Assembly: GCF_030316135.1 (NCBI RefSeq)
Contig: NZ_CP128185.1
Span: 2,356,001-2,420,000 of the forward strand
Length of the DNA: 64,000 nt
DNA from: Aliiglaciecola sp. LCG003
GTDB taxonomy: Bacteria > Pseudomonadota > Gammaproteobacteria > Enterobacterales > Alteromonadaceae
Direction of reading: 5' to 3'
Part shown: positions 1-64,000 of the stretch, piece by piece
How the letters are laid out: every line of letters begins with the position of its first letter
Position numbering within the stretch: position 1 is the stretch's first letter
Program-made: the position numbers and the translations under genes
Notes under the pieces: model-generated
Database searches by the model: none
What the model saw: the letters and a program-made list of their open reading frames with translations, nothing else
Told to the model about the DNA's origin: nothing

Positions 1-337
1 TTAAATAAACGCGATCACCAACAAGTTCTCCTTTGTCATTATGATATTCAACCTGAATACCTTCGATTAATTGACGATGAAATGTTTTGTTAGCAACAGC
101 AGTATTGGCGTGATACTGCCTTAACTTCGTTATGGCATCCTCACGAGCCGACTCAGGTATCCCTGAGTTAATGTCTTCTATTGCTTTTCTTAGTCTGCCT
201 AATAGCATGACTTCACTAAGTGAATCTCGCTCTGGTGATGCACTCGTTGGGTCTATTTTAGAACCATGAAGAGTCTGATAGCCGATGCTGTCAAACCACT
301 CCATACATTCTGTTTCTAATTGATCTTCGTTTACCAT
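1..337 (-). CDS. hsdR: Type I restriction enzyme R subunit, N-terminal part (cut by window edge)
   Basis: Begins with an ATG at 337-335 preceded by an AAGGTG ribosome-binding site and runs off the left edge, so about 112 N-terminal residues are visible. They include an opening typical of HsdR (MVNEDQLETECMEWFDSIGY) and the stretch around FHRQLIEGIQVEY that precedes the nuclease domain. In the family this subunit carries the PD-(D/E)XK nuclease and the DEAD-type translocase that pumps and cuts unmethylated DNA. It lies 36 bp downstream of hsdS in the same direction, as expected of an hsdMSR operon. The catalytic domains lie outside the window, so intactness cannot be judged. Confidence 0.9.
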   Translation of the reverse strand, partial: MVNEDQLETECMEWFDSIGYQTLHGSKIDPTSASPERDSLSEVMLLGRLRKAIEDINSGIPESAREDAITKLRQYHANTAVANKTFHRQLIEGIQVEYHNDKGELVGDRVYL

Positions 338-373
338 TTTTACACCTTATTATTCTTTTTATTTCCCTGTGCA

Positions 374-1696
374 TTAACTCGCTTCTTCGAGTAGTTCCTC
401 TGCTTTTTGGATTGCAATCTTGCCTGAGATTAAACGGGGTAGTAGTTTATCTCGGATTTTAGCTAGTGTATTGACCTGTTTTTGGTTAATCAAAACTTTT
501 TCAAAGATTGGCTCTATTAAATCATTAAAATTCTTAAGCAAATCGAATGAAGGTATAACCATCTTTAAATTGGAAAAACTTGTTTTATTCATATTGTCAA
601 AAACAGTCCCATCGTGACTAAAAGCGCTTCGTCCAGACATGGACTTTAATGATAAAAAATAAAAATTAGAAAATTTATCATATGGCAGCAAACTATTGAT
701 TTGCTGATTAGTTTGGCAATTTTCGTGTGCCAAAATTACCAATCCGGGGGTTGCTATACAACTAACCAGTATTGAGCCTTTAGGGAGTGTTTTTTTAGGT
801 TGTGATAGCTCTCCCTTTTTGGATAGGTATTTTGAAGACTTCGTTACTAAAGATTTACCATGCATATCAGGTATTGTTATGAAAGGAATTTCATTGCCAT
901 AATATTCTTCATTTTTAGTACTTGGGGTTTTACCTGTAATTATGTCACCAATTTGCTCCAATTTCTTAACCTCCCACTCCTTCGGAATCATCCCCAATTC
1001 CGACTCATCAAACTCATTTGGGAACAGAGCTTGAATTTCAGGTGAAAGCCCATCAAAAGGTACGCCTTCTGCGTTAGCTTTAACAGGATCGAAATCAACA
1101 AACCATGATTTAAAAATGCGTTGGGCGATCTTTTCCAATGTTGCGTTCATTTGACTATTGTTACGAATGCCCAAATCAATATTTCGTAAAATATCTGCAA
1201 TAGCCACACTTTCTTTAAAGGTAACCTTAGGGCAAGGTACTGAGCAAATAGTAACTGCATTTATATTCGCTTGATTCGCACTTCCTGTAGAATTCGCAAC
1301 TAAATAATCGATGCTCGACTTTTGCTGCAATAGATAAAATATAAAGTCAGGATCTACTTTGTCATCCTTTATCTGTATGCGTCCAACACGCTGATTGATG
1401 TATGCGGCTTTATCATCTTGATAAATCTTGGCTACTCTTCCTACCAAAGATTGAGGCGCATTAGGTCCAGAACCTGTCATAGAGATTAATATGTCACCAG
1501 CATTCGTTTTAAATCTTTCAAGTCCATTGATAACTGAATCTGAAACAAATCCGCAATCAGTGAAGTCTATATGCCCAAATCTAACATTTTTTATCTTTAA
1601 GACTGGATTTCCATCTTTAGAGAAGTCCTTACTTTTAAAGGCATAGCCACCTTGAACATTAATATATTCACCGAGGTTAGTTATTTCATAGCCCAT
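374..1696 (-). CDS. hsdS: Type I restriction-modification specificity subunit
   Basis: A 440-aa HsdS with the usual two-fold layout. The first target-recognition domain covers roughly residues 1-170 and is followed by a conserved helix with IAQRIFKSWFVDFDPV. The second (from about residue 240, EWEVKKLEQIGDIITGKTPS) is followed by the closing helix IRDKLLPRLISGKI. HsdS dictates the bipartite DNA sequence recognised and bridges two HsdM and two HsdR. The start overlaps the end of hsdM by 11 bp, indicating translational coupling. Length is normal and both halves look complete, so specificity should be functional. The recognised sequence cannot be read from the protein alone. Confidence 0.93.
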   Translation of the reverse strand: MGYEITNLGEYINVQGGYAFKSKDFSKDGNPVLKIKNVRFGHIDFTDCGFVSDSVINGLERFKTNAGDILISMTGSGPNAPQSLVGRVAKIYQDDKAAYINQRVGRIQIKDDKVDPDFIFYLLQQKSSIDYLVANSTGSANQANINAVTICSVPCPKVTFKESVAIADILRNIDLGIRNNSQMNATLEKIAQRIFKSWFVDFDPVKANAEGVPFDGLSPEIQALFPNEFDESELGMIPKEWEVKKLEQIGDIITGKTPSTKNEEYYGNEIPFITIPDMHGKSLVTKSSKYLSKKGELSQPKKTLPKGSILVSCIATPGLVILAHENCQTNQQINSLLPYDKFSNFYFLSLKSMSGRSAFSHDGTVFDNMNKTSFSNLKMVIPSFDLLKNFNDLIEPIFEKVLINQKQVNTLAKIRDKLLPRLISGKIAIQKAEELLEEAS

Positions 1697-3257
1697 AACC
1701 TACCTCACGCAAAGATGATTTGATTTTTTCTTCTAATTTTGAACCTTTGTCCATCTGAGTAGATAACAAGTTTGTTAGCATCATCATCTCATCTTCAAAT
1801 GCTTCCTCTTCTTCCATTAAGCCTTCAGAATCAACATATCTTCCACATGAAAGGACATAGTCAGCATTTCTAATATCTTCAGTCGTAGCTGACTTACAAA
1901 AGCCTTCAATGTTCTCGTATGCTCCATTTGATAGATTAGAATTTGCCCAATTATGGTAGGTACTTGCTATTTTTTCTATATCTTTTTCATTAAAATGCCA
2001 TTGAGATCTAGAGCCTTCAATTAATTGCCCAGTATGTCTAACATCTATGAATAGTGTTTCATTTTTTCTAGATTTGTTTTTGTTAATAAATATTAAACAT
2101 GCTGGTATTTGAGTATTGATAAATAATTTACCGGGCAAACTAACAATACACTCTACAATGTCGTCTTCAATGATGCCTTTTCGAATAACATTTTCATTAT
2201 TTGATGTCGAAGTTAACACTCCATTAGCCATTACAATACCAGCACGCCCATTTTCATTCAAATGATGAATCATATGTTGAATCCACGCATAGTTAGCGTT
2301 GCTATTTGAAGGCTCACCATACTTCCAACGAACATCACCTCGAACCTTGCTTGCTCCCCAATCTTCCTGATTGAACGGTGGATTAGCTAAACAATAATCG
2401 GCTCTTAAATCTTTGTGTAAGTCGTTTAAAAGGGTATCACCGTTTGATTCGCCTAAGTCGAAGTCGATGCCACGGATGATCAAGTTCATCGCAGCCAGCT
2501 TCCAAGTGGTATGAGTATACTCCTGACCGTATACTGAAATGTCACCACGTTGACCACCATGAGATTCCATGAACTTTTCAGACCATACAACCATACCAGC
2601 CGAACCGATAGCTGGCTCATATAGCTGGCCTTTGTGTGGAGCTACGATCTCAACGAGTACCTTCACAATTGAATCAACAGTATAGAACGCACCAGCGCCT
2701 TTACCTTCTGCTAATGCAAACTTACCTAAGAAGTATTCGTAAGCTTGACCTAGTACGTCAGCCGCTTTGTGATCTTTGCTATTGAAGCCAATTTTTGAGA
2801 ATAATTCGATTAACTCACCGAATTTGGCAGGTGGAAGCTTTAATAGACTGAAGCCTCTGTATAGCAAGCCTTTAACTTTAGGGTTAGCTTTTTCGATTTC
2901 ACCCATTGCTTCATCAAGGATCTTAGCAATATTGGTATCTTTAGCTTGCTTGGCGACATGTTCCCAACGAGCATTTTCAGGAACCCAGAATACGTTTTCA
3001 GCGTTGTATTCATCACGATCATTAATGATAGCTAGACGGTCTTCTTCATCTTCCTCGTAATAATCTTCATTATTTGGATCTGCTGTCCATTCTTCTAAAT
3101 TTTTCTGCATTTCAACGAATGAGTCAGAAACATATTTTAAAAAGAGAAGACCTAAAACGGGGTGCTTGTATTCGCCCGGTTCTAATGCACCGCGCAATTT
3201 AACGGCTGATTGCCAAAGCATTTCGAAGAAATCTTTACCGCCTATATTTTTTACCAT
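1686..3257 (-). CDS. hsdM: Type I restriction-modification DNA methyltransferase subunit
   Basis: A 523-aa N6-adenine methyltransferase. It has the HsdM N-terminal helical domain (residues 1-150), the region GAFYTVDSIVKVLVEI, an AdoMet-binding loop EPAIGSAGM near residues 214-222, and the catalytic motif NPPF at about 292-295. As part of the M2S complex it methylates the host recognition site and, with HsdR, forms the restriction enzyme. It is the first gene of the hsdM-hsdS-hsdR operon. A perfect 8-1-8 palindrome sits about 30 bp upstream, and a ribbon-helix-helix gene is divergently arranged. The whole locus is island cargo, consistent with a defence function. Confidence 0.95.
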   Translation of the reverse strand: MVKNIGGKDFFEMLWQSAVKLRGALEPGEYKHPVLGLLFLKYVSDSFVEMQKNLEEWTADPNNEDYYEEDEEDRLAIINDRDEYNAENVFWVPENARWEHVAKQAKDTNIAKILDEAMGEIEKANPKVKGLLYRGFSLLKLPPAKFGELIELFSKIGFNSKDHKAADVLGQAYEYFLGKFALAEGKGAGAFYTVDSIVKVLVEIVAPHKGQLYEPAIGSAGMVVWSEKFMESHGGQRGDISVYGQEYTHTTWKLAAMNLIIRGIDFDLGESNGDTLLNDLHKDLRADYCLANPPFNQEDWGASKVRGDVRWKYGEPSNSNANYAWIQHMIHHLNENGRAGIVMANGVLTSTSNNENVIRKGIIEDDIVECIVSLPGKLFINTQIPACLIFINKNKSRKNETLFIDVRHTGQLIEGSRSQWHFNEKDIEKIASTYHNWANSNLSNGAYENIEGFCKSATTEDIRNADYVLSCGRYVDSEGLMEEEEAFEDEMMMLTNLLSTQMDKGSKLEEKIKSSLREVGYGL

Positions 3258-3288
3258 AAGAAACTTTACCTTTTGTTTGTGCTATGAC

Positions 3289-3305
3289 ATTAAATCCGAT
3301 TTAAT
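3289..3305. promoter_or_regulatory. 17-bp palindrome upstream of hsdM
   Basis: ATTAAATC-C-GATTTAAT is a perfect 8-1-8 inverted repeat, 32 bp upstream of the hsdM start in the divergent hsdM/RHH intergenic region. The position suits an operator controlling restriction-modification expression. The binding protein is unknown; the adjacent ribbon-helix-helix protein is a candidate. Confidence 0.5.
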
Positions 3306-3381
3306 CTTATTAAGTCACAGTAACTTAAATTCTTTTTTACTGCCAATTACATTACAAAATTAAGCTTGTTATGTCAAGTAA

Positions 3382-3398
3382 TGTTATGTAACATAACA
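3382..3398. promoter_or_regulatory. 17-bp palindrome upstream of the RHH gene
   Basis: TGTTATGT-A-ACATAACA is a perfect 8-1-8 inverted repeat, 40 bp upstream of the RHH start at 3438. It has the same 8-1-8 geometry as the palindrome before hsdM but a different sequence. It shares the outer TGTTA/TAACA bases with the TGTTAC-N3-GTAACA sites further left to right in the island. Probable operator or promoter element. Confidence 0.5.
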
Positions 3399-3437
3399 AA
3401 TGTATTTAATAAAATTAATAATATTGGAAATCTTATT

Positions 3438-3602
3438 ATGGCTGTTGGTAAATCAGGTCGTGTAGTTGTCGAAATTGACCCTGAACTAAAAGAGCAATTG
3501 CATAAAGCAATAAAGATGCAAGGCAAGACTTTAAAAGAGTGGTTTGAAGAAAAGGTTAAGCAAGACTTTCCAAATTTAAAGTCGAGTGCCGATAAAGAGT
3601 AA
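3438..3602 (+). CDS. Small ribbon-helix-helix (Arc/CopG-like) DNA-binding protein
   Basis: A 54-aa protein starting at ATG 3438, chosen because a GGAA motif lies upstream and the RHH fold begins immediately. A further-upstream start at 3366 would add 24 residues running through the palindrome at 3382-3398. The strand GRVVVEIDPELKEQLHKA followed by KTLKEWFEEKVKQDF matches the beta-strand, helix, helix layout of MetJ/Arc repressors. It is transcribed divergently from hsdM. A role as regulator of the restriction-modification genes or of the neighbouring palindromes is an inference. Confidence 0.7.
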   Translation: MAVGKSGRVVVEIDPELKEQLHKAIKMQGKTLKEWFEEKVKQDFPNLKSSADKE

Positions 3603-3609
3603 AACTATC

Positions 3610-3651
3610 TCTGAATTAAATGTTACGTGGTAACAGTAATTTTAATTCAGA
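3610..3651. promoter_or_regulatory. Nested palindrome containing a TGTTAC-N3-GTAACA site
   Basis: The outer arms TCTGAATTAAA (3610-3620) and TTTAATTCAGA (3641-3651) are a perfect 11-bp inverted repeat. Between them lies TGTTACGTGGTAACA (3621-3635), a complete copy of the island's 5-3-5 palindrome. It starts 8 bp after the RHH stop codon, between two convergent genes, so it may act as terminator, as operator, or both. No run of T follows on the plus strand. Confidence 0.5.
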
Positions 3652-3717
3652 AACTTTTATAAGTATGAATAAATTCAATTAATGACTAGGGCTGTATAAA
3701 CCTATAGTAAAATTGAA

Positions 3718-3738
3718 GCTTGGCTCCAAGGGCCAAGC
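3718..3738 (-). terminator. Weak hairpin downstream of the Phd-like gene
   Basis: GCTTGGC and GCCAAGC form a 7-bp stem around a 7-nt loop. Read on the minus strand it is followed by TTCAATTTT, so it could end transcription of the Phd-like gene whose stop is at 3776. The T tract is interrupted, so efficiency is uncertain. Confidence 0.4.
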
Positions 3739-3750
3739 GAGGAATGATAA

Positions 3751-3774
3751 TAACATTTAATGTTACCATTTAAC
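3751..3774. promoter_or_regulatory. Overlapping palindromes: TAACATT-T-AATGTTA and an imperfect 5-3-5 site
   Basis: A perfect 7-1-7 inverted repeat covers 3751-3765. It overlaps GTTAC-CAT-TTAAC (3762-3774), a one-mismatch copy of the GTTAC-N3-GTAAC palindrome. It abuts the stop codon of the Phd-like gene. A binding site is likely by similarity to the other copies, but no gene start lies directly downstream. Confidence 0.4.
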
Positions 3775-3775
3775 G

Positions 3776-3964
3776 CTAATTGTTATGTAAGCTTGTGCTA
3801 ATGCTATGACTACTCAGAAACTTTATAGTTTCTTTATACTCTTCAGCAGAAATCATAACAGCAACACGTTTACCATCTTCCATAATTTGAACATGCTCAT
3901 TGTGTATTTTAGATAGCATCTCATCAAAAGTATTTTCAACATCTCGAACATCTAAAGTTTTCAT
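3776..3964 (-). CDS. Phd/YefM-like antitoxin, no partner toxin seen
   Basis: A 62-aa protein with the Phd/YefM pattern: an opening MKTLDVRDVENTFDEMLSKI, a central VQIMEDGKRVAVMISAEEYKE strand-helix and a short C-terminal tail. These proteins normally neutralise a Doc, YoeB or similar toxin and repress their own operon. A strong GGGGGAA ribosome-binding site precedes the ATG, and a 5-3-5 palindrome lies 21 bp upstream of it. No toxin-sized reading frame follows within the 173 bp before the convergent RHH gene. It may therefore be an orphan, act as a stand-alone repressor, or counter a toxin encoded elsewhere. Confidence 0.65.
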   Translation of the reverse strand: MKTLDVRDVENTFDEMLSKIHNEHVQIMEDGKRVAVMISAEEYKETIKFLSSHSISTSLHNN

Positions 3965-3984
3965 TATTCCCCCATTTAATTTTT

Positions 3985-3997
3985 GTTAGTAGGTAAC
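3985..3997. promoter_or_regulatory. 5-3-5 palindrome before the Phd-like gene
   Basis: GTTAG-TAG-GTAAC has one mismatch to the GTTAC-N3-GTAAC consensus. It lies 21 bp upstream of the Phd-like ATG (minus strand), the same position as the site before the next gene. Likely operator overlapping the promoter. Confidence 0.5.
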
Positions 3998-3999
3998 AT

Positions 4000-4398
4000 T
4001 TAATTTGATTCTTTATCATTTTTATCAATCTCAACGTCAATACGCATAAATGCTTTATCATCTACAAATGCCACTTCACCAACTTTAAGTTCTTCTAGTT
4101 CAAAAGGTAGTCTACTGATATTTTCGTGAGCTAATGTTACGCCTTTAAACTTCCTATTTGCTCTATCTTTTCTAGCCACAATTTCACTCGCTTTAATAGT
4201 TTTATTCACATGCTTAGAAGACTGCTGAGGTAATGCGACAACAGAATCACAGCTATTGCAAACTGCGACCAGTACATTCTCAACCATAGCTGAATTATCA
4301 CTTAGTGCTACGTCACGTTTCATAAATGTTGTATCAACAACAGATTCGCATTTATGACATATTGCTTTGCTATTATCACCTGCTTTTGCAGTTTTCAT
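4000..4398 (-). CDS. Small protein with paired CxxC motifs (zinc-ribbon-like), function unknown
   Basis: A 132-aa protein. CHKC near residue 15 and CNSC near residue 48 form a four-cysteine zinc-ribbon layout, loosely like the N-terminal domain of MqsA-type antitoxins. A basic stretch (about residues 65-85, rich in K and R) and a C-terminal beta-rich part follow. I do not recognise the family. It has its own perfect 5-3-5 palindrome 19 bp upstream of the ATG, so it is probably a separate transcription unit under the same control as its neighbours. A regulatory, DNA- or protein-binding role is the most that can be inferred. Confidence 0.55.
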   Translation of the reverse strand: MKTAKAGDNSKAICHKCESVVDTTFMKRDVALSDNSAMVENVLVAVCNSCDSVVALPQQSSKHVNKTIKASEIVARKDRANRKFKGVTLAHENISRLPFELEELKVGEVAFVDDKAFMRIDVEIDKNDKESN

Positions 4399-4416
4399 AA
4401 CTACTCAATTATTTAT

Positions 4417-4429
4417 GTTACATGGTAAC
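4417..4429. promoter_or_regulatory. 5-3-5 palindrome before the zinc-ribbon gene
   Basis: GTTAC-ATG-GTAAC is a perfect 5-3-5 inverted repeat, 19 bp upstream of the start at 4398 (minus strand) and just past the stop of the upstream gene at 4431. The spacing places it over the expected promoter, which suits a repressor operator. Confidence 0.55.
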
Positions 4430-4430
4430 G

Positions 4431-4817
4431 TTAATCTTTATTAAAACTATTCAGTTCAGATTTAAGTTTTTGAATAGCTCTAATCTTGTTAAACGACTGA
4501 TACTTCTCATTGTTGTAGCTAGCAGTAGTACCAGTTGGCTTGTGGGTAACAGATACACCTTTCACAGCACTACCAATAGTGTCATGAGGTGAAGCACAAG
4601 TATCAAACTGTAGGTCTTCCTGCTTAACATTCATTGATTTCAATAAGCTTAAATACTCCATTGTATCCGTATCGCAATCAAGATGCTCTTCACATCTCAT
4701 CATTATCATTTTTCTAATTCCGCCCTGTTTATCCAATGACGGGGTAATAATTTCTGTTTTGATATTAATATGTTTCTTGTGACATGCAGAGCATTCTTCA
4801 TCTTTAATTTCTGTCAT
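4431..4817 (-). CDS. Small cysteine-rich protein, function unknown
   Basis: A 128-aa protein opening with a CSACHKKH motif and a second Cys/His group about 35 residues later (MMRCEEHLDCD), suggesting metal binding. The C-terminal half is hydrophilic and ends in a helical KxRAIQKLKSELNSF stretch. The start overlaps the end of the preceding 187-aa gene by 14 bp, so the two are translationally coupled and probably act together. I do not recognise the family. Its zinc-finger-like look parallels the following gene, but sequence similarity between the two is not obvious. Confidence 0.5.
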   Translation of the reverse strand: MTEIKDEECSACHKKHINIKTEIITPSLDKQGGIRKMIMMRCEEHLDCDTDTMEYLSLLKSMNVKQEDLQFDTCASPHDTIGSAVKGVSVTHKPTGTTASYNNEKYQSFNKIRAIQKLKSELNSFNKD

Positions 4818-5367
4818 TGTGTTTCCTAAGTTCGAATACCTTATTTGCTAACTCATTCCAGCTCTTAGCATTTAATAAATTTTTAAGATGCAATAACTTC
4901 ATATAGGCATCATAACTGAATTCAATTTGTCTGGAATCACTATTAGCTTTTTTATACTCTTGCTGTCTTAAGCGGCTGTTATATCGCTTCCAAAGTCGAT
5001 CTGGCAGCTTACTAATGACAGATTGAAACTCTTCTATATCTTCAGCCTTAACGACAGGAATTCGTCCCTTAAGTTCGTCAATTACCGCTTGAATTTCTGA
5101 CTTACTTTTTGAGGAACTATTAACAGATTCTATTTTTTTATTAACATTTCCAAAGCTTTCTAGCAATCTATCTTTATTACCAGTTGTTTTTGAAAGTCTA
5201 TCATGAAGGTTGTTTAAATAGTCAGTGAAGTATTTTTCCTCATCATACGTATCTAATGAACCAAATAACTGCTTGAAATACTGTGGATTGTGATAAAAAT
5301 CCATAACAATTTGAATGATTTTATCTTCACTCATCTGGCGAGCCGGGCGACCACGTTTACTACTCAT
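4804..5367 (-). CDS. Putative DNA-binding protein with AT-hook-like N-terminus
   Basis: A 187-aa protein. The start at 5367 is chosen because AAAAGGA precedes that ATG and the protein then opens with MSSKRGRPARQ, an RGRP AT-hook-like motif; an earlier start at 5397 lacks a ribosome-binding site. The middle is helical and charged. The C-terminus (RQIEFSYDAYMKLLHLKNLL) has a strand followed by helices, resembling a ribbon-helix-helix end. Two palindromes of the island family precede it, so it is a candidate autoregulator of this palindrome network. Family not recognised. Confidence 0.5.
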   Translation of the reverse strand: MSSKRGRPARQMSEDKIIQIVMDFYHNPQYFKQLFGSLDTYDEEKYFTDYLNNLHDRLSKTTGNKDRLLESFGNVNKKIESVNSSSKSKSEIQAVIDELKGRIPVVKAEDIEEFQSVISKLPDRLWKRYNSRLRQQEYKKANSDSRQIEFSYDAYMKLLHLKNLLNAKSWNELANKVFELRKHNDRN

Positions 5368-5415
5368 GTAGATTCCTTTTAAAAAATAATACAACATTAT
5401 AGTCGATTATTTATT

Positions 5416-5453
5416 GTTACCAAGTAACTTTAAAAAACATATTACCGGGTAAT
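5416..5453. promoter_or_regulatory. Tandem 5-3-5 palindromes, 25 bp apart
   Basis: GTTAC-CAA-GTAAC (5416-5428) and ATTAC-CGG-GTAAT (5441-5453) are each perfect 5-3-5 inverted repeats, with starts 25 bp apart. They lie 49 and 74 bp upstream of the ATG at 5367. The tandem arrangement resembles a cooperative repressor site at the head of the small-gene cluster. Confidence 0.55.
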
Positions 5454-5509
5454 AAAAAGCATTTTTATTTAGCAAGTTTGGGGTGGTTCAAGTGAATAAG
5501 TTAGAGCAG

Positions 5510-7684
5510 CTAAAAAAGTGAGTTTAAAATATACCTTAAGCCCGTTTTACGCTTTTCTGTTGCCCCTTTCTTTCGCATCGCTTTTTCAAAAAAAGATTTA
5601 GGTCCCACAAGATGCACTTCTTTTTCTGCCCTTGTTATTGCCGTATATATCCAGTTTCTATCTACACCTACAGAGTCAATGATTGGGACAATTATTCGCT
5701 TGAATTGACTGCCTTGAGCTTTATGCAAACTCATGCAATACGCAAGTTCTACTGTCTTAATTATATCGTGATACAATTTGATTTTTTGGTTGCTGTCAGC
5801 CAATAGAACCTCTCCTAGATGTCTACCATCAGCTTGAGTAATTAATTTACCAACAGTTCCATTTTGTACATCTAACTCAAAATTGTTTTTTGTAAAAATA
5901 ACTGGGTCATTAATTTTCAATGGTGAATTAACATACTGATCGAGGAACGGATATCTCAAATTATCACTATCCAAATTTGTAGCTTTCTGGCAAAGTTCAT
6001 TTAGAATGTTTATTCCCGCTATCTCTGGGGTATATGCTGGAGAAACTATTTGACTCCCCTTTGGTTGCAGTTCATATAATTCAACACATAATTTATTTAT
6101 CTGCTCTATTTCCACACAATGAAAATGTACATTACCATAGCTCAATTTGCTTGGTATTATTCCTTTCGCAATTAAATTACTATACTCAGGTATTCCGCTG
6201 CTTTTTTCTTGCCTCTTAACTGCGTCAAGCTTACAGTTTGTCACCCTTCTACTGTAGATTAGATCGTTTAATATTAAACCGAGGTCTATAGGTGGTAATT
6301 GATTTGGATCTCCAACGAGTAATATGCGGGTGTCAGGGTTTATATGATTTATCAGCTTAAACATTGTCGAAACGTCTAACATAGACGCTTCATCAATTAT
6401 CAAAACATTCTCTTTCTCATGACTCAATAAATTGGGTTCAATGGGTTTGTCATGTAATAGCCTTGCAATCGTGGTACTTTTATAGCCAGTAGATTCAAAC
6501 ATCCTTTTTGCTGCACGACCTGATAATGCAGCACAGTGAGGTAAGATATTTAATACTTTATATCCTGCAAGAATTGCCTTAAGTACTGAAGTTTTTCCTG
6601 TTCCAGCCCCTCCAGAAACAATACATATTTTAGATTTTAATGCTTTATATATTGCCCTAACCTGACCTAGCGATAACTTGAAAGGTAATGTCTTTAATGC
6701 GCACCTAAACGCAAGTTTAAATTTAGCGTTTTCTAATTCACTAGGTTTCCATTCAGTTAAGTATTTAACTCTTAGAGCTATTGATTTTTCTTTAACATAT
6801 GATGCTGATGCTTGGTAAGTTTCTTGCTCTCTGTTGAATATAACTACCTTTTTATAAGATTGTTTCTGAACACATTCAAATGCTTTAGAGACGAGAGCGC
6901 TACTCTTTAGTAGTACTTCTAACCTTCTTGTTAAATTACTCTTACTTGCTACCGTGTGCCCCGATTTTTCATGCTGTTGAATAGCGTGATGAAAAGCAGC
7001 TGTTAACCTTCTATCATCATCGTTAGCGATATCAAATTTTTCTTTCGCAATGTGATCAACGGTTGAAAAGTCCAAATCGAATATTGACAGTACATAAGGA
7101 TTATTATTTATTTGCTCAAACGTTTCCTTGCCATGATATTTTAGCAGACGTTGTTGGATTGGAATTGGTATTCCAATTTCTACAAGCCATTGTGCATATT
7201 TAAGATTAGAGTACTTTTTAAAGCCATCAATTAGCTTTTTTACTTTGGTATTGCTTAATTTCTTACTAAGAAGCTCTTCATTCTTGTCATAAACATGTTT
7301 ATAGATATTGTTACCAAAATCCCCCCATATACTCCTTGCCGTGTCTGCGGATATCCCTTTAAAGCTGGGTTCACGATCAAGTAACCAAACAAAACCTTCT
7401 TCATCATCAGGCATGACAAAACACAAACTTTCTGGGTTTTCATAATAGCGATGAAGTTTATTATAATTACCAACCTTGTCCTCTGAATACCCTTCTACGT
7501 TCCAGTGTTGCCCAATCAGTGGCTCAAGAGGAACTAGACTATTTTTTACATTAATAAAAACAATTCGCTTGCGGTCTCCATTATAATTACCTTTTTCAAT
7601 TGGCACACCGCTAAATGAAAGCAGCTTTTCATCGCACTGATAAATTTGAGTTACGCGAATTAAAAGGCTTGTTTTATTAATCAA
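5510..7684 (-). CDS. RecD-like SF1 DNA helicase of the island
   Basis: A 724-aa protein. The N-terminal 330 residues are unlike standard RecD. The helicase core then follows: Walker A SGGAGTGKTS near residue 357-366, Walker B IIDEASML near 430, GDPNQLPP, and a UvrD-like C-terminal module with LHKAQGSQF and YTAITRAEK. This order matches RecD2/TraA-type 5'-3' helicases. It is the last gene of the island's mobility operon and its start overlaps the stop of the 163-aa gene by 4 bp. A role in processing or replicating the element's DNA during transfer or integration is inferred from context; a defence role is an alternative. Confidence 0.85.
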   Translation of the reverse strand: MINKTSLLIRVTQIYQCDEKLLSFSGVPIEKGNYNGDRKRIVFINVKNSLVPLEPLIGQHWNVEGYSEDKVGNYNKLHRYYENPESLCFVMPDDEEGFVWLLDREPSFKGISADTARSIWGDFGNNIYKHVYDKNEELLSKKLSNTKVKKLIDGFKKYSNLKYAQWLVEIGIPIPIQQRLLKYHGKETFEQINNNPYVLSIFDLDFSTVDHIAKEKFDIANDDDRRLTAAFHHAIQQHEKSGHTVASKSNLTRRLEVLLKSSALVSKAFECVQKQSYKKVVIFNREQETYQASASYVKEKSIALRVKYLTEWKPSELENAKFKLAFRCALKTLPFKLSLGQVRAIYKALKSKICIVSGGAGTGKTSVLKAILAGYKVLNILPHCAALSGRAAKRMFESTGYKSTTIARLLHDKPIEPNLLSHEKENVLIIDEASMLDVSTMFKLINHINPDTRILLVGDPNQLPPIDLGLILNDLIYSRRVTNCKLDAVKRQEKSSGIPEYSNLIAKGIIPSKLSYGNVHFHCVEIEQINKLCVELYELQPKGSQIVSPAYTPEIAGINILNELCQKATNLDSDNLRYPFLDQYVNSPLKINDPVIFTKNNFELDVQNGTVGKLITQADGRHLGEVLLADSNQKIKLYHDIIKTVELAYCMSLHKAQGSQFKRIIVPIIDSVGVDRNWIYTAITRAEKEVHLVGPKSFFEKAMRKKGATEKRKTGLRYILNSLF

Positions 7685-8172
7685 AGTACACCATTCACTT
7701 CATTTATGACTTGAATAGTCTCCCTATGCCGTCCAACTTCTTCACTAGCTGTCTTCAATTGAAACTCCAGAGCAGCAATTTTTTTGTTAAGTGAAAACAC
7801 CTCATTTTCTAATTGTGCATTTCTCTTAAGCAGTGCCTTATTGGTTTTATTCATGTCATCAACTAAAACAGGATCACTACAATTTTTATTAACACCCCCT
7901 TTAACACTGCTCACTGGAGTTTCTTTATCTACTAGGAGATTGCTAGCTATTAGGTCTTTAACTATTTTTTCTTCAAATTTTTCAAATGCTTTTATCAACT
8001 GAGGGTTTCCGTTCTTGGGTTTCAACGCCCCATAACCAAATCCAGCAGATTCTGCAACAAGCTGTTTATTTAACTTGTAAGTATTGAGGTTAATAAAAGA
8101 CAACAACTCATTCAGATCTAAATCTTTATGCCAATCATTGAACTTACTAATATTTACTTGAGCGTCAGCCAA
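7681..8172 (-). CDS. HTH/coiled-coil accessory protein of the recombinase operon
   Basis: A 163-aa protein. The first 70 residues contain a helix-turn-helix-like segment (LNKQLVAESAGFGYGALKP). Residues about 105-155 form a heptad-patterned coiled coil (ALLKRNAQLENEVFSLNKKI). This N-terminal DNA-binding plus coiled-coil design is common in partner proteins of tyrosine recombinases on mobile islands. It lies 20 bp downstream of the 432-aa recombinase gene and overlaps the helicase gene by 4 bp. It could be a recombination directionality or DNA-bending factor. The family is not firmly recognised; it may correspond to one of the non-recombinase partners in trio-type elements. Confidence 0.6.
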   Translation of the reverse strand: MADAQVNISKFNDWHKDLDLNELLSFINLNTYKLNKQLVAESAGFGYGALKPKNGNPQLIKAFEKFEEKIVKDLIASNLLVDKETPVSSVKGGVNKNCSDPVLVDDMNKTNKALLKRNAQLENEVFSLNKKIAALEFQLKTASEEVGRHRETIQVINEVNGVL

Positions 8173-8192
8173 ACTTTCCCCCTCACAGTTTA

Positions 8193-9491
8193 TTAAAAAA
8201 CTTCATGTAACACAGAATCATATTTTTCAACACAAGATACTGCATCAAATGATTCTTTAACAAGTTCATTGACTTGTCCTTTGTGGGCAATAACGATTAA
8301 TTTAGCCATATCAATATAATGTTTATAAGTAGTGGCAATGTCCTCGTGTCCCATTTGTTGCATAACAACTTCAGCAACCGCTAAATACAAGACATTGGTT
8401 TCTTCAGTCAGCAGTTTTTCTTTGAATGTACGAATCATGAACATAGTGGGCCACCAATCTCTAGCATCATAAAATGTCGTCCCTTCTCTAAATTCAGGGT
8501 GATTTTTAATTGCTAAGTTTTTTGCATCGCTTCCTCTAGAAGAAACCATAGTCGGAGTAACTGGCTTTCCAAATTTATTTAAAAATAAAATATGAGGAGG
8601 ACATTCCTTACCATATCGTTTTGTATATTTTTCTTTTCTTTCATAGAAATGCTTATTGATATAGTTATTTTCTAATCTTTCAAGATCCTTAATATTGATG
8701 ACAATATCCCTCGATTTGCCCCCCTTGCTGTTAGAAACGTGGTATTCAATTGTTTTCGTGGATTGGTCCATATCGGAATAAGGCATTATATGACTGTTAG
8801 AACCCGTTCCAATGTAAGGAAATCTACATAAATCTATGGGTCTCATCGCAGTCCCTAAACACAGCATAAATATTGCATCGTAAACTGGATCGTTAAATGA
8901 CTCCCTAAACCAGTTAATTTCATTTTGCGAGATCAAAGTCTTGTTTTTTTTCTGCCTACTTTCTTTGTCTAATACCGTTACATTCTTGGCATCAATAGAT
9001 ACTTTTGCTTTTTTCGATATATAATTTAATAAGCTGTCGTTTCTAAAGTTCGCTTTCCACTGCTTCTTTTTTACCTGAACACATGTTGGATAACCTGACT
9101 CATTAAGCCAGTTAAAAAATACCAAAAGTGCTTGGGCATCTTCATAAATTGATTTTGAAGTCGGCTTAACAGACTGAGATTTCACTCGTTCTATTTGTCT
9201 GTGAATTTGCCACCTTTTGATGTCGATATTCGAAGCTAAAACATGATATTCAGATAAATCTTTACCTTTAAACTTATCTAACGTTGAAAGAAAGGTATAG
9301 AACTTGGTAATGACAGAAGAATAGCGATTAGAAGTTTGAATTGAGTTATTGCAACTATAACTTAAAAATAAATTTGGATGGCTAAGTAACGTTTCTCGGT
9401 TCTTTGACTTTTCAATAATCAAATGGTGAGAAATTGGCTTTCCTGTTTCAAGGTGAATGTAATTCTCTACTCTCCTATATAAATTTAACAA
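8193..9491 (-). CDS. Tyrosine recombinase (432 aa)
   Basis: An N-terminal SAM-like core-binding domain (residues 40-150) is followed by a catalytic domain with the expected residues. These are Arg in GTAMRPIDL (about R217), Lys around SNSKGGKSRD, Arg in YDARDWW (about R344) and His in QQMGHEDI (about H382). The nucleophile is Tyr in TTYKHYIDMAK (about Y392). The HxxR motif is altered to DARD, which is tolerated in some families. It should cut and rejoin DNA at the element ends. It lies 1 bp after the 325-aa gene. Its likely job is to act with the larger recombinases on the att site in tmk, as TnpA does beside TnpB in Tn554. Confidence 0.9.
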   Translation of the reverse strand: MLNLYRRVENYIHLETGKPISHHLIIEKSKNRETLLSHPNLFLSYSCNNSIQTSNRYSSVITKFYTFLSTLDKFKGKDLSEYHVLASNIDIKRWQIHRQIERVKSQSVKPTSKSIYEDAQALLVFFNWLNESGYPTCVQVKKKQWKANFRNDSLLNYISKKAKVSIDAKNVTVLDKESRQKKNKTLISQNEINWFRESFNDPVYDAIFMLCLGTAMRPIDLCRFPYIGTGSNSHIMPYSDMDQSTKTIEYHVSNSKGGKSRDIVINIKDLERLENNYINKHFYERKEKYTKRYGKECPPHILFLNKFGKPVTPTMVSSRGSDAKNLAIKNHPEFREGTTFYDARDWWPTMFMIRTFKEKLLTEETNVLYLAVAEVVMQQMGHEDIATTYKHYIDMAKLIVIAHKGQVNELVKESFDAVSCVEKYDSVLHEVF

Positions 9492-9492
9492 A

Positions 9493-10470
9493 TTACTCCC
9501 CCTGTTGAACTTTAAAGTGAGTCACTTCATCAAAACCATCTGTTAACTTAGGCAATTGCATTTTATCTGCCATCTCAAATTCCTCTTGAGGCACATGTGA
9601 AAAGTGAAACTTTCTTTGCGCCTTTGCAACTATATCGCTCTCAGTTACAGGAACCCATATAGAAATATGACCTTTGCTTTTAATTTTATTTAGGTAAAGT
9701 CTAAGCTCAATCGTAGAATAAACAGGTAGACTAATGACGATTACATCCCCGCCAAAATTTTGTTTAACTCTTGATAAAAAGGTTGAGACCTGACTCAGAT
9801 ACCGTTCAATAAAAATAACAATTCTAACTTTTTTGTTTTCAGGTAAAGCCTGAACTTTTAGTATCACTTTCTCGATAGCTAAATCTTTTTCTTCTTCAAA
9901 AACATCCATATCTTTTGTTTTCAAAAAATTTTTAAAAACGGCTAACAACTCTGGCTCAATATGGATAACGTTACTTTCAACATAAGTTTCTATATTTATT
10001 GATAACATTTTAGCTTCTAGTGTCACTAAATCATTTTTCAATTTTTTATTATCTTTAACTAGTTTACTAAAGTGCAATGCTTGCTTTTCCATCGCTATAC
10101 GAACTTCATCAGCTTCATGCAATGCAATATCATTGTTCATCATTGTCGTGAAAACTCTGGCTTCTACATCCTTAATTTCTTTTTGGTGAAATACGAGCTG
10201 CTGTCGTAGCTGTTCCTTTAAGTTTTCAATAGTGGTGTAAGAATTTTGGAGTAAAAGCGCTACTGTTTCATCATCTTCACTTTCATTGTCCAATAAGTCA
10301 GTATATGGATTCTCGCCTTTAATATATGGAACTAAATCGTCTAAATCTTGATAAATATACTGCCGTGATTTGCCAATTTTTTTAGCCGCAGATGTAATAT
10401 TTAATTTTTTGGTGTCTGTTCCAGAATAATGCTCGATGATTACTTGGATAAGTTTTTGTCGAGTACTCAC
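9493..10470 (-). CDS. HTH/coiled-coil protein between recombinase genes
   Basis: A 325-aa protein. The N-terminus has a helix-turn-helix (ITSAAKKIGKSRQYIYQDLDDL, residues 24-45). The middle is a long coiled coil (about 75-165). The C-terminal 120 residues look like a compact alpha/beta domain with alternating hydrophobic strands (VRIVIFIERYL, DVIVISLPVY, GHISIWVPV). It overlaps the 677-aa recombinase gene by 4 bp (ATGA) and is followed after 1 bp by the 432-aa recombinase, so it is an integral part of the mobility operon. A DNA-binding assembly factor for the recombination complex is the best guess; no family name is certain. Confidence 0.65.
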   Translation of the reverse strand: MSTRQKLIQVIIEHYSGTDTKKLNITSAAKKIGKSRQYIYQDLDDLVPYIKGENPYTDLLDNESEDDETVALLLQNSYTTIENLKEQLRQQLVFHQKEIKDVEARVFTTMMNNDIALHEADEVRIAMEKQALHFSKLVKDNKKLKNDLVTLEAKMLSINIETYVESNVIHIEPELLAVFKNFLKTKDMDVFEEEKDLAIEKVILKVQALPENKKVRIVIFIERYLSQVSTFLSRVKQNFGGDVIVISLPVYSTIELRLYLNKIKSKGHISIWVPVTESDIVAKAQRKFHFSHVPQEEFEMADKMQLPKLTDGFDEVTHFKVQQGE

Positions 10471-12500
10471 GCTAGTTTCTCTTTATCCTGAAAGTTATGA
10501 TTTTTTTGTAGCTTTTCCAAATGCTGCTTTTTAGCCGCAATTTTTTTAATAAGGGAGCTTTTTGCCTTAGCGGAGATTTGACCAATAGTGTTTTCCACTA
10601 AAGATTCATAAAATAAAATATCTTTTTGAATCAACTCTGCTGTTTCTTCAAGAACAACTGCATTTTCACATGCAACATCACAATTAGTAAGTTCTGGGGC
10701 TATACCTTCATAGTAGTCTCTGCCCTGCAAGCAAGGAGGCATTGCCTCTCGTGAAATAGTACCTGAGAATAAGCAGAAATTGCCCAGTGTCGTTCGTTCA
10801 ACATGAAGAGGAACTCCCGATTGCATTAGGTAGATAATGTATTCAAAAACTCGCATTCTAATTAACTTGCCTCTGAAAACCTTATTTTTTTCCTCTTTAA
10901 ACTTTTCGCCGAAACTCTCTGCAAATTTACCAGATGCTTTACCATCTACCACAGCGGTAATAATTTCAGAAAAGTTTTCGGCAAAGTGAACTTCTAGTGT
11001 TGAAGCTACGCTACCAATCATGTAAGGATTTCTGGCAATATACCTTAATGTCATTGTGTAGCTCTTATGACCGAAAAGCATTCTAATGATATCTATATTC
11101 TTCTCTGAACGCTTTATTAATATATCAGCAGTTGTTTTGCGAAGACGATGCGGGTGCAGATCATCAATACCCAGTTGCTCACCTAGTTTTTTAAAGACTT
11201 TTCCAACTGAGCGCTTAATTTTCTTAGCTTCTCTCGATAAATTATTATCAAATATGAACTCACTATCTCTTTCAACTATTTCACTGCGGATTAATTTATA
11301 TTCTTCTACATTTTTACCAAAGAAATTAGGAATTTCTATTGTATCTGTTTCGCCAAAAAAATTAGGATCATCTGTTGTTTTGAATCTCGTAATATCCAGA
11401 AACCATTTATCAACATCCTCTATATACTCAAAATCTGAAAATTTAAGGCTAGATAACTCTCTTAATCTCATACCTGTGATAACCCCTAAAGTTACCAATA
11501 AAGAATTTTTGACTTCGTTAAGTGCTAATCTAAATCCTTTTCTCCAGTTAACCCTCCATCCTTGGTATGTTCGCCCTTTTTGGGTCGTTTCCGTATGATT
11601 TAGAATAATAGAAACAATTGGCTTATCATTAAGCGTTGAAGAGAAAATATCACTAATCTTGCTTAATCGTTGTTCTGTATTCCCTACTATTACTGAAGAA
11701 TTCCAAAGCTTTAACTTTTTTAATTTCTTTTGGATTATATCTAACTCTGGTAGTCCCACCTCAATCCAGTCGATTGAATATGTCATTAAATTCGCAAGCT
11801 CTATCTCAGATAATGGCTTCCAACTATTTACATTTTTAGAAGAATTAACTGTTACTGACTTTCTTCTATCCTTTGTATCAATTTTACTAAGAGTAACGTC
11901 TGATAAAGATAACTCTTTTGGTAAATACCCATCTAGTGATAGGGATAACCAAAAAATTATTCCGTGAAAAAGGAACTCATAGTGTCTTTTAACATTACTT
12001 GCTTCTGCCATGTCTAAAGCTTTATTTAACATTTTAGCTGAAATTGCTTGTATGGAATCTTCAGTAAAATCAAGTCCATTAGGTTCCAGAACATATTCCC
12101 TTATTGCTTTCAACCAAGAATAAAAATATGTATCAGTGGACAACCAACTCGTTATTTTTCCATACGGGTTGTTACCCGGTAGCAAATAATACGTATAACA
12201 TTTAGCAAAAAGTTCCCCTCCTAATACTGAGCTTGACATGATAAACTGATTTCGCCCTAATCTTTGCAACACATCAGAATCCCACCTTTCATCACCAAAT
12301 TTCGATTTATCTGTTACAGGAAAATTTCCATCAGGTCTCTCATTTAACAGTGATAGCAAAGGTACTTTTGATACTTTCTTGTTCTTTGATTTAGAAATAT
12401 TTAATGTGTCTTCGAGACTCGACTGTGCATACTCTAAAGAATCTTCCTCTAGCTGATTTAGTTCCTTTTCGATTAAAGTCTCTAGGCTATATACTTGCAT
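10467..12500 (-). CDS. Large tyrosine recombinase (677 aa) with C-terminal cysteine region
   Basis: The catalytic domain occupies about residues 320-500 and is complete: Arg in TGMRLRELSSL (R345/R347), Lys at about 374 (RFKTT), HRLR (H451 and R454), His in LFGHKSYT (H478) and Tyr in TLRYIA (Y487). A 300-residue N-terminal domain precedes it. A C-terminal tail with a cysteine group (CLFSG, PPCLQG, NCDVAC at about 575-620) follows and may bind a metal. Size and layout recall TnpB of Tn554 or the large integrases of trio-type islands. It overlaps its neighbours by 1 and 4 bp. Confidence 0.88.
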   Translation of the reverse strand: MQVYSLETLIEKELNQLEEDSLEYAQSSLEDTLNISKSKNKKVSKVPLLSLLNERPDGNFPVTDKSKFGDERWDSDVLQRLGRNQFIMSSSVLGGELFAKCYTYYLLPGNNPYGKITSWLSTDTYFYSWLKAIREYVLEPNGLDFTEDSIQAISAKMLNKALDMAEASNVKRHYEFLFHGIIFWLSLSLDGYLPKELSLSDVTLSKIDTKDRRKSVTVNSSKNVNSWKPLSEIELANLMTYSIDWIEVGLPELDIIQKKLKKLKLWNSSVIVGNTEQRLSKISDIFSSTLNDKPIVSIILNHTETTQKGRTYQGWRVNWRKGFRLALNEVKNSLLVTLGVITGMRLRELSSLKFSDFEYIEDVDKWFLDITRFKTTDDPNFFGETDTIEIPNFFGKNVEEYKLIRSEIVERDSEFIFDNNLSREAKKIKRSVGKVFKKLGEQLGIDDLHPHRLRKTTADILIKRSEKNIDIIRMLFGHKSYTMTLRYIARNPYMIGSVASTLEVHFAENFSEIITAVVDGKASGKFAESFGEKFKEEKNKVFRGKLIRMRVFEYIIYLMQSGVPLHVERTTLGNFCLFSGTISREAMPPCLQGRDYYEGIAPELTNCDVACENAVVLEETAELIQKDILFYESLVENTIGQISAKAKSSLIKKIAAKKQHLEKLQKNHNFQDKEKLA

Positions 12501-14539
12501 TAGTCATCCTCAAAAATCACTCTTAATGATCCCATATCAACAGGCAGTAATGAATCAAACTTCCGCTTATATCTTGCCGCTTGTTTTAATGCTTTTTCAT
12601 CTTTCCATTCATTGATAATATATCTAATTACTTGAAGTTCATTTTCCAACTCCGTTGATTTAAATCCATCTGAAGAGTCTAGTAAGCGCACCAGTGTCTC
12701 ATCTCTATCCATGATGAAAGGTAACGAGTCCTCAAAGATACGGACTTGACTACAAAACAAACAAAGTGATATTTCGTTACATTTTGCCCCATCTTTTATA
12801 ATTTTTTCAGCGTTTGGAAAATCAGGACTAAAAGAGTTCCCACACCCCCATAAAGCTCGGTCATGTGAAGGTAAATAAAACATTCTTAATGAGCCAATTA
12901 ATTTTTTAGTAGCTTTATGTTTATGTACGAGACCTTTAAAATTCTTTTTGCGTAATCTTTGTGTAATTTCTTTTAATTCTTCAGAAAGTCTTTCCAATCT
13001 TTTTTGCTGAGCAATAGATGAGTTATCGTAATGGATATCAGTGGTATCAATACTTTCATGGCCTTGTTGCAACGAGACTAACGTTAGTGGACTATTACTT
13101 TCATCCCGAACATATCTAATCCAAGTTGGTCGTAACTTAGGAGTTAATTCTTTTACGCTAGTTATTCGACCTTTAGTATCAAGTATAACTGTTTCACTTA
13201 GTAATTTATTGATTGCTGCTGTGTATATACTCTTTGAGGATATTGAAGTAAATCTGCCAACAGGCTCTTTTTTGTTAATGGATGACTTCGCAGTCATATG
13301 ATTAACACCTCTCATTACCAAAAACAACTCACTGTAATATAAATCACTTGAATTAAAAGACTCTCTACTCAACTTTGATAAAGGTTTAGATAATTTTTTA
13401 GCCAAACGAATCAAATTAAATGCGGAGTACTTATTTGACTTATCAGATGCTGCCAAAAACTGTTTAGGATTAAAGTACGGTAAGTTGCCACTCTGAGATT
13501 TTTCTTTTTCTGCTGTTATCAATAAATGATCGGAATCAATTGAACCAGATAACACATGTTCATAATTATTTGGATCTATTGCAAAAACAGTTTCTTTGTT
13601 CCAACCAGTTTGTAAGCATAAAAATAGTGCTAAAACTGCTTGTTCTTCAGGTTGAGGAAAATATTTGCCTAGCAGCTCGTTTAGTGTTGGTAATGCGACA
13701 AGCTTTTCTTCTATTTTTCGTATACGTCGATGCTGCGCGTGACGGTAAGTAGCATAAATCAAATCTTCTAACGTATTTAGTTTCAATAGGTTAACTGACG
13801 CTGTTTGAACTTTGTCATTTAAAGTTTCATGAAAAATTAAAAAATCGTCAAGAGATATCCCAAAAGGATGATTTATAGATAGAAGCGTTTTTAGAACTCT
13901 TTTTTCATTTGGAATCCAGTACCAATTCCCTTTTATATTAAATTTAGCTTGCTGTTTAATGATTTGTTTTTTTATTTCTTCTATTGTGTAGGGTTCTAAC
14001 TTTTCAACTTCATCTATAAACTCAATTTTCTTATAAAGCTTATCTACCTTACTAACAAATAAGCTTGATAAAGAATTAAATGCCTCTTTAGATAACGGTT
14101 CAGTTACCCTGTTTCTACTAGCGGATTTAAATGTCTTTTCTGAAATAAGCGGAAATCCATCATCATTTTCATTAGCAACTTTTCGCAGTACGCTGAAGAA
14201 ACGAGAATGAGTATCTTTAGGGCATTTATTGGATTTTACATATTGCTCAAATTTCCCCATTACTTCAGGTATGACATCTGTTATTGATGTTAAATGAGCA
14301 CTTTTAGGCATCCCATTTTCATAAGATGCCTTAAAATCTAAAAAAAGGTTAATGCCTGTTCTGAATGAATATGCTCGTGCATAGCTAATGACAGCACCAT
14401 AGCTTACAAAAGCGTAGTGAAGATCTGCATATAGGTCATTATCAAAAGTAAAATCTGAGCGTTCGAGGTAATTACATGGAACAATCCTGCCATCACGACA
14501 CTCAACTTTTGTCGTATCTCTATGAAGTTCTTTATACAT
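12500..14539 (-). CDS. Degenerate tyrosine-recombinase-like protein (679 aa) with C-terminal Cys cluster
   Basis: The catalytic-domain outline is visible but incomplete. The box usually holding the first Arg reads LQTGWNKETV (311-316), with Arg replaced. The HxxR box reads LTPKLRPTW (R470 kept, His lost). GHESIDTTDIHYDN retains H494 and Y504. A C-terminal cluster C566, C587, C593, C596 (CNEISLCLFC) looks metal-binding. It is probably a structural or DNA-binding partner rather than an independent strand-cutting enzyme. It follows the island tmk after 4 bp and overlaps the next recombinase by 1 bp, placing it second in the operon. Confidence 0.75.
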   Translation of the reverse strand: MYKELHRDTTKVECRDGRIVPCNYLERSDFTFDNDLYADLHYAFVSYGAVISYARAYSFRTGINLFLDFKASYENGMPKSAHLTSITDVIPEVMGKFEQYVKSNKCPKDTHSRFFSVLRKVANENDDGFPLISEKTFKSASRNRVTEPLSKEAFNSLSSLFVSKVDKLYKKIEFIDEVEKLEPYTIEEIKKQIIKQQAKFNIKGNWYWIPNEKRVLKTLLSINHPFGISLDDFLIFHETLNDKVQTASVNLLKLNTLEDLIYATYRHAQHRRIRKIEEKLVALPTLNELLGKYFPQPEEQAVLALFLCLQTGWNKETVFAIDPNNYEHVLSGSIDSDHLLITAEKEKSQSGNLPYFNPKQFLAASDKSNKYSAFNLIRLAKKLSKPLSKLSRESFNSSDLYYSELFLVMRGVNHMTAKSSINKKEPVGRFTSISSKSIYTAAINKLLSETVILDTKGRITSVKELTPKLRPTWIRYVRDESNSPLTLVSLQQGHESIDTTDIHYDNSSIAQQKRLERLSEELKEITQRLRKKNFKGLVHKHKATKKLIGSLRMFYLPSHDRALWGCGNSFSPDFPNAEKIIKDGAKCNEISLCLFCSQVRIFEDSLPFIMDRDETLVRLLDSSDGFKSTELENELQVIRYIINEWKDEKALKQAARYKRKFDSLLPVDMGSLRVIFEDD

Positions 14540-14543
14540 AGAG

Positions 14544-15167
14544 CTAATTAATTATTTTATCTAATGTGCTTATCGCATCTCGAACAACAGATTCTAATGG
14601 TTGCAGAGCATCTATCACTGTGAAACGATTGGGAAATTCCTTCGCTTGTTCCAGATATCCTTGTCTTGCTCTTTCTAAAAAGGCAATGTCAACATTTTCC
14701 ATTCTATCTAAACCTTCACCTCTACTTTTAACTCTTTCAAGTCCGACCAATGGTTCCAAATCTAAAACAATTGTCATATCAGGTCTAAAATCGCCTAAAG
14801 CCAAATCATTTAATTGATCTACTATTTCCTTAGGTAAACCTCTACCATACTGTTGAAAACTTACAGTGGCTGATTCAAATCTGTCCGAAATGACATGAAT
14901 ACCTTTTTCTAAAGCAGGGATAATCTTTTCATGGATATGTTGGGCACGTGCAGCGGCAAATAGCATTAATTCGGTAGTGCTACACATTTCGGAATTGGAA
15001 TTATCTAAAAGTATGTCCCTAATTTTTTCACCGATTTCAGTACCACCGGGTTCACGAGTTGAAATATATTCGATCTTGTTTGCGTCTAGATGTTCTTTCA
15101 AATGCTTTAATACTGTTGACTTTCCTGCCCCATTTGAGCCATCACAGACTATTAACTTACCTCTCAT
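14544..15167 (-). CDS. tmk: Island-encoded thymidylate kinase (replacement copy)
   Basis: A 207-aa dTMP kinase, which phosphorylates dTMP to dTDP, an essential step of dTTP synthesis. It has the P-loop DGSNGAGKST (residues 9-18), TREPGGTEIGE, the DRF motif (DRFESATVSFQQYGRG) and the LID-like ESRG...LDRME region (written KSRGEGLDRME). The ATG at 15167 is preferred over a GTG at 15194 because GGTAAGGG precedes it and the N-terminus then aligns residue for residue with the host fragment. Host MSGKFIVIEGLEGA corresponds to island MRGKLIVCDGSNGA. It is the first gene of the mobility operon. It should restore the function lost by insertion into the host tmk. Confidence 0.95.
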   Translation of the reverse strand: MRGKLIVCDGSNGAGKSTVLKHLKEHLDANKIEYISTREPGGTEIGEKIRDILLDNSNSEMCSTTELMLFAAARAQHIHEKIIPALEKGIHVISDRFESATVSFQQYGRGLPKEIVDQLNDLALGDFRPDMTIVLDLEPLVGLERVKSRGEGLDRMENVDIAFLERARQGYLEQAKEFPNRFTVIDALQPLESVVRDAISTLDKIIN

Positions 15168-15200
15168 ACAACCCTTACCATATTTATAAATCACTTAAAT

Positions 15201-15249
15201 CTTGTTTACACTATACACAAAACAAATATACAATCAACTAGTTTACACT
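15201..15249. repeat. 12-bp direct repeats at the island's right end
   Basis: CTTGTTTACACT (15201-15212) and CTAGTTTACACT (15238-15249) differ by one base and start 37 bp apart. They lie about 20 bp inside the junction with host tmk. One overlaps the -10 and the other abuts the -35 of the tmk promoter. They could be recombinase arm sites, autorepressor operators, or both. Confidence 0.6.
15210..15237 (-). promoter_or_regulatory. Predicted sigma70 promoter of the island tmk/recombinase operon
   Basis: On the minus strand TTGATT (15237-15232), a 16-bp spacer and TATAGT (15215-15210) give a good sigma70-type promoter. The expected start near 15203 leaves a leader of about 36 nt before the tmk ATG at 15167. 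It sits inside the island, so the operon carries its own promoter as well as lying downstream of the host fab operon. Confidence 0.55.
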
Positions 15250-15250
15250 T

Positions 15251-15310
15251 TTAACTTTCCGAATATAATGCGCCTTCAAGGCCTTCGATGACAATAAATT
15301 TTCCTGACAT
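15251..15310 (-). pseudogene. tmk: Host tmk, 5' remnant split by the island
   Basis: Twelve bp after the mltG stop an ATG opens a frame reading MSGKFIVIEGLEGA, the conserved N-terminus of gammaproteobacterial thymidylate kinase. The next codons of the P-loop should be GKS or GKT. Instead the frame reads LYSES and stops at 15251. mltG-tmk is the normal gammaproteobacterial order, so this is the 5' end of the resident tmk. The break after codon 14 marks the island junction at about 15,268. Confidence 0.93.
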
Positions 15311-15322
15311 AGATTTTGTATA

Positions 15323-16327
15323 CTACTTATTTTTTAATTGATAGATCCGAACAGCCTGATTGTGCTCTGTTAACGTGCGAGAGAATTGATGAGTACCATC
15401 CCCTTTGGAGACAAAATAAAGCTCTTGAGTGTCCAAAGGATGCAGTGCTGCATCTATACTTAACTTGCTCGGCATCGCTATCGGTGTGGGCGGTAACCCT
15501 TTAATTACGTATGTATTGTAAGGAGTTGCTTGCTTAAGATCCCGTCGGCGAATGTTACCATCAAACTCATCTCCAATACCATAAATCACCGTAGGATCCG
15601 TTTGTAAACGCATATTTTTCCGTAGCCGATTCACAAAGACACCTGCTATACGTGGCCGTTCAGATGCAACGCCTGTTTCCTTCTCTATTATTGATGCCAT
15701 TATCAGAGCTTGATAAGGATCGTCATATGGAAGGTCGCTAGCTCGTTGTTGCCAAGCCTGCTGTAAATAATTATTCATCGCCTGATGGGCGCGCAATACA
15801 ATATCTTCGACTTTGGTGTTGTGGGTAAATTGATAAGTGTCGGGTAACAACCAGCCCTCCAAAGCATTGCCTGCTAAATCGTCGTTGAACAAATCTAACC
15901 ATTCTTGCTGCTCTAGCATCGATGTTTTAAGAGCTGAATGTGTATTTAATTGACTCAACCAATCTCGCCAGCGCAAACCCTCAACTAGACTGATTTGGTA
16001 TGTTTTTTCTTTACCCTGTTGCAGCATTTGAAATACGCTTTTGACACTCATGCCTGGACTAATTTCATAGGTGCCGGATTTTATATGAGATAACTCCGGG
16101 TGTAATTTTAGCGCCATTTTGACTAGCAGCGGCTTTTCTAACAAGGATTGTTCAGCAAGACGATTGATCACAAAATGCGCATATTGACCACGTTTAATAA
16201 TGAGCAATTGCGGCCCCTCTAATCGGATAGATTGATTAAACGCTTGACTAACTTGTTGATGCACCACTATCACGCAAATTGCAGCTATCAGTACTAGAGC
16301 GCTTAACCACTTGAGCATTTTAAACAT
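15323..16327 (-). CDS. mltG: Endolytic peptidoglycan transglycosylase MltG
   Basis: A 334-aa YceG-family enzyme. An N-terminal membrane anchor (residues 5-22) is followed by a LysM-like region. The catalytic domain contains ASIIEKETGVASERPRIAGV with the active-site Glu, and LQTDPTVIYG. MltG cuts nascent glycan strands in the inner membrane and is thought to end their polymerisation. The start overlaps the pabC end by 8 bp. The host tmk start follows 12 bp after the stop, confirming the normal operon order up to the insertion point. Length is typical and the gene is intact. Confidence 0.95.
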   Translation of the reverse strand: MFKMLKWLSALVLIAAICVIVVHQQVSQAFNQSIRLEGPQLLIIKRGQYAHFVINRLAEQSLLEKPLLVKMALKLHPELSHIKSGTYEISPGMSVKSVFQMLQQGKEKTYQISLVEGLRWRDWLSQLNTHSALKTSMLEQQEWLDLFNDDLAGNALEGWLLPDTYQFTHNTKVEDIVLRAHQAMNNYLQQAWQQRASDLPYDDPYQALIMASIIEKETGVASERPRIAGVFVNRLRKNMRLQTDPTVIYGIGDEFDGNIRRRDLKQATPYNTYVIKGLPPTPIAMPSKLSIDAALHPLDTQELYFVSKGDGTHQFSRTLTEHNQAVRIYQLKNK

Positions 16328-17153
16328 GCAGATTAACCTCTGATTGATGATTGACGAACCAATTTATAAATGAACCTTGAGTTTGTTCGAAGGTCTTGCC
16401 GTGGGATTCAAAATCAAGCTGCGAAACGGGAATTATTTTCATTAAACTATTACAAACGAACATTTCATCACTTTTTAGTATTGCTTCTGGTTTGCTGGTT
16501 ATTTCGACAATATTTAATTGATTCGTACGCATTACATCTATTACATGGTTACGCATAACACCTTTTACACCACTATTAGTCAAATCAGCGGTAAACCAGT
16601 CCTTTCCTAATCGCCAAAAGAGATTACCTGAGGAGGTTTCAATGACATATCCATCGGTGTCACAAACTACCATATCGTCACAACCTGTTTCATGCATAGC
16701 CAATTTAACTAGAACTTGCTCAAGACGGTTCAAGTGTTTGATACCTGCAAGTAGAGGTTGTTTGGCTAATTGGACAGTGCTCAGCCCTAATTTGAGGCCC
16801 TCAGCGCGCAAAGACGGATAGTGTTCAGGCATGGTTGAATAGGATAGATAACAGCAAGAATTTATTACACCTTGCGTATCGTATCCACGCCCTCCTTGAC
16901 CTCGTGATATAACTGCTTTTAATACGCCACCTTCATATTGGCTGGCGAGCTTTACTAAAGTAGCTTGAAGTTGTGTCCAGTCCGAAAAATCAATTTGTAA
17001 ACGCCTGCAACTCTGTTGCAACCTTTGCATATGGCAATTTAATAATTCGATGCGATTTGACTCAACGGCCATGGTGGTAAAACAACCATCACCGTAAAGT
17101 GCAATTCTGTCATTGGCTGGCAGGGTATCGCCACGTTCGAGCTGAATAATCAT
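16320..17153 (-). CDS. pabC: Aminodeoxychorismate lyase
   Basis: A 277-aa fold-type IV PLP enzyme that converts 4-amino-4-deoxychorismate to p-aminobenzoate and pyruvate in folate synthesis. Features seen are GDGCFTTMAV near the N-terminus, the SRGQGGRGYD region, the PLP-lysine region GIKHLNRLEQVL and the C-terminal SSGNLFWRLG. It lies between fabF and mltG as in many gammaproteobacteria. It is separated from fabF by a strong hairpin that may reduce its expression relative to the fatty-acid genes. Branched-chain aminotransferase relatives share the fold, but size and context favour PabC. Confidence 0.93.
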   Translation of the reverse strand: MIIQLERGDTLPANDRIALYGDGCFTTMAVESNRIELLNCHMQRLQQSCRRLQIDFSDWTQLQATLVKLASQYEGGVLKAVISRGQGGRGYDTQGVINSCCYLSYSTMPEHYPSLRAEGLKLGLSTVQLAKQPLLAGIKHLNRLEQVLVKLAMHETGCDDMVVCDTDGYVIETSSGNLFWRLGKDWFTADLTNSGVKGVMRNHVIDVMRTNQLNIVEITSKPEAILKSDEMFVCNSLMKIIPVSQLDFESHGKTFEQTQGSFINWFVNHQSEVNLHV

Positions 17154-17161
17154 CCATCACC

Positions 17162-17188
17162 ATAAAAAAGCCCAGTAACTACTGGGCT
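17162..17188 (-). terminator. Intrinsic terminator between fabF and pabC
   Basis: AGCCCAGTA and TACTGGGCT form a perfect 9-bp stem with a 2-nt loop at 17169-17188. On the minus strand a run of six T follows directly. It lies 48 bp after the fabF stop and before pabC, so it probably attenuates rather than ends the operon, since pabC, mltG and tmk follow in the same direction. Confidence 0.8.
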
Positions 17189-17236
17189 AAATCTAAAACT
17201 ATTAAACTGGTTTGGCAACGAGCTACTTGGCTAGTA

Positions 17237-18475
17237 TCACATTTTTTTAAATAGTAATGAGCCATTTGTGCCGCCAAAACCAAACGAGTTACATAGCGCA
17301 TACTCCATGGTGACGGGACGGGCTTTGTGGGCGACAAAATCCAAATCACAACCTTCACCAGGATTGTCTAAGTTTATCGTAGGTGGGGCGATTTGATCCC
17401 GCAGTGCAAGAATCGTAAAAATCCCCTCTACAGCACCAGCTGCACCCAATAAATGTCCAGTCATAGACTTGGTGGAGCTAACTAAAACCTGCTTAGCATG
17501 ATCACCAAATATACGTTTAACCGCAGCAACTTCAGCCACATCACCCGCTGGAGTAGAAGTACCATGGGCGTTGATATAGCCAATTTGGGTTACGTCGATA
17601 CCTGCATCGTCAATGGCGTGTTGCATTGCCGCAGCAGCGCCTTCACCATCTGGTGGGGGTGACGTCATGTGATATGCATCACCACTCATACCAAAACCAA
17701 CTAGCTCTGCATATATATGCGCACCTCGGGCTTTGGCTTGTTCATATTCTTCTAACATGACCACGCCAGCACCTTCACCCATCACAAAGCCATCGCGGTC
17801 TTTGTCCCAGGGGCGGCTTGCTCGGGTAGGATCATCATTTCGAGTCGACAATGCACGGGCTGCAGCAAAGCCGCCTAATCCTAAACCACATATGGAAGAT
17901 TCAGCTCCACCGGCTAACATAGCATCAGCATCGCCATAGGCAATGGTGCGTGCTGCGACGCCAATATTATGTACCCCTGTTGTACAAGCTGTAACAATAT
18001 TTAGATTCGGTCCTTTCAATCCTTCGAAAATGGATAAAAAACCTGAAATCATATTAGTAATGGTTGCAGGAACAAAAAAAGGTGTTAACTTTCTGGGTCC
18101 ACCGGCTAACATTTTCTGATGATTTTCTTCAATGAGACCTAAACCACCAATCCCTGAACCTATAGCAACGCCAACACGGCCAGCATTTTGTTCAGTAATT
18201 TCAAGTTTAGAATCCGCTAATGCTTGCTTACCGGCCGCGATCCCGAGTTGGATAAAGCGATCCATTTTTTTTGTTTCTTTTTTTGGAATATAGCTTTCAA
18301 CATCAAAGTTAGGAATTTCGCCAGCAAAATGGGTGGTAAATTCACTTGCATCAAATGAAGTGATAGGACCAATACCGCTTTTACCGCTAAGGATCCCTTC
18401 CCATGTAGTGCGTGTATCACTACCTAATGGTGTTAGCATGCCAAGACCGGTTACTACAACGCGACGTTTTGACAC
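17237..18475 (-). CDS. fabF: 3-oxoacyl-[acyl-carrier-protein] synthase II
   Basis: A 412-aa condensing enzyme that elongates acyl-ACP with malonyl-ACP. The Cys-His-His triad is visible: Cys in [12 protein letters not shown], His in [11 protein letters not shown] and His in [16 protein letters not shown]. It starts [20 protein letters not shown]. It lies 76 bp after acpP, with a hairpin between, and is the standard neighbour of acpP. In Gammaproteobacteria it also governs the temperature-dependent rise in cis-vaccenate. No irregularity is seen. Confidence 0.97.
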
Positions 18476-18515
18476 ATAGGCCTCCGCACAGTCGGAATAA
18501 ATGATTAAGATAGAG

Positions 18516-18539
18516 AAAACGGCTCAGAATAGAGCCGCC
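18516..18539 (-). terminator. Attenuator hairpin between acpP and fabF
   Basis: CGGCTC and GAGCCG (18520-18537) pair around a 6-nt loop and are followed by TTTT on the minus strand, just after the acpP stop at 18552. A partial terminator here would explain high acpP output over fabF, which is usual in this operon. Confidence 0.6.
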
Positions 18540-18551
18540 TTTTGGAATGTC

Positions 18552-18791
18552 TTACGCGTCTTTATTCGCGTTAACGTAGTCGATCGCAGATTGCACAGTG
18601 GTAATTTTTTCTGCTTCTTCATCAGGAATTTCAGTATCAAATTCTTCTTCCAAAGCCATTACTAGTTCTACTGTGTCTAATGAGTCCGCACCTAAATCAT
18701 CAACAAATGAGGCTTCAGGTTTTACTTCTTCTTCTTTAACGCCCAATTGCTCGACGACGATTTTTTTAACGCGTTCTTCGATGTTACTCAT
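18552..18791 (-). CDS. acpP: Acyl carrier protein
   Basis: A 79-aa acidic protein with the phosphopantetheine attachment motif [18 protein letters not shown], the Ser being about residue 38. It carries growing acyl chains between the Fab enzymes. It is essentially identical in layout to E. coli AcpP. It sits between fabG and fabF. The 178-bp gap to fabG may contain its own promoter, but I could not assign clear -35/-10 boxes there. Confidence 0.98.
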
Positions 18792-18969
18792 GATTCTAGT
18801 TTTCCCTATTAAGTCGCTAGATTTTTAATTTCCGGTAGTTTATTCAGCTAGTCCTCACCTTGCAAGCATGACTAAAGACTTTTTTTCTGGTCAAACCACC
18901 GAAGGATTTCAGTCTAATCAACAATATTTTAACAATCAAGCTTTTAAAGCCGTTGTTAAAACGAATTGA

Positions 18970-19710
18970 TTATCCCATATACATTCCACCATTCACATGA
19001 ATGGTTTCACCTGTAATGTACGCTGCACTGTCACTTACTAAAAAGCTCACGGTTGCAGCTACTTCTTCTGGACTCCCCAACCTATTGGCTGGAATGTCCT
19101 TAAATATGGCGTCTTTTTGATCGGCGGTTAAAGACTTGGTCATATCTGTATCAATAAAGCCTGGTGCAACCACATTAACTGTGATCCCTCTAGATGCCAC
19201 TTCTCTTGCCGTGGATTTACTAAAGCCGATTACACCTGCTTTGGCAGCGGCATAATTGGCTTGTCCAGGATTACCTGTACTCCCCACCACTGAGCCTATA
19301 TTAACGATTCTACCATAGCGTTTTTTCATCATGCCACGTAAAACTGCTTTAGTAAGCTTAAATATGGGTGTGAGGTTAGTATTGATAATATCATCCCACT
19401 CATTATCCTTCATACGCATCAACAAATTATCACGTGTGATGCCAGCATTATTGATTAAAATATCAATATCACCCATCTGAGCTTTAATATCTGCAAGTGT
19501 AGCATCTAATGATGATTGTTCTGAAACATTCAGCACCAATCCCTTGCCATTATATTTTGACAAGTAATCACTGATCCCATCAGCTCCGCTCTGAGAGGTT
19601 GCTGTGCCAACAACACGGGCACCTTGTTTGGCCAAACTTTCTGCAATTGCACGGCCAATTCCGCGACTTGCACCTGTTACTAATGCCACTTTTCCGGCTA
19701 ACTGATCCAT
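18970..19710 (-). CDS. fabG: 3-oxoacyl-[acyl-carrier-protein] reductase
   Basis: A 246-aa short-chain dehydrogenase that reduces 3-oxoacyl-ACP with NADPH. It has the glycine-rich TGASRGIGRAIAE, NNAG, the catalytic Ser in NIGSVVGSTG and YAAAK with Tyr and Lys. The ATG at 19710 is chosen because AAGGA lies 6 bp upstream; the longer frame would need a TTG two codons earlier. It is 9 bp after fabD. Confidence 0.97.
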   Translation of the reverse strand: MDQLAGKVALVTGASRGIGRAIAESLAKQGARVVGTATSQSGADGISDYLSKYNGKGLVLNVSEQSSLDATLADIKAQMGDIDILINNAGITRDNLLMRMKDNEWDDIINTNLTPIFKLTKAVLRGMMKKRYGRIVNIGSVVGSTGNPGQANYAAAKAGVIGFSKSTAREVASRGITVNVVAPGFIDTDMTKSLTADQKDAIFKDIPANRLGSPEEVAATVSFLVSDSAAYITGETIHVNGGMYMG

Positions 19711-19719
19711 ATTCAATCC

Positions 19720-20652
19720 TTAACTTAGCAATTCTTCAACACCACTAGGGGTATTAATAGCGTCTACTTCAATTGATTTATCAATTCGTTTAATCAATCC
19801 GGCCAACACTTTTCCTGGCCCAATTTCAAATATATGAGTTACTCCCTCAGACGCCAGGTATTGAACTGATTCAGTCCAGCGTACGGGACAATATAATTGT
19901 CTGACCAGAGCGTCTTTAATTGTGTCAGCATTTTGACTGACGGCCACATCCACATTGTTCACTACAGGAACACTAGGCGCTGAAAAAGGCATATCATTAA
20001 TCATTGCACGTAACATATCTGCTGCGGGTTGCATTAAAGCACAATGAGAAGGGACGCTCACTGACAATGGTAATGCCCTTTTAGCTCCAGCATCTTTGCA
20101 TAGCTGAGCAGCTTTGTCTGCCGCCTCTTTACTGCCGGCAATGACCACTTGTCCTGGTGAGTTATAATTGACTGGAGCAATCACCAAATCTGTATCTTGC
20201 TGCACTTGCTGACAAATTTGCTGGATAATAGCATCTTCTAGGCCAATAATTGCGTACATCGCACCTTGACCATCAGGGACAGCCTGCTGCATGAATCGTC
20301 CTCTAGCTTCTACCAATTTGACCGCATCTTGTAAGCTTAATACCCCAGCACAGACTAATGCTGAATACTCACCTAAACTGTGTCCAGCCATATATGCTGG
20401 CGACTTTACACCTAACTCTATCAGCAAACGATAAATTGCAACACTGGCGGTTAACAAAGCGGGCTGAGTAATATGGGTTTGGTTAAGTTGAGCGTCAGGA
20501 TCCCGTTGCACCAAATCCCACAGATCATAATCTAACACCTGTGAGGCATTAGCGAATGTTTGTTGTATTTGTGGATAGTGATCAGCCAGTTCGGCTAACA
20601 TCCCTACCGATTGTGAGCCCTGTCCAGGAAACACAAAAGCTTGTTTAGACAT
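19720..20652 (-). CDS. fabD: Malonyl-CoA-ACP transacylase
   Basis: A 310-aa enzyme that loads malonyl groups onto ACP. It has the opening FVFPGQGSQSVGM, the nucleophile Ser in AGHSLGEYSALV, the active-site His in SVPSHCALMQPA and the conserved C-terminal EIGPGKVLAGLIKRI. It lies in the usual place between fabH and fabG, 33 bp after fabH. Confidence 0.97.
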   Translation of the reverse strand: MSKQAFVFPGQGSQSVGMLAELADHYPQIQQTFANASQVLDYDLWDLVQRDPDAQLNQTHITQPALLTASVAIYRLLIELGVKSPAYMAGHSLGEYSALVCAGVLSLQDAVKLVEARGRFMQQAVPDGQGAMYAIIGLEDAIIQQICQQVQQDTDLVIAPVNYNSPGQVVIAGSKEAADKAAQLCKDAGAKRALPLSVSVPSHCALMQPAADMLRAMINDMPFSAPSVPVVNNVDVAVSQNADTIKDALVRQLYCPVRWTESVQYLASEGVTHIFEIGPGKVLAGLIKRIDKSIEVDAINTPSGVEELLS

Positions 20653-20685
20653 AAATCATACCTTGAATAAATAAATGATTGAAAA

Positions 20686-21645
20686 TCAATACTTGACTAG
20701 TGCCGATGCCCAAGCAAAACCGCCACCGAACGCTTCAAGTAAAAGATTTTGACCACGCTTGATGCGGCCATCACGAATAGCCGTATCTAAAGCTGTAGGT
20801 ACAGTCGCTGCAGAGGTATTACCGTAGTTCTCTAAGGTTAATACAACTTGATCAAGGGACATGTCCAGTTTCTTTGCCGTGGCCTTAATAATCCGGAAAT
20901 TAGCTTGATGAGGTACCAGCCAATCCAAATCAGATTTTTGCATATTATTAGCTTTTAGAGTTTGTTCAACTACTTCACTTAATTTGGTAACCGCGACTTT
21001 GAACACTTCATTGCCCTTCATCGAGCCCCAATTCTCGTGTACAGACTGCTCATCACCATGCTGAACATGGCCAATTTGCAGTAAGTCACCATATGAGCCC
21101 GCAGCATTGATGTGAGTTGACAATATGCCTGGCTCTTCACTTGCTTCGATAATCGTCGCTCCAGCCGCGTCACCAAATAATATAACCATAGAACGGTCAG
21201 CCGGATTGATAGAACGGGACAGACAATCTGTGCCGACCACTAAAATACGCTTTGCCATACCAGATTTAATATACTGATCGGCTACACTTAAGGCATAGCA
21301 ATATCCCGCGCATGCGGCTGCGACATCGAAAGCCGGAATACCATCGATATCTAAGGCTTTTTGAATTTCACAAGCTGTGCTTGGAAGCGCATAACGACCA
21401 CTTGTCGTCGCGCAAACGATCATATCTAAGGATCGCTTGTCTATGCCTGCCGCTTCGATTGCCTTTAAACTGGCCTCGAACCCCATAGTAGCAGCAGTTT
21501 CATTAGCACCTATAATACGTCTTTCTTTGATCCCAGTTCTATCGGTTATCCATTCATCGGTGGTATCCACCATGAGTTCAAGATCTTCATTGCTTCTAAT
21601 ATCACTGGGGTAATAACTACCGGTGCCGATAATTTTTGAGTACAT
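20686..21645 (-). CDS. fabH: 3-oxoacyl-[acyl-carrier-protein] synthase III
   Basis: A 319-aa initiating condensing enzyme (acetyl-CoA plus malonyl-ACP). It has Cys in [13 protein letters not shown], His in [12 protein letters not shown] and Asn in [10 protein letters not shown]. The N-terminal [16 protein letters not shown] is characteristic. Its start lies 3 bp after the plsX stop, so it is tightly coupled to it. Confidence 0.97.
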
Positions 21646-21648
21646 GTT

Positions 21649-22680
21649 TTAGGAACGCTCCATTAATACGGATTCTATTTTGTCTTTTATTTTATTTGGT
21701 ACTTGCCGTTGGACTTCTTGTACCGCTTCTCTTATTGCGTACAAAAAGGCATCTACTGACGCATTTCCATGGCTCTTAACGACAATTCCGCGCAATCCTA
21801 TCAGACTAGCTCCATTGTACTGGTCGGGGTTCACCCTTAAATTCACCTTACGAAGCAAGGGTAAGGCTATTTTGGCCAAAATTTTAGTAAAAATATTTTG
21901 ATTAGAAATCCGTTTCGCTTCTTCTAGCACTAACTTGGCCAAGCCTTCACAAGACTTGAGCGCAATATTGCCTACAAAGCCATCTGTCACCACTACATCT
22001 GCACAGTTGGTAAATAAATCATTGCCCTCAACAAAGCCGGTGTAGTTTATTCCCGCGGCTTTTTCTAAGAGTTGTGCGGTAAACTTAACCTGATCGTTAC
22101 CTTTGATTTGTTCTTCACCCACATTCAGCAGTGCCACTCTGGGGTTATCAATGCCTGCAACTTGCTCAGCCAGCACCGAACCCATTACAGCGTACTGAAA
22201 AAGTGTTTCGGAATCACAAGTGACATTAGCGCCTAAATCTAAAAAAAACACCTTATGGTCCGTGTTAGTAGGCAAGGTAGAGATCAGAGCCGGACGGTCA
22301 ATTCCAGGTAAGGTTTTTAATACGTAATAAGCCATTGCAAGCAGCGCACCAGTATTCCCAGCACTGACGCAAGCATCGGCATCGCCTCTTTCTACCCATT
22401 CAAGGGCACGACGCATTGAGGAATCTTTTTTATTACGTAGAGCAGATGTGGGGCGTTCGTCCATAGAAACTTGCTCTGAGCAGTGTTGGACTTGAATTCG
22501 ATTTTGTAAGTTGTGCGCTAAGGGAGAAACTACATCACCGATGATTTTTTCATCGCCACATAGAATTAAAAATAAGTTGGGATTTTCTTGCAGTGCTTTT
22601 ATGGCAGCAGGAAGGGTAACATGGGGGCCGTTGTCGCCCCCCATAATATCTAACGCAATCGTTAGACGACTCAAAGTCAT
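21649..22680 (-). CDS. plsX: Phosphate acyltransferase PlsX
   Basis: A 343-aa enzyme that makes acyl-phosphate from acyl-ACP for phospholipid synthesis. It has the opening LDIMGGDNGPH, SAGNTGALLAMAYYVL, VVTDGFVGNIALKS and GLRGIVVKSHGNA. It lies between rpmF and fabH, the standard arrangement linking membrane lipid and ribosomal protein genes. The N-terminus at 22680 fits the family; rpmF ends 6 bp upstream. Confidence 0.97.
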   Translation of the reverse strand: MTLSRLTIALDIMGGDNGPHVTLPAAIKALQENPNLFLILCGDEKIIGDVVSPLAHNLQNRIQVQHCSEQVSMDERPTSALRNKKDSSMRRALEWVERGDADACVSAGNTGALLAMAYYVLKTLPGIDRPALISTLPTNTDHKVFFLDLGANVTCDSETLFQYAVMGSVLAEQVAGIDNPRVALLNVGEEQIKGNDQVKFTAQLLEKAAGINYTGFVEGNDLFTNCADVVVTDGFVGNIALKSCEGLAKLVLEEAKRISNQNIFTKILAKIALPLLRKVNLRVNPDQYNGASLIGLRGIVVKSHGNASVDAFLYAIREAVQEVQRQVPNKIKDKIESVLMERS

Positions 22681-22686
22681 TGCTAA

Positions 22687-22857
22687 TTAATCAGCGATAA
22701 CTTTTTTGCCTTTGTAGTAACCGTCAGCAGTCACGTGATGACGAAGATGCGTCTCACCTGATGTTGAATCTACAGACAAAGACGCGCTACCTAGTGCATC
22801 ATGTGAACGACGCATGCCACGCTTTGAACGAGTTTTCTTGTTCTTCTGTACAGCCAT
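22687..22857 (-). CDS. rpmF: 50S ribosomal protein L32
   Basis: A 56-aa basic protein beginning [20 protein letters not shown] and ending [17 protein letters not shown]. It matches the gammaproteobacterial L32 of the type lacking the zinc-binding cysteines. It lies between yceD and plsX as in E. coli, with a 10-bp gap to yceD, and is very probably cotranscribed with them. Confidence 0.97.
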
Positions 22858-22867
22858 TACTTTACTC

Positions 22868-23395
22868 CTAGTCTCGCTTAAGTTCTTTCAAAACCGCGAA
22901 AGGGTTTGGACGTTCATCGGCCGGTTCAATCTCACCAAATTGCATTTCATCTCGCTTAACTTTGCAATCCTCCTCTGCATGAAGGGCTACAATGGGCAAA
23001 GATAATATCAATTCGTCTTCTAATAATTGAAGTAGATTGATTTCTCCATGGTCATTGACCTCTACCGGTTCGTAAACCTCCGGTAATTCATTAGCAGCAT
23101 CCTGTTCATCGCCTTTAATTGGGCTATAACAAAATGTTGCCTGAATCGAATGAGCGAATGTATCGCCACATCTTTGACAGATCAGCTCCACCTCTGTTGA
23201 CATATGACCTTGAAAAAAGTTCAGACCCTGCGCGTCTTTATCGAATCTCATTTCAACATCAATAGTGTCAGCAATGCTGGCCACTACCCCAGTCAATCTA
23301 TCCATTTCGGAAGACATCATAACACCCTTATAATCAGAGCGTTTTGTTGCGCTTTGAACGGGATCAATTAACTTTGGTAATTTCACTTTCTGCAT
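22868..23395 (-). CDS. yceD: YceD/DUF177 family protein
   Basis: A 175-aa protein that closely follows E. coli Yce[23 protein letters not shown] at the start, [11 protein letters not shown] with its CxxC pair in the middle, [21 protein letters not shown], and [13 protein letters not shown] at the end. The family is linked to 23S rRNA accumulation in plants and bacteria, but its exact action is not settled. It heads the yceD-rpmF-plsX-fab operon. Its ATG lies only about 3 nt after the predicted transcription start and no ribosome-binding site is visible. Confidence 0.93.
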
Positions 23396-23404
23396 AGGGC
23401 GCGC

Positions 23405-23433
23405 ATAATATAGATTGTCGCATCGTTAGTCAA
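23405..23433 (-). promoter_or_regulatory. Sigma70 promoter of the yceD-rpmF-plsX-fab operon
   Basis: On the minus strand TTGACT (23433-23428), a 17-bp spacer and TATTAT (23410-23405) form a near-consensus promoter. Transcription should start near 23398, giving an almost leaderless yceD mRNA whose ATG is at 23395. Confidence 0.75.
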
Positions 23434-23501
23434 AGGAAAATGTTGTCGTTGGGGAGTCAATTATGCTTAACTTTAGCTGTAAGTTAAGAAAAAGGACGCC
23501 C

Positions 23502-24077
23502 ATGGGAATTATTCTCGCATCAACTTCACCCTATCGTAAAATATTGCTCGAAAAATTAGGACTGCCATTTTCTTGTCAGTCCCCTCAGATAGCAGAATAT
23601 TCTCTTTTAAACGAAACTGCCAGAGCAATGTCGCAACGGCTGGCCGTAGAAAAAGCTAGCGCCGTAGCAAGACATCATACTAGTGGCATTATAATTGGTT
23701 CAGATCAAACCGCTGCACTAGGCAATGAAATATTAGGAAAACCTGAGAACCATACCAACGCAGTGCAACAATTAGTGCGCAGCAGTGGCAAAACAGTGAT
23801 TTTTTATACTGGGCTTTGTGTCATCGATGCGCAAACTGGTAGACAACGTTCAGTCGTGGAAGAGTTCAAAGTGACATTTAAGCACCTAACGCTGCATCAA
23901 ATAGAAAATTATTTACATAAAGAACAACCTTACGATTGTGCTGGCAGTTTTAAAAGTGAAGGAATGGGAATTTGCTTGTTCTCAGATTTACAGGGACGAG
24001 ATCCAAATAGTCTAATCGGAATGCCACTGATAGCACTGTGTGATTTACTCAATGAGTTTGGCATCGATGTTTTGTAA
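23502..24077 (+). CDS. Maf-family nucleotide pyrophosphatase (YceF-like)
   Basis: A 191-aa Maf protein: MGIILASTSPYRKILLEKLG with the SxSxxR motif, GSDQTA, and GSFKSEGMGICLF. E. coli YceF, divergent from yceD as here, hydrolyses m7GTP, so that specificity is the likely one. The ATG at 23502 is chosen because AAGGA lies 7 bp upstream and the family starts there; a longer frame from 23463 would add 13 basic residues. It is transcribed divergently from the fab operon. Confidence 0.9.
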   Translation: MGIILASTSPYRKILLEKLGLPFSCQSPQIAEYSLLNETARAMSQRLAVEKASAVARHHTSGIIIGSDQTAALGNEILGKPENHTNAVQQLVRSSGKTVIFYTGLCVIDAQTGRQRSVVEEFKVTFKHLTLHQIENYLHKEQPYDCAGSFKSEGMGICLFSDLQGRDPNSLIGMPLIALCDLLNEFGIDVL

Positions 24078-24089
24078 AGGTGTCGGAGA

Positions 24090-24113
24090 GAAAAAAGAGG
24101 GGCTTGACGCCCC
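24090..24113 (-). terminator. Intrinsic terminator after the DUF1328 gene
   Basis: GGGGC-TTGAC-GCCCC at 24099-24113 forms a GC-rich hairpin. Read on the minus strand it is followed by TCTTTTTTC. It lies downstream of the DUF1328 stop at 24176 and may also slow convergent transcription from maf. Confidence 0.7.
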
Positions 24114-24175
24114 CCAAAGAGTTTGCTTCTGGGAGAAGCTTAAGGAACACTTAACTGATGTTACGAAGATTTAAT

Positions 24176-24352
24176 CTAGACCGTTGGTCCTCTACCTCTG
24201 ATAGCGTTGACCACTAGAGACAGAATGAGTAATGCTAAAAATACAAAGAACAAGATTTTTGCTATTCCAGCACTGGCACCTGCGATGCCACCAAAACCAA
24301 ACAATGCTGCTACAATTGCGATAATAAAAAATGTTAATGCCCAACCTAACAT
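24176..24352 (-). CDS. DUF1328 small membrane protein (YtjA-like)
   Basis: A 58-aa protein starting [20 protein letters not shown], with a glycine-rich [12 protein letters not shown] turn, a second hydrophobic segment [14 protein letters not shown] and the tail [10 protein letters not shown]. It therefore has two transmembrane helices. It matches the DUF1328 family, a widespread small inner-membrane protein of unknown role, often stress-induced. AAGGAG lies 6 bp upstream of the ATG. A dedicated terminator follows, so it is a monocistronic unit between maf and rluC. Confidence 0.9.
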
Positions 24353-24570
24353 AATGATCTCCTTAGTTTTTAAAAGATACTTATGAAATTCGTTATTGAA
24401 TTTTATAAGACTGCGACCTGCGTATGATTAGAATAAAGCTAAACTTGTGCCAACTTTTTAAAATAAGCCTAAGTAATTGTATAAAAAGGATTAATTGAAT
24501 AATTATAAGGGTTTGTGCAAATTACCATAAATGGGGATAGGAATAAATTACAGCATGGATATGAAATTAT

Positions 24571-24608
24571 TACTCGTTACAGTCAGAAGCAACTGACTGT
24601 AACGAGTA
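24571..24608 (-). terminator. Long perfect hairpin after rluC
   Basis: TACTCGTTACAGTCAG and CTGACTGTAACGAGTA form a perfect 16-bp stem around AAGCAA, 20 bp past the rluC stop. The sequence after it on the minus strand is ATAATTTCAT rather than a T tract. It may terminate or stabilise the rluC transcript; a protein-binding site is possible. Confidence 0.5.
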
Positions 24609-24628
24609 GAAGTGTGAAAATAAAAGAA

Positions 24629-25579
24629 TTAATCTTGTCTTAAGCGTTTTAAAGTTTGCGTAAGGCGTTTATCCAAAGGCGCGGTATGCGTCATACGTTG
24701 TTCGCTGACAGGATGTATATAAGCTAATGTATAGGCATGTAGAAAAAGTCGAGATAATCCAACGGCATGCATGCTGCGGGCAAAATCATCATCACCATAT
24801 TTATCATCGCACGCGATTGGATGACCAGCATGTAGGCAATGCACACGTATTTGGTGAGTACGTCCAGTTATTGGTGAGGCTTCCACTAAAGATGCCTGTT
24901 CAAAATGCTCCAATACCCGATATCGGGTTTCTGATTCTTTCCCTTCGGGTGAGACAGATACTAAGCGCTCACCCGATTTAAGAATATTCTTCATGAGTGG
25001 CGCTTTGACTTTGAATCGATTATCAGGCCAGTTACCAGCAACAAGGGCATGATAGCGTTTATCTACAGTTTTATTACGCAATTGTTCATGCAGATGCTTC
25101 AACGCAGAACGTTTTTTTGCAATCAACAAACAACCCGATGTATCGCGGTCTAAGCGATGAACCAGTTCCAGAAATTTTGCTTGAGGGCGCAAGGCGCGCA
25201 AGGCTTCGATAACACCAAAACTTAAACCGCTTCCCCCATGCACGGCCATGCCTGAAGGTTTGTTGACGACAATTAACACATCATCTTCAAACAAAATGTG
25301 CGATTCAAGTGTTGCCACTTTATCTAACTTAACAGAAGGCCCTGCTTGAGGTTCGGAAACACGAATAGGCGGAAGACGTATTTCATCGCCACCTTGGAGT
25401 TTATATTCCGGCTTGACTCTCTTCTTGTTTACCCTCACCTCCCCTTTACGTAAAATACGGTAAATAAGGCTTTTGGGTACACCTTTTAACAAGGTGCGCA
25501 AAAAATTATCAATTCTTTGCCCATCAAGGTCGGGTTCTATGGATATAAATTGTACTTTGTCGAAAGATTTATCAGTCAT
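24629..25579 (-). CDS. rluC: 23S rRNA pseudouridine synthase RluC
   Basis: A 316-aa enzyme with an N-terminal S4 RNA-binding domain (QRIDNFLRTLLKGVPKSLIYRILRKGEVRVN). The RluA-type catalytic domain follows, with the catalytic Asp in HRLDRDTSGCLLIAKK and the substrate loop RTHQIRVH. It isomerises uridines 955, 2504 and 2580 of 23S rRNA in E. coli. It is divergent from rne, the conserved arrangement in Gammaproteobacteria, which supports RluC over RluD or RluA. Confidence 0.95.
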   Translation of the reverse strand: MTDKSFDKVQFISIEPDLDGQRIDNFLRTLLKGVPKSLIYRILRKGEVRVNKKRVKPEYKLQGGDEIRLPPIRVSEPQAGPSVKLDKVATLESHILFEDDVLIVVNKPSGMAVHGGSGLSFGVIEALRALRPQAKFLELVHRLDRDTSGCLLIAKKRSALKHLHEQLRNKTVDKRYHALVAGNWPDNRFKVKAPLMKNILKSGERLVSVSPEGKESETRYRVLEHFEQASLVEASPITGRTHQIRVHCLHAGHPIACDDKYGDDDFARSMHAVGLSRLFLHAYTLAYIHPVSEQRMTHTAPLDKRLTQTLKRLRQD

Positions 25580-26162
25580 AATGCGCGTATTCTAACGTAT
25601 TTCGTTAAATATGCGCTAGAATTTTAATTACTTGCCAGACAACCGCCTTTAGTGAGATAATCCGCGCGTTTTAGTGAGACCAACAAATTGGTCATAAAAC
25701 AATGCGATGAAAGATTGGATTTGATCAAGCACCAGCGAAACAAATTTTCGTTTAACACAAAGGTGCAATGCTGCGTTCGAAGTGAGTATTTTTTCGAAAC
25801 GTTGAGCAAGCAAATCCCCAAAATCATCATGCGATAGACAATAAAATGTACCGATCGCAGGTTAAAAAGAATTGAATTTGGCAACAAACTGGCCACATTG
25901 AAAAAATGGGTCCGTTTGTAAAAATAGAACACACGTTATTTTAAGGCGCTGCGTTACGCCTGAGGGGTGCATTACCGAATGAATAAGGTAATTCGCAAAA
26001 TCCTCGATGAAATCACACCACCATTCATGCTGTTGTGAGTATCCGACGCGATTTCGACCTGTTATCCAGTCGTGAGATTGTATATCACCAACAGATCATA
26101 TGCCGGTAAATTGCAATTCTTTATGCCCCGCGCTCGGTGCCATAAAACCGAGTTATTAATAC
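25580..26162 (+). promoter_or_regulatory. rluC/rne intergenic region with long rne leader
   Basis: The 583-bp gap holds no convincing gene. A plus-strand promoter candidate is TTGCCA (25632-25637), an 18-bp spacer and GATAAT (25656-25661), which would give a leader of nearly 500 nt. Small hairpins are visible at 25971-25992 (ATTACC/GGTAAT) and next to the start codon. In E. coli the long rne leader mediates feedback control of RNase E by its own cleavage. A similar role here is inferred from position and length. Confidence 0.55.
26133..26152 (+). promoter_or_regulatory. Hairpin covering the rne translation-initiation region
   Basis: CTCGGT and ACCGAG pair around an 8-nt loop, ending 10 bp before the rne ATG at 26163. 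The 3' arm contains the only GAG that could serve as a weak ribosome-binding site, so folding would hide it. This is consistent with translational feedback control of rne. Confidence 0.45.
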
Positions 26163-29100
26163 ATGAAAAGAATGTTAATCAACGCGACTCAGCAAGAAGA
26201 GTTGCGTGTTGCATTAGTCGATGGTCAGAAACTATACGACTTAGATATAGAAAGCCCCGGACATGAACAAAAGAAAGCCAATATTTACAAAGGTACCATT
26301 ACCCGCGTAGAACCTAGCCTTGAAGCTGCATTTGTTGATTATGGCGCTGATCGCCATGGGTTCCTTCCTCTAAAAGAAATTGCCAAAACTTACTTCCCTG
26401 AAGGTTACCGATTTGACGGACGTCCTAGCATTAAGGACGTGATTAAAGAAGGTCAAGAAGTCATTGTCCAAATTGATAAAGAAGAGCGTGGCCAAAAAGG
26501 TGCTGCGTTAACTACTTTTGTTAGTTTGGCTGGAAGTTACCTAGTTTTAATGCCCAATAACCCAAGAGCCGGCGGTATATCTCGTCGTATCGAAGGGGAT
26601 GAGCGCACTGAGTTAAAGCAATCATTAAGCAAACTCGAATTACCAAATGGTATGGGTTTGATTGTTAGAACGGCTGGAGTTGGAAAATCTTACGAAGAAT
26701 TAGCCTGGGATTTAAGTGTACTTATTACCCATTGGCGAGCAATTTTTGAAGCCTCTGAGACCAAACCTGCCCCTTTCCTTATACATCAGGAAAGCAACGT
26801 GATTGTTCGCGCAATTCGCGATTACCTGCGTCGCGATGTAGGTGAAATCCTGATTGATAAGCCTGATATTTACGAAAAGGCATTGCAACATATTCAATTG
26901 GTGCGTCCTGATTTTGCAAGCCGTGTAAAACTTTACCAAGGCGACGTGCCTTTGTTTAGTCATTACCAAATCGAAAGCCAGATTGAGTCGGCCTTCCAAC
27001 GTGAAGTTCGCTTGCCGTCTGGCGGCTCTATTGTTATCGATCCAACTGAAGCAATGATTTCGATTGATATCAACTCCGCCCGCGCGACAAAGGGTGGAGA
27101 TATCGAAGAAACAGCCTTTAATACCAATCTAGAAGCAGCGGATGAGATTGCTCGTCAACTTCGCTTGCGCGATGCCGGTGGCTTAGTAGTGATTGATTTC
27201 ATTGATATGACCCCTGTTCGCCATCAACGCGAAGTTGAAAATCGCTTGAAAGATGCGGTACGACATGACCGTGCACGAATTCAATTAGGTCGTATTTCTC
27301 GTTTTGGATTGTTAGAGATGTCTCGTCAACGCTTACGTCCATCGTTAGGTGAGTCTGCACATATTGTTTGTCCTCGCTGCAGTGGCCACGGAAATATTCG
27401 TGGAACCGAGTCATTGGCACTATCAGTCTTGCGCATCATGGAAGAAGAGAGCATTAAAGACAACACTGGACAAATAGAAGCTCAGTTACCGGTTAATGTG
27501 GCGACCTATCTGTTAAATGAAAAACGTCGCTCGATACAAAGTATCGAACAACGTCACGGTGTGCCGCTTTTGGTTATTCCTAATCCAAATCTACAAACGC
27601 CACACTACCAAGTTACCCGTCGTCGTCCAGATGACACAGTTACAGAGGCGAGTTATGCCATTGATTTAATGGACGTGCAATCTTCGGAAGTAGGTAGACC
27701 GACCCAAGAAGTCAAGCCTCGTGAAATGCCTGTACTACAAGGGCTAGCGTCTCCACAACAAGCTCCTTCAGCAACTAAAGCTGTTGAGCCTGGTGTGGTA
27801 GAGAAATTATCAAAATGGATTTCTGGTTTATTTGAAAGCAAAGAAGAAGTTAAGCCCGAATCGAAAAAGCCTCAGCGCAGTCGTAATACCAATCCGCGCA
27901 ATAATCGTAATCGTAACGAACGCCCGAATACCCGCAAAGGTAAAGGTACTGAGCAAATTGAGCGTAAAGACGCAGATGGCAATAACAAAAACAACTCAAA
28001 CGGTAATGCTAATGCTCAACAAGATAAACGAGAGCAGAAGAATACCAAGCCACGTAGAGAAAACCGTAACAAGCAAGAAAATAAAGCCATAGATAAACCT
28101 CTCGACAAGGTTGCTGAGAACAACGCTCCGAATGAACGCAAAAAAGAGCAAGTCGCAGAGCGCAGAAAACGTCGTGATAGTCGTCGCAATGTTCGCGGTG
28201 ATAGTAGTCAACAAAACGAAGTTGCAGCAGAAGCAGCAGCGGTTAAAGTTGAGCATTCACCAAGACCTAACGCCCATGGGCAAGCATCGATTGAAATTGA
28301 AGATGTAAAAGTAGTGACTGAGATCGCTGCAACGACTGAAAACTCGATTGAAGAAGACAAAGATAGTACTTCAACTGAACGCAGCCGAAGCCGTCGTTCT
28401 CCACGTCATATTCGTGCAGCGGGTCAAAAGCGTAAAAAAGATAGTGAAGGCGAAGCATCTGAAGACGCATCAAACAACGCTAATTCGGACGCTGCAGAAG
28501 TATCCCAAGATGAATTGAAGTTTGATTCACCTGCTCAAGATACTGTAACAGCGCCAGTTGAAGAGGATGCTGTTGATGCAAAAGCGACTAAGCCTAAACC
28601 TCGCCCAAGAAAGCGCACTAGAAAGCCAGCAGAACAAACTAGTCCTTCAGAGTCTGTTGATACTGAGCAAAATGTGGTTGCTAACGAGACCCAAACGGTA
28701 CCTGCACAAAAAAGTTCTGATGCGGTTAAAGCGGATCCTGAAGTTACTGCAAAAGCGGAAACCAAAGTAGAGCAACCTAAATCAGCTCCTAAGCAAGTTG
28801 AAATAGAATTAGACGCGCCTAAAACAGCCTCTCAAGCTTCCAGCGAATCCAGTTCAGTGGTTGTAGATAAGCCGGTAGAGAAAACGCCTGCCACTGTAGA
28901 AGCTGTTGATAGTCAATCTGTTGCAGCTGAAAAACCCGTCAAGCCTAAAAGAGCGGTTAAACCTATCGCTAAAAAAGCTGACAAAGTAACTTTAGCGCCG
29001 GTGAGTCATCCAATGGCCAAACCAAAAGCGTTGAGTGATGACTTCGCAGCCATCGATATCAAACCGATATCCGATGAAAAACGCGCTACTGTTAAGAAGT

Positions 29101-29177
29101 CCGGTAAAACCGCGTCTTTAGCCAATACCGCAAGCAGCTCTACATCTGCTCCGACTAAACCAGGTTCGGTTTCTTAG
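26163..29177 (+). CDS. rne: Ribonuclease E
   Basis: A 1004-aa endoribonuclease that processes rRNA and tRNA and drives mRNA decay as scaffold of the degradosome. The N-terminal S1 domain (about 35-120) is followed by the catalytic core, with Asp302 ([10 protein letters not shown]) and Asp345 (VVIDFIDM). The zinc-link CPRCSGHG has C403 and C406. After about residue 510 comes a low-complexity scaffold. An amphipathic helix [13 protein letters not shown] near 545 should bind the membrane. Arg-rich RNA-binding stretches follow, then acidic and Lys/Pro-rich repeats. The extreme C-terminus, where PNPase binds in E. coli, is retained. Not truncated. Confidence 0.96.
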
Positions 29178-29207
29178 TCGGTTTAATGTTTAGTCTATAA
29201 CAGCCAA

Positions 29208-29236
29208 AAACGCCTGCTTCATGCAGGCGTTTTTTT
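29208..29236 (+). terminator. Intrinsic terminator of rne
   Basis: AAACGCCTGC and GCAGGCGTTT form a strong stem with a 5-nt loop (TTCAT), ending in a run of seven T on the plus strand, about 30 bp after the rne stop. Confidence 0.9.
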
Positions 29237-29540
29237 CCTCCATTATCAACATTATCAAGACACCCATTCTAACATTATCAAGACACCCATTCTAAATATC
29301 CGGTGTAACACCTCCCCTATCTAGACACCCAAAATAAAGACAAGTATAAAGGTGACATCCATCATAAGTAATTAACCCAATTGAGCTAAAACACAGAATT
29401 TAGTAAATAATGAAAAATGTATTTGAATTGATAGTTTACAATTGGACGGTTAACTGTACTTTGAATAAAGAATTATTATTTAACAAACTAGCTTAATCCT
29501 CACCATAAGATGATATCCACAATATTTTATAGTTTTCGCA
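29237..29540. repeat. REP-like units and tandem 23-bp repeat next to the RAYT gene
   Basis: No gene is visible here. Two direct copies of a 23-bp unit occupy 29248-29270 and 29271-29293, each containing GACACCCATT, the complement of the GATGGGTGTC element. Weaker copies are seen near 29323 (GACACCCAAAA) and 29350 (GTGACATCCAT). The same element recurs in the opposite orientation on the other side of the transposase gene and again near 55.2-55.5 kb. Confidence 0.65.
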
Positions 29541-30524
29541 TTAGCCTGTTTCAAGTAACCTTTTTGCGTTACACATACCCCTTATGCGTTTATGTTGGGT
29601 ATGATGTTTAAATCGCTGCATCATTTTTTCGCCCCCCGCAGCATAACAAAAGTGTTTTTCAAACTCAGTGGTCAAGGTCATCCATTGCTTCTGCGACAGC
29701 CCCAAGCTTTTTAATATCGAACTACTCAGAATCCCTTTATTCTCGGCTCTATCTTTTCGAATGTATCGCCGGGTCGACTCCAATAATTCACAATAATCTC
29801 TAAGCTCATAGGCAAGCCCCCTTATTTTGCTCTCTTTAAAACTGCCGACAAAAGGCATTAGCAAACTTGGTTGTATTTTGCTTCTAATAAAAGCTTGAGT
29901 GCGATAGAAAATACTTGTATGTCTAGAGGTTATTATTGTCTTGTTGATATTTGCTCGTATAGGATTTAAGTCAACATAAGCCATGCAGCTTAGCACTGCT
30001 GCTTCATCTAGTAAGGCTTGGGACTTAAACCTACCTTCCCAAAACCGTCCAGAACATTCGTCTTCTTTATTAGCTTCACGAGCAATATATTCATTTAAGT
30101 CGCGCATAAACCAACTAATGTCGTATAACCGTTGGCGATAGACTTCTGCAGTTTCGCTCAAACTAATCATCTCAGTTTCACTAATATCATCATTACTAAA
30201 ATATTTCTGACTTAACAAAGTGCCTTTATGAACCAGATGCCAATGCTGTAAAACTTCATCTAAGGACCAACTATCAGCAAGGCAATTATCTACACATAAG
30301 ACTACATGAACATGGTTGTTCATTACCGCATAAGCACAAATATCTATTGCGTAGACTGAAGCTAAATGCAGTAAACGTTTTTCCACCCAATCGCGCCTAT
30401 GCTCGAAGCTTCGACCAGAATAACTGTCTACACCACATAAAAAGCTACGGCGCACACAGCGTGAGACACAATGATAATAGGGGGTATCGACTAGACTAAT
30501 TTGAGATGAACGAGATCTAGGCAT
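29541..30524 (-). CDS. REP-associated tyrosine transposase (RAYT, Y1 HUH family)
   Basis: A 327-aa Y1-type transposase of the IS200-related RAYT group. It has the N-terminal TPYYHCVSRCVRRSFLCG, the HUH motif in AVMNNHVHVVLC, a downstream GRFWEGRFKSQALL and CMAYVDLNPIRANI. The C-terminal 100 residues form a basic extension found in the longer RAYTs. Such enzymes cut single-stranded REP sequences and are thought to have spread them, but are themselves domesticated, single-copy genes without insertion-sequence ends. GATGGGTGTC-type repeats flank the gene on both sides in opposite orientations. Confidence 0.9.
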   Translation of the reverse strand: MPRSRSSQISLVDTPYYHCVSRCVRRSFLCGVDSYSGRSFEHRRDWVEKRLLHLASVYAIDICAYAVMNNHVHVVLCVDNCLADSWSLDEVLQHWHLVHKGTLLSQKYFSNDDISETEMISLSETAEVYRQRLYDISWFMRDLNEYIAREANKEDECSGRFWEGRFKSQALLDEAAVLSCMAYVDLNPIRANINKTIITSRHTSIFYRTQAFIRSKIQPSLLMPFVGSFKESKIRGLAYELRDYCELLESTRRYIRKDRAENKGILSSSILKSLGLSQKQWMTLTTEFEKHFCYAAGGEKMMQRFKHHTQHKRIRGMCNAKRLLETG

Positions 30525-30593
30525 GAATGACTCCTTTCAAACAACCTAACTAAAGCTTAGTGCAATCTTTAAATATATCAATTTTCTAATAAC

Positions 30594-30645
30594 GGTTGGA
30601 TGTCATGTATGGACTTTGTTATTGGAGCTAAGATGGGTGTCTTGC
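30594..30645 (+). repeat. REP-like units upstream of the RAYT gene
   Basis: GGTTGGATGTC (30594-30604) and GATGGGTGTC (30632-30641, followed by TTGCTAAGAAA) match the repeat core found at 29.25 kb and 55.3-55.45 kb. Their orientation is opposite to that of the copies downstream of the gene. Confidence 0.6.
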
Positions 30646-30715
30646 TAAGAAAAGCGGTGTGATGATAAATTGATGACCTAAAACATTCTATAGGTCATCA
30701 ATTAAAAATGGCAGC

Positions 30716-31501
30716 TTAATGAACGAAAAACAGAACGATTTCCACCGCAATTAGAATGATAATAATCCATTCTAAAAATGATGAATGTTTGTGGTTCTGC
30801 TCCGCGGCAAACATATCAAACAATTCATGAATAGTTTGTAGTTTCAAATTGAGTAATTCAATCCGCTGGGCTAATTCCATATAGTTAACCGTAGTTGAAT
30901 AGAACTCCTGGGTGGCTGGGTAATCCCAGAAAAACTCCGGTGTATCCAATAGACTAAAGTGCAATGTAATATCGCTCTTAGTTTGAAATAATGCACCGCG
31001 CAACTTGGCTAACTGTTTGCGAGTTAGAGGTATTTTACCTGTTTTGGCTAACTCATCAGTCAAATGGCTATTATCATCAATGGTTTTTTGCGCCCTGGCC
31101 TCAAATATTTCAAGCTTATGGGATTGGGCAAATGCATGACTGATCGCTAACAGCGTCAGCGTTTTGCTGGAAGGCAAAATCAGTTTATCATTGCTTATAG
31201 AAAACGCTTCGTCAGTTTTTACTTCAAACCCATACATATCCCAGTCAAGATTGGTTTTAAGTTTAACTACACTAGCCATCTCATCCATAATGAATTGTTT
31301 TTTACTGTCGCTAATACCCCAAGTGACAATGACGCCGTAGTCAAAAATAACTACCTGCCCCTTAGGTAAATCGATGTGTAACGCATCACGGTAACGTGTG
31401 GAAACAAACGTCTTTGCAAAGTGATTTTCTAAATACTTAATATCGATTGTATCTGCAATACATACTACATCTACTGTAGGTGACGAAAAATTACTGGTCA
31501 T
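30716..31501 (-). CDS. DUF155 (RMD1-like) membrane-anchored protein
   Basis: A 261-aa protein. The DUF155 domain covers about residues 45-215 (the strand QVVIFDYGVIVTWG, then VSNDKL-like ISNDKLILPSSK and HAFAQSHKLEIFE). A single C-terminal transmembrane helix (FLEWIIIILIAVEIVLFFV) follows, leaving the domain in the cytoplasm. The eukaryotic relatives RMD1 and Sif2/3 act in meiotic division and mitochondria; the bacterial function is not known. It lies 31 bp downstream of the GNAT/C39 gene in the same direction and may be cotranscribed with it and the RimK-like ligase. Confidence 0.85.
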   Translation of the reverse strand: MTSNFSSPTVDVVCIADTIDIKYLENHFAKTFVSTRYRDALHIDLPKGQVVIFDYGVIVTWGISDSKKQFIMDEMASVVKLKTNLDWDMYGFEVKTDEAFSISNDKLILPSSKTLTLLAISHAFAQSHKLEIFEARAQKTIDDNSHLTDELAKTGKIPLTRKQLAKLRGALFQTKSDITLHFSLLDTPEFFWDYPATQEFYSTTVNYMELAQRIELLNLKLQTIHELFDMFAAEQNHKHSSFLEWIIIILIAVEIVLFFVH

Positions 31502-31532
31502 ACAAACTTACTCAATAGTTAATAACATTAAA

Positions 31533-32672
31533 TTAGCGTTTGCTTATAATTACTGCTGTTCTAAGCTTATTTTTGCCAAACGCTGACATATTATGAAAAT
31601 CTTCCCTAGCTAGCGGAACGTGCTGACAATCGGTTACTTGTTGATTGTCTAGTTCGACGCTAGCTTCATCAGGATCTGGATCATGAAAATATAAACAATC
31701 ATCATCTATGTGTGTCACTGCTACCCAGTGAGGGATCTTCTTGCCATCCAACTGGTAGGTACTGATCAAACATATTACCGACGATCCACTTTCCAACGCT
31801 TGCTGAATTTGATCCAATGACGGCTCACTATAATCAATCACCAAACCTCGCTGTTCTGCTAACTGTTTAAAACGTTCATCTACAGCTCGCATGATGGTCT
31901 TTTTATGCTCACTGCGCACACCATCAATAAACAAGGCCTTATCTGTATTCACGTACACTTTGGCAGTAAAACCTAAATCATGGGCAGCTAAGCCCAATCC
32001 TATTGGGTGACAGCCACCATGGCCCGATGTCATGAATATGGTGGTAGCTTGGCGCCATATATCTAGTTCCAGCGCTTGAGACATGTCAAGTTCAGGCTTA
32101 AGTTCAGCCATTGCCATCATCAACGAGGATGGCCCGCAGGTAAACTCTGTGGTTTGCTGATACCAAGGGTATTCAGGCCACTTACGCTGGGTTAATCGCT
32201 GATGAATAGGCTTTTGCATCCTTAACGCATCAATGGAATTATGATAGTAATTTTTATACACACCAAATGAGCGATAACCAACAGACTCGTATAGTTTGAT
32301 TGCAGCCTCATTGTTGCAAGCAACCTCTAAACGCATGAATAACTTGCCCTGCTCTACTGTCTGCTCTTCCAGCGCTTGTAACAGTTTTCGGCCAACTCCT
32401 AAACCTTTGCTTTGTTGTGCGACAGCAATGGAGTATAAGCGCCCTAAGCGAGTACCTTTACGCATCAAAACCAAGCCATATCCAAGCAAGCCACTTTGGT
32501 CCTGTGCAATCAGAAACACACAGCGTTTAGATTTAAGCCAATGCTTAAAACTGCGGCGGCTTAATCTGTCCGTTTCAAAACTGGCTTGCTCCAGCACAAG
32601 CAATGCATCCAAATCAGTTTCCAATGCGGCTCTTATGTCAACCGAACTGAGCTTAACTAACGGCTGAGACAT
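31533..32672 (-). CDS. GNAT acetyltransferase fused to a C39-like cysteine peptidase
   Basis: A 379-aa two-domain protein. Residues 10-150 are a GNAT N-acetyltransferase (AVAQQSKGLGVGRKLLQALEE is the acetyl-CoA loop; ACNNEAAIKLYESVGY). Residues 165-375 are a papain-fold peptidase of the C39 type, with Cys in TTEFTCGPSSLM and His in IPHWVAVTHI followed by HDPDPDE. It stops a single base before the frame of the RimK-like gene begins upstream, so the two are coupled. The pair suggests a peptide- or protein-modification system in which one enzyme ligates amino acids and the other acetylates or trims. The substrate is unknown. Confidence 0.85.
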   Translation of the reverse strand: MSQPLVKLSSVDIRAALETDLDALLVLEQASFETDRLSRRSFKHWLKSKRCVFLIAQDQSGLLGYGLVLMRKGTRLGRLYSIAVAQQSKGLGVGRKLLQALEEQTVEQGKLFMRLEVACNNEAAIKLYESVGYRSFGVYKNYYHNSIDALRMQKPIHQRLTQRKWPEYPWYQQTTEFTCGPSSLMMAMAELKPELDMSQALELDIWRQATTIFMTSGHGGCHPIGLGLAAHDLGFTAKVYVNTDKALFIDGVRSEHKKTIMRAVDERFKQLAEQRGLVIDYSEPSLDQIQQALESGSSVICLISTYQLDGKKIPHWVAVTHIDDDCLYFHDPDPDEASVELDNQQVTDCQHVPLAREDFHNMSAFGKNKLRTAVIISKR

Positions 32673-34133
32673 TTAGCGGCCCCTTGCTTCAAGGCGATTG
32701 GCAAATTCTTGCATAATAATCATGTATAGTTCTTTACCTAAGTAGAGATCCTCTACTTTAGATTCCAAACTAGGATTATCATTTACTTCAATTACATAAA
32801 CCTGATTATTCGACTGCTTAATATCCACACCATATAATCCTCTGCCTACCACATTACTGGCTTTAATCGCCGCTTCTAGTACCTGTCTTGGTACTTCGAA
32901 AGTAGGTAAGGTTTCAAAATCACCAGAAAAATGTTTCTTAGAACTATGGTTATATATTTGCCAGTGGTTACGCGCCATAAAATAGCGACATGCATAGATA
33001 GCTCTGCCATTCAGAACGCCTATACGCCAATCAAAATCAGTGAAAATAAATTCCTGAACTAGCACCAACGCTGACCGCGCCAACATATCCACTAGTTTTA
33101 CCTTTAATTCTTCACTATTATCGACTTTAAACACGCCCATTGAGAATGAACTTTCAGGCAACTTAAGTACCATTGGATAGCCGAAATCTGCCTCTAATTT
33201 TTCGCATGTTTGCTGAGTCGAGTCATTTACAAATGCACTTTTAGGCGAGGGAACATTGTTGTAACTAAAAGCATCATGTAAAAACACTTTGTTGCAACAG
33301 CGTAAAATCGATTGTGCATCATCAATCACTACCAAACCTTCCTGTTCCGCTTTGCGAGCAAGTCGGTAGGTATGGTGGTCAATTGCTGTAGTTTCACGAA
33401 TAAACAAAGCATCATATTGACTAATCGCAGCCGCTTGTTTTGGCGAAATTATTTCCGCATGAATACCTAACTGTTCAGCCGCCTTAACAAAATTTTTCAA
33501 GGCTTTAGCATCACTCGGCGGTGTTTTTTCTTGGTCATTAGCCAAAATAGCCATATCCCAACGAAACTTTTTCTTACTCGTACGACTACGCCACGTGGTT
33601 TGGGTAAAATTATCTAAGCGCTGTGTAAACAGCGGCCACGTTTCAGCAGACAAATCACTACAGCCTAGTATTTTGGTGCGAACTTCAACTGCATTGTCCG
33701 TGATCACCACATGCAAGTGCAAAATAGGCGCGGGGAATCGCTCAAACATATGTTTGGCAATTTTCTTCAGTGCTTCATTTTCAGTCCAACCGAAAAACAC
33801 CAGCATATTAACTTCACTGGAAGTGAATTGAGAAGACACTAAACTTTTAGGTAGCGTAGACTTCTGCATATCCAAAGATTCCGCTTTATTTACTGCAGCT
33901 AAATCGTTAATGCAATTTACACTTGGCAATACTTTATGCTGGCGGGCTTCGGCTAACAAAGAACAATAGTAGCCTTCACTTAAATACAAATCGGTTTTAC
34001 ACAAATTAATGACGCGTGTTTTGGGCTCGCCTGCTTTTGGATATTGAGCAAGATATTGTGCGAAATCCACAACTGTGCCGCCTAATTCAGGTAACCCGTC
34101 CAAGTTGTCTACGACAACGATGGTTTTAAACAT
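32673..34133 (-). CDS. RimK-like ATP-grasp ligase
   Basis: A 486-aa protein. The N-terminal 200 residues are a RimK-associated domain found in this subfamily. Residues about 225-480 form an ATP-grasp ligase (FGYPMVLKLPESSFSMGV, ALVLVQEFIFTDFDWRIG, YGVDIKQSN and the Mg-binding VIEVNDNPSLE). The family adds amino acids, often glutamate, to protein or peptide C-termini using ATP. It is longer than E. coli RimK (300 aa), so it is not a direct orthologue. The next gene, encoding a GNAT/C39 fusion, abuts directly. It is preceded by a 250-bp gap with no gene. Confidence 0.88.
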   Translation of the reverse strand: MFKTIVVVDNLDGLPELGGTVVDFAQYLAQYPKAGEPKTRVINLCKTDLYLSEGYYCSLLAEARQHKVLPSVNCINDLAAVNKAESLDMQKSTLPKSLVSSQFTSSEVNMLVFFGWTENEALKKIAKHMFERFPAPILHLHVVITDNAVEVRTKILGCSDLSAETWPLFTQRLDNFTQTTWRSRTSKKKFRWDMAILANDQEKTPPSDAKALKNFVKAAEQLGIHAEIISPKQAAAISQYDALFIRETTAIDHHTYRLARKAEQEGLVVIDDAQSILRCCNKVFLHDAFSYNNVPSPKSAFVNDSTQQTCEKLEADFGYPMVLKLPESSFSMGVFKVDNSEELKVKLVDMLARSALVLVQEFIFTDFDWRIGVLNGRAIYACRYFMARNHWQIYNHSSKKHFSGDFETLPTFEVPRQVLEAAIKASNVVGRGLYGVDIKQSNNQVYVIEVNDNPSLESKVEDLYLGKELYMIIMQEFANRLEARGR

Positions 34134-34382
34134 TTATCCGTCACTCCAATTTATAAGGTTTAAAATATATACAACTACAGAGCAATAGACTAAGCATAGA
34201 ACATTGCGGGGTAGAGGTTGCAAAAGTGAGCGAAATATAGGCCTTTTCTGTTCTATTTCAATCACTTTATAGTGTTAATAGAATGAAAAATAATTGTCCT
34301 GACGAGCAAATTAATTGTCTAGCTTAAAGATTAAAATATTTGAACAATACCATCACCAAAATGGTGTCTATTTGAGGATATT

Positions 34383-34619
34383 ATGAAAAATTTTATAAGG
34401 TTAGTTGGCGTTACGAGTTTATCAATTCTTTGTTTCAACTTATTCGCCCAAGAGACTGCAGACGCAGAAACAGTTATGGACATGGTGCAGTTTTGCCAAG
34501 AAGTCGCAGATGAGGATGGAACCGGTGGTCTTACTATGCAAGACTTTTTACTCAAATGTGTTAACGAAGAACTTAAATCTGAAGGCTTTAGCCCAGTCAC
34601 TAAGTTACCAAAAGCTTAA
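34383..34619 (+). CDS. Small secreted protein, unknown function
   Basis: A 78-aa protein with an N-terminal signal peptide (MKNFIRLVGVTSLSILCFNLFAQ, cleavage after A-Q likely). The mature 55 residues are acidic and contain two Cys (FCQEVA and LLKCVNEEL) that could form a disulfide. DEDGTGGLTMQD loosely resembles a calcium-binding loop but lacks several ligands. GAGGATATT precedes the ATG. A perfect 10-bp hairpin follows at 34633-34656. Family not recognised. Confidence 0.7.
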   Translation: MKNFIRLVGVTSLSILCFNLFAQETADAETVMDMVQFCQEVADEDGTGGLTMQDFLLKCVNEELKSEGFSPVTKLPKA

Positions 34620-34632
34620 GTATATTCAATAA

Positions 34633-34656
34633 GTCAACCCAAACTATTGGGTTGAC
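34633..34656 (+). terminator. Hairpin after the small secreted protein gene
   Basis: GTCAACCCAA and TTGGGTTGAC form a perfect 10-bp stem with loop ACTA, 14 bp past the stop. The plus strand continues ATCCGTATTTT, so the T tract is delayed. It may serve both this gene and the convergent hdfR-like gene. Confidence 0.55.
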
Positions 34657-34691
34657 ATCCGTATTTTAAAATTTGTATTGCGATATGCCAT

Positions 34692-35513
34692 TTAACCCGC
34701 TGACTGGCCTTTTTCAACAAAATAATCTTTTACTTCTTTGAGTCCAACAGCATCATTGTTGTTCACGCTGTGCATATATAATGGGACTGAAAGTGCGATT
34801 TCCATTGGCAGTTGTTTTAGTGTTGGATAGTACTGGTTATCCGGCAACAAAGCAAAGCCGCTTTCGGCCTGATTGAGTTGCGACAAACCAATCTGTAATG
34901 AACTGGTTTTCAAACGGGCTTGTTTGCATTGAGGATATTGCTGGAACAGTTGATCGGTTATCTTGTGGCCCCATTCAATATGCACGTAATTATCCCAGCC
35001 CTTATCATCTTGGTGACAGAATAATTTTAAAGGCACTTGGGTTAAGATCACACTTTCTATGTTATCTAATTTAACCGGCTCTGTAGTAAACGCCAGATCC
35101 ATTGTGCGCTCGCTTAACTGTCTTGATAAATTTTCAATATTGGTCAATTCAGTGCGTAAGGATAAATCTGGGAAACTCGCACTTATCTGGGCAAAGGGTT
35201 GCTGCAAAGACGCATGAAAGGCATTGGGAGTGCACGCGCAACATAGAAATTGCACAGACTCCTGATTCAATGCCTTTTTGGCATCTGCCAATTTTGATGA
35301 CAGCTCTTGAGCGTAAGGCACCAATTTTTCCCCCGCAGGGCTCAACTGAATACTATTTCGATTACGAATAAAAAGGCTGGTATTGAAGTACTCTTCTAAT
35401 AATTTAATCCGAGCACTGACCGCAGATTGGGTCAAATAGAGATTATCAGCAGCTTTACCAAAGTGCCGAGTTTGAGCGACTTCTAAAAAAGTCGATAGAA
35501 AACGGATATCCAC
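34692..35513 (-). CDS. LysR-family regulator, HdfR-like
   Basis: A 273-aa LysR-type transcription regulator. The N-terminal winged helix-turn-helix (FLEVAQTRHFGKAADNLYLT, QSAVSARIKLLEE) follows the E. coli HdfR sequence closely. A periplasmic-binding-like effector domain occupies the rest. The GTG at 35513 is preferred because it aligns with the HdfR start (MDxxxLxTFLEV); an ATG at 35525 would add four residues. HdfR represses flhDC in E. coli; whether that target is kept here is unknown. The neighbours give no hint of a regulon. Confidence 0.85.
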   Translation of the reverse strand: MDIRFLSTFLEVAQTRHFGKAADNLYLTQSAVSARIKLLEEYFNTSLFIRNRNSIQLSPAGEKLVPYAQELSSKLADAKKALNQESVQFLCCACTPNAFHASLQQPFAQISASFPDLSLRTELTNIENLSRQLSERTMDLAFTTEPVKLDNIESVILTQVPLKLFCHQDDKGWDNYVHIEWGHKITDQLFQQYPQCKQARLKTSSLQIGLSQLNQAESGFALLPDNQYYPTLKQLPMEIALSVPLYMHSVNNNDAVGLKEVKDYFVEKGQSAG

Positions 35514-35599
35514 AATAACACACACATATAGTTGGGTTACCCGTTTAATACGTGATTTAAAACCTTAAGGCAAGGAAATTACATTTCCAGTTGCTAATT

Positions 35600-35767
35600 T
35601 TAATGAAACTCAGGGTGCCTTTCTCTCGAACGACTGATCCTTTTACTGTCTCGTTTACGTTTGGCAACATCGTTGTACTGCTTGTCTTTACGCGAATTAG
35701 CCGAACCTGATGACAACCAATCTAAATTATCCAAGTCTTCTTTTTCGCGTCTGTAGTCTTTGCTCAT
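35600..35767 (-). CDS. Small highly charged protein, unknown
   Basis: A 55-aa frame: MSKDYRREKEDLDNLDWLSS, then a strongly basic second half (AKRKRDSKRISRSRERHPEFH). The ATG at 35767 has only a weak purine-rich stretch upstream (GTGAAAGAAAA). The composition (an acidic part, then a basic Arg/Lys tail) resembles small ribosome- or nucleic-acid-associated proteins. It lies between hdfR and the thioesterase gene on the same strand. I do not recognise it; coding status rests on its codon pattern and lack of better explanation. Confidence 0.5.
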   Translation of the reverse strand: MSKDYRREKEDLDNLDWLSSGSANSRKDKQYNDVAKRKRDSKRISRSRERHPEFH

Positions 35768-35910
35768 TTTTCTTTCACTCGTTGATAGATGCTTTATCTT
35801 GGCAATTTCCTACCCAACTGTGAAACAAAAAATTTTTATCTTTAAGATGAAATATATTGTATCTCACTGAGTATTGTTGGCATGAACCTTACATCAAAAA
35901 ACCGCCAAGG

Positions 35911-36363
35911 TTAGTCTGGACACTCTGTTCCAGATAAATTGACACTCTTGTTACGTGCACCATCAATCAGTTGCAGTTTAATTTCTTCTGGGATCACAAT
36001 TTTCTCAAATGTCTGGGAGTCAACCATCACATAAACGAGTTCTGCACTAGCAATGTGACGCTGGGTACCTACATCACTTATTTCAATTTTTAGCGAAAAG
36101 GAGGTATTTCCCATATTGCCAACTTCTACCGTTATCTTTAACACATCGTCAAACTTGGCTGAACTGCTCCAGCTAATATTTAGATTAACAACCTGATTAT
36201 CATAGCCTTTTTCAATTAGTTGATGGTATCCACCAATTACAGCACGCATATATTCTGTGGCAGCCAGGTCGGCGTATTCTGCGTAGCGCGCATTAAAGAC
36301 AACTTGCTGAGGATCGCATTCGGCATAGCGCACGCGAATGAACAGTGAAAAAGGGCTTGGCAT
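35911..36363 (-). CDS. 4-hydroxybenzoyl-CoA-type thioesterase
   Basis: A 150-aa hotdog-fold protein with the family opening IRVRYAECDPQQVVFNARYAEYADLA, including the catalytic Asp region. The typical strand VVNLNISWSSSAKFDDVLKITVEV follows. It probably hydrolyses an acyl-CoA; the substrate cannot be inferred. Its start touches the stop of the rhomboid gene at 36363, so they are coupled. Confidence 0.88.
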   Translation of the reverse strand: MPSPFSLFIRVRYAECDPQQVVFNARYAEYADLAATEYMRAVIGGYHQLIEKGYDNQVVNLNISWSSSAKFDDVLKITVEVGNMGNTSFSLKIEISDVGTQRHIASAELVYVMVDSQTFEKIVIPEEIKLQLIDGARNKSVNLSGTECPD

Positions 36364-37088
36364 CAGTGAATATCCTTGTTGCAGTGGTGAGTTCTATGTG
36401 TTGGTTTATGCTCTTTAACGTGAGCCTTTCTAGTGTGGTCTTTATGACTATTTACGTCAACCTGCCAATCATCTCCAATCACAGAGTCGTCGGCATTTTC
36501 GGCTTTCTCCCAGTCATAATGTTTTTCAATTGGTTTGGGATCCAACTTGCGCCATATCAATGCGGCAATACTACCAGCCAATGCGCCAAAAAAGTGATAC
36601 TCAAAAGAAATCCCTGGCTCTCGTGGGAAGATAGTCATGGTCATGCCTCCATACAATAGAAACGCCCCCATCATTAGTGCCACAGAGCTTTTGTCTCGTC
36701 TTAAGATACTTATCACAAATAGATAGAAAAATACCCCATGGGTCAAACCACTGGCCCCAATGTGATATGCATCGCGGGCAAATAACCATACCCCCAATCC
36801 GGAGAACAACCAAATAAACCCCAATACTCGCCATCGAGACTTCGGATAGCCATACATTAAAAACGAGCCCGGAAGTAGCATAGCTAATGTATTATTGAAC
36901 AGGTGTTCGACCGAACCATGGATAACTGGCGCAGTAATAATGCCCAATAGACTACTAAGCCGATGTGGGTAGACACCTAACCAGCTTAAATCGGTATGGG
37001 TAAGCAATTCAAAAGACTTGATGCACCATATCAATCCTACGATCAATGAAGTAAATACAATACTTTGTTTTAAAGTGATTATTTTCAT
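36363..37088 (-). CDS. Rhomboid-family intramembrane serine protease
   Basis: A 241-aa membrane protein with about six transmembrane segments. Rhomboid signatures are HGSVEHLFNNTLAM (helix 2), the catalytic Ser in HIGASGLTHGVFFY and the His in EYHFFGALAGS. It cleaves membrane-protein substrates within the bilayer. The ATG at 37088 is preferred over a TTG at 37115. The cytosolic C-terminus is charged and His-rich. It is distinct from the rhombosortase at about 51 kb. Confidence 0.88.
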   Translation of the reverse strand: MKIITLKQSIVFTSLIVGLIWCIKSFELLTHTDLSWLGVYPHRLSSLLGIITAPVIHGSVEHLFNNTLAMLLPGSFLMYGYPKSRWRVLGFIWLFSGLGVWLFARDAYHIGASGLTHGVFFYLFVISILRRDKSSVALMMGAFLLYGGMTMTIFPREPGISFEYHFFGALAGSIAALIWRKLDPKPIEKHYDWEKAENADDSVIGDDWQVDVNSHKDHTRKAHVKEHKPTHRTHHCNKDIH

Positions 37089-37210
37089 TAAATCTAGATG
37101 AGGCCAATCTTCCAAAACAAAAGGTTAGGCCCAGCAAATCAGTAGTGCATAGGTGGAAGATCCCATTGATATTCCTCAAGTGTGCCAATGGGAGGGGAAT
37201 TGTACTAAGC

Positions 37211-37244
37211 AAATTTAAAGGGGCCGAGTAAGCTTGACCCCTTT
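37211..37244 (-). terminator. Hairpin after the molybdenum hydroxylase gene
   Basis: AAAGGGG (37217-37223) and CCCCTTT (37238-37244) pair around a 14-nt loop, 7 bp past the stop at 37251. On the minus strand TTTAAATTT follows. A moderate intrinsic terminator for the operon that starts near 41.7 kb or further upstream. Confidence 0.5.
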
Positions 37245-37250
37245 GAGCAG

Positions 37251-39494
37251 TTAGACTGACAAATGTTTCGATACGGGTAAATCTCTGATCCGTTTACCAC
37301 TGGCATGAAAAATAGCATTAGCCAGACTTGCTGCAACAGGTGGCGTGCCCGGCTCTCCTACACCTCCTGGAGGGGCGTCCGACTCAATAATATAAGTTTC
37401 AATTTTGGGGCATTGATGCATCCGCAGCACTTGGTAGTCGTGATAGTTAGACTGTTCCACTGCGCCATCCTTAATGGATATTTCGCCAAGAAGGGCTAAG
37501 GATAAACCAAAAATCATTGAACCTTCTTGCTGAGAACGGACCCGATCAGGATTAACCACAGTGCCAGCATCTATGGCAGAATGCATTTCCAGAACTTTGA
37601 CAGTATTGTTAATCACACGGACTTTGGTAGCCACGGCCACGTAACTCACAAAACTTCTTTGCGCACTAATCCCCCAAGCCTCATTTTCCGCACAGGGCTG
37701 TTCCGCTGCCGATTTTTCTACAACCAAATCTAGTACTCGTTTAATTCGCCCGATATCTATTGGAAAGACATCCAAAGGTTCACCATAATTTTGATAGTCA
37801 AATCCCTGGGTTTTAGGGTCGACCAATCGGTTAGTGCCCAACAATTGGTGCCACATTTTTCGGGTGGTCTGACCGGTCTCTACGGCTAATTCATCCACAA
37901 ATGAACCTTGCGCAAAAGCATGATGGATATTACTAACCGAGCGCATCCAACCGATTCTAATGTGTCCAGTTGCCTTATGAGTCTCACAGGACAGATCTTT
38001 TACTGCAAAAGGCATATCACCGAATCCCAGCGATAATTCACCTGTATCCGCTTCATCAGTAGTAGCATTAAAGGTCCAACTAATACTCGGAAATGCGGTG
38101 CGTTGTACCCAACTAATCAGTTGTTTATCTTGGTCAAAACCTGCCTGAAAATGTTGCGCACTAATGGCATGATAGTAGCCATGCTGAATATCATCTTCGC
38201 GGCTCCACACTACCTTAACTGGCTTGCCCATTTGTTTTGATAATAATGCGGCTTCTACTGAAAAGTCAGGCTTGGATTTCCTGCCAAAGCCGCCGCCCAA
38301 AAAAGTCACATTTACTTTAACCTTAGATTTTTCGATGCCCAAAGCTTCCGCTACATTGGCCTGAGTACTTTGCGGTGTTTGTGTACACGCCCAAATCTCA
38401 CACTGATCATGGGTAAATGACGCCGTAGCTGCCGGTGGCTCCATGGGAGCGTGAACTAAGTATGGCATAGAGTAGGTTGCAGAATGGCTTGAAGCAGCTT
38501 GTGCCATGGAATGATAAGCATCGCCAGAATGACGTATCGTCTTGCCCTTACTAACAATGTTTGATTTAAGCTCTGCCAAGAAAATTTCCGAGTTATGTTT
38601 TGCGTTATCACCAAGCTCCCATTGGATGTTGAGAGCTTGACGACCTTGCATCGCCGACCAAGTGTTGCTAGCCAATACCGCCACGCCATTTAACGGGTGA
38701 AATACCACAGGTGAAGGTTGAGTTGGCATTTGATAGGTCGCTACCACACCACTGGTGTTCTCGGCGGCGGCTGCATCAAATGATTTAACCCTTGCCCCAA
38801 CTACCGGCGAACGCTCAATACTTGCATACAACATTCCCTCCAGCTTAATGTCTTGCCCAAACTTAGCCTTGCCAGATACCATTTCAGCCAAATCTACACC
38901 AGCAATCGGCTTTCCGATAAGTTTAAAGTCTTTCGGAGATTTAAAGGTTAAGTCCTTTTTGGCTGACGGAGTCAGTCTAGCTGCTGTCTGGGCTAAATAA
39001 CCAAAACTAACCTTTCGTTGAGAGTCACTATGGTGAATGAAACTATCTTTAGCATACACACTAGCTAGCGGAACCTGCCACAATTGGGCTGCGGCTTGCT
39101 CTAACATCCCCCGTGCCGAAGCTCCCATCTCACGTAAAATGCTATAAAAACGACGAATGGAGCGTGAACCATCGGTATTTTGACTGCCATATTCTTCATT
39201 GGCTAAGCCTTGAATCACACTAACTTTGTCCCACGCAACGCAAAGCTCTTCGGCAACCACTTGTGCTAGCCCTGTGCGGATCCCCTGCCCCATTTCGCTG
39301 CGATGACACACTATGTTAACTGAATTGTCCGTATTGATACTGACGAACAGATTTAATGCTGATGATTCTGCCGGTGGCGTTGCCCAAACAGGCGTGAAAG
39401 TTGGAATGACTCCACCTAAGACTAAACTACTGGCACCTATACCTGATGCTTTCAAAAAGCTTCGACGACTGACATTAGATATGGGAGCACTCAT
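37251..39494 (-). CDS. Molybdopterin-binding hydroxylase large subunit (IorB-like)
   Basis: A 747-aa protein of the xanthine oxidase family, two-subunit isoquinoline 1-oxidoreductase type. A twin-arginine signal ([20 protein letters not shown]) directs export. Molybdopterin-binding stretches include [20 protein letters not shown], and near the C-terminus the catalytic Glu in [13 protein letters not shown]. It should hydroxylate an aldehyde or N-heterocycle with water, passing electrons to the [2Fe-2S] subunit. It overlaps that gene by 4 bp. No FAD-binding subunit is present, so electrons probably go to a cytochrome or another periplasmic carrier. The substrate is not predictable. Confidence 0.9.
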
Positions 39495-39991
39495 GCGTCA
39501 TCTCCCACATTGTTAGCTAAGTCAAATTGAGCTGCAGTTGCCATACTCTTAGAGGCCGCTTTTATGGCAGCTTTGATCCTTGGATAGGTGCCACAGCGGC
39601 AAATATTGCCTTGCATATAATTATCAATATCTTCATCACTAGGCTGAGTATTTTGAGATAATAAGGCAACCGCACTCATGATTTGACCAGATTGGCAATA
39701 ACCACATTGGGGCACGTTATACTCTTTCCAGGCCTGTTGAACAGGATGCTCGTCTAAGCTCGATAAACCTTCAATAGTAGTAACCTCTTTATCTGCGACT
39801 GCAGATATTGGCATTACGCATGAACGCACTGGTTGGCCGTCTATATGTACTGTACAGGCACCACATTGGGCAATACCACAACCATACTTACTGCCGGTCA
39901 GATCGAGCAAATCTCGCAACACCCAAAGAAGTGGCATTTGCGGATCGGCCTCAACTTGTCTGCTCACACCATTTATCGTGAAACGAATCAT
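39491..39991 (-). CDS. [2Fe-2S] subunit of the molybdenum hydroxylase (IorA-like)
   Basis: A 166-aa protein with two iron-sulfur clusters. The plant-ferredoxin type is C-x4-CGAC with a fourth Cys ([21 protein letters not shown]). The C-terminal helical type is [10 protein letters not shown] and [12 protein letters not shown]. It transfers electrons from the molybdenum centre. It has no signal peptide and presumably leaves the cell in complex with the Tat-exported large subunit. The 4-bp overlap with the large-subunit gene supports a stoichiometric pair. Confidence 0.93.
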
Positions 39992-40038
39992 AAATGTTCC
40001 TTACAATTAGCGGGCATCGGAATGTACCAAGTGCCTCA

Positions 40039-40650
40039 TTAGATCTCGGTTAAACTGTTTTTCCAGGCTAGTAAATCCTTTGGCGTATCAATGTCAAACT
40101 GTGCTTCAGGTAAGCTCACTTTTACAACATGCTGAAGATGACTCATGATATACGCTTGCGCACCCTTGTTTTGTGTTGCAGAGAGAGTCATTAATGGCGC
40201 TATATAGTCAAACGGAAAAATCGCCGGCGCACCTAGTATTTTATTATAGTCAGTGGCGATTATTTTTGACGGATTATGTTGCGCAGCATCCACAAGGTTA
40301 GCGAGACTCTTTTCAGTTATGCCTAAATGATCACCCAAACCAATTAACACATGACTTATTATTTCCGTTTGACTCGACTTTTTTAACAGGGCGACTAAGC
40401 CACAGGATAGACTGGCTGTCATGCCCTTATGCCAATCTTCACAAATTACCGCTTCAATGCCTTCAGGCAAATATTCGGCGATTTTAACAGCATCGGCCCC
40501 TAACACGACACAAATCGACGATAATGAACTATTAACATAACAATCCACTACCCGATTGAGTAATGTTCGTCCGTCCACATCATAAAGTTGTTTGAGTTGA
40601 CCAAAACGACTCGCACTGCCAGCGGCAAGTATTACGCAGCCTATTTTCAT
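40039..40650 (-). CDS. MocA-like molybdenum cofactor cytidylyltransferase
   Basis: A 203-aa MobA-like nucleotidyltransferase: CVILAAGSASRFGQLKQLYDVDGRTLL at the start, VVLGADA, GLGDHLGI and FDIDTPKDL at the end. MocA attaches CMP to molybdopterin for enzymes of the xanthine-oxidase family. It is 1 bp from the XdhC-like gene and 47 bp before the [2Fe-2S] subunit gene, fitting dedicated cofactor supply. Confidence 0.85.
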   Translation of the reverse strand: MKIGCVILAAGSASRFGQLKQLYDVDGRTLLNRVVDCYVNSSLSSICVVLGADAVKIAEYLPEGIEAVICEDWHKGMTASLSCGLVALLKKSSQTEIISHVLIGLGDHLGITEKSLANLVDAAQHNPSKIIATDYNKILGAPAIFPFDYIAPLMTLSATQNKGAQAYIMSHLQHVVKVSLPEAQFDIDTPKDLLAWKNSLTEI

Positions 40651-41663
40651 TAGGCGATAATACCGCTAATGCTTTTGCCATCAGCTTGTTCTAATACGCT
40701 GTGAATCTCCGCCAGCATCGATAAAGCAATAGATTCTGGCAGCTCGCCGCCCAAACGTAAGCCGGCTGGATTAGCTAAAGGTAACGGATAGTTTTGTCGC
40801 TGCATATCAGCATATTTAAACACCCTCTCAGTTCTATGCTCCGGCCCTAACACACCAACATAGCGTGACTGACTGCGCAAAGCCAACTGCAAAGCTTTAG
40901 CATCTAAGCCAATGTTGTGGGTCATAATCAATATTGCATCTGTAGTTTCTAACCAGGTTATAGGGGCAGTTTGAGATAATAATTGGTTCATGTCTTGGCG
41001 TATAATTAATGTTGCATCGGCAAAGTACTGCTGGCGTGCATAGCTCACTCGGGGGTCGACCAAAGTTACCTTCCAACCTAGTCTAGCCGCAATCGCAACC
41101 ACCGGCCGTGCGTCAACGCCAGCGCCAAACACCACCAACTGATTAGGCGGCGAGACGACCTGATGAAGATACTTAACCTCATCTCGAATAAATATAGTTG
41201 GCTTGATAGGTTTACGATGGTCGAGCAATAGGCATTGGTTGTCAGGCTCTGTTTCATCCACCTTTTGCACATACTGGCAAAATTGATTGGTCTCTAGGGT
41301 GTTAAGCACAGCATCTAACCCTAGGTAGTGATTCGCCTGCGACACAGGTTGCAATAAAATTTTTACCAAGCCGCCACAGCCAATCCCCAACTGCCAAGCT
41401 AAGTCCTCCTCTTCGCGCATATCATATTGGATAATTCGGTTCTTTCCGTCGTGCCAACATTTACGGGCTTGGAGCATAATGTCAGACTCCAAACAGCCAC
41501 CACTGAGCAAGCCGAAATACTGACCAAGATCATTGATCATCATATAGGCCCCGGTTTTACGATAAGACGAACCTTGGGTTCCTACAATAGTTGTCAGTAC
41601 CCAACGTTGACTATCACGGTTTAGCCACCAGTTTTGTAATATAGCCTGCACATGATTAGACAC
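40650..41663 (-). CDS. XdhC/CoxF-family molybdenum-cofactor insertion factor
   Basis: About 338 aa. It has the N-terminal XdhC domain with VLTTIVGTQGSSYRKTGAYM and SGGCLESD, and a Rossmann-like C-terminal domain (VVFGAGVDARPVVAIA, THNIGLDAKALQLAL, GVLGPEHRTERV). XdhC proteins bind and sulfurate the cofactor and load it into the hydroxylase. A GTG at 41663 is taken as start because it overlaps the RDD gene stop by 8 bp. A GTG at 41651 is possible, and the frame extends upstream to 41708, which would overlap the RDD gene more. Confidence 0.85.
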   Translation of the reverse strand: MSNHVQAILQNWWLNRDSQRWVLTTIVGTQGSSYRKTGAYMMINDLGQYFGLLSGGCLESDIMLQARKCWHDGKNRIIQYDMREEEDLAWQLGIGCGGLVKILLQPVSQANHYLGLDAVLNTLETNQFCQYVQKVDETEPDNQCLLLDHRKPIKPTIFIRDEVKYLHQVVSPPNQLVVFGAGVDARPVVAIAARLGWKVTLVDPRVSYARQQYFADATLIIRQDMNQLLSQTAPITWLETTDAILIMTHNIGLDAKALQLALRSQSRYVGVLGPEHRTERVFKYADMQRQNYPLPLANPAGLRLGGELPESIALSMLAEIHSVLEQADGKSISGIIA

Positions 41664-42846
41664 CAGCAGCACCGCTGTCTTTTCGTTGGACCTCTTTTCC
41701 ACCCACACGTATAACTAAGGTTTCAGCAATTTTGTCTTGAATAGCCTGGCGGTTAGGATCCCAAAATATCTGTAAAAAGCCCATCAAGCCTGTAGCGATC
41801 CCAGCTCCATAACCGCCATAGCGACCAAAACTTTCCCATAAGGTTGGCTCGCTACCATCGAGTTTAATGACTTTGATGCCTAGCAATTTCTTGCCAAAGG
41901 TTTGGCCTTTAAACAATCCCATCACGGCGGTGAAATAAAATGCAGCCCAACCAAAGCCTAGACCCAAATCCGCTATAATACCTTTTGCCCACTTCACCAG
42001 ACTGTAACCCTTTTGTTCTAAGCTACTCACAGATTTATCAATGGGTAGTTCCTCAGCTGGTAGAGGCTTGCCCTGCGGGCTATCCGCTTCACTGACCGAC
42101 TCCAGTGGTAAAACTTGTTCATAATAACCGAGAATAAATTTAGTTAATGCGGCCTGCTCTTGTTTGTCCAGCTGATCTTCAGAGAACTCAACAAATTGAC
42201 TGATTATTTCAGTAGTGGCCTCAGGCTCGAGTCCTATTGCGATGATGTCGTCGACAAATTCTGTGCCTAAAGCTTGCCAACAAGCCAATCTAGAGTCGCA
42301 TTTTCCATCATCTAGATTTTGCTCGAGTTTATTCACTGCCAATAGATATTTACCGCTAAGTAATACCGCAGCAGTGGCTAACTGTGCACTGCCCTGTGTG
42401 ATGTTTGTAGCATTATCGTTTTTTTTGCGACCATCTTGGCTTGAGGGGCTAAAACCTCCTTGCTGGTAAATACCTATTACTCCACCAATAATAAACACCA
42501 CTGCAGCTACCCTTAGCGTTTTGACTGCTTTGGGCTTATTTTTACGTTGTTCTAATCGTTTTGCCCATACCCAAAATAACAGCGCCACAAATATGGCCAA
42601 CACATTACCGGTAAGATCAGATATCAAAGCAACCAAAGCTAAATCAATTAACAGCGCAGTAGCACGCCGAAAAGGTGATGCTAAAGGCGTACCAAACAAA
42701 CTAGGGGATACTTCAAACGCATAAGGAGTAACGACTTCTCTGGTTTCTTTTTGTTGTTGCTTCTTACTTACATGGCGGCTTTGTTCGGAAGAACTAACAT
42801 CTCCCGTTGAAGCGTTTTTTGACACAGACAAATCGGTCGGTTGCAT
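41656..42846 (-). CDS. RDD-family membrane protein
   Basis: A 396-aa protein. A hydrophilic Ser/Gln-rich N-terminus precedes transmembrane segments around residues 65-130 (ALLIDLALVALISDLTG, AVVFIIGGVIGIY). A cytosolic or periplasmic helical region follows, then a C-terminal RDD-like segment (KLLGIKVIKLDGSEPTLWESFGRY). RDD proteins are poorly understood and often linked to transport or ion stress. It lies 4 bp after the VWA gene and overlaps the XdhC-like gene, so it belongs to the molybdoenzyme maturation cluster. Its task there is unknown. Confidence 0.75.
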   Translation of the reverse strand: MQPTDLSVSKNASTGDVSSSEQSRHVSKKQQQKETREVVTPYAFEVSPSLFGTPLASPFRRATALLIDLALVALISDLTGNVLAIFVALLFWVWAKRLEQRKNKPKAVKTLRVAAVVFIIGGVIGIYQQGGFSPSSQDGRKKNDNATNITQGSAQLATAAVLLSGKYLLAVNKLEQNLDDGKCDSRLACWQALGTEFVDDIIAIGLEPEATTEIISQFVEFSEDQLDKQEQAALTKFILGYYEQVLPLESVSEADSPQGKPLPAEELPIDKSVSSLEQKGYSLVKWAKGIIADLGLGFGWAAFYFTAVMGLFKGQTFGKKLLGIKVIKLDGSEPTLWESFGRYGGYGAGIATGLMGFLQIFWDPNRQAIQDKIAETLVIRVGGKEVQRKDSGAAGV

Positions 42847-42850
42847 TAGC

Positions 42851-44029
42851 TTATCTCTTGGTCAGCGCTTTTATGGCGTTTCCTAGACCTTCAATAGTCA
42901 AGGGAAACATTTTGTTATTCATAATGTCTTTCATAATTTGAATCGATGCATAGTAGTTCCAGTATTGGTCCATCTGCGGATTCAACCAAATTGCATGATC
43001 AAAATGATCTAACAAACGCTTCATCCACACTGCACCAGGCTCTTCATTCCAATGTTCCACACTGCCACCAGGATAAGTTATTTCATAAGGACCCATAGTG
43101 GCGTCCCCAACAAATATCAATTTATAATCCCCACCATATTTATGAATGATGTCAAAAATTGAGATGACTTCTTGGTCTCTGCGCTGATTGTCTTTCCAGA
43201 CCCCTTCGTAGACACAATTGTGAAAATAAAAGTACTCCAGATGTTTAAACTCTGTATGCACGGCAGAAAATAGCTCTTCGCAGGAGCGTATATGCGCGTC
43301 CATCGAGCCACCCACATCGAAAAACATCAGCACTTTAATCGCATTGTGGCGCTCGGGCACCATGTGAATATCAAGCCAACCTGCATTTTTCGCAGTTTTG
43401 CCAATGGTAGTAGGTAAATCTAACTCCTCACTGGCACCGGTGCGCGCAAATTGGCGTAACTTACGCAGCGCTAGTTTAATATTGCGGGTACCGAGTTCAA
43501 CGTCTGTCGCTAGATTTTTAAATTCACGCTTATCCCAGACCTTAACCGCTGAAAACTGCCCGTTGCCCGGCTGTCCAATCCGTATTCCTTCTGGATTAAA
43601 TCCATGGGCACCAAATGGTGAAGTCCCGCCGGTACCAATCCATTTATTACCGCCTTGATGGCGTTTCTGCTGTTCTTCCAAACGTTTTTTCAAGGTCTCC
43701 ATTAGCTTATCTAACCCGCCCATGGCCTCAATTTCAGCCTTTTCCTGCTCACTGAAATTTCGCTCTAATTGTTTGCGTAACCATTCCTCGGGGATATCTT
43801 TACCGAACAAATCAATCGATTGGACACCTTCAAAATAATCCGCAAAGGCCCGATCGAATTTATCAAAGTGACTTTCATCTTTGACCAGACATAAGCGAGA
43901 CAGATAATAAAACCCCTCGGTGTCGGCAAAAATCACGCCTTGCTGCAGGGCACTAAGTAAATCCAGCAACTCTCTAAGTGTCGCCGGTACTTTATATTCA
44001 CGCAGTTTAAAGAAGAAATCGACTAACAT
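42851..44029 (-). CDS. VWA-domain protein, CoxE-like
   Basis: A 392-aa protein. The C-terminal half is a von Willebrand A domain with a metal-site variant, MFFDVGGSMDAHI, where the usual DxSxS reads DVGGS. The N-terminal half has the FFFKLREYKVPATLRELLDLL opening seen in CoxE relatives. CoxE works with the AAA+ protein CoxD in maturing the active site of carbon monoxide dehydrogenase, a related molybdenum enzyme. It touches the MoxR gene (shared base at 44029). A chaperone pair for the downstream hydroxylase is inferred. Confidence 0.82.
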   Translation of the reverse strand: MLVDFFFKLREYKVPATLRELLDLLSALQQGVIFADTEGFYYLSRLCLVKDESHFDKFDRAFADYFEGVQSIDLFGKDIPEEWLRKQLERNFSEQEKAEIEAMGGLDKLMETLKKRLEEQQKRHQGGNKWIGTGGTSPFGAHGFNPEGIRIGQPGNGQFSAVKVWDKREFKNLATDVELGTRNIKLALRKLRQFARTGASEELDLPTTIGKTAKNAGWLDIHMVPERHNAIKVLMFFDVGGSMDAHIRSCEELFSAVHTEFKHLEYFYFHNCVYEGVWKDNQRRDQEVISIFDIIHKYGGDYKLIFVGDATMGPYEITYPGGSVEHWNEEPGAVWMKRLLDHFDHAIWLNPQMDQYWNYYASIQIMKDIMNNKMFPLTIEGLGNAIKALTKR

Positions 44030-44865
44030 TAGCGTCTCGCCATAAAGACCAATTTTTCAAACAAATGAATATCTTGTTCATTTTTTAATAGCGCGCCGTA
44101 AAGTGGTGGGATCGACGTTTTGCCGTCTTTATTTTGCAACGCCTCTGGCGGAATGTCTTCGGCCACAAGTAATTTAAGCCAATCAATCAATTCTGAGGTA
44201 GAGGGCTTTTTCTTTAATCCGGGCACATCCCGTAAATCGAAAAAGGATTCCAGCGCTTGATTCAACAGCTCTTTCTTTAGATCCGGGAAATGGACTTTAA
44301 CGATGTCACGCATTTGCTCAGCATCAGGAAATTTAATGTAGTGAAAAAAACAACGGCGCAAGAAGGCATCCGGTAACTCTTTCTCATTATTGGATGTGAT
44401 AATCACTATCGGACGTTTGACAGCCTTAATCGTCTGTTTAGTTTCATACACAAAAAATTCCATTTTATCGAGTTCCAAAAGTAAATCATTGGGAAACTCG
44501 ATGTCTGCTTTATCGATTTCATCAATCAGCAAAACCGGAGGTCTGTCAGCATCGAAGGCTTGCCACAGTTTACCCTTAACAATATAGTTACCTATGTCTT
44601 TGACTTTTTCATCCCCTAGTTGCGAATCCCGTAAACGGGACACTGCATCGTATTCATATAATCCTTGTTGAGCTTTAGTGGTAGATTTAATATGCCACTG
44701 AATTAATTCTGTACCTAAACTGCCGGCTAGTTCTTCAGCTAGCATGGTCTTACCGGTTCCTGGCTCACCCTTAATTAATAGCGGTCGTTGCAACGTAATA
44801 GCCGCATTTACAGCTAGTTGTAATTCCTGACTCGCGATATAGTTTCCTGTTCCATTGAACGACAT
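44029..44865 (-). CDS. MoxR-family AAA+ ATPase (CoxD-like)
   Basis: A 278-aa AAA+ protein with Walker A GEPGTGKTM, Walker B VLLIDEIDKAD, ITSNNEKELPDAFLRRC (sensor and arginine finger) and FPDAEQMRDIVKVHFP. The ATG at 44865 is chosen because TTGAGG lies about 6 bp upstream; an upstream frame to 44952 lacks a signal and has no homologous content. MoxR proteins partner with VWA proteins to insert metals or remodel enzymes. It is the first gene of the MoxR-VWA-RDD-XdhC-MocA-hydroxylase run. Confidence 0.88.
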   Translation of the reverse strand: MSFNGTGNYIASQELQLAVNAAITLQRPLLIKGEPGTGKTMLAEELAGSLGTELIQWHIKSTTKAQQGLYEYDAVSRLRDSQLGDEKVKDIGNYIVKGKLWQAFDADRPPVLLIDEIDKADIEFPNDLLLELDKMEFFVYETKQTIKAVKRPIVIITSNNEKELPDAFLRRCFFHYIKFPDAEQMRDIVKVHFPDLKKELLNQALESFFDLRDVPGLKKKPSTSELIDWLKLLVAEDIPPEALQNKDGKTSIPPLYGALLKNEQDIHLFEKLVFMARR

Positions 44866-45112
44866 GATTAACCTCAAAATATGAAAAAATTTTAATAACA
44901 AAATATGATATAGCAAAAAGCACTTTGAAAAATCACCGCGCGGCTCAATCATAACTGAGTGCTTTATATGACAATATTCAATTTTTAGTCTATTTGTATG
45001 AGAACAAGTGCTTGTTTAATCTAACATAAACACCGTTGTTTGCTTATTCAAATTACAAATATACATTGAAAGGTATCACTAATAGTGACCTTAACTTATT
45101 CAAGGACATGCT

Positions 45113-46084
45113 ATGCAAGTTTATGATGACAATTCTCTAGCGATCGGCAACACCCCGTTGGTTAAATTAAACCGAGTGGTGCCTAAAGGGGCCCATGTAT
45201 ATGCCAAGATGGAAGCCCGTAATCCAAGTTTCAGCGTGAAATGCCGTATCGGTGCCAATATGATTTGGGACGCTGAAAAACGCGGAATATTGACCCAAGA
45301 CAAAGAATTGGTAGAACCAACTAGTGGTAATACCGGTATTGCCTTGGCGTTTGTTGCCGCTTCACGTGGCTATAAACTGACCTTAACCATGCCAAGCAGT
45401 ATGAGTTTGGAGCGTCGCAAATTACTCAAAGCCTTAGGTGCCAACGTGGTGTTAACTGAGGCCGCCAAAGGCATGAAAGGCGCAGTCGCTAAGGCTCAAG
45501 AAATAGTGGCCACTGACCCTTCTAAATATGTTTTATTGCAGCAATTTGATAACCCAGCTAACCCTGAAATTCACGTCAAAACCACAGGTCCTGAAATCTG
45601 GAACGATACCGATGGTAAAGTGGATATATTCGTCGCTGGTGTAGGTACAGGTGGCACTATCACTGGTGTCAGTCGTTATCTGAAGCAAATTCAAGGAAAA
45701 GATGTTCTGACAGTTGCCGTTGAGCCGACTGATTCTCCTGTTATTACTCAAGCAAAAGCGGGACAGGAACTCACACCTGGTCCACATAAAATTCAAGGAA
45801 TTGGTGCTGGTTTCATTCCTGGTAATCTGGATCTTGATTTGGTTGATGAAGTTGAACAAGTAAGCAACGAAGAATGTATCGCCATGTGTCACCGTCTACT
45901 TAAGGAAGAAGGTATATTAGCTGGTATCTCAAGTGGTGCAGCAGCGGTCGCAGCAGCCCGTTTGGCGGCAAAACCAGAACACGCAGGTAAGAATATCGTT
46001 GTGATATTCGCCAGTTCAACAGAACGTTATTTAAGCAGTGCTTTGTTTGCCGGTGAGTTTACTGATTTAGAAGAAGTTCAGTAG
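45113..46084 (+). CDS. cysK: Cysteine synthase A
   Basis: A 323-aa PLP enzyme that makes L-cysteine from O-acetylserine and sulfide. It has the PLP lysine in [14 protein letters not shown], the Asn loop [16 protein letters not shown], the phosphate loop [16 protein letters not shown] and [11 protein letters not shown]. The length and C-terminus match CysK rather than CysM. AAGGA precedes the ATG. It is followed by a clear terminator, so it is monocistronic. Confidence 0.95.
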
Positions 46085-46106
46085 TCTAGAGTAAATTAGT
46101 CTGACC

Positions 46107-46137
46107 AAGAGGAGGCGATTGCCTCCTCTTTACTTTT
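46107..46137 (+). terminator. Intrinsic terminator of cysK
   Basis: AAGAGGAGGC and GCCTCCTCTT form a perfect 10-bp stem with loop GATT. TACTTTTG follows on the plus strand, 22 bp past the cysK stop. Confidence 0.8.
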
Positions 46138-46187
46138 GAAGCCAGAAAAAGCAGACTAAGTATGTTATTCATCAGCGACGTAAAAAA

Positions 46188-46655
46188 ATGTTCAATAAGC
46201 TTTCTACCCTATTACTATTTACAACCATCATGTTAACGCTTCAAGCCTGTGACAGCGGCTCAAAATCCGCCAAAGGCGCGGGTAAGTATGGAATGATGGA
46301 CACCAACACGCCAGATTATGCCGCCGTGGCGTTTTTTCAACATGTTTACAATGATGAAAATCTTAACGCTGCAATCGCCATGAGCACACCACGCATGGCA
46401 AAGCTGATGCAGTCGTATCATACCAACCGCAACGTGCAGCGGCATGTATTTGATTTACGTTATGATGAGGTCGATATTCAACCTGACACTGGTAATTCAG
46501 TGGGTCGGAATGAATTTGCCCGTACAGCGGTAGTAACCTTATTTTTTACCGGTACCCTGCATGATAATCGAATTGAAGATATTCGCATTGTAGAAATGGT
46601 CAGGACGGATGGGAAGTGGCTGGTTGATAAAGTACTGGCTGACAAATATCTGTGA
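46188..46655 (+). CDS. Putative lipoprotein
   Basis: A 155-aa protein with a lipoprotein signal (LLLFTTIMLTLQAC, lipobox Cys at about 21). The mature part has an alpha+beta pattern ending VEMVRTDGKWLVDKVLADKYL, reminiscent of NTF2-like or DUF4878-type lipoproteins. No catalytic residues are evident. Its stop overlaps the next (Nudix) gene start by 4 bp, so the two form an operon. Function unknown. Confidence 0.8.
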   Translation: MFNKLSTLLLFTTIMLTLQACDSGSKSAKGAGKYGMMDTNTPDYAAVAFFQHVYNDENLNAAIAMSTPRMAKLMQSYHTNRNVQRHVFDLRYDEVDIQPDTGNSVGRNEFARTAVVTLFFTGTLHDNRIEDIRIVEMVRTDGKWLVDKVLADKYL

Positions 46656-47293
46656 AAGCGTCTTCACTAAATCAAACTCTGTGGCTAAATCGAATCAAGC
46701 GCTTACACGCGATTGCCGAAACAGGTCTGGCATTTTCACCGGAGGAATTTGATCAACAACGTTTTCGCGAAATATCACTCATCAGCCGTGAAATGTTGGC
46801 TGATTTAGCCAATCTGCCTATAGAGCCGATCACGGACTTAGTCACACCGTTTCATCGACGTTACGTGACACCGCAAATAGAAGTGCGCGGGGCTGTGTTC
46901 CAGAAAAATAAGATCTTATTAGTCCAAGAAAAATCAGACCTCAAATGGACCTTACCCGGGGGTTACGCAGATGTAGGACTAAGCGCAGTAGAAAACTTAA
47001 AAAAAGAAATGTTAGAAGAAGCCGGGATAGCGATTTCTCAGTGCCAGTTAATCGCATTAAGACATAAAGCCTCTGGGGACTATGATCTAGATATTCGAGA
47101 GTTCTATAAATTGATTTTTTTATGTGAAACACCGCAGCATGTTAAACCCACTCCAGGCATGGAAACTTGCGGAGCCGACTTTTTCCCGCTTAATCATTTG
47201 CCCCCGCTATCAACGGGCCGAACCATAGTTCGCGACATCAATGACGCCATGCAATTTCATTTGGGAAATACCCAGCAGACCCTTATCGAGTGA
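46652..47293 (+). CDS. Nudix hydrolase with N-terminal helper domain
   Basis: A 213-aa protein. An N-terminal helical domain (residues 1-65: LWLNRIKRLHAIAETGLAFS) is found in ADP-ribose/nucleotide-sugar type Nudix enzymes. It is followed by the Nudix fold. The Nudix box GGYADVGLSAVENLKKEMLE with EAGI is intact, so it should hydrolyse a nucleoside diphosphate linked to another group. The exact substrate is unknown. It is coupled to the upstream lipoprotein gene by a 4-bp overlap. Confidence 0.9.
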   Translation: MKASSLNQTLWLNRIKRLHAIAETGLAFSPEEFDQQRFREISLISREMLADLANLPIEPITDLVTPFHRRYVTPQIEVRGAVFQKNKILLVQEKSDLKWTLPGGYADVGLSAVENLKKEMLEEAGIAISQCQLIALRHKASGDYDLDIREFYKLIFLCETPQHVKPTPGMETCGADFFPLNHLPPLSTGRTIVRDINDAMQFHLGNTQQTLIE

Positions 47294-47445
47294 CCCGGAA
47301 TTTAAATAGTAAATCGGTAGTAGCTTAGCGGTTTTTCTCCTGCCATTTTGACCTAAAACACCTTAGCTAAGTCAATAAAAATCTGATGTAATTGATTGAC
47401 TATCTTGATACCGTTGTACCAAGTCAAATTGTTAAAGGGATTTTT

Positions 47446-48771
47446 ATGCACATTTTAAAATCAATTGCGCGCAACATCGGATTCTGCAGCAGCCTTATCT
47501 TTTGCAGTATTAGTTGTTTTGCCGAGTCTATGGATATAAATGGCCCATCACCATGGCCAGAAATTAGAAAGCAGCGTATCAGTCAATTGTTACCTTTGGC
47601 CATGCAGGCCGCCAAGGTTGATTCTTGGCTGATCCTGTGTCGTGAGAACAACAATGATCCCCTTGCTGAACATATTGGCTGTGAAAACGCTGGCTCTCCC
47701 GCAGCCTTCTTATTTTATACCGACGATCAAGGCTTTCATTCGCTAGTTTTTTCACCCAGCAGTGAAGCAACCGCATTGGATGATTTGGATATCCATGACA
47801 AAGTCATTGCGGTGCCGCGTGGCCAATCAACCCTTAAACAGGCAAGCGAATTTATTAAACAGGCTGATTTTAGCTCAATTGCTATCAACAGCTCTCAAAC
47901 GAATGCTCAAGCGGATGGTTTGTCTGCAACTCAATATAAGCAACTTATCTCATACCTTGACGATACATTTGTAAAGCGTCTAGTCACTTCTGAAGAAATT
48001 GTATATCATTGGTTGTCAGTCAAATTACCCCAAGAAGTGGACATTTTACGTAAAGCTGCCGAGCTATCCGCTCAGTGGCAACTAGAGGCTTACCAAATTA
48101 TTCAGCCGGGCAAAACCACCGATGCCGAAGTAGCCAAATTCTTAAAACGCAAAATGGCTGAGCATGGTGTTACGGACGGTTGGGCGCCTGAGCAAAACCC
48201 AAATGTAAATTCGGGTCCGGATCGCGGTCATTCCCATCCAACCAATAAAATCATTATGCCTGGAGATGTAATTCAAATTGACTTTGGCATTCGTTTATTT
48301 GATCGTTGGGTGAGCGATATTCAGCGATTTGGTTACGTTTTAAAACCCGGTGAGAGCAAAGCACCATCTGACATTCAACACTATTGGAACAGTGGGCGAG
48401 ATGGCGGTCATGCAGCATTCAGCGCAATGCGGCCTGGGGTGAGAGGCATTGATGTAGATGCGGCGCAAAGCGTCCTGATGAATAAAAACAAGTCTGAACC
48501 GGTAATCTGGAGTACCGGGCATCCGGTAGGTTACGTGGCGCATGATACCGGTCCCAATTTAGGCGGTTCGAGAAGCCCTACTGTACGCCCCTCCTCTCAA
48601 AAAACCCTCAAGCAAGGAATGGTATTTGCGTTCGACGGTTTTCACAGTTGGAAGTTAAATGAACAGGATTTGAAAACAATTTCAGTGGAAGAAATGGCCG
48701 TAATCACGGCAGATGGGGCTGAATATCTTATCCCGCCCCAACAGGAAATCATCTTGGTAGGCAGCAAATAA
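47446..48771 (+). CDS. Secreted M24-family metallopeptidase (Xaa-Pro aminopeptidase-like)
   Basis: A 441-aa protein. The start at 47446 is chosen because AAAGGGA precedes it and a signal peptide follows (MHILKSIARNIGFCSSLIFC, then SCFAES). The pita-bread domain is in the C-terminal half: HSHPTNK near 265, the metal ligands in VIQIDFGIRLFDRWVSD, and VGYVAHDTGPNLGG and VEEMAVIT toward the end. The family cleaves N-terminal residues next to proline, or acts on dipeptides. Likely periplasmic. The upstream frame to 47392 lacks a ribosome-binding site. Confidence 0.85.
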   Translation: MHILKSIARNIGFCSSLIFCSISCFAESMDINGPSPWPEIRKQRISQLLPLAMQAAKVDSWLILCRENNNDPLAEHIGCENAGSPAAFLFYTDDQGFHSLVFSPSSEATALDDLDIHDKVIAVPRGQSTLKQASEFIKQADFSSIAINSSQTNAQADGLSATQYKQLISYLDDTFVKRLVTSEEIVYHWLSVKLPQEVDILRKAAELSAQWQLEAYQIIQPGKTTDAEVAKFLKRKMAEHGVTDGWAPEQNPNVNSGPDRGHSHPTNKIIMPGDVIQIDFGIRLFDRWVSDIQRFGYVLKPGESKAPSDIQHYWNSGRDGGHAAFSAMRPGVRGIDVDAAQSVLMNKNKSEPVIWSTGHPVGYVAHDTGPNLGGSRSPTVRPSSQKTLKQGMVFAFDGFHSWKLNEQDLKTISVEEMAVITADGAEYLIPPQQEIILVGSK

Positions 48772-48851
48772 AGTGTAGTTTTGGCTCAATCGACAATGGG
48801 CAGTGATGTCTATCACTGCCACCACTGCTGCGGGATTCGTCCTATAAGCAA

Positions 48852-49055
48852 TCAATTGTCTGCAGGCTCACTTCGGTCGCATTTTATACATTCTAACCGA
48901 TAACCTAGCTTCGCAGTCCGACCTTCGATGGTAACTACCCAAGGACGATTAGTCCAGGGCGGAGAGTGCCTGACGTGTTGGTTGTGTCCACACTCCAATT
49001 GGGCTACCCAGTGATTTTCATCATCTTGATGATAGCCTATGATCGACTGTTGCAT
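48852..49055 (-). CDS. DUF3565 family small protein
   Basis: A 67-aa protein with the DUF3565 pattern: IIGYHQDDENHWVAQLECGH, QHVRHSPPW, NRPWV and a closing LECIKCDRSEP. Conserved His and Cys residues suggest metal binding. The family is common in marine Gammaproteobacteria; function unknown. It stands alone between convergent and same-strand neighbours. Confidence 0.88.
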   Translation of the reverse strand: MQQSIIGYHQDDENHWVAQLECGHNQHVRHSPPWTNRPWVVTIEGRTAKLGYRLECIKCDRSEPADN

Positions 49056-49130
49056 GGCGAAGAGACTCCAAAGCCAATGTTTATATTTAAAAACGCAGTA
49101 AGCCTGAGAGTTAATTTCAGTTGTAGGGGA

Positions 49131-50903
49131 TTAATCCCCTACTGCGATTCCCTCACGGCGAGGATCCGCGCCTCCGATTAGTTTACCATCCTTAATTTGG
49201 ATGCCATGTAACCCACTATTCAAATCAACTATTTTGACTCTATGCCCCATGGCCTCCAATTGGCCTTGCCAGTTTTCGGCTTGGGTCCCTTTCTCTAATG
49301 CTGTGTAATCATTTCGGTTAGTGAACCGGGGTAAATTGATAGCTTGTTGCACATCAAGATCCCAATCGATTACAGCCATTATTGTCTGGGCAACATAGCT
49401 GAGTATGCGACTTCCTCCAGGAGAACCAATTACCAATACTAGCTGATCATTTTGATCAAATACCATTGTGGGGCTCATGGCACTGCGGGGCCGCTTTTTC
49501 GGCTCAACTCGATTCAAGACTGGGATATTATTGGGACTCGGATGAAGTGAAAAATCCGTTAACTGATTATTCAACAGAAAACCTTCAACCATAAGTCCTG
49601 AACCGAAAGCAAATTCAATGCTGGTGGTCATGGACACCGCATTGCCTTCTTTATCAACAATAGACACATGGCTGGTGTTGGGTAGCTCAAATGAATTGTC
49701 CGCTGCCAAGGCTGCGGTAATGAATGGAGCGCCAGCTCTGGCATAAGGTATGTCTTTATTTAACTTGATCTGATCTGCACGATTGCTCAGGTAAGTGCTA
49801 TTAATTAAGGAGGCAAATGGCAGTTGAGTGAAGTCACTATCAGCTATATATAGTTCTCTATCGGCATAGGCTAATTTAGATGCTTGGGTAAATAGGTGAG
49901 TCGATTCGATAGAATTGGCACCATATTTTTTCATATCGAAGCCTTCGAGCATCTTAAGGATTTGGAAAACATTTATGCCCCCAGAGCTTGGCGGTGCCAT
50001 ACCGCAAATTTTGTAAGTGCGATAAATGCCACAAATAGGTTCACGTTTTATGGCTCGGTAGTCTTTGATATCTTCTTTGCTTAATAATCCCGGATTTATG
50101 GTTGCCATTTGCACGGCATTGACCACTTTGTCGGCTAATTCCCCTGTATAGAAATAGTCAGCCCCCTGTTCTGCGATGCTGCGCAGTGTGCGTGCCAACT
50201 TACGATTCGTTTTTGTAGTTCCATGCTGTAACGCTTCACCATCAGGATAGAAATAGATCTTAGTGGTTAGAAATTTTTCCAGTCCAGGATGAATTTTCAA
50301 ACTTAATAGTTTTTCCAATCTTGGTGACACGGTGAAACCCTTTTCAGCGGTTTCCGCAGCGTCGCTAAACAACTCACTCCATGCTAACTTGCCAAACTGC
50401 TGATGTGCCATATCCAGCGCTTTCAGCGCCCCTGGCACACCGACAGAACGCCCACCTACTACCGCATCAATCCAAGGTAGTGGTTTGCCGTCTTGCATAA
50501 ACAGATATGCATTGGCTTTGGAAGGAGCGGTCTCACGACCATCAAAGGTATGCAATTTTTTCCCTTTGTTATCCCAATATAGAATAAAATTGCCCCCGCC
50601 TAACCCCGACGATTGAGGTTCAACCAGTGTCAACATGGCTTGCACGGCAATAGCTGCATCAATTGCACTACCGCCTTTTTTCAACACATTTTTACCCGCC
50701 CAAGATGCATATGGATTAGCCGCCACAACCATATATTCTTCGGCGATCCGAGCTTTCTTTTGCACAACTCCGGTAGCGGCTTCTGGCTCACGGTCTTCAC
50801 GCTTACCTTGCTCGCCAGCACTGTATGCAGAGGCCGATAATAGCGCGCTGACCACAGTGACTCTAAACCATGATTTAACGATATACTTCAAAATTACACT
50901 CAT
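49131..50903 (-). CDS. ggt: Gamma-glutamyltranspeptidase
   Basis: A 590-aa periplasmic Ntn hydrolase that transfers or hydrolyses the gamma-glutamyl group of glutathione. The start at 50903 is chosen because an N-terminal signal peptide follows (LKYIVKSWFRVTVVSALLSA, then SAYSAG). PQSSGLGGGNFILYWD and the autocleavage/nucleophile Thr in LPNTSHVSIVDKEGNAVSMT are present. The small subunit ends with GSPGGSRI, which forms part of the active site. Length is normal. Confidence 0.93.
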   Translation of the reverse strand: MSVILKYIVKSWFRVTVVSALLSASAYSAGEQGKREDREPEAATGVVQKKARIAEEYMVVAANPYASWAGKNVLKKGGSAIDAAIAVQAMLTLVEPQSSGLGGGNFILYWDNKGKKLHTFDGRETAPSKANAYLFMQDGKPLPWIDAVVGGRSVGVPGALKALDMAHQQFGKLAWSELFSDAAETAEKGFTVSPRLEKLLSLKIHPGLEKFLTTKIYFYPDGEALQHGTTKTNRKLARTLRSIAEQGADYFYTGELADKVVNAVQMATINPGLLSKEDIKDYRAIKREPICGIYRTYKICGMAPPSSGGINVFQILKMLEGFDMKKYGANSIESTHLFTQASKLAYADRELYIADSDFTQLPFASLINSTYLSNRADQIKLNKDIPYARAGAPFITAALAADNSFELPNTSHVSIVDKEGNAVSMTTSIEFAFGSGLMVEGFLLNNQLTDFSLHPSPNNIPVLNRVEPKKRPRSAMSPTMVFDQNDQLVLVIGSPGGSRILSYVAQTIMAVIDWDLDVQQAINLPRFTNRNDYTALEKGTQAENWQGQLEAMGHRVKIVDLNSGLHGIQIKDGKLIGGADPRREGIAVGD

Positions 50904-51074
50904 TTTATGACTAATAGCTGTTATGGCGCACAAGATAACCATGCAAGATAGCGGATGCAATAGTATTTTAGTAGTGTTCTACCATCACTTATACCCAAAG
51001 TGCAGGAAACTTTTGCCATAGACTGAATTTGACTATAATGTTCTGCCCAACGAGTCGCTAATAGGAAGTCACAA

Positions 51075-51677
51075 ATTAAACTTAACCTACCTGTATCACC
51101 CCAACATTATTCAGGCCCATTGGTGATAGCACTATTGGTATTACTTGCTTGGGGATTGGAGCCGCTTTCCAGCCAATATTTTGCCTACCAAATTGACCCA
51201 CTGGGCCAAGTGCAGTTGTATCAATTTATCACCGCTAACCTGATACATACCAACACAACCCATACTGTGCTTAATTTGGCAGCTCTGGGGCTATTGTGGG
51301 CAATCCATGGTCTGTACTATCGATTTTGGCAATTTTTGGCAATGTGCTTGTTTTTTTCAGTTTGTGTCACTCTGGGGATTTGGATGTTTTCCACTGACTT
51401 ACTCTGGTACGCAGGACTTTCAGGTACATTGCATGGTATTTTTGTCTATGGCGCTTATCAGGATGTGATAAATAAGGTAAAACTAGGATGGTTAATCATG
51501 TCAGGTCTTTGGCTTAAAATAATTTATGAACAAGTTTTTGGCCAAGATCAAATGGTGGCACAATTAATTGAAGCAAATGTTGCCGTTGATGCGCATTTAT
51601 ATGGCGCTATAGCAGCGGTAATCTGGTTATTGGGATGTTTCTTTGTTCGCCAAAAAAATGCCCAGAAAAATATATAA
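51075..51677 (+). CDS. rrtA: Rhombosortase (GlyGly-CTERM processing rhomboid)
   Basis: About 200 aa, six transmembrane segments. HTNTTHTVLNLAALGLL (helix 2), the catalytic Ser in AGLSGTLHGIFVYGAY and the His in VDAHLYGAIAAVIW match rhombosortases, which process the C-terminal GlyGly-CTERM tail of secreted proteins. No ATG or GTG precedes the first helix. The shortest frame starts with TTG at 51120. An ATT at 51075, with AGGAAG 6 bp upstream, gives a conventional N-terminus (KLNLPVSPQHYSGPLVIALL) and is taken as start. No GlyGly-CTERM substrate was recognised nearby. Confidence 0.8.
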   Translation: MKLNLPVSPQHYSGPLVIALLVLLAWGLEPLSSQYFAYQIDPLGQVQLYQFITANLIHTNTTHTVLNLAALGLLWAIHGLYYRFWQFLAMCLFFSVCVTLGIWMFSTDLLWYAGLSGTLHGIFVYGAYQDVINKVKLGWLIMSGLWLKIIYEQVFGQDQMVAQLIEANVAVDAHLYGAIAAVIWLLGCFFVRQKNAQKNI

Positions 51678-51689
51678 TCTGGGCGTTTT
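51660..51689 (+). terminator. Hairpin overlapping the end of rrtA
   Basis: GCCCAGA and TCTGGGC pair around an 11-nt AT loop that contains the rrtA stop codon, followed by GTTTTA. Likely terminator using the last codons of the gene. Confidence 0.55.
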
Positions 51690-51728
51690 ATCATTTACTT
51701 GCAAGACAATTTCAAAACCTTAGCTGGC

Positions 51729-54230
51729 CTATAAGTTTTGTTCGAACAATTTAAAGATCCGGCGATATTCATCTAACCAAGAGCTTGGCTCGAGAAATCC
51801 GTGAGATTCTACCGGATAAATAGCAGTCTCAAAGTCTTGCTTCTCCAATTCAATCAGACGTTGTACTAAGCGCACCACATCCACAAAAAAGACATTTGAG
51901 TCTACCATAGGCGCATTGATTAACAGCGGTTTTTCAAGGCCTTGGGCGAAGTAAATTGGCGAACTGCGCTCATAGGCAATTGGATCCACATCTGGCATAT
52001 TCAATATATTCGATGTGTAGCCGTGATTATAGTGAGCCCAATCAGAAACGGGTCTTAAGGCTGCCCCAGCTTGAAACAAATCAGGCTCGGTAAACAAAGC
52101 CATGAAAGTCATGAAGCCTCCGTAAGAGCCACCATAAGTACCAATTCTTTGGCGATCAACATTTACGTTCTCTACCATCCAATTGACCCCATCAACTAAA
52201 TCTTCGGTTTCGGGTTTTCCCATATGTCGATAAATCGCAGTACGCCAATCACGCCCATAACCTGCCGATGCACGGTAATCCATATCCAATACAACATAGC
52301 CTTTTTGGACTAATAGGTTATGGAACATAAATTCTCTGAAATACCCTGACCAACCTAGATGTGAATTCTGTAAATATCCTGCTCCATGATTAAACACTAC
52401 AGCACGTCGCTTTTCGCCACTGTCATGATTAGCCGGCAGATATAAACGGGAATAAACAGGTTGCTGCACATGGGAGGACTTAATAGGTACAATTTCAGGC
52501 AGGGTCCAGTTGATATTATTAAATGCTTCGCTGGCAGTATGGGTCAACTGTACAGGGTCTTTTTTTGCGCCAATTGGTTGGACAAATAACTCAGGGGGAG
52601 ACGTTAGCTTTGAATGGGATAACAATAGACTATTTTGCTGTTCATTAAGCTGGTAGTCAGTCATGCCATTTAAATCAGTCAATGCTTCGATTTCACCGTT
52701 TGCAAGATTTGCCCGATAGATTTCATATATTCCAGGATGTTTCTTGTTAGCCTTAAAATAGATAAAATTGTCATCACTGCTCAGAGTTATATTATCCACC
52801 TCATAACGACCACTTGTTATAGCCTTTTCTTTACCATTGATAGGTTTAGTATAAAGATGCGAATAGCCACTTTGCTCAGACAAATAATACAAGGTCTGTG
52901 AAGATTTCAACCAGCCGAAGCTGTTAAAGTTGTAATTGATCCATGCATCGTCGTGCAAACGGTGCTGGTTAACCAAGGTTTTCTTAGCCAAATCAACCGT
53001 CGCCAACCAACGATCTTTATTATCCCAAGCTTCCAACATTATACCGACCTGCAGGCCGCTTTGGTGCCAAGTAATTGCACTTTGGCTCCATCCCCAATCT
53101 ACTAATAAACCAATATCTCGAGGAAGTCGATTACCCTGATAGGTCTTACCTTTAGCTTCTGCATTCTCTTTTTTTACTGCGGCTAACACGTCGTCGTTAT
53201 AGCCTGGCAGTGATGTATAAGATAATTCATGCTGCTTGCCGCTGGTTAAATCAAGTAACCACAAAGGCTGATTTTGCGGCTTGGCATCAGCCACTCTAGC
53301 GCGCACAGACTCGGCTTTTATCCGTCCAGTTTCCACCACATAATTCGGCATGATATCTGAGTCATCACGACTGGATTCATCTTTTTCAATCGCTAAAATG
53401 ACAAATCTACCGTCAGGTGACACACTTGCTTCCACCGTCCGGTGTTTAGCTGGCAAATAAAAAGCGTCAGCTGTTACCGTCTGATTTTGTTGTTCTAATT
53501 GTTGGTTGTAGTCAAAGCGGTCAACAGTATCTTGGCGGCGCTTTTGCAATACGCTCATCAGGGCTAATTGTTGTTCAGCAATATAATCCTTAGGTTCTTC
53601 TACAGCTTTGGGAGCATCATCGAATTTCCAGCTAACCAATTGTTCTGTCATACCTGTTGTTACATTAATGGCAAAAACGGCATTATGAACTTGATAAGAC
53701 AATCGACCATCATTGAGAAAAACTAAATTAGCAACCCGCTGACTATCCCGAGTGAGTTGCTTGACCTGTGAATCATGGTTAGATTTGACAAAAATGTTGT
53801 TTTGAAAAACCCAGGCGCGAACACTATCATCAGTATTCTTGACATGATTGCGGTAGGACACTTGATGCAACCGATTAAGTGGCACTTTAGTTGCCACACT
53901 GCCTGCGCTCAAGGGTTGTTGAAACAAATCCCTAACTTCAGAACCTTGTCGTTTTTGGGCGTAAAATACTTGGCTACCGTCTAGGGACAGAAATGGTTGT
54001 TCTGGTTGTCGGCCCATCCAATCGGGATCAGCCATAATTTGCTCTAAACTCAACTGACCATCAATCAATGGTTGATTTTGCTCAGCAGATTTAACAAATG
54101 TTTGGGCTGGTACGCTTGGCATTATCGCAGCGTTAGTACTTTGCGGTTGAATTTGAGTTTCCGTGGCGCTACAAGCTAAAAGGCCCGTTGCCATCGAAGT
54201 TACCAAAAACAGTCTTAGACGTTTATGCAT
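51729..54230 (-). CDS. S9-family prolyl oligopeptidase lipoprotein
   Basis: An 833-aa protein. The lipoprotein signal (FLVTSMATGLLAC) indicates an outer-membrane or periplasmic location. A WD-like beta-propeller of the DPP-IV type spans about 80-570. The alpha/beta-hydrolase domain follows, with Ser in GTYGGSYGGFMTFMAL, an Asp in the NAPMVDSNVFF region and His in PVESHGFLEP. It should cleave short peptides, typically after proline. It is divergently oriented from the secreted glutathione peroxidase gene. Confidence 0.92.
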   Translation of the reverse strand: MHKRLRLFLVTSMATGLLACSATETQIQPQSTNAAIMPSVPAQTFVKSAEQNQPLIDGQLSLEQIMADPDWMGRQPEQPFLSLDGSQVFYAQKRQGSEVRDLFQQPLSAGSVATKVPLNRLHQVSYRNHVKNTDDSVRAWVFQNNIFVKSNHDSQVKQLTRDSQRVANLVFLNDGRLSYQVHNAVFAINVTTGMTEQLVSWKFDDAPKAVEEPKDYIAEQQLALMSVLQKRRQDTVDRFDYNQQLEQQNQTVTADAFYLPAKHRTVEASVSPDGRFVILAIEKDESSRDDSDIMPNYVVETGRIKAESVRARVADAKPQNQPLWLLDLTSGKQHELSYTSLPGYNDDVLAAVKKENAEAKGKTYQGNRLPRDIGLLVDWGWSQSAITWHQSGLQVGIMLEAWDNKDRWLATVDLAKKTLVNQHRLHDDAWINYNFNSFGWLKSSQTLYYLSEQSGYSHLYTKPINGKEKAITSGRYEVDNITLSSDDNFIYFKANKKHPGIYEIYRANLANGEIEALTDLNGMTDYQLNEQQNSLLLSHSKLTSPPELFVQPIGAKKDPVQLTHTASEAFNNINWTLPEIVPIKSSHVQQPVYSRLYLPANHDSGEKRRAVVFNHGAGYLQNSHLGWSGYFREFMFHNLLVQKGYVVLDMDYRASAGYGRDWRTAIYRHMGKPETEDLVDGVNWMVENVNVDRQRIGTYGGSYGGFMTFMALFTEPDLFQAGAALRPVSDWAHYNHGYTSNILNMPDVDPIAYERSSPIYFAQGLEKPLLINAPMVDSNVFFVDVVRLVQRLIELEKQDFETAIYPVESHGFLEPSSWLDEYRRIFKLFEQNL

Positions 54231-54380
54231 TTTTAAATCTCAGTTTATTGGTTTTATTTAGTGTCGAAGTAAAGCATTATTAAAACGCATGCTGGTTGAC
54301 AGGTAAACAAGTGATCTTAATTCGTGTATTTTGATTAGTAACGAATATCTGCCATTTTTAATTTTACCTTTGGAGTTTCC

Positions 54381-54926
54381 ATGAAAAAATATATATTTTT
54401 GCTAATTTTATTAGCTTCACCATTTTATAGCTCGGCTAATGAATGTCCCGATGTGTTGAAATTTATGAAACGTAAACTCAATTCACAAGAAACAGTCAAT
54501 ATGTGTAGTGAATACCAAGGTAAAACTTTGCTGATTGTCAATACCGCCAGTTATTGTGGATTCACCCCACAGTTCGAGGGGTTAGAAGCCTTGTATAGCA
54601 ATTATAAAGACAAAGGATTGGTCGTGCTGGGGTTCCCATCCCACGATTTCAATCAAGAAGATGACGATGAAGGTAAAACGGCTGAATTGTGTGAACTGAC
54701 TTATGGGGTTAAATTTCCCATGTTCGAAGCGACTCATGTTCGTGGAGACGATGCGGATCCCCTTTATAAAATGCTAGCAAAAAAATCAGGTACCACACCT
54801 ATATGGAATTTCTATAAATATCTTATTGATAAAAATGGCAACATGGTTGACTCCTACTCGTCCTACACAAAGCCTACGGACAAAGATTTCATCCAAGATA
54901 TTGAAAAAACCTTAGCGCTTAAGTAA
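54381..54926 (+). CDS. Secreted glutathione peroxidase family protein
   Basis: A 181-aa protein with a signal peptide (KKYIFLLILLASPFYSSA). It has the thioredoxin-fold GPx core, with peroxidatic Cys in NTASYCGFTPQFEGLEALY and WNFYKYLIDKNG. The usual FPCNQF box reads FPSHDF, so the resolving Cys and the conserved Gln of that box are missing. It probably reduces peroxides with another thiol donor or works by a one-Cys mechanism. GGAG lies upstream of the ATG. It is periplasmic by prediction. Confidence 0.88.
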   Translation: MKKYIFLLILLASPFYSSANECPDVLKFMKRKLNSQETVNMCSEYQGKTLLIVNTASYCGFTPQFEGLEALYSNYKDKGLVVLGFPSHDFNQEDDDEGKTAELCELTYGVKFPMFEATHVRGDDADPLYKMLAKKSGTTPIWNFYKYLIDKNGNMVDSYSSYTKPTDKDFIQDIEKTLALK

Positions 54927-54946
54927 ACAACTTGCAGACAAAAAAA

Positions 54947-54965
54947 GCCCCGCTATAGGCGGGGC
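54947..54965 (-). terminator. GC-rich hairpin downstream of the GPx gene
   Basis: GCCCCGC and GCGGGGC pair around TATAG. Seven T follow only when read on the minus strand, although the nearest minus-strand gene ends 600 bp away. On the plus strand it may still end the peroxidase transcript. Confidence 0.5.
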
Positions 54966-55578
54966 ATAAACACACTTCACTTGGAACACACAATGTTGAT
55001 ATTGAATCAGTAAGCCTCAATATCCTTACTACTGTAAAGTTAGTCCAAGATAAAACCTGAAAGTTCACTCCTTGCGAAAAATATTTAAATTATTTCTCCC
55101 ACTACTATCAGTCACCCTGTTACGAACACACAGATTGCTTAGCCACACCGGATTTCTACCCATACTCAAATTACAAACTCTTATATGCATTATATGGACA
55201 GCCACCTTTAGACTACTTTACGTCAACTGCATTATATGGACAGCCACCTTTAGACTACTTTACGTCAACTGTCATGGGGAGTTACGGTGGATGTCTGTGT
55301 AAGAAAGAGTGCTGACTCCATAGGAATGAAAGAGCGCCATGGCGCCATTATGTGGACAGCCACCTTTAGAAGCTATTGAATCCCCCCTAATGAAATGATT
55401 TTAGGATGGGTGTCCATGTAAAAAAACTGTGGTTTTACGATGGGTGTCTTTGTAAGAAAGATTGTGGGCGTCTCTGGGAAATAAGGACGGATTTAAGGGG
55501 ACGATTTAAGGGGACTGCCACTCCACCAATCGCCAAAGAGAATGACTCTTGGCGATTGATCTATTCTGAGAAGCCTAA
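54966..55578. repeat. Field of REP-like repeats, no gene
   Basis: This 613-bp stretch has no convincing gene. A 42-bp unit is tandemly duplicated (55187-55228, 55229-55270), each copy carrying GGACAGCCACC. Further copies of the element are at 55286-55303 (GGTGGATGTC), 55351-55368 (GGACAGCCACC, reverse), 55405-55414 and 55439-55448 (GATGGGTGTC). GCGCCATGGCGC (55334-55345) is a 12-bp palindrome. Units occur in both orientations, as in BIMEs, and match those beside the RAYT gene at 29.2-30.6 kb. Confidence 0.7.
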
Positions 55579-56820
55579 TTAAATCTTATTAAACGCTTGT
55601 TCGAAGTCTGCGACTATATCGTCGATATCTTCAATGCCTACCGAGAAGCGTATCATGTTGTCATTAATGCCCATCTTTGCTCGCTCCTGTGCGCCACTTT
55701 CATAGAAAATAGTCGATGCGACAGGAAGAGCTAAGGTTCTTGTATCCCCTAGGTGAGTCGCGGTGATAACCAAATCGAGATGATTCAAAAAAGCAAGTAT
55801 GTCAGCGCCTTCGACCAAGTCCATACTGAATATACCACCGTAACTACCTTTGAACATTTCTCTGGCGATATAATGCTGAGGGTGATCAGATAAACCTGGG
55901 TAATACACCTGTGCAACTTTAGCGTGACCATGCAGATAGGTAGCCAAGCGAAGAGCATTATTGCAACAACGCTCTAATCTTAATGCCAAGGTTTCTAAAC
56001 CGATGGATATTTGCTGAGCGGAATGTGGTGGTAGTGTCGCGCCCATATCCCGCAATCCCTTTTTACGTATTTGAGTCAAACCCCAATTCCGCGGATCCCC
56101 CACTCGATATAAGGCAAAAATATTTGGATAGTCTGACCAATCGAATAGCCCAGTATCCACTATAGCGCCGCCGAGCACATTACCATGTCCGGCAAAATAT
56201 TTAGTCAATGACATGACTGTAAGAGAAGCCTGTACCCCTTTGGCATCAAACATATGACCAGGGGTCATAGTATTGTCTATCATGTAGACAAGCTTATGCT
56301 CGGCACAAAGTTGACCAACAGCCGCTAAATCGGCCACTTGAGTAACTGGATTGGCAATCGTTTCTGTAAAGACTAAACGTGTGTTAGCTCGGACCGCCCT
56401 AGCAACGGCATTAACATCAGTCACGTCAACGTAACTAATCTCAATTCCAAAATTTTCCAATGTATTCATGAAACTGCGCGTATTGCCAAATAAAAACTGG
56501 CTAACCACAATATGATCATTACATTTTAAAAGTGACAATAAGGCTGCACTGATAGCTGCCATACCAGTTGCGAAGGTCGCAGCGTCTACGCCCCCTTCCA
56601 ACTCAGCCAGAATTTTTTGCAGTGCAGAATTAGAAGATGAAGATGAACGCGAATACACATGACCCATTTTCTTGCCTTGAAACACATCAACAAGATCATT
56701 AACGTCTTTATATTCAAACAAAACCGAATTACTGGTGGGAAAATGAACTGCGCCGTCTTGAGGCTGATTCAAGTTTCGATCGGCATGAACTAATCGTGTT
56801 GTAATACCTTTAATTTTCAA
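55579..56820 (-). CDS. Trans-sulfuration PLP enzyme (cystathionine gamma-synthase family)
   Basis: A 413-aa Cys/Met-metabolism PLP protein with the YSRSSSSSNSALQKILAELEGG loop, MIDNTMTPGHMF, the PLP Lys in SLTKYFAGHGNVLGG and THLGDTRTLALPVAST. The family includes cystathionine gamma-synthase, beta-lyase and methionine gamma-lyase; which of these is meant cannot be settled by eye. It overlaps the acyltransferase gene by 11 bp. Confidence 0.88.
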   Translation of the reverse strand: MKIKGITTRLVHADRNLNQPQDGAVHFPTSNSVLFEYKDVNDLVDVFQGKKMGHVYSRSSSSSNSALQKILAELEGGVDAATFATGMAAISAALLSLLKCNDHIVVSQFLFGNTRSFMNTLENFGIEISYVDVTDVNAVARAVRANTRLVFTETIANPVTQVADLAAVGQLCAEHKLVYMIDNTMTPGHMFDAKGVQASLTVMSLTKYFAGHGNVLGGAIVDTGLFDWSDYPNIFALYRVGDPRNWGLTQIRKKGLRDMGATLPPHSAQQISIGLETLALRLERCCNNALRLATYLHGHAKVAQVYYPGLSDHPQHYIAREMFKGSYGGIFSMDLVEGADILAFLNHLDLVITATHLGDTRTLALPVASTIFYESGAQERAKMGINDNMIRFSVGIEDIDDIVADFEQAFNKI

Positions 56821-57436
56821 ACGAGTTCTCCGCTAGAAAGGCTACTTTAGAGGGATATTTTGGATGCACTTTAGCATAAAAATCATAGACTTTTTGCATT
56901 TCTGCAGCGGTGTCTTCTGTTGGCACAAATACCGGTCCCAGCACTATGGTTTTACGCTGATAATCCAAACCAATTAACAACACTGGAACATTTGCATGAT
57001 GAGCAATATGTAAAAATCCGCTTTTCCAAGGATAGACCTGACTGCGGGTTCCTTCTGGAGCTAAACAGAGTAGAATTTTATCAGTGCTTTTGACGGTTTC
57101 AATCATTTGAGTGACTACCCCATGACTTTTTGAGCGCTCAATAGGGATCCCCCCCCAACGTTTTAACAACCAACTAAAAGGCGGTATAAAAATACTGTGT
57201 TTACCGAAAAATGAAATTTTCAATTTCAGACAAAAAGCAACGGCCAACCCTATTACAAAATCCCAATTGGAAGTATGGGGGGCAACACAAACTACCAGTT
57301 TCGGGTTGTCAGGAAATTCGCCCTCAAATCGCCAACCTTTACTTTTTAAAACTGTTTTCCCTAACCATCTACTGAATCGATTACCTAATCGAGGTATATT
57401 TTGACTAACTTTTGGACAATTAAATGTATATGACAT
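56810..57436 (-). CDS. PlsC-like 1-acyl-glycerol-3-phosphate acyltransferase family protein
   Basis: A 208-aa protein with the acyltransferase motifs APHTSNWDFVIGLAVAF (HxxxxD variant), GGIPIERSKSHG and LAPEGTRS. A hydrophobic stretch follows (ISFFGKHSIFIPPFSWLL). It resembles the shorter, soluble or peripheral relatives of PlsC, so the substrate may differ from lysophosphatidate. It overlaps the downstream PLP-enzyme gene by 11 bp, and its ATG lies about 100 bp from the divergent protease gene. Confidence 0.85.
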   Translation of the reverse strand: MSYTFNCPKVSQNIPRLGNRFSRWLGKTVLKSKGWRFEGEFPDNPKLVVCVAPHTSNWDFVIGLAVAFCLKLKISFFGKHSIFIPPFSWLLKRWGGIPIERSKSHGVVTQMIETVKSTDKILLCLAPEGTRSQVYPWKSGFLHIAHHANVPVLLIGLDYQRKTIVLGPVFVPTEDTAAEMQKVYDFYAKVHPKYPSKVAFLAENSFEN

Positions 57437-57540
57437 GTAAATACAAACAATAAAATGTTAATTGCTGCGATATTCTCTTATCATGCAGTCTTTGTCGAGC
57501 AAACCAACTTAATTTGAATAAATTCAGTAGTAGGATATAC

Positions 57541-58794
57541 GTGCTAAGAATAATAATAGGAATGACCTTTTTACTAAGCCAGCTTGCCCATAGCCAAGAG
57601 ACCGCACAAAACTTGTTCAGTCAATATCGGAATGCACTCTATCAAATTCAGATGATAGACAAGGAGTCTGGCAACAAATCATCCATTGGATCCGGATTTC
57701 GGATCAGCGATCAAGGCGATATTATATCCAATTATCATGTCATTTCTGACTATGTGTACTTTCCAGATAAATACCGCATCCAATTTCTCGACGCTAACGG
57801 GAATACCGGTGAGTTAACGTTGAAAAACTTCGACGTCATTAACGACTTGTCACTGTTGAAAATTGATCCGGCTAATACCTCAGGACTCTACTTCGACTTA
57901 GCTGAAAAGCTCCCGCAACAAGGCTCATTAGTCTTTTCATTAGGCAACCCCCACGACTTAGGAATGATAGTCGTACCTGGTACCTTTAATGGTTTGAAAA
58001 AAAATAGTTTTTACCAGCGCATTCATTTCACCGGCTCGATAAACCCCGGCATGAGTGGCGGACCAGCAGTGAACAGTCTAGGTCAGATCGTCGGCGTGAA
58101 TGTTGCCACAGCAGGCAACCAAATTGGATTTTTGATTCCCCTTCCGAAAATATTGGCTTTATATCAGAACCATACGGAATTAGCCGTAAGCCAATACAAG
58201 CAACAGTTGCAAAAACAGCTTCACAATAACCAACAAGATATGGTTGAACAGCTATTATCCTCCCCATGGCAGTATGGTGTATTAGGCAAAGCTAGGGTAC
58301 CGGAAAAAATTTCTGACTTTATTTCCTGCTGGGGTGGCTCCAATGCCAGTGAAAAAAATGTACGCTTTTTATCCGTATCTAATCGTTGCCGGATTGGGGA
58401 GCAACTTTATTTAAACAATAAATTACAAATCGGCGAAGTGGAAATCGAATTTGAGTGGCTTACCAGCGAAGAATTAAATGCCTTTCAATTTCATAATTTC
58501 TTGTCGAAAAAAATCGCCTTCACACGACCTGGCAACGTAGCGGGTGAAAATGACGTGAGCAATTATCGTTGTAATCAAGATTTGGTCACCAATGCTCATG
58601 GCGTGGTCCAAAAAAGTATCTTATGCGCCAGAGCTTACAAGGATTTCGACGATTTGTATGACGTACTCTACATCTCCGCAAGTAATAATTTTGAAACCAG
58701 TAGTTTGATAAGCCATTTCACCTTGTCCGCTGTTAGTCGCGAATCGATGAATGCATTTACAAAACAATTTATGGACGCAGTGTCATGGCAATAG
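57541..58794 (+). CDS. Secreted trypsin-like serine protease
   Basis: About 417 aa. The protease domain (residues 30-200 of the mature form) has the triad: His in IISNYHVISDY, Asp in INDLSLLKID and Ser in NPGMSGGPAVNSLG. The C-terminal 200 residues are a Cys-containing domain of unknown fold. A GTG at 57541, with AGGA 5 bp upstream, is chosen as start, giving a typical signal peptide (LRIIIGMTFLLSQLAHSQ); a TTG at 57514 is possible. It overlaps the FHA gene by 10 bp, so they are coupled. No PDZ domain is seen, unlike DegP. Confidence 0.82.
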   Translation: MLRIIIGMTFLLSQLAHSQETAQNLFSQYRNALYQIQMIDKESGNKSSIGSGFRISDQGDIISNYHVISDYVYFPDKYRIQFLDANGNTGELTLKNFDVINDLSLLKIDPANTSGLYFDLAEKLPQQGSLVFSLGNPHDLGMIVVPGTFNGLKKNSFYQRIHFTGSINPGMSGGPAVNSLGQIVGVNVATAGNQIGFLIPLPKILALYQNHTELAVSQYKQQLQKQLHNNQQDMVEQLLSSPWQYGVLGKARVPEKISDFISCWGGSNASEKNVRFLSVSNRCRIGEQLYLNNKLQIGEVEIEFEWLTSEELNAFQFHNFLSKKIAFTRPGNVAGENDVSNYRCNQDLVTNAHGVVQKSILCARAYKDFDDLYDVLYISASNNFETSSLISHFTLSAVSRESMNAFTKQFMDAVSWQ

Positions 58795-59747
58795 TAGTAG
58801 AAATATTATCTCGTGACGGAAAAGTCATACAACATTATTACATTGATAAACCGACAGTAGCCATAGGCCGAGCCTACGATAACGACGTGCGGATCGATGA
58901 TCCCTATGTTTGCCCGCACCACGTGAGTTTCAACGAACAACTACAAAGCCAACAATTACGAATCGACAGCAACGGCTCACTCAATGGCGTAAAAGTAAAC
59001 GGCATTGAAGTGGAAGACGGGCAAATTGGTTATTCAGATGTCATTACCTTAGGTCGCACAAGATTAAGAATATTTTCACATCATCAAGATGTCCCGGCCG
59101 CTCTACCGCTTAGTGAATTGGAAGAGAATATCGAATGGTTGAGCCTTAGGCGGGTTTGTGCTGGCTTATTTACCTTGTTCATTGGTTTAATTTCAATGAA
59201 ATACTTTTTGAATTCCATCAATCAAATTGACCTTGCGGTAGTCATAAAGGTTGCCATGACAGTGGCGGCCACTGCCAGTATTTGGCCCTTAGCATTCGCC
59301 CTGTTGTCTAAATTAGCTAAGCAAGATTCGCATATTATTAGTCAATTTAGTCTGCTTTGGATTTTCCTAATCAGCTCAGAGCTACTTGATTATATTGAGG
59401 CGTTTTTACAGTTTAATAGTAGTGCCACTCAAATTGTCTATTGGTCTATTTTAACAGCAAAAGGGATATTATTTTTTGCTCTACTGTGGTTTGCGTTATT
59501 CTTAGCCTTTCATCAATCTAAACCTGTTCGCAACGCGATTGCCGCCGTGGGAACGGTTATCATTAGCATATATGTCTTATCACCCTATTTATTCACAAAC
59601 AAAGATTTCAACCAAAATCCTAGCTATGTGGCGACGGTGTTAACCCCTACTTTGAGAATCGCTGACACCACAAGTACTGAATCTTTTGTTGAAAGTTCCG
59701 ACAAATTATTTAAACGCCTTAGCAGCGATATTGAGCAAGAAAAGTAG
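58785..59747 (+). CDS. FHA-domain membrane protein
   Basis: A 320-aa protein. The forkhead-associated domain at residues 20-100 (VAIGRAYDNDVRIDDPYVCP, HHVSFNE, NGVKVNG) has the conserved Arg, Ser/His and Asn that bind phosphothreonine. About five transmembrane helices follow (residues 125-275). The cytosolic FHA domain probably senses a Ser/Thr-phosphorylated partner. It is coupled to the secreted serine protease, suggesting a signal-controlled envelope process. No kinase gene lies within the window near it. Confidence 0.82.
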   Translation: MAIVVEILSRDGKVIQHYYIDKPTVAIGRAYDNDVRIDDPYVCPHHVSFNEQLQSQQLRIDSNGSLNGVKVNGIEVEDGQIGYSDVITLGRTRLRIFSHHQDVPAALPLSELEENIEWLSLRRVCAGLFTLFIGLISMKYFLNSINQIDLAVVIKVAMTVAATASIWPLAFALLSKLAKQDSHIISQFSLLWIFLISSELLDYIEAFLQFNSSATQIVYWSILTAKGILFFALLWFALFLAFHQSKPVRNAIAAVGTVIISIYVLSPYLFTNKDFNQNPSYVATVLTPTLRIADTTSTESFVESSDKLFKRLSSDIEQEK

Positions 59748-59753
59748 CCAATT

Positions 59754-60521
59754 ATGTGTATATTATTTATTGCGGTTAAGCAGCATCCTCAATATCCATT
59801 GATAATTGCAGCTAATCGCGATGAATTTCATCAACGGCCAACCGCTCCGTCACATTTCTGGCCGACCCATCCACAAATGTTAGCCGGCAAAGATCTGCAA
59901 GCCGGCGGCAGTTGGATGGGGATCACTCGAGCCGGTCGATTATCAGCTTTGACCAACGTACGTGATCCACAAACAATTAATCCTGATGCTATTTCCCGTG
60001 GCGAATTAGTCACTCAATATCTATCAACTGAGGTTGAACAAGCTCAATACCTTACAACATTACGAGCCCACAAAGCGGCCTATAATGGGTATAACTTATT
60101 GTTTGGCGAATGGCAGAATTTATGGGTGTATAACAACCATAGCGACACAGTCGCGCAGCTCACTCCTGGAGTATACGGATTATCTAACGCAGACTTGAAT
60201 AGTCCTTGGCCGAAAATCAATCAAGGGGTCAAACAACTCAAACAGCATTGTCAGCAAACCGGACCGATTCACCCAGATACCCTATTCGATATATTACTCA
60301 ATCAAAACCAAGCAAGTGACGATCTGCTGCCTGAAACGGGTATTCCAATTGAATGGGAGCGAAAGTTATCGTCTATTTTCATCACTTCATCCGACTACGG
60401 CACCCGTTCTGCTACATTGCTATTAGTAGACCGTTCACACCAAGTCATTTGGTTAGAGCATAGCTTCAACCCTGCGGGTGAGAATACCCAGCAACAAAGG
60501 TTCACATTCAGTCTAAATTAG
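59754..60521 (+). CDS. NRDE (TANGO2-like) family protein
   Basis: A 255-aa protein starting MCILFIAVKQHPQYPLIIAA and the diagnostic NRDEFHQRPT, followed by AGGSWMGITRAGRLSALTNVRD. Cys2 is conserved and resembles an N-terminal nucleophile. Family members are linked to haem or lipid handling in eukaryotes; the bacterial role is unclear. It starts 6 bp after the FHA gene stop. Confidence 0.9.
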   Translation: MCILFIAVKQHPQYPLIIAANRDEFHQRPTAPSHFWPTHPQMLAGKDLQAGGSWMGITRAGRLSALTNVRDPQTINPDAISRGELVTQYLSTEVEQAQYLTTLRAHKAAYNGYNLLFGEWQNLWVYNNHSDTVAQLTPGVYGLSNADLNSPWPKINQGVKQLKQHCQQTGPIHPDTLFDILLNQNQASDDLLPETGIPIEWERKLSSIFITSSDYGTRSATLLLVDRSHQVIWLEHSFNPAGENTQQQRFTFSLN

Positions 60522-60612
60522 TCCAATTTAAACTGTATTTAATCCTCGAATTCCAGCCAATAAATGGCATAATGAGCATCTATATGTTAGCCATACTCTT
60601 TGAGGAAATCCT

Positions 60613-61803
60613 GTGTTTGAAGTTTTGCCCCTACTGCCTGCTGATCCTATTTTAGGCCTGTCTACTGCTTATCGTGAAGATCCTAATCCACTAAAAATTG
60701 ATTTAGGCGTGGGTGTATATAAGGATGAACAGGGTAAAACTCCGATTTTGAGTTCGGTCGCAAAAGCACAACGCATACTTTTGCAAACAGAAGATTCTAA
60801 AACCTATATTACCCCTCAGGGTGTTCAAGGTTACATCGACGGTATGCTAGAGCTTCTGCTGGGTAAAGGGCATCCAACATTACTGGAGGACCGTGTAGCT
60901 GCGGTTCAGGCACCTGGTGGATGCGGTGCATTAAGAATTTTATCTGAATTGCTGAAACGCTGTGATTCAGAACTCACGGTTTGGGTCAGCGATCCTACCT
61001 GGGCTAATCATATTCCATTGATTGGCAATGCCGGTTTGAAAATCGAAACCTACCCCTATTTCGATAAGGCCTCAGCAAGCATTAAATTCGATCAAATGGT
61101 CGATTGTCTAAAACAAGTTAAGAAAGGCGACGTGGTGTTATTACACGGCTGCTGTCATAACCCAACAGGCGCAGATTTAACCGAGCAGCAGTGGCAAGTC
61201 GTGCTCGAACTTGCTCAAAAACAAGGGTTTGTACCTTTCATTGATGTTGCCTATCAAGGCTTTGGCGATGGCTTAGAACAAGATGCTTATGGCGTTCGTT
61301 TGCTCAGCGCAAATTTACCAGAAGTGATTGTTGCCGCGTCTTGTTCAAAAAACTTCGGATTATATCGTGAGCGCGTCGGTTTAGCGGTAATGGTGACAGC
61401 AACACCAACAATACGTAAAAGCATTCAGACGCAAATACAATCTATTGCCAGAGGGATTTACTCCATGCCGCCATCATATGGTGGAGCCCTAGTTGATATT
61501 ATTTTACATGACGACGAATTAAAGGCTGAATGGAAAGCTGAAGTTGAACAAATGCGTGTACGTATGCAGTCTTTACGCCACTTATTAGTGGATAAATTGG
61601 CAGAAAAGGGTGCAGACCGTGATTTTAACTTTGTAAATAAACAAAAAGGGATGTTTTCATATTTGTGTATCTCGCCCGAACAAGTACAAGCTATCAGAAC
61701 TAAACACAGTGTCTACTTCGTTGATTCTAGTAGAGTAAATATCGCTGGCATCAGTCAAAACAATGTAGACGCCTTAGCCACTGCCTTAGTTGATGTTCTG
61801 TAA
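60613..61803 (+). CDS. Aromatic amino acid / aspartate aminotransferase
   Basis: A 396-aa fold-type I aminotransferase: ADPILGLSTAYREDPNPLKIDLGVGVYKDEQG, CCHNPTGADLT, the PLP Lys in AASCSKNFGLYRERVG and the C-terminal FVDSSRVNIAGISQ. This matches the AspC/TyrB group. Substrate preference between aspartate and aromatic amino acids cannot be settled here. GTG start, with GAGGAAATCC just upstream. Confidence 0.9.
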   Translation: MFEVLPLLPADPILGLSTAYREDPNPLKIDLGVGVYKDEQGKTPILSSVAKAQRILLQTEDSKTYITPQGVQGYIDGMLELLLGKGHPTLLEDRVAAVQAPGGCGALRILSELLKRCDSELTVWVSDPTWANHIPLIGNAGLKIETYPYFDKASASIKFDQMVDCLKQVKKGDVVLLHGCCHNPTGADLTEQQWQVVLELAQKQGFVPFIDVAYQGFGDGLEQDAYGVRLLSANLPEVIVAASCSKNFGLYRERVGLAVMVTATPTIRKSIQTQIQSIARGIYSMPPSYGGALVDIILHDDELKAEWKAEVEQMRVRMQSLRHLLVDKLAEKGADRDFNFVNKQKGMFSYLCISPEQVQAIRTKHSVYFVDSSRVNIAGISQNNVDALATALVDVL

Positions 61804-61834
61804 ATACCGCAACAAATTTCATATTGTTGCTGCT

Positions 61835-61858
61835 AAAGCTCGGCCTAGCCGAGCTTTT
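61835..61858 (+). terminator. Intrinsic terminator after the aminotransferase gene
   Basis: AAAGCTCGGC and GCCGAGCTTT form a 10-bp stem with a 3-nt loop, continuing into TTTTCC on the plus strand. About 30 bp after the stop. Confidence 0.85.
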
Positions 61859-62032
61859 CCTTTATACTACCCCGTTGTATTCTCGGCTGTCGGATTGATT
61901 GCGTTCGCGTTATCTCCCATTATCCTCCTCGAATAGCTTAATAAGCAGGCGTTTATCTATATTTAACCCTAACGGTTTAGAGTAAATTGCCAGCGGATAG
62001 TTTTTTAATTTTCCTTGCACAGGACACCATAA

Positions 62033-63271
62033 ATGAGTTTTGCTTCACTTGGCCTTAGCCAAAATATTGTTAACGCAGTCATAGAAAAAGGTTACGACAC
62101 CCCTTCTCCCATCCAAGCGCAAGCTATACCTGCAATCATTGAGGGCAAGGATGTGATGGCTGCCGCACAAACCGGCACAGGAAAAACCGCTGGATTCGTA
62201 TTGCCGATGTTACATCGACTAGAACATGGTGCTAAGCCCAAAAGCAATCATGTTAAAGCACTAGTATTGACCCCTACCCGCGAATTGGCTGCCCAAGTAG
62301 CTGAAAACGTGCTGCAATACAGTAAAAACCTTAATTGTAAGCATGCTGTTGTATTTGGTGGAGTAAGTATCAACCCACAAATGTTAGCGCTTCGTAAAGG
62401 TGTAGATATTTTAGTGGCAACACCTGGTCGATTATTAGATTTATATAGTCAAAATGCAGTGAAATTTGAGCAACTTGAAGTACTGGTTTTAGATGAAGCG
62501 GATCGTATGTTGGATATGGGTTTTATCCATGACATCAAACGTATTATTAAACTGTTACCCAAAGAGCGTCAGAACCTGCTGTTTTCTGCGACATTTTCAG
62601 ATGACATTCGCCAATTGGCCAAAGGGATGGTCAATAATCCGGTTGAAATTTCGGTCGCACCAGCGAATAAAACCGCAGACGCAGTTGAACAGTGGGTTTA
62701 CCCTGTCGACAAAAGTAAAAAGTCTAATTTGTTAACCCAAATTATCAAACAGCAGGACATGCAGCAAGTTTTAGTGTTTAGCCGCACTAAACATGGCGCT
62801 AATCGTCTCGCTAAGCAACTAACAGCTCGCGGTTTAATGTCAGCGGCCATACATGGCAACAAGAGTCAGGGTGCACGTACCAAAGCCTTAGCTGATTTTA
62901 AATCATCAAAAATAAGAGTTTTAGTTGCTACGGATATTGCCGCTAGGGGCTTGGATATCAGCCAACTACCCAACGTAATAAACTATGATTTACCCCATGT
63001 CGCGGAAGACTACGTGCACAGAATTGGACGTACTGGCCGTGCAGGCGCAACCGGTCTTGCCATCTCTTTGGTCACTCAAGAGGAATACAAATTACTCAAA
63101 GATATTGAAAGAGTGATAAGACAGGTCATTGAACGCAAAATTATTCCAGGTTTTGAGCCACAAGAAGTCGTACCTGAATCAAAACTTGATAGTCGACCTA
63201 TTAAGCCGAAGAAAGCCAAAAAGCCTAGAAGCCCGCAATCACGTTCACAAGCTCCGAGAGCCAACGGATAG
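62033..63271 (+). CDS. rhlE: ATP-dependent RNA helicase RhlE
   Basis: A 412-aa DEAD-box protein with the Q motif ([10 protein letters not shown]), [53 protein letters not shown] and [10 protein letters not shown]. The C-terminal tail is basic ([18 protein letters not shown]), as in RhlE. It unwinds RNA in ribosome assembly and mRNA decay. A 61-bp gap with its own stretch of AT-rich sequence precedes the ATG. Confidence 0.92.
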
Positions 63272-63282
63272 TCAGCTCTGCG

Positions 63283-63732
63283 TCATGGATGATGTTGGGT
63301 AAGTAGGCGATCAAGGTGATTGGCAAAATTTTGTCGATCACTTTGATTTAAGGCCGGAGGACCACCGGTATTAACGCCACTGGCACGCATGGTGTCCATA
63401 AAATCACGAATATTTAATCGTGAACGAATATTTTCTTTATCGAACAATTCACCCCGCGGGCTCAATGCCATACCGCCTTGCTCGATGATCTCAGCCGCCA
63501 ATGGTATATCACTAGTGATAACCAAATCCCCTGCTTGACTGCGTTTAACGATTTCATCGTCTGCCACATCAAAACCAGCCGCAACCTGCAAAGAAGTGAT
63601 ATTTTTATTCGCCGGTACGCGAACAAATTGGTTCGCCACCAAAGTCATTTCGATGCCTGTTCGCTGGGCCGCTTTGAATAAAATGTCTTTAACTACGTTT
63701 GGACACGCATCTGCGTCAACCCAAATTTTCAT
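63283..63732 (-). CDS. YaiI/YqxD family protein (UPF0178)
   Basis: A 149-aa protein: [20 protein letters not shown] at the start, [20 protein letters not shown] and [19 protein letters not shown]. It has conserved acidic residues of a PIN-like fold. The function is not established. It converges with rhlE (11 bp between stops). Confidence 0.92.
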
Positions 63733-63770
63733 CGACTTACCTTATGCTATAGGATTATTGCTAACCCAGC

Positions 63771-64000
63771 CTACCAAACCATATCATCAGGAATTTGATA
63801 CTCTGCGTACCATTCATCTTCTTCGGTTGTACTGGTTTTCTGGGCTTCTTGTTGCTCGGCGGCATCGGCACGATAAACCACTGCCGATTCATTTCTCAAT
63901 GCAATTTTTTCCGCCACTGGCATGGGCACGATCTCATAACCACTGCCAAAGGTAGCAATTGCTAATTTACCCTGACTAATACGATTACGGGTTTTCTGAT
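63771..64000 (-). CDS. C-terminal part of an unrecognised protein (cut by window edge)
   Basis: The last 75 residues of a minus-strand gene are visible, starting QKTRNRISQGKLAIATFGSG, continuing with a hydrophilic acidic linker and ending EYQIPDDMVW before a TAG at 63771. The composition is that of a soluble cytosolic protein with a flexible acidic tail. I cannot name it from this fragment. Confidence 0.6.
   Translation of the reverse strand, partial: QKTRNRISQGKLAIATFGSGYEIVPMPVAEKIALRNESAVVYRADAAEQQEAQKTSTTEEDEWYAEYQIPDDMVW

Follow-up and report, generated by a model that had tools for sequence, protein, structure and literature searches.

A recombinase operon with defense cargo

We analyzed a 64,000-nt stretch of the Aliiglaciecola sp. 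LCG003 genome (GCF_030316135.1, contig NZ_CP128185.1, positions 2,356,001-2,420,000 of the forward strand), which we call the window and whose numbering is used throughout. Table 1 lists its features, which include seven minus-strand open reading frames coding, in order of transcription, for a thymidylate kinase (tmk'), a core of four proteins of 679, 677, 325 and 432 aa, a 163-aa protein and a helicase. Successive genes are spaced by +4, -1, -4, +1, +20 and -4 bp, which confirms the claim of a first-pass annotation of this DNA that the genes constitute a tight operon with gaps of 20 bp or less. The same annotation described two recombinases with near-full active sites and a degenerate third one that keeps His and Tyr, and our alignments agree on all three. 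Specifically, the R-K-HxxR-H-Y set is complete in the 677-aa protein, and the 432-aa protein has the complete set except for a change of HxxR to YxxR. The 679-aa protein is devoid of Arg-I and of the HxxR His, with R470, H494 and Y504 being invariant in nine homologues. A sequence search of the PDB returned no match for the 679-aa family and a weak match of the 325-aa family to a TetR-type HTH.

The picture of a coupled multi-recombinase mobility operon with defense cargo is correct. Beyond the type I restriction-modification genes in the window, further cargo to its left includes hsdR, the Gabija genes coding for GajA and GajB and two ThsB-type TIR genes, with a PDC-M50 candidate also present among the defense cargo. 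The 163-aa protein matches the VPA1267-family model NF040697 with an E value of 7.7e-11 and 42 bits, which is below the 90-bit cut-off of that model. A gene of this family follows the core in Glaciecola, in the metagenome-assembled genome (MAG) L068 and, in divergent form, in Aliiglaciecola LCG003. The first-pass annotation suggested that the RecD2-like helicase may help define a distinct subtype; it is found 3' of the core here and in one relative, MAG L068, and is an accessory gene.

Table 1. Features of the island and of the interrupted host gene (window numbering unless marked L003).
Feature	Coordinates	Strand	Model or basis
Island portion inside the window	1..15269	-	junctions and GC content
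Island portion left of the window (9,847 bp)	L003:10154-20000		junctions and GC content
Native tmk 3' part, adjoining holB, ~9.8 kb left of the window	L003:9574-10153		
hsdS and hsdM, type I restriction-modification	374..3257	-	
Three small cargo ORFs (132, 128, 197 aa), no assigned function	4000..5397	-	
724-aa RecD2-like helicase	5510..7684	-	Pfam and NCBIfam
163-aa divergent VPA1267-family protein	7681..8172	-	NF040697
432-aa tyrosine recombinase, YxxR for HxxR, gene A counterpart	8193..9491	-	PF00589
325-aa HTH/coiled-coil protein, weak gene D counterpart	9493..10470	-	
677-aa tyrosine recombinase, full active site, gene C counterpart	10467..12500	-	PF00589
679-aa recombinase-like core protein, C-terminal Cys motif, gene B counterpart	12500..14539	-	
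Island thymidylate kinase tmk'	14544..15161 (ATG preferred; GTG at 15194 also possible)	-	Pfam and NCBIfam
Two inward TGTAAAC, recombinase end	15247-15241 and 15210-15204 (span 15204..15247)	-	
Native tmk 5' remnant, start codon to P-loop (41 nt)	15270..15310	-	

The island interrupts host tmk and carries a second tmk

The tmk gene codes for thymidylate kinase and is essential. At the matching locus of same-genus genomes we found an intact mltG-tmk-holB order, whereas in Aliiglaciecola LCG003 mltG is located at 15323-16327 and holB and tatD lie 25 kb off, leftward. Comparison of the junctions revealed that a 25,116-bp island interrupts host tmk at the P-loop codons GLEGA|GKSS, with the operon at 5510-15167 constituting one end of this island. 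The GC content is 35% in the island versus 42.5% in the flanks. The native tmk start directly after mltG reads ATGTCAGGAAAATTTATTGTCATCGAAGGCCTTGAAGGCGC (15310-15270), and its continuation beside holB begins GCTGGTAAAAGTAGTGCG. The predicted empty attB reads GGCCTTGAAGGCGCNGGTAAAAGTAG. Short repeats at the island junctions are limited to GGCGC/GGGGC here, with TGGTCGT(T/C)A present in the Glaciecola island.

A whole-genome PF02223 search gave two matches, one complete (the island gene) and one that has no start (the native gene), so that tmk' is the only intact tmk in this genome. It scores above the cut-offs of the dTMP kinase models in both Pfam and NCBIfam, it leads the recombinase operon with a start ~108 bp inside the recombinase end, and it occupies the former position of host tmk after mltG. 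In a Tmk tree, some branches of which are long, the island kinases of Aliiglaciecola and Rheinheimera join megaplasmid and phage Tmk proteins apart from host Tmk (support 100/99), and the truncated native piece clusters with its own genus. Genes for Tmk are frequent on phages and megaplasmids. Most likely, tmk' replaces the broken host gene. The first-pass annotation counted tmk among the genes of the proposed subtype; it makes more sense as a stand-in for the host gene that the island itself broke.

Inward-facing repeats at the island ends

The heptamer TGTAAAC is present six times in the island, and every copy is terminal and points inward. Two copies fall in the 66 bp next to the recombinase end and four in the ~251 bp next to the opposite end, a placement with a probability of ~1e-10 under random placing when position alone is counted. 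The non-operon end that carries the latter repeats is ~250 bp long and AT-rich. At the ends of this island, 13 bp separate the outermost TGTAAAC copies from ATATTC/ATATCC, which surround the crossover as an imperfect inverted repeat. In the Glaciecola relative, two copies occur at identical offsets (22 and 59) and four more at the opposite end; exact copies are absent from the recombinase ends of the Rheinheimera and Pseudomonas rubra islands, where the arrays are weak at best. A promoter-like TTGATT-16-TATAGT is located between both recombinase-end repeats and directed into tmk', and an outward promoter-like TTTACA-16-TATAAT finishes at the terminal base of the island. Note that these motifs are matches to consensus alone, with 6 found versus 1.0 expected.

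Relatives of the core and a second site in tmk

Clear homologues of the 677-aa protein were found in four others among 395 family genomes, and four more loci were identified by scanning named genomes. The 679-677-325-432 order is constant across seven further genomes or MAGs plus one Pseudomonas plasmid, and Thalassotalea has a partial copy of the core. This conserved order indicates that the operon is more than a chance assembly. Searches with the 679- and 432-aa proteins in draws of 369 class genomes recovered no carrier besides Aliiglaciecola LCG003, indicating that the core family is sparse, and a scan of IMG/VR with the 432-aa family recovered no relatives.

The cores of Glaciecola, Kangiellaceae, P. 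rubra and Rheinheimera abut holB and the 3' half of tmk, which is split in each case. In these four relatives the split falls at a second site, the DRHD codons around codon 98, which is also where tmk is split in P. putida KT2440 (PMC10653934), and the operon has opposite orientations relative to tmk at the P-loop and DRHD sites. The operon of Glaciecola is led by a T4-type dNMP kinase (PF21448), homologues of which occupy the same operon place in P. rubra, Kangiellaceae and MAG L068. The Rheinheimera island has a complete second tmk of the PF02223 type beside the 5' half, 52% identical to Aliiglaciecola tmk', as well as AbiH beside tmk. An Acinetobacter relative likewise combines the core with a split tmk. 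Whole-genome searches of Glaciecola, P. rubra, Acinetobacter and Kangiellaceae found both tmk halves and no intact tmk. The Kangiellaceae genome has one extra weak tmk match of 229 aa.

The first-pass annotation suggested looking for the same gene order next to tmk in other genomes. The core does lie beside a split tmk in the four relatives above, but not in Thalassotalea ND16A, where it occurs together with an intact tmk, or at distant loci (genome G549 and Pseudomonas plasmids), where it is located away from tmk. This indicates that the kinase is not obligate to the core.

A parallel at thyA

The products of thyA and tmk act at consecutive steps of dTTP synthesis. Two further members of this family (genomes G386 and G397) have a split thyA and an operon of A-B-C-D type that ends in a complete, different thyA, 26-30% identical to the split gene. 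The two substitutes and a thyA on the P. putida plasmid pZXPA-20-602k share 69-75% identity, and a PF00303 search of both genomes revealed no other intact gene. The thyA-linked three-recombinase islands thus resemble the island described here in that an essential dTTP-synthesis gene is split and a different full copy is part of the recombinase operon. They differ in that their order is A-B-C-D followed by thyA and in that their proteins are distantly related to the core. Among open-access papers we found no account of such thyA islands and no name for them.

An island that probably supplies a substitute for the gene it breaks

We consider it very likely that this locus is a mobile island, kin to GInts and to KT2440-type islands, that integrates site-specifically in tmk and brings its own kinase in exchange. 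Speaking against this reading are the cores that occur with an intact tmk or away from tmk, and the weak or missing TGTAAAC arrays at two of the recombinase ends. Under the mechanism that we propose, strand exchange would be carried out by the 677- and 432-aa recombinases, with the 679-aa protein in a structural role, the inward TGTAAAC arrays would be bound by the 325-aa HTH protein or by one of the recombinases, and a circular form of the island would recombine with attB in tmk. Transcription of tmk' may come from the host operon and/or from the promoter between the repeats, and the cell would survive integration because tmk' is expressed in place of the broken gene. The DNA of tmk' differs from that of host tmk, with 9/14 bases alike to attB in the crossover region, so that tmk' would itself be an unlikely target for integration. 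Imprecise loss of the island would be lethal, and the cell probably cannot afford island loss. The substitute may therefore both license integration into a universally conserved target and act as an addiction device that anchors the defense cargo.

The alternative that survives best is that the truncated native tmk still works and that the island tmk is an ordinary nucleotide-metabolism passenger, perhaps aiding replication or defense. The truncated frame remains open from a start codon within the island end and matches PF02223 positions 6-185, and with so little missing it could in principle keep some activity, yet what is lost includes the opening beta strand and the initial glycine of the P-loop, which changes from GLEGAGKS to RIFGAGKS. 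Likewise, tmk genes are common passengers of phages and megaplasmids, but in the relatives tmk is cut mid-gene and a kinase is present in every case with readable ends, and the tmk halves of KT2440 were shown to be non-functional (PMC10653934). We regard this alternative as improbable. Still less credible is a coincidence in which tmk' was gained first and an unrelated island later entered a dispensable native tmk; a single genome cannot give the order of acquisition and similar tmk genes occur on megaplasmids, but tmk' is located within the island, where it heads the recombinase operon and is 4 bp away from the following gene, and the pairing recurs in independent islands with non-homologous kinases, as it does in thyA islands with thyA.

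We lean slightly toward the view that targeting of universally conserved codons in essential dTTP-synthesis genes (tmk at two sites, and thyA) combined with a divergent substitute enzyme is a strategy common to two distantly related sets of multi-recombinase islands. On this view, the substitute (Tmk, T4-type dNMP kinase or ThyA) is usually coupled to the recombinase operon, and integration would be survivable, re-insertion unlikely and loss lethal. Such a strategy offers a testable reason for an attB within the coding region of an essential, universally conserved gene, as well as a possible route to fixing defense cargo in populations. It also means that tmk or thyA may sit on a mobile element in such genomes, which matters for genome reduction and drug-target work.

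Comparison with known systems

The first-pass annotation pointed to a resemblance with Gamma-Mobile-Trio (GMT) islands, and the two do share defense cargo and an accessory VPA1267-family gene. The NCBIfam GmtY, GmtZ and GmtX models, however, gave no match to the core proteins at E<=1, with NF040693, NF047926 and NF040692 scoring 553, 1055 and 251 bits, respectively, on a true GMT. GMT identity was rejected on this basis. In profile comparisons GmtX/Y/Z reach about 0-1% probability versus 94-97% for GInt-type genes with three of the four core proteins. Strand-biased circularizing integrative elements (SEs) also combine two recombinases with a degenerate protein of recombinase fold and a helper of HTH/coiled-coil type (PMC10214605), but their order, intA-tfp-intB-srap, differs from that of the core, and profile matches are weak (IntB 78%, IntA 45%). 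SE identity was also rejected, with Tfp and Srap of the pAQU1 SE being undetectable among the core proteins. RITs have three recombinases of 315-410 aa each (PMC10214605), as well as 34-bp inverted repeats, and their published description is at odds with the core sizes of 679, 677, 325 and 432 aa. Thus, despite several tyrosine-recombinase-like genes, a VPA1267-family neighbor and defense cargo, it is highly unlikely that the element is a GMT, Tn554 or RIT, as GMT models that are strong on true GMT do not match the core, profiles favor GInt-type genes and RIT sizes do not fit.

GInts (the Tn6571 family) carry the proven recombination genes ginABCD, are flanked by direct imperfect repeats of 10-17 nt and undergo circular excision (PMC5385486). 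Our comparison used L106, a Pseudomonas plasmid operon picked by its organization and of unconfirmed identity as ginABCD, against which profile-profile matches reached 97% for the 432-aa protein with A, 95% for the 679-aa protein with B (taking in the C-terminal Cys motif), 94% for the 677-aa protein with C and 54% for the 325-aa protein with D. These matches pair one to one, so that the core order reads B-C-D-A relative to the A-B-C-D of GInts. By these profiles, each core gene has a counterpart in a GInt-type operon, in permuted order and with a weak D match. The suggestion that the operon represents a distinct subtype is supported, and the nearest relatives of the core are GInt-type operons. 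The permuted order is independent of tmk, as a distant Pseudomonas plasmid locus shares it without tmk. Further likenesses to GInts are an operon at one end, variable cargo that commonly includes restriction-modification genes, a short AT-rich other end and insertion in specific genes. The differences, in addition to the ginA-ginB-ginC-ginD order versus B-C-D-A here and in relatives, are that the GInt D protein is ~170 aa and the D-like protein here is about twice this size at 325 aa, and that reported GInt sites (ssb, an ABC transporter) leave the product intact or lie at a gene end, whereas here the target is destroyed and a substitute is carried.

The best-known parallel is the P. putida KT2440 island, in which genetics showed the island-borne kinase to be essential, to be the only dTMP kinase of the cell and to be replaceable by E. 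coli tmk (PMC10653934). It was presented as a first case in which an acquired essential function landed in a locus of the same activity (PMC10653934, Wirth et al. 2023), and we found no other open-access paper on tmk islands. Both islands split tmk upstream of holB and carry a replacement kinase, and tmk' would have the same role as cellular dTMP kinase, a function that we infer for Aliiglaciecola. Four conserved genes surround the KT2440 kinase and code for a TetR/AcrR-type regulator, two tyrosine recombinases and one uncharacterised protein (PMC10653934); matched on that description, these fit the 325-aa protein, the 677- and 432-aa recombinases and the 679-aa protein, respectively. The 679-677-325-432 core is common to Aliiglaciecola and the dNMP-kinase islands of P. 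rubra, Kangiellaceae and Glaciecola, and it is present in our Pseudomonas and Acinetobacter relatives. The two differ in kinase (T4-type dNMP kinase in KT2440 versus a bacterial-type PF02223 Tmk here) and in site, with KT2440 tmk being split at the DRHD codons into 294 + 339 bp versus the P-loop site in the opposite orientation here. New in this study are the exchange of one Tmk for another, the P-loop target, the inward TGTAAAC arrays (2+4) and the parallel at thyA. Given another target site, a substitute that is itself a homologous Tmk, and the extension to thyA, the KT2440 case now looks like one instance of a recurrent island design.

Related operons and cores at other loci

In two genomes the host thyA gene is split by a three-recombinase element, and the sole intact thyA in both of these genomes is the copy carried by the element itself. 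A thyA gene is also present in the same three-recombinase operon on a Pseudomonas putida plasmid.

The recombinase core apparently also occurs away from tmk. Specifically, Thalassotalea sp. ND16A (loci L038 and L055) has a core, 98% like that of Glaciecola, on a contig of only 4,789 bp. Because tmk is intact in this strain, and lies on a different contig from the core, the core can apparently occupy a non-tmk location or be unfixed. The more distant core on the Pseudomonas aeruginosa plasmid pNY5506-SIM has a PAPS-reductase-like gene in front of it and AAA/UvrD genes behind it, with tmk absent at this locus.

Features of the island ends

The truncated host tmk at the far island end still has an open frame, and comparable fusions occur in four of the five relatives for which the junction was read. 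This open frame may provide translational coupling to the essential holB gene, or may have arisen by chance. At the recombinase end, an outward-facing promoter-like sequence extends exactly to the island's final base, with the terminal TGTAAAC repeat doubling as its -35 box.

Cargo and neighboring genes

Among the three small ORFs, the 132-aa product has CxxC motifs, the 128-aa product has a weak match to a release-factor RF-1 domain and the 197-aa product has a coiled coil. The Rheinheimera island has an AbiH-family abortive-infection gene immediately after its substitute tmk. Finally, an ATP synthase-type cluster located outside the island resembles N-ATPase operons.

Coordinates of the features described (L, locus)
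Feature	Position	Details
Three-recombinase operon	L041:4652-12317	thyA last gene
Three-recombinase operon	L042:6924-14966 with L059:13881-14378	thyA last gene
Three-recombinase operon	L107:7649-14511	thyA last gene
Distant four-gene core, pNY5506-SIM	L075:5585-12668	same order; 784-700-314-426 aa
Truncated host tmk	L003:9574-10299	frame still open; start codons within island end (MMLFTYEKKRIFGAGKSS...)
Outward promoter-like TTTACA-16-TATAAT	window 15242-15269	11/12 match
Three small ORFs	window 4000-5397	helicase-hsdM interval; 132, 128, 197 aa
AbiH-family gene	L052:13287-14171	
ATP synthase-type cluster	L002:11030-17906	beta at front, alpha and gamma at end

Follow-up and report, generated by a model that had tools for sequence, protein, structure and literature searches.

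Our analysis makes it very probable that a tmk-targeting integrative element has inserted into the P-loop codons of the host tmk gene in Aliiglaciecola sp. LCG003, destroying it, that the element's own kinase rescues the host, and that the island is hard to lose because this kinase would be the sole source of an essential activity. The host tmk is cut between two P-loop codons by an island of 25,110 bp (genome 2346159-2371268), beyond whose left end tmk resumes. The principle of an island that breaks tmk and provides an essential kinase has already been published for Pseudomonas putida KT2440, in the only work on islands in tmk that we found in the open-access literature. We found no earlier description of a P-loop target paired with an orthologous rescue gene, of kinase exchange within one recombinase family, of junction spacers as footprints, or of displacement of the resident gene by the tmk lineage that we call type B.

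Both halves of the host tmk are present, 25.1 kb apart

The window, that is, the whole stretch of 64,000 nucleotides analysed here, corresponds to positions 2356001-2420000 of a complete chromosome of 4,411,932 bp assembled as one contig. Twelve base pairs beyond the end of mltG at window position 15323, an ATG at 15310 on the minus strand starts the host tmk, which encodes MSGKFIVIEGLEGA and then runs into foreign DNA (LYSES-stop). The intact tmk of congeners reads MSGKFIVIEGLEGAGKSS at the equivalent place, so that the match ends exactly after GA. The host 3' part (GAGKSSAIDTVKRV...) lies at genome 2345574-2346161, 25.1 kb from the 5' remnant, and directly downstream of it are holB and then tatD. 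Searching the whole genome for the Thymidylate_kin domain gave exactly two loci, the host 3' remnant (Pfam positions 6-185) and a complete gene on the island (2-184). Three congeneric genomes (G273, G434, G460) have a single intact tmk each, in which the split point reads GAAGGCGCAGGTAAAAG or a synonymous sequence. Because the identical insertion point is found in a Colwellia genome, an assembly accident is excluded.

These results bear out part of a sequence-only reading of this DNA, which had placed the event at 14544-15310, correctly, and had proposed that an island splits tmk at its P-loop codons and supplies a substitute. Both remnants are now located, and the complete island gene is the only other thymidylate kinase gene in the genome. 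The 3' remnant that had been predicted to the left of the island is there, adjoining holB; a complete second host tmk, named as the finding that would contradict the proposal, did not appear in the whole-genome domain search; and the intact mltG-tmk-holB run assumed to be ancestral is seen in relatives.

The 3' remnant contains no stop and no excess of amino-acid changes, and because it has diverged no more than intact congeners have from one another, either the insertion is recent or the remnant is under constraint; dS is saturated in this comparison, which gives no dN/dS for the remnant. In a different single-contig genome (G399, L052:6783-7401), the only tmk consists of two overlapping frames, reflecting a frameshift or a sequencing error.

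Table 1 Features of the island and its mltG-side junction in the window
Feature	Window position	Strand	Remarks
Portion of the element within the window	1..15268		extends left to genome 2346159
Cargo: type I restriction-modification HsdS, HsdM	374..3257	-	HsdR continues left of the window
RecD2-like helicase, 724 aa	5510..7684	-	AAA_30 1.6e-36
163-aa protein, weakly VPA1267-like	7681..8172	-	NF040697 42 bits, under the cut-off of 90
RecD-like, ordinary tyrosine recombinase, 432 aa	8193..9491	-	Phage_integrase 1.9e-7; 47-55% identity across the element family
325-aa module protein, HTH-like N-terminus then coiled coil	9493..10470	-	order conserved in all elements (30-38%); no Pfam family
RecB-like, large tyrosine recombinase, 677 aa, R...HxxR...H...Y	10467..12500	-	Phage_integrase 1.8e-16
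RecA-like, recombinase-module protein, 679 aa	12500..14539	-	26% (6e-24) to an annotated 'site-specific integrase'; no Pfam hit
Island rescue tmk (type B), 207 aa, complete	14544..15167 (14547-15167 also given)	-	Thymidylate_kin E 6e-48
Terminal sequence on the RecA-like-gene side	15201..15268	-	TTATATTCGGAAAG border, then two GTTTACAC arm-type repeats 37 bp apart
6-bp spacer GGCGCA on the RecA-like-gene side (Gly-Ala codons of the P-loop)	15269..15274	-	GGCGCA also in congeners L009/L010
Host tmk 5' remnant, MSGKFIVIEGLE+GA	15269..15310	-	in register with, and identical to, intact congeneric tmk; frame continues to a stop at 15251
mltG, host gene upstream of tmk	15323..16327	-	40-47% identity to mltG of the mltG-tmk-holB locus of relatives

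Element ends, recombinase module and cargo

Read in the tmk sense, the mltG-side junction is GAA[GGCGCA]TTATATTCGGAAAG, in which the bracketed six bases are the Gly-Ala codons of the P-loop, and the holB-side junction is GGATATTT[GGGGCT]GGTAAA, with the far spacer GGGGCT at genome 2346153-2346158. The borders are imperfect inverted sequences of TTCGG type, and each end has paired GTTTACAC/GTGTAAAC repeats spaced 37 bp apart, those at the far end of the window island reading AGTGTAAAC. In Colwellia psychrerythraea isolate 38_32 (L063, L087), an element with the same border occupies the same insertion point: its junctions are GAA[GGCGCT]TTATTTTCGGAAAG on the mltG side and CCGAAATTAT[GGCGCT]GGAAAA on the holB side, with the spacer GGCGCT at both; its rescue tmk is 61% identical to the window copy, and the tmk 3' remnant lies about 28 kb away.

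At their holB-side ends both P-loop islands (L003:6159-6300, L087:9640-9930) have a CAC(T/C)CAC repeat together with a frame that stays open and runs on into the tmk 3' remnant, an arrangement that possibly serves continued translation into holB; a promoter scan of the holB-side end gave none facing holB. At the opposite border (window 15242-15269), there is a strong promoter-like match, TTTACA-16-TATAAT (11/12), directed outward and antisense to mltG.

The island tmk is the first gene of the recombinase operon, lying 4 bp before the next gene, and it scores 174 bits against the NCBIfam dTMP kinase equivalog (cut-off 83). For the three recombinase-like proteins downstream of it we use the analysis labels RecA-, RecB- and RecD-like, which do not refer to the repair proteins of similar name. 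RecA-like keeps the C-terminal QGH...TTD..Y box and has GWNKET in place of the first catalytic Arg; the best match of its poorly modelled AlphaFold structure (mean pLDDT 61) is an integron integrase at E 0.86. Homologues of the RecD2-like helicase, 39% identical, occupy the corresponding place behind the module in the element of Colwellia and in that of genome G126. Besides its restriction-modification genes, the island carries, at L003:8072-15758, a Gabija pair (GajA/GajB) and two ThsB-like TIR proteins for which no ThsA is evident, and thus doubles as a defence island. A small ORF at window 4431-4817 has a partial, sub-threshold match to the RF-1 peptide release factor domain. A prophage was considered and set aside: RecD-like had no match among 50,697 phage records or in IMG/VR, and the island ORFs examined are annotated for recombination, restriction and defence or without a function.

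The recombinase module recurs in tmk of other genera

The module is rare, being detected with the RecB-like query in 3 of 395 genomes of the order and with the RecD-like query in the genome of the window only among 369 of the class; a scan of 84,980 species genomes gave seven module loci. With the window included and duplicates merged, seven elements have a readable context, of which two (G126 and a Glaciecola MAG) are close kin and several lie on contigs from metagenome assemblies; all seven split tmk and all seven carry a kinase gene, which adjoins the recombinase module in six. The sequence-only reading had expected the site to be usable in many species, in line with this recurrence.

Two kinds of kinase are found in these elements, dNMPK in four and a type-B Tmk in three. 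The window and Colwellia elements share the P-loop site, an operon end facing mltG and a type-B Tmk as first gene of the operon. The elements of G126, the Glaciecola MAG (G851), a Kangiellaceae MAG (G350, in which the contig bearing the tmk 5' half ends before the junction) and Pseudomonas rubra (G849) lie just before the codons for AYQGGGRG, with the operon end facing holB and a dNMPK gene first; the assignment rests on PF21448 (3e-28) for the one tested, to which the other three are 46-96% identical. By its published description, the KT2440 island shares the second motif and the T4-like dNMP kinase with these four. The proteins of the window module are about 30-54% identical to those of these four mid-tmk elements, one of them in Pseudomonas, and the gene order is the same. 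Rheinheimera soli (G850) has its element at the second site; it lacks dNMPK, and its type-B Tmk lies at the far end next to the tmk 5' half. In Thalassotalea sp. ND16A the module sits on a 4.8-kb contig, tmk is intact and dNMPK is lacking; either this module uses another site or the assembly is mixed.

Relation to known integrative elements

In KT2440, a 65-kb genomic island splits tmk. Its kinase, PP_1964, is essential, the tmk fragments contribute nothing and are dispensable, and removal of the island succeeded only when another kinase had been provided (Wirth et al. 2023, mBio, PMC10653934). Like the island of the window, that of KT2440 has its kinase beside two tyrosine recombinases, a regulator-like gene and a gene of unknown function, and it holds the sole Tmk activity; the window shares with it the insertion within tmk coding sequence, the module and, beside the recombinases, a kinase predicted to replace Tmk. 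However, the KT2440 split is in mid-gene (294/339 bp) and its kinase is a T4-like dNMP kinase, whereas the window has a P-loop split and a true Tmk, the KT2440 genes being compared by their description. The window island is also oriented relative to tmk in the opposite way to the dNMPK elements found here. With no dNMPK found in the genome of the window and the P-loop as its site, we file this island as a variant of the KT2440 type. In other bacteria, dNMPK genes are reported to stand alone between mltG and holB (PMC10653934), which parallels the resident type-B genes described below.

GInt islands carry a ginABCD operon and exchange strands with a 6-nt stagger, giving non-identical junctions (Bardaji et al. 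2017, PMC5385486). By description they resemble the window island in having, at one end and adjoining variable cargo, three tyrosine-recombinase-like proteins, one of them without the first catalytic Arg, and a non-recombinase protein: RecB-like and RecD-like have the full motif and RecA-like, with its substituted Arg box, has no Pfam hit, while by presence alone the 325-aa HTH/coiled-coil protein and the 163-aa protein are candidates for the small ginD-type protein that GInts require for movement. GInts differ in inserting into an ABC transporter gene, into ssb or near a ribonucleotide reductase gene, and a rescue kinase is not described for them (PMC5385486). SEs, strand-biased circularizing integrative elements (Idola et al. 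2023, PMC10214605), likewise have imperfect inverted ends and a 6-bp spacer; they leave no empty site behind when the circle forms, and are not reported in tmk. Membership of the SE group by sequence was rejected: against the intA-tfp-intB-srap proteins of pAQU1 the best blastp E value was 0.003 and the hhalign probability at most 47%, and the gene order differs.

The Pseudomonas plasmids pPUV-1 and pVIM-24-ZDHY316 (L241, L242) have three recombinases in the order of the window, at 24-26% identity and 99.5-99.9% hhalign probability, followed by AAA-ATPase/UvrD genes and preceded by a PAPS-reductase-family gene, with no kinase; a split target sought at the PAPS-reductase gene was not found. The VPA1267 family is linked to the gamma-mobile-trio, an assignment that we considered for the window island and rejected; NCBIfam gave no trio recombinase model for RecB-like or RecD-like.

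Junction spacers as possible footprints of earlier hosts

At the second site, the spacers are [TGGTCG] on both sides in the Glaciecola MAG, far [GATGCA] and near [TTATCG] in G126, far [GCGACG] and near [GATGCC] in P. rubra, and far [CTTGCG] and near [TTATCC] in Rheinheimera. Four elements have two different spacers, namely the window and the last three listed, and in all of them the codons expected of the host are on the near, operon side: Leu-Ser in DRHDLSS, Asp-Ala in DRFTDATYAYQ and, in the window, the GGCGCA of congeners. The far-side spacers are not host text or spell it differently, as in the window, where GGGGCT differs from GGCGCA by synonymous changes only. SEs follow the same rule: the spacer next to the operon matches the host, and the one at the other end is foreign (PMC10214605). 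From these patterns, the six-base spacers appear to record earlier hosts. The far spacer of the G126 element codes for Asp-Ala, as a different Tmk lineage does at this place, and these six bases suggest that the element arrived from a host of another type.

The probable rescue kinase belongs to a separate lineage

The island Tmk retains the TREPGG, DRF and LDR motifs, and is about 40% identical to the host type (type A) and 51-61% identical to other type-B genes. Type B differs from type A in both motifs targeted by the element family, with DGSNGAGK for EGLEGAGK and SFQHYARG (SFQQYGRG in the window copy) for AYQGGGRG, and it forms a clade with support of 100/100 (99/97 with plasmid copies added). 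The idea in the sequence-only reading that the island gene was captured from the tmk of this host finds no support in these data, the gene belonging with island and plasmid tmks; the codon-for-codon alignment of the two N-termini on which the idea was based is ordinary Tmk homology. Type-B relatives are also present on the Pseudomonas megaplasmids FeN3W (L130, CP136011.1) and pMPPla107 (L131, NZ_CP031226.1), at 48% and 44% identity; the pMPPla107 copy has a degenerate P-loop (NGGFKST). With a type-B query, IMG/VR returned only viral Tmks of at most 43% identity, and none of the six placed in the tree joined the type-B clade.

Type B is the only tmk beside holB in 11 of 119 genomes of the family, nearly always in the order mltG-tmk-holB. 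One of the resident loci (L040-L046, L048-L051, L127) comes from a MAG outside the family (G153) and may lie on a contaminating contig. In an RpoB tree of genomes that are partly metagenome assemblies, from the reading of which we dropped the G472 MAG as mixed (its RpoB lies far from the rest), the eleven residents fall mostly into one clade (99/97), with the Colwellia genome G847, whose native tmk is type A as read from the host remnant, nested inside it. A tree of MltG plus HolB, whose genes are linked to tmk, gives a similar picture. The type-B tree conflicts with the RpoB tree on G006 and on G419/G449, and its plasmid and P-loop-island copies fall outside the group of resident copies. Type B thus seems to have moved horizontally, replacing the native tmk in place in eleven relatives; a single early replacement followed by a return of type A in Colwellia is possible. 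Relics of tmk-A or of element ends were looked for at the resident type-B loci and none was found. Compared with the attB flanks of the two occupied sites, type A differs at a median of 5 of 24 positions and type B at 9-10, a difference that would fit immunity and is confounded by ancestry.

A disrupt-and-rescue model and its alternatives

In our model, a site-specific element would be moved by the tyrosine-recombinase module of RecA-like, RecB-like, the coiled-coil protein and RecD-like, and would insert at a 6-bp position in the P-loop codons, where the host tmk frame is seen to be destroyed. A thymidylate kinase of separate lineage, complete as judged from its domain matches, would rescue the cell from entry onward, being the first gene of the operon, and with both target sites of the family spelled differently it may itself escape the element. 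As the only source of an essential activity, the island could probably be lost only by exact restoration of tmk or by leaving the rescue gene behind, and the host may soundly be taken to depend on the island kinase. The six bases at the far junction would be carried over from the previous host, as in SEs; holB expression would be kept through the intact frame of the 3' remnant or an unseen promoter; and in some lineages the type-B gene would remain as the resident tmk.

The split gene might instead still work, with the island end giving a start and an in-frame N-terminus or the pieces assembling, and the island tmk would then be accessory. The integrity of the 3' remnant agrees with this, as does the frame, which can be followed into the island without a stop over some 40 codons or more, both in the window (...FTYEKKRIF-GAGKSS) and in Colwellia (...FTLKSNRNY-GAGKSS). 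In such a fusion, however, the first Gly of the P-loop strand and its acidic residue are missing (KRIFGAGKS vs IEGLEGAGKS), and continued translation into the adjoining holB explains the open frame more simply. Given also the dispensable tmk pieces and essential island kinase of KT2440 (PMC10653934) and a full kinase in every readable element, we regard a functional split gene as very unlikely. That one island landed in tmk by chance with an unrelated tmk as cargo is scarcely credible: nucleotide kinases are frequent in phage and plasmid cargo, but all seven readable elements lie in tmk, each has the right kind of kinase, six of them next to the module, and the insertion point is identical to the base in two genera.

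A question within the disrupt-and-rescue model is where the island kinase came from. Type B could be native to a Colwellia-like clade and have been picked up there by the element as a captured resident copy, as the resident tmk-holB loci in eleven family genomes, mostly of one RpoB clade, would allow. Against this, the P-loop-island and Pseudomonas megaplasmid copies lie outside the resident clade, a tree that joins the window copy to residents L040/L041 can be rejected (p 0.005), the type-B and RpoB trees are in conflict, and Colwellia G847 has a type-A remnant from within that clade. The nesting of the residents inside the island copies has moderate support, the looser alternative groupings being marginal at p about 0.04 with a long stem branch. 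Capture of a resident copy is thus an unlikely origin that still deserves some weight.

Possible consequences for core genes

We speculate that disrupt-and-rescue rewrites core genomes, tmk being broken at sites too conserved to mutate and rescued by a kinase that lacks the targets and stays after the island decays, a proposal that is possible and that we hold tentatively, leaning somewhat against it. If true, it would explain type-B tmk in the native mltG-holB operon across a clade of related genera, and a rescue kinase without both target sites could not be broken by the same island family. Splitting tmk and bringing a replacement is shown here to be a repeatable strategy, not a one-off of P. 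putida, with interchangeable kinases and two target motifs that are among the most conserved of the enzyme. It offers a natural case of a mobile element that would be indispensable at once, and a testable route to the in-place replacement of an essential gene by a mobile relative. Engineered cleave-and-rescue gene drives disrupt an essential gene and themselves provide a recoded version of it; in the window island, integration itself does the breaking. For annotation, a 'second tmk' carried by an island is possibly the sole working copy, a 'tmk pseudogene' is not necessarily an assembly error, and the spacers may offer a readable trace of earlier hosts.

Finally, three genomes (G445, G414 and G439; L124, L125 and L126) have only a very divergent Tmk, 25-28% identical to the island copy, which is perhaps another replacement; in G445 and G414 mutS- and recA-like frames lie near it, and mltG and holB were not detected there.
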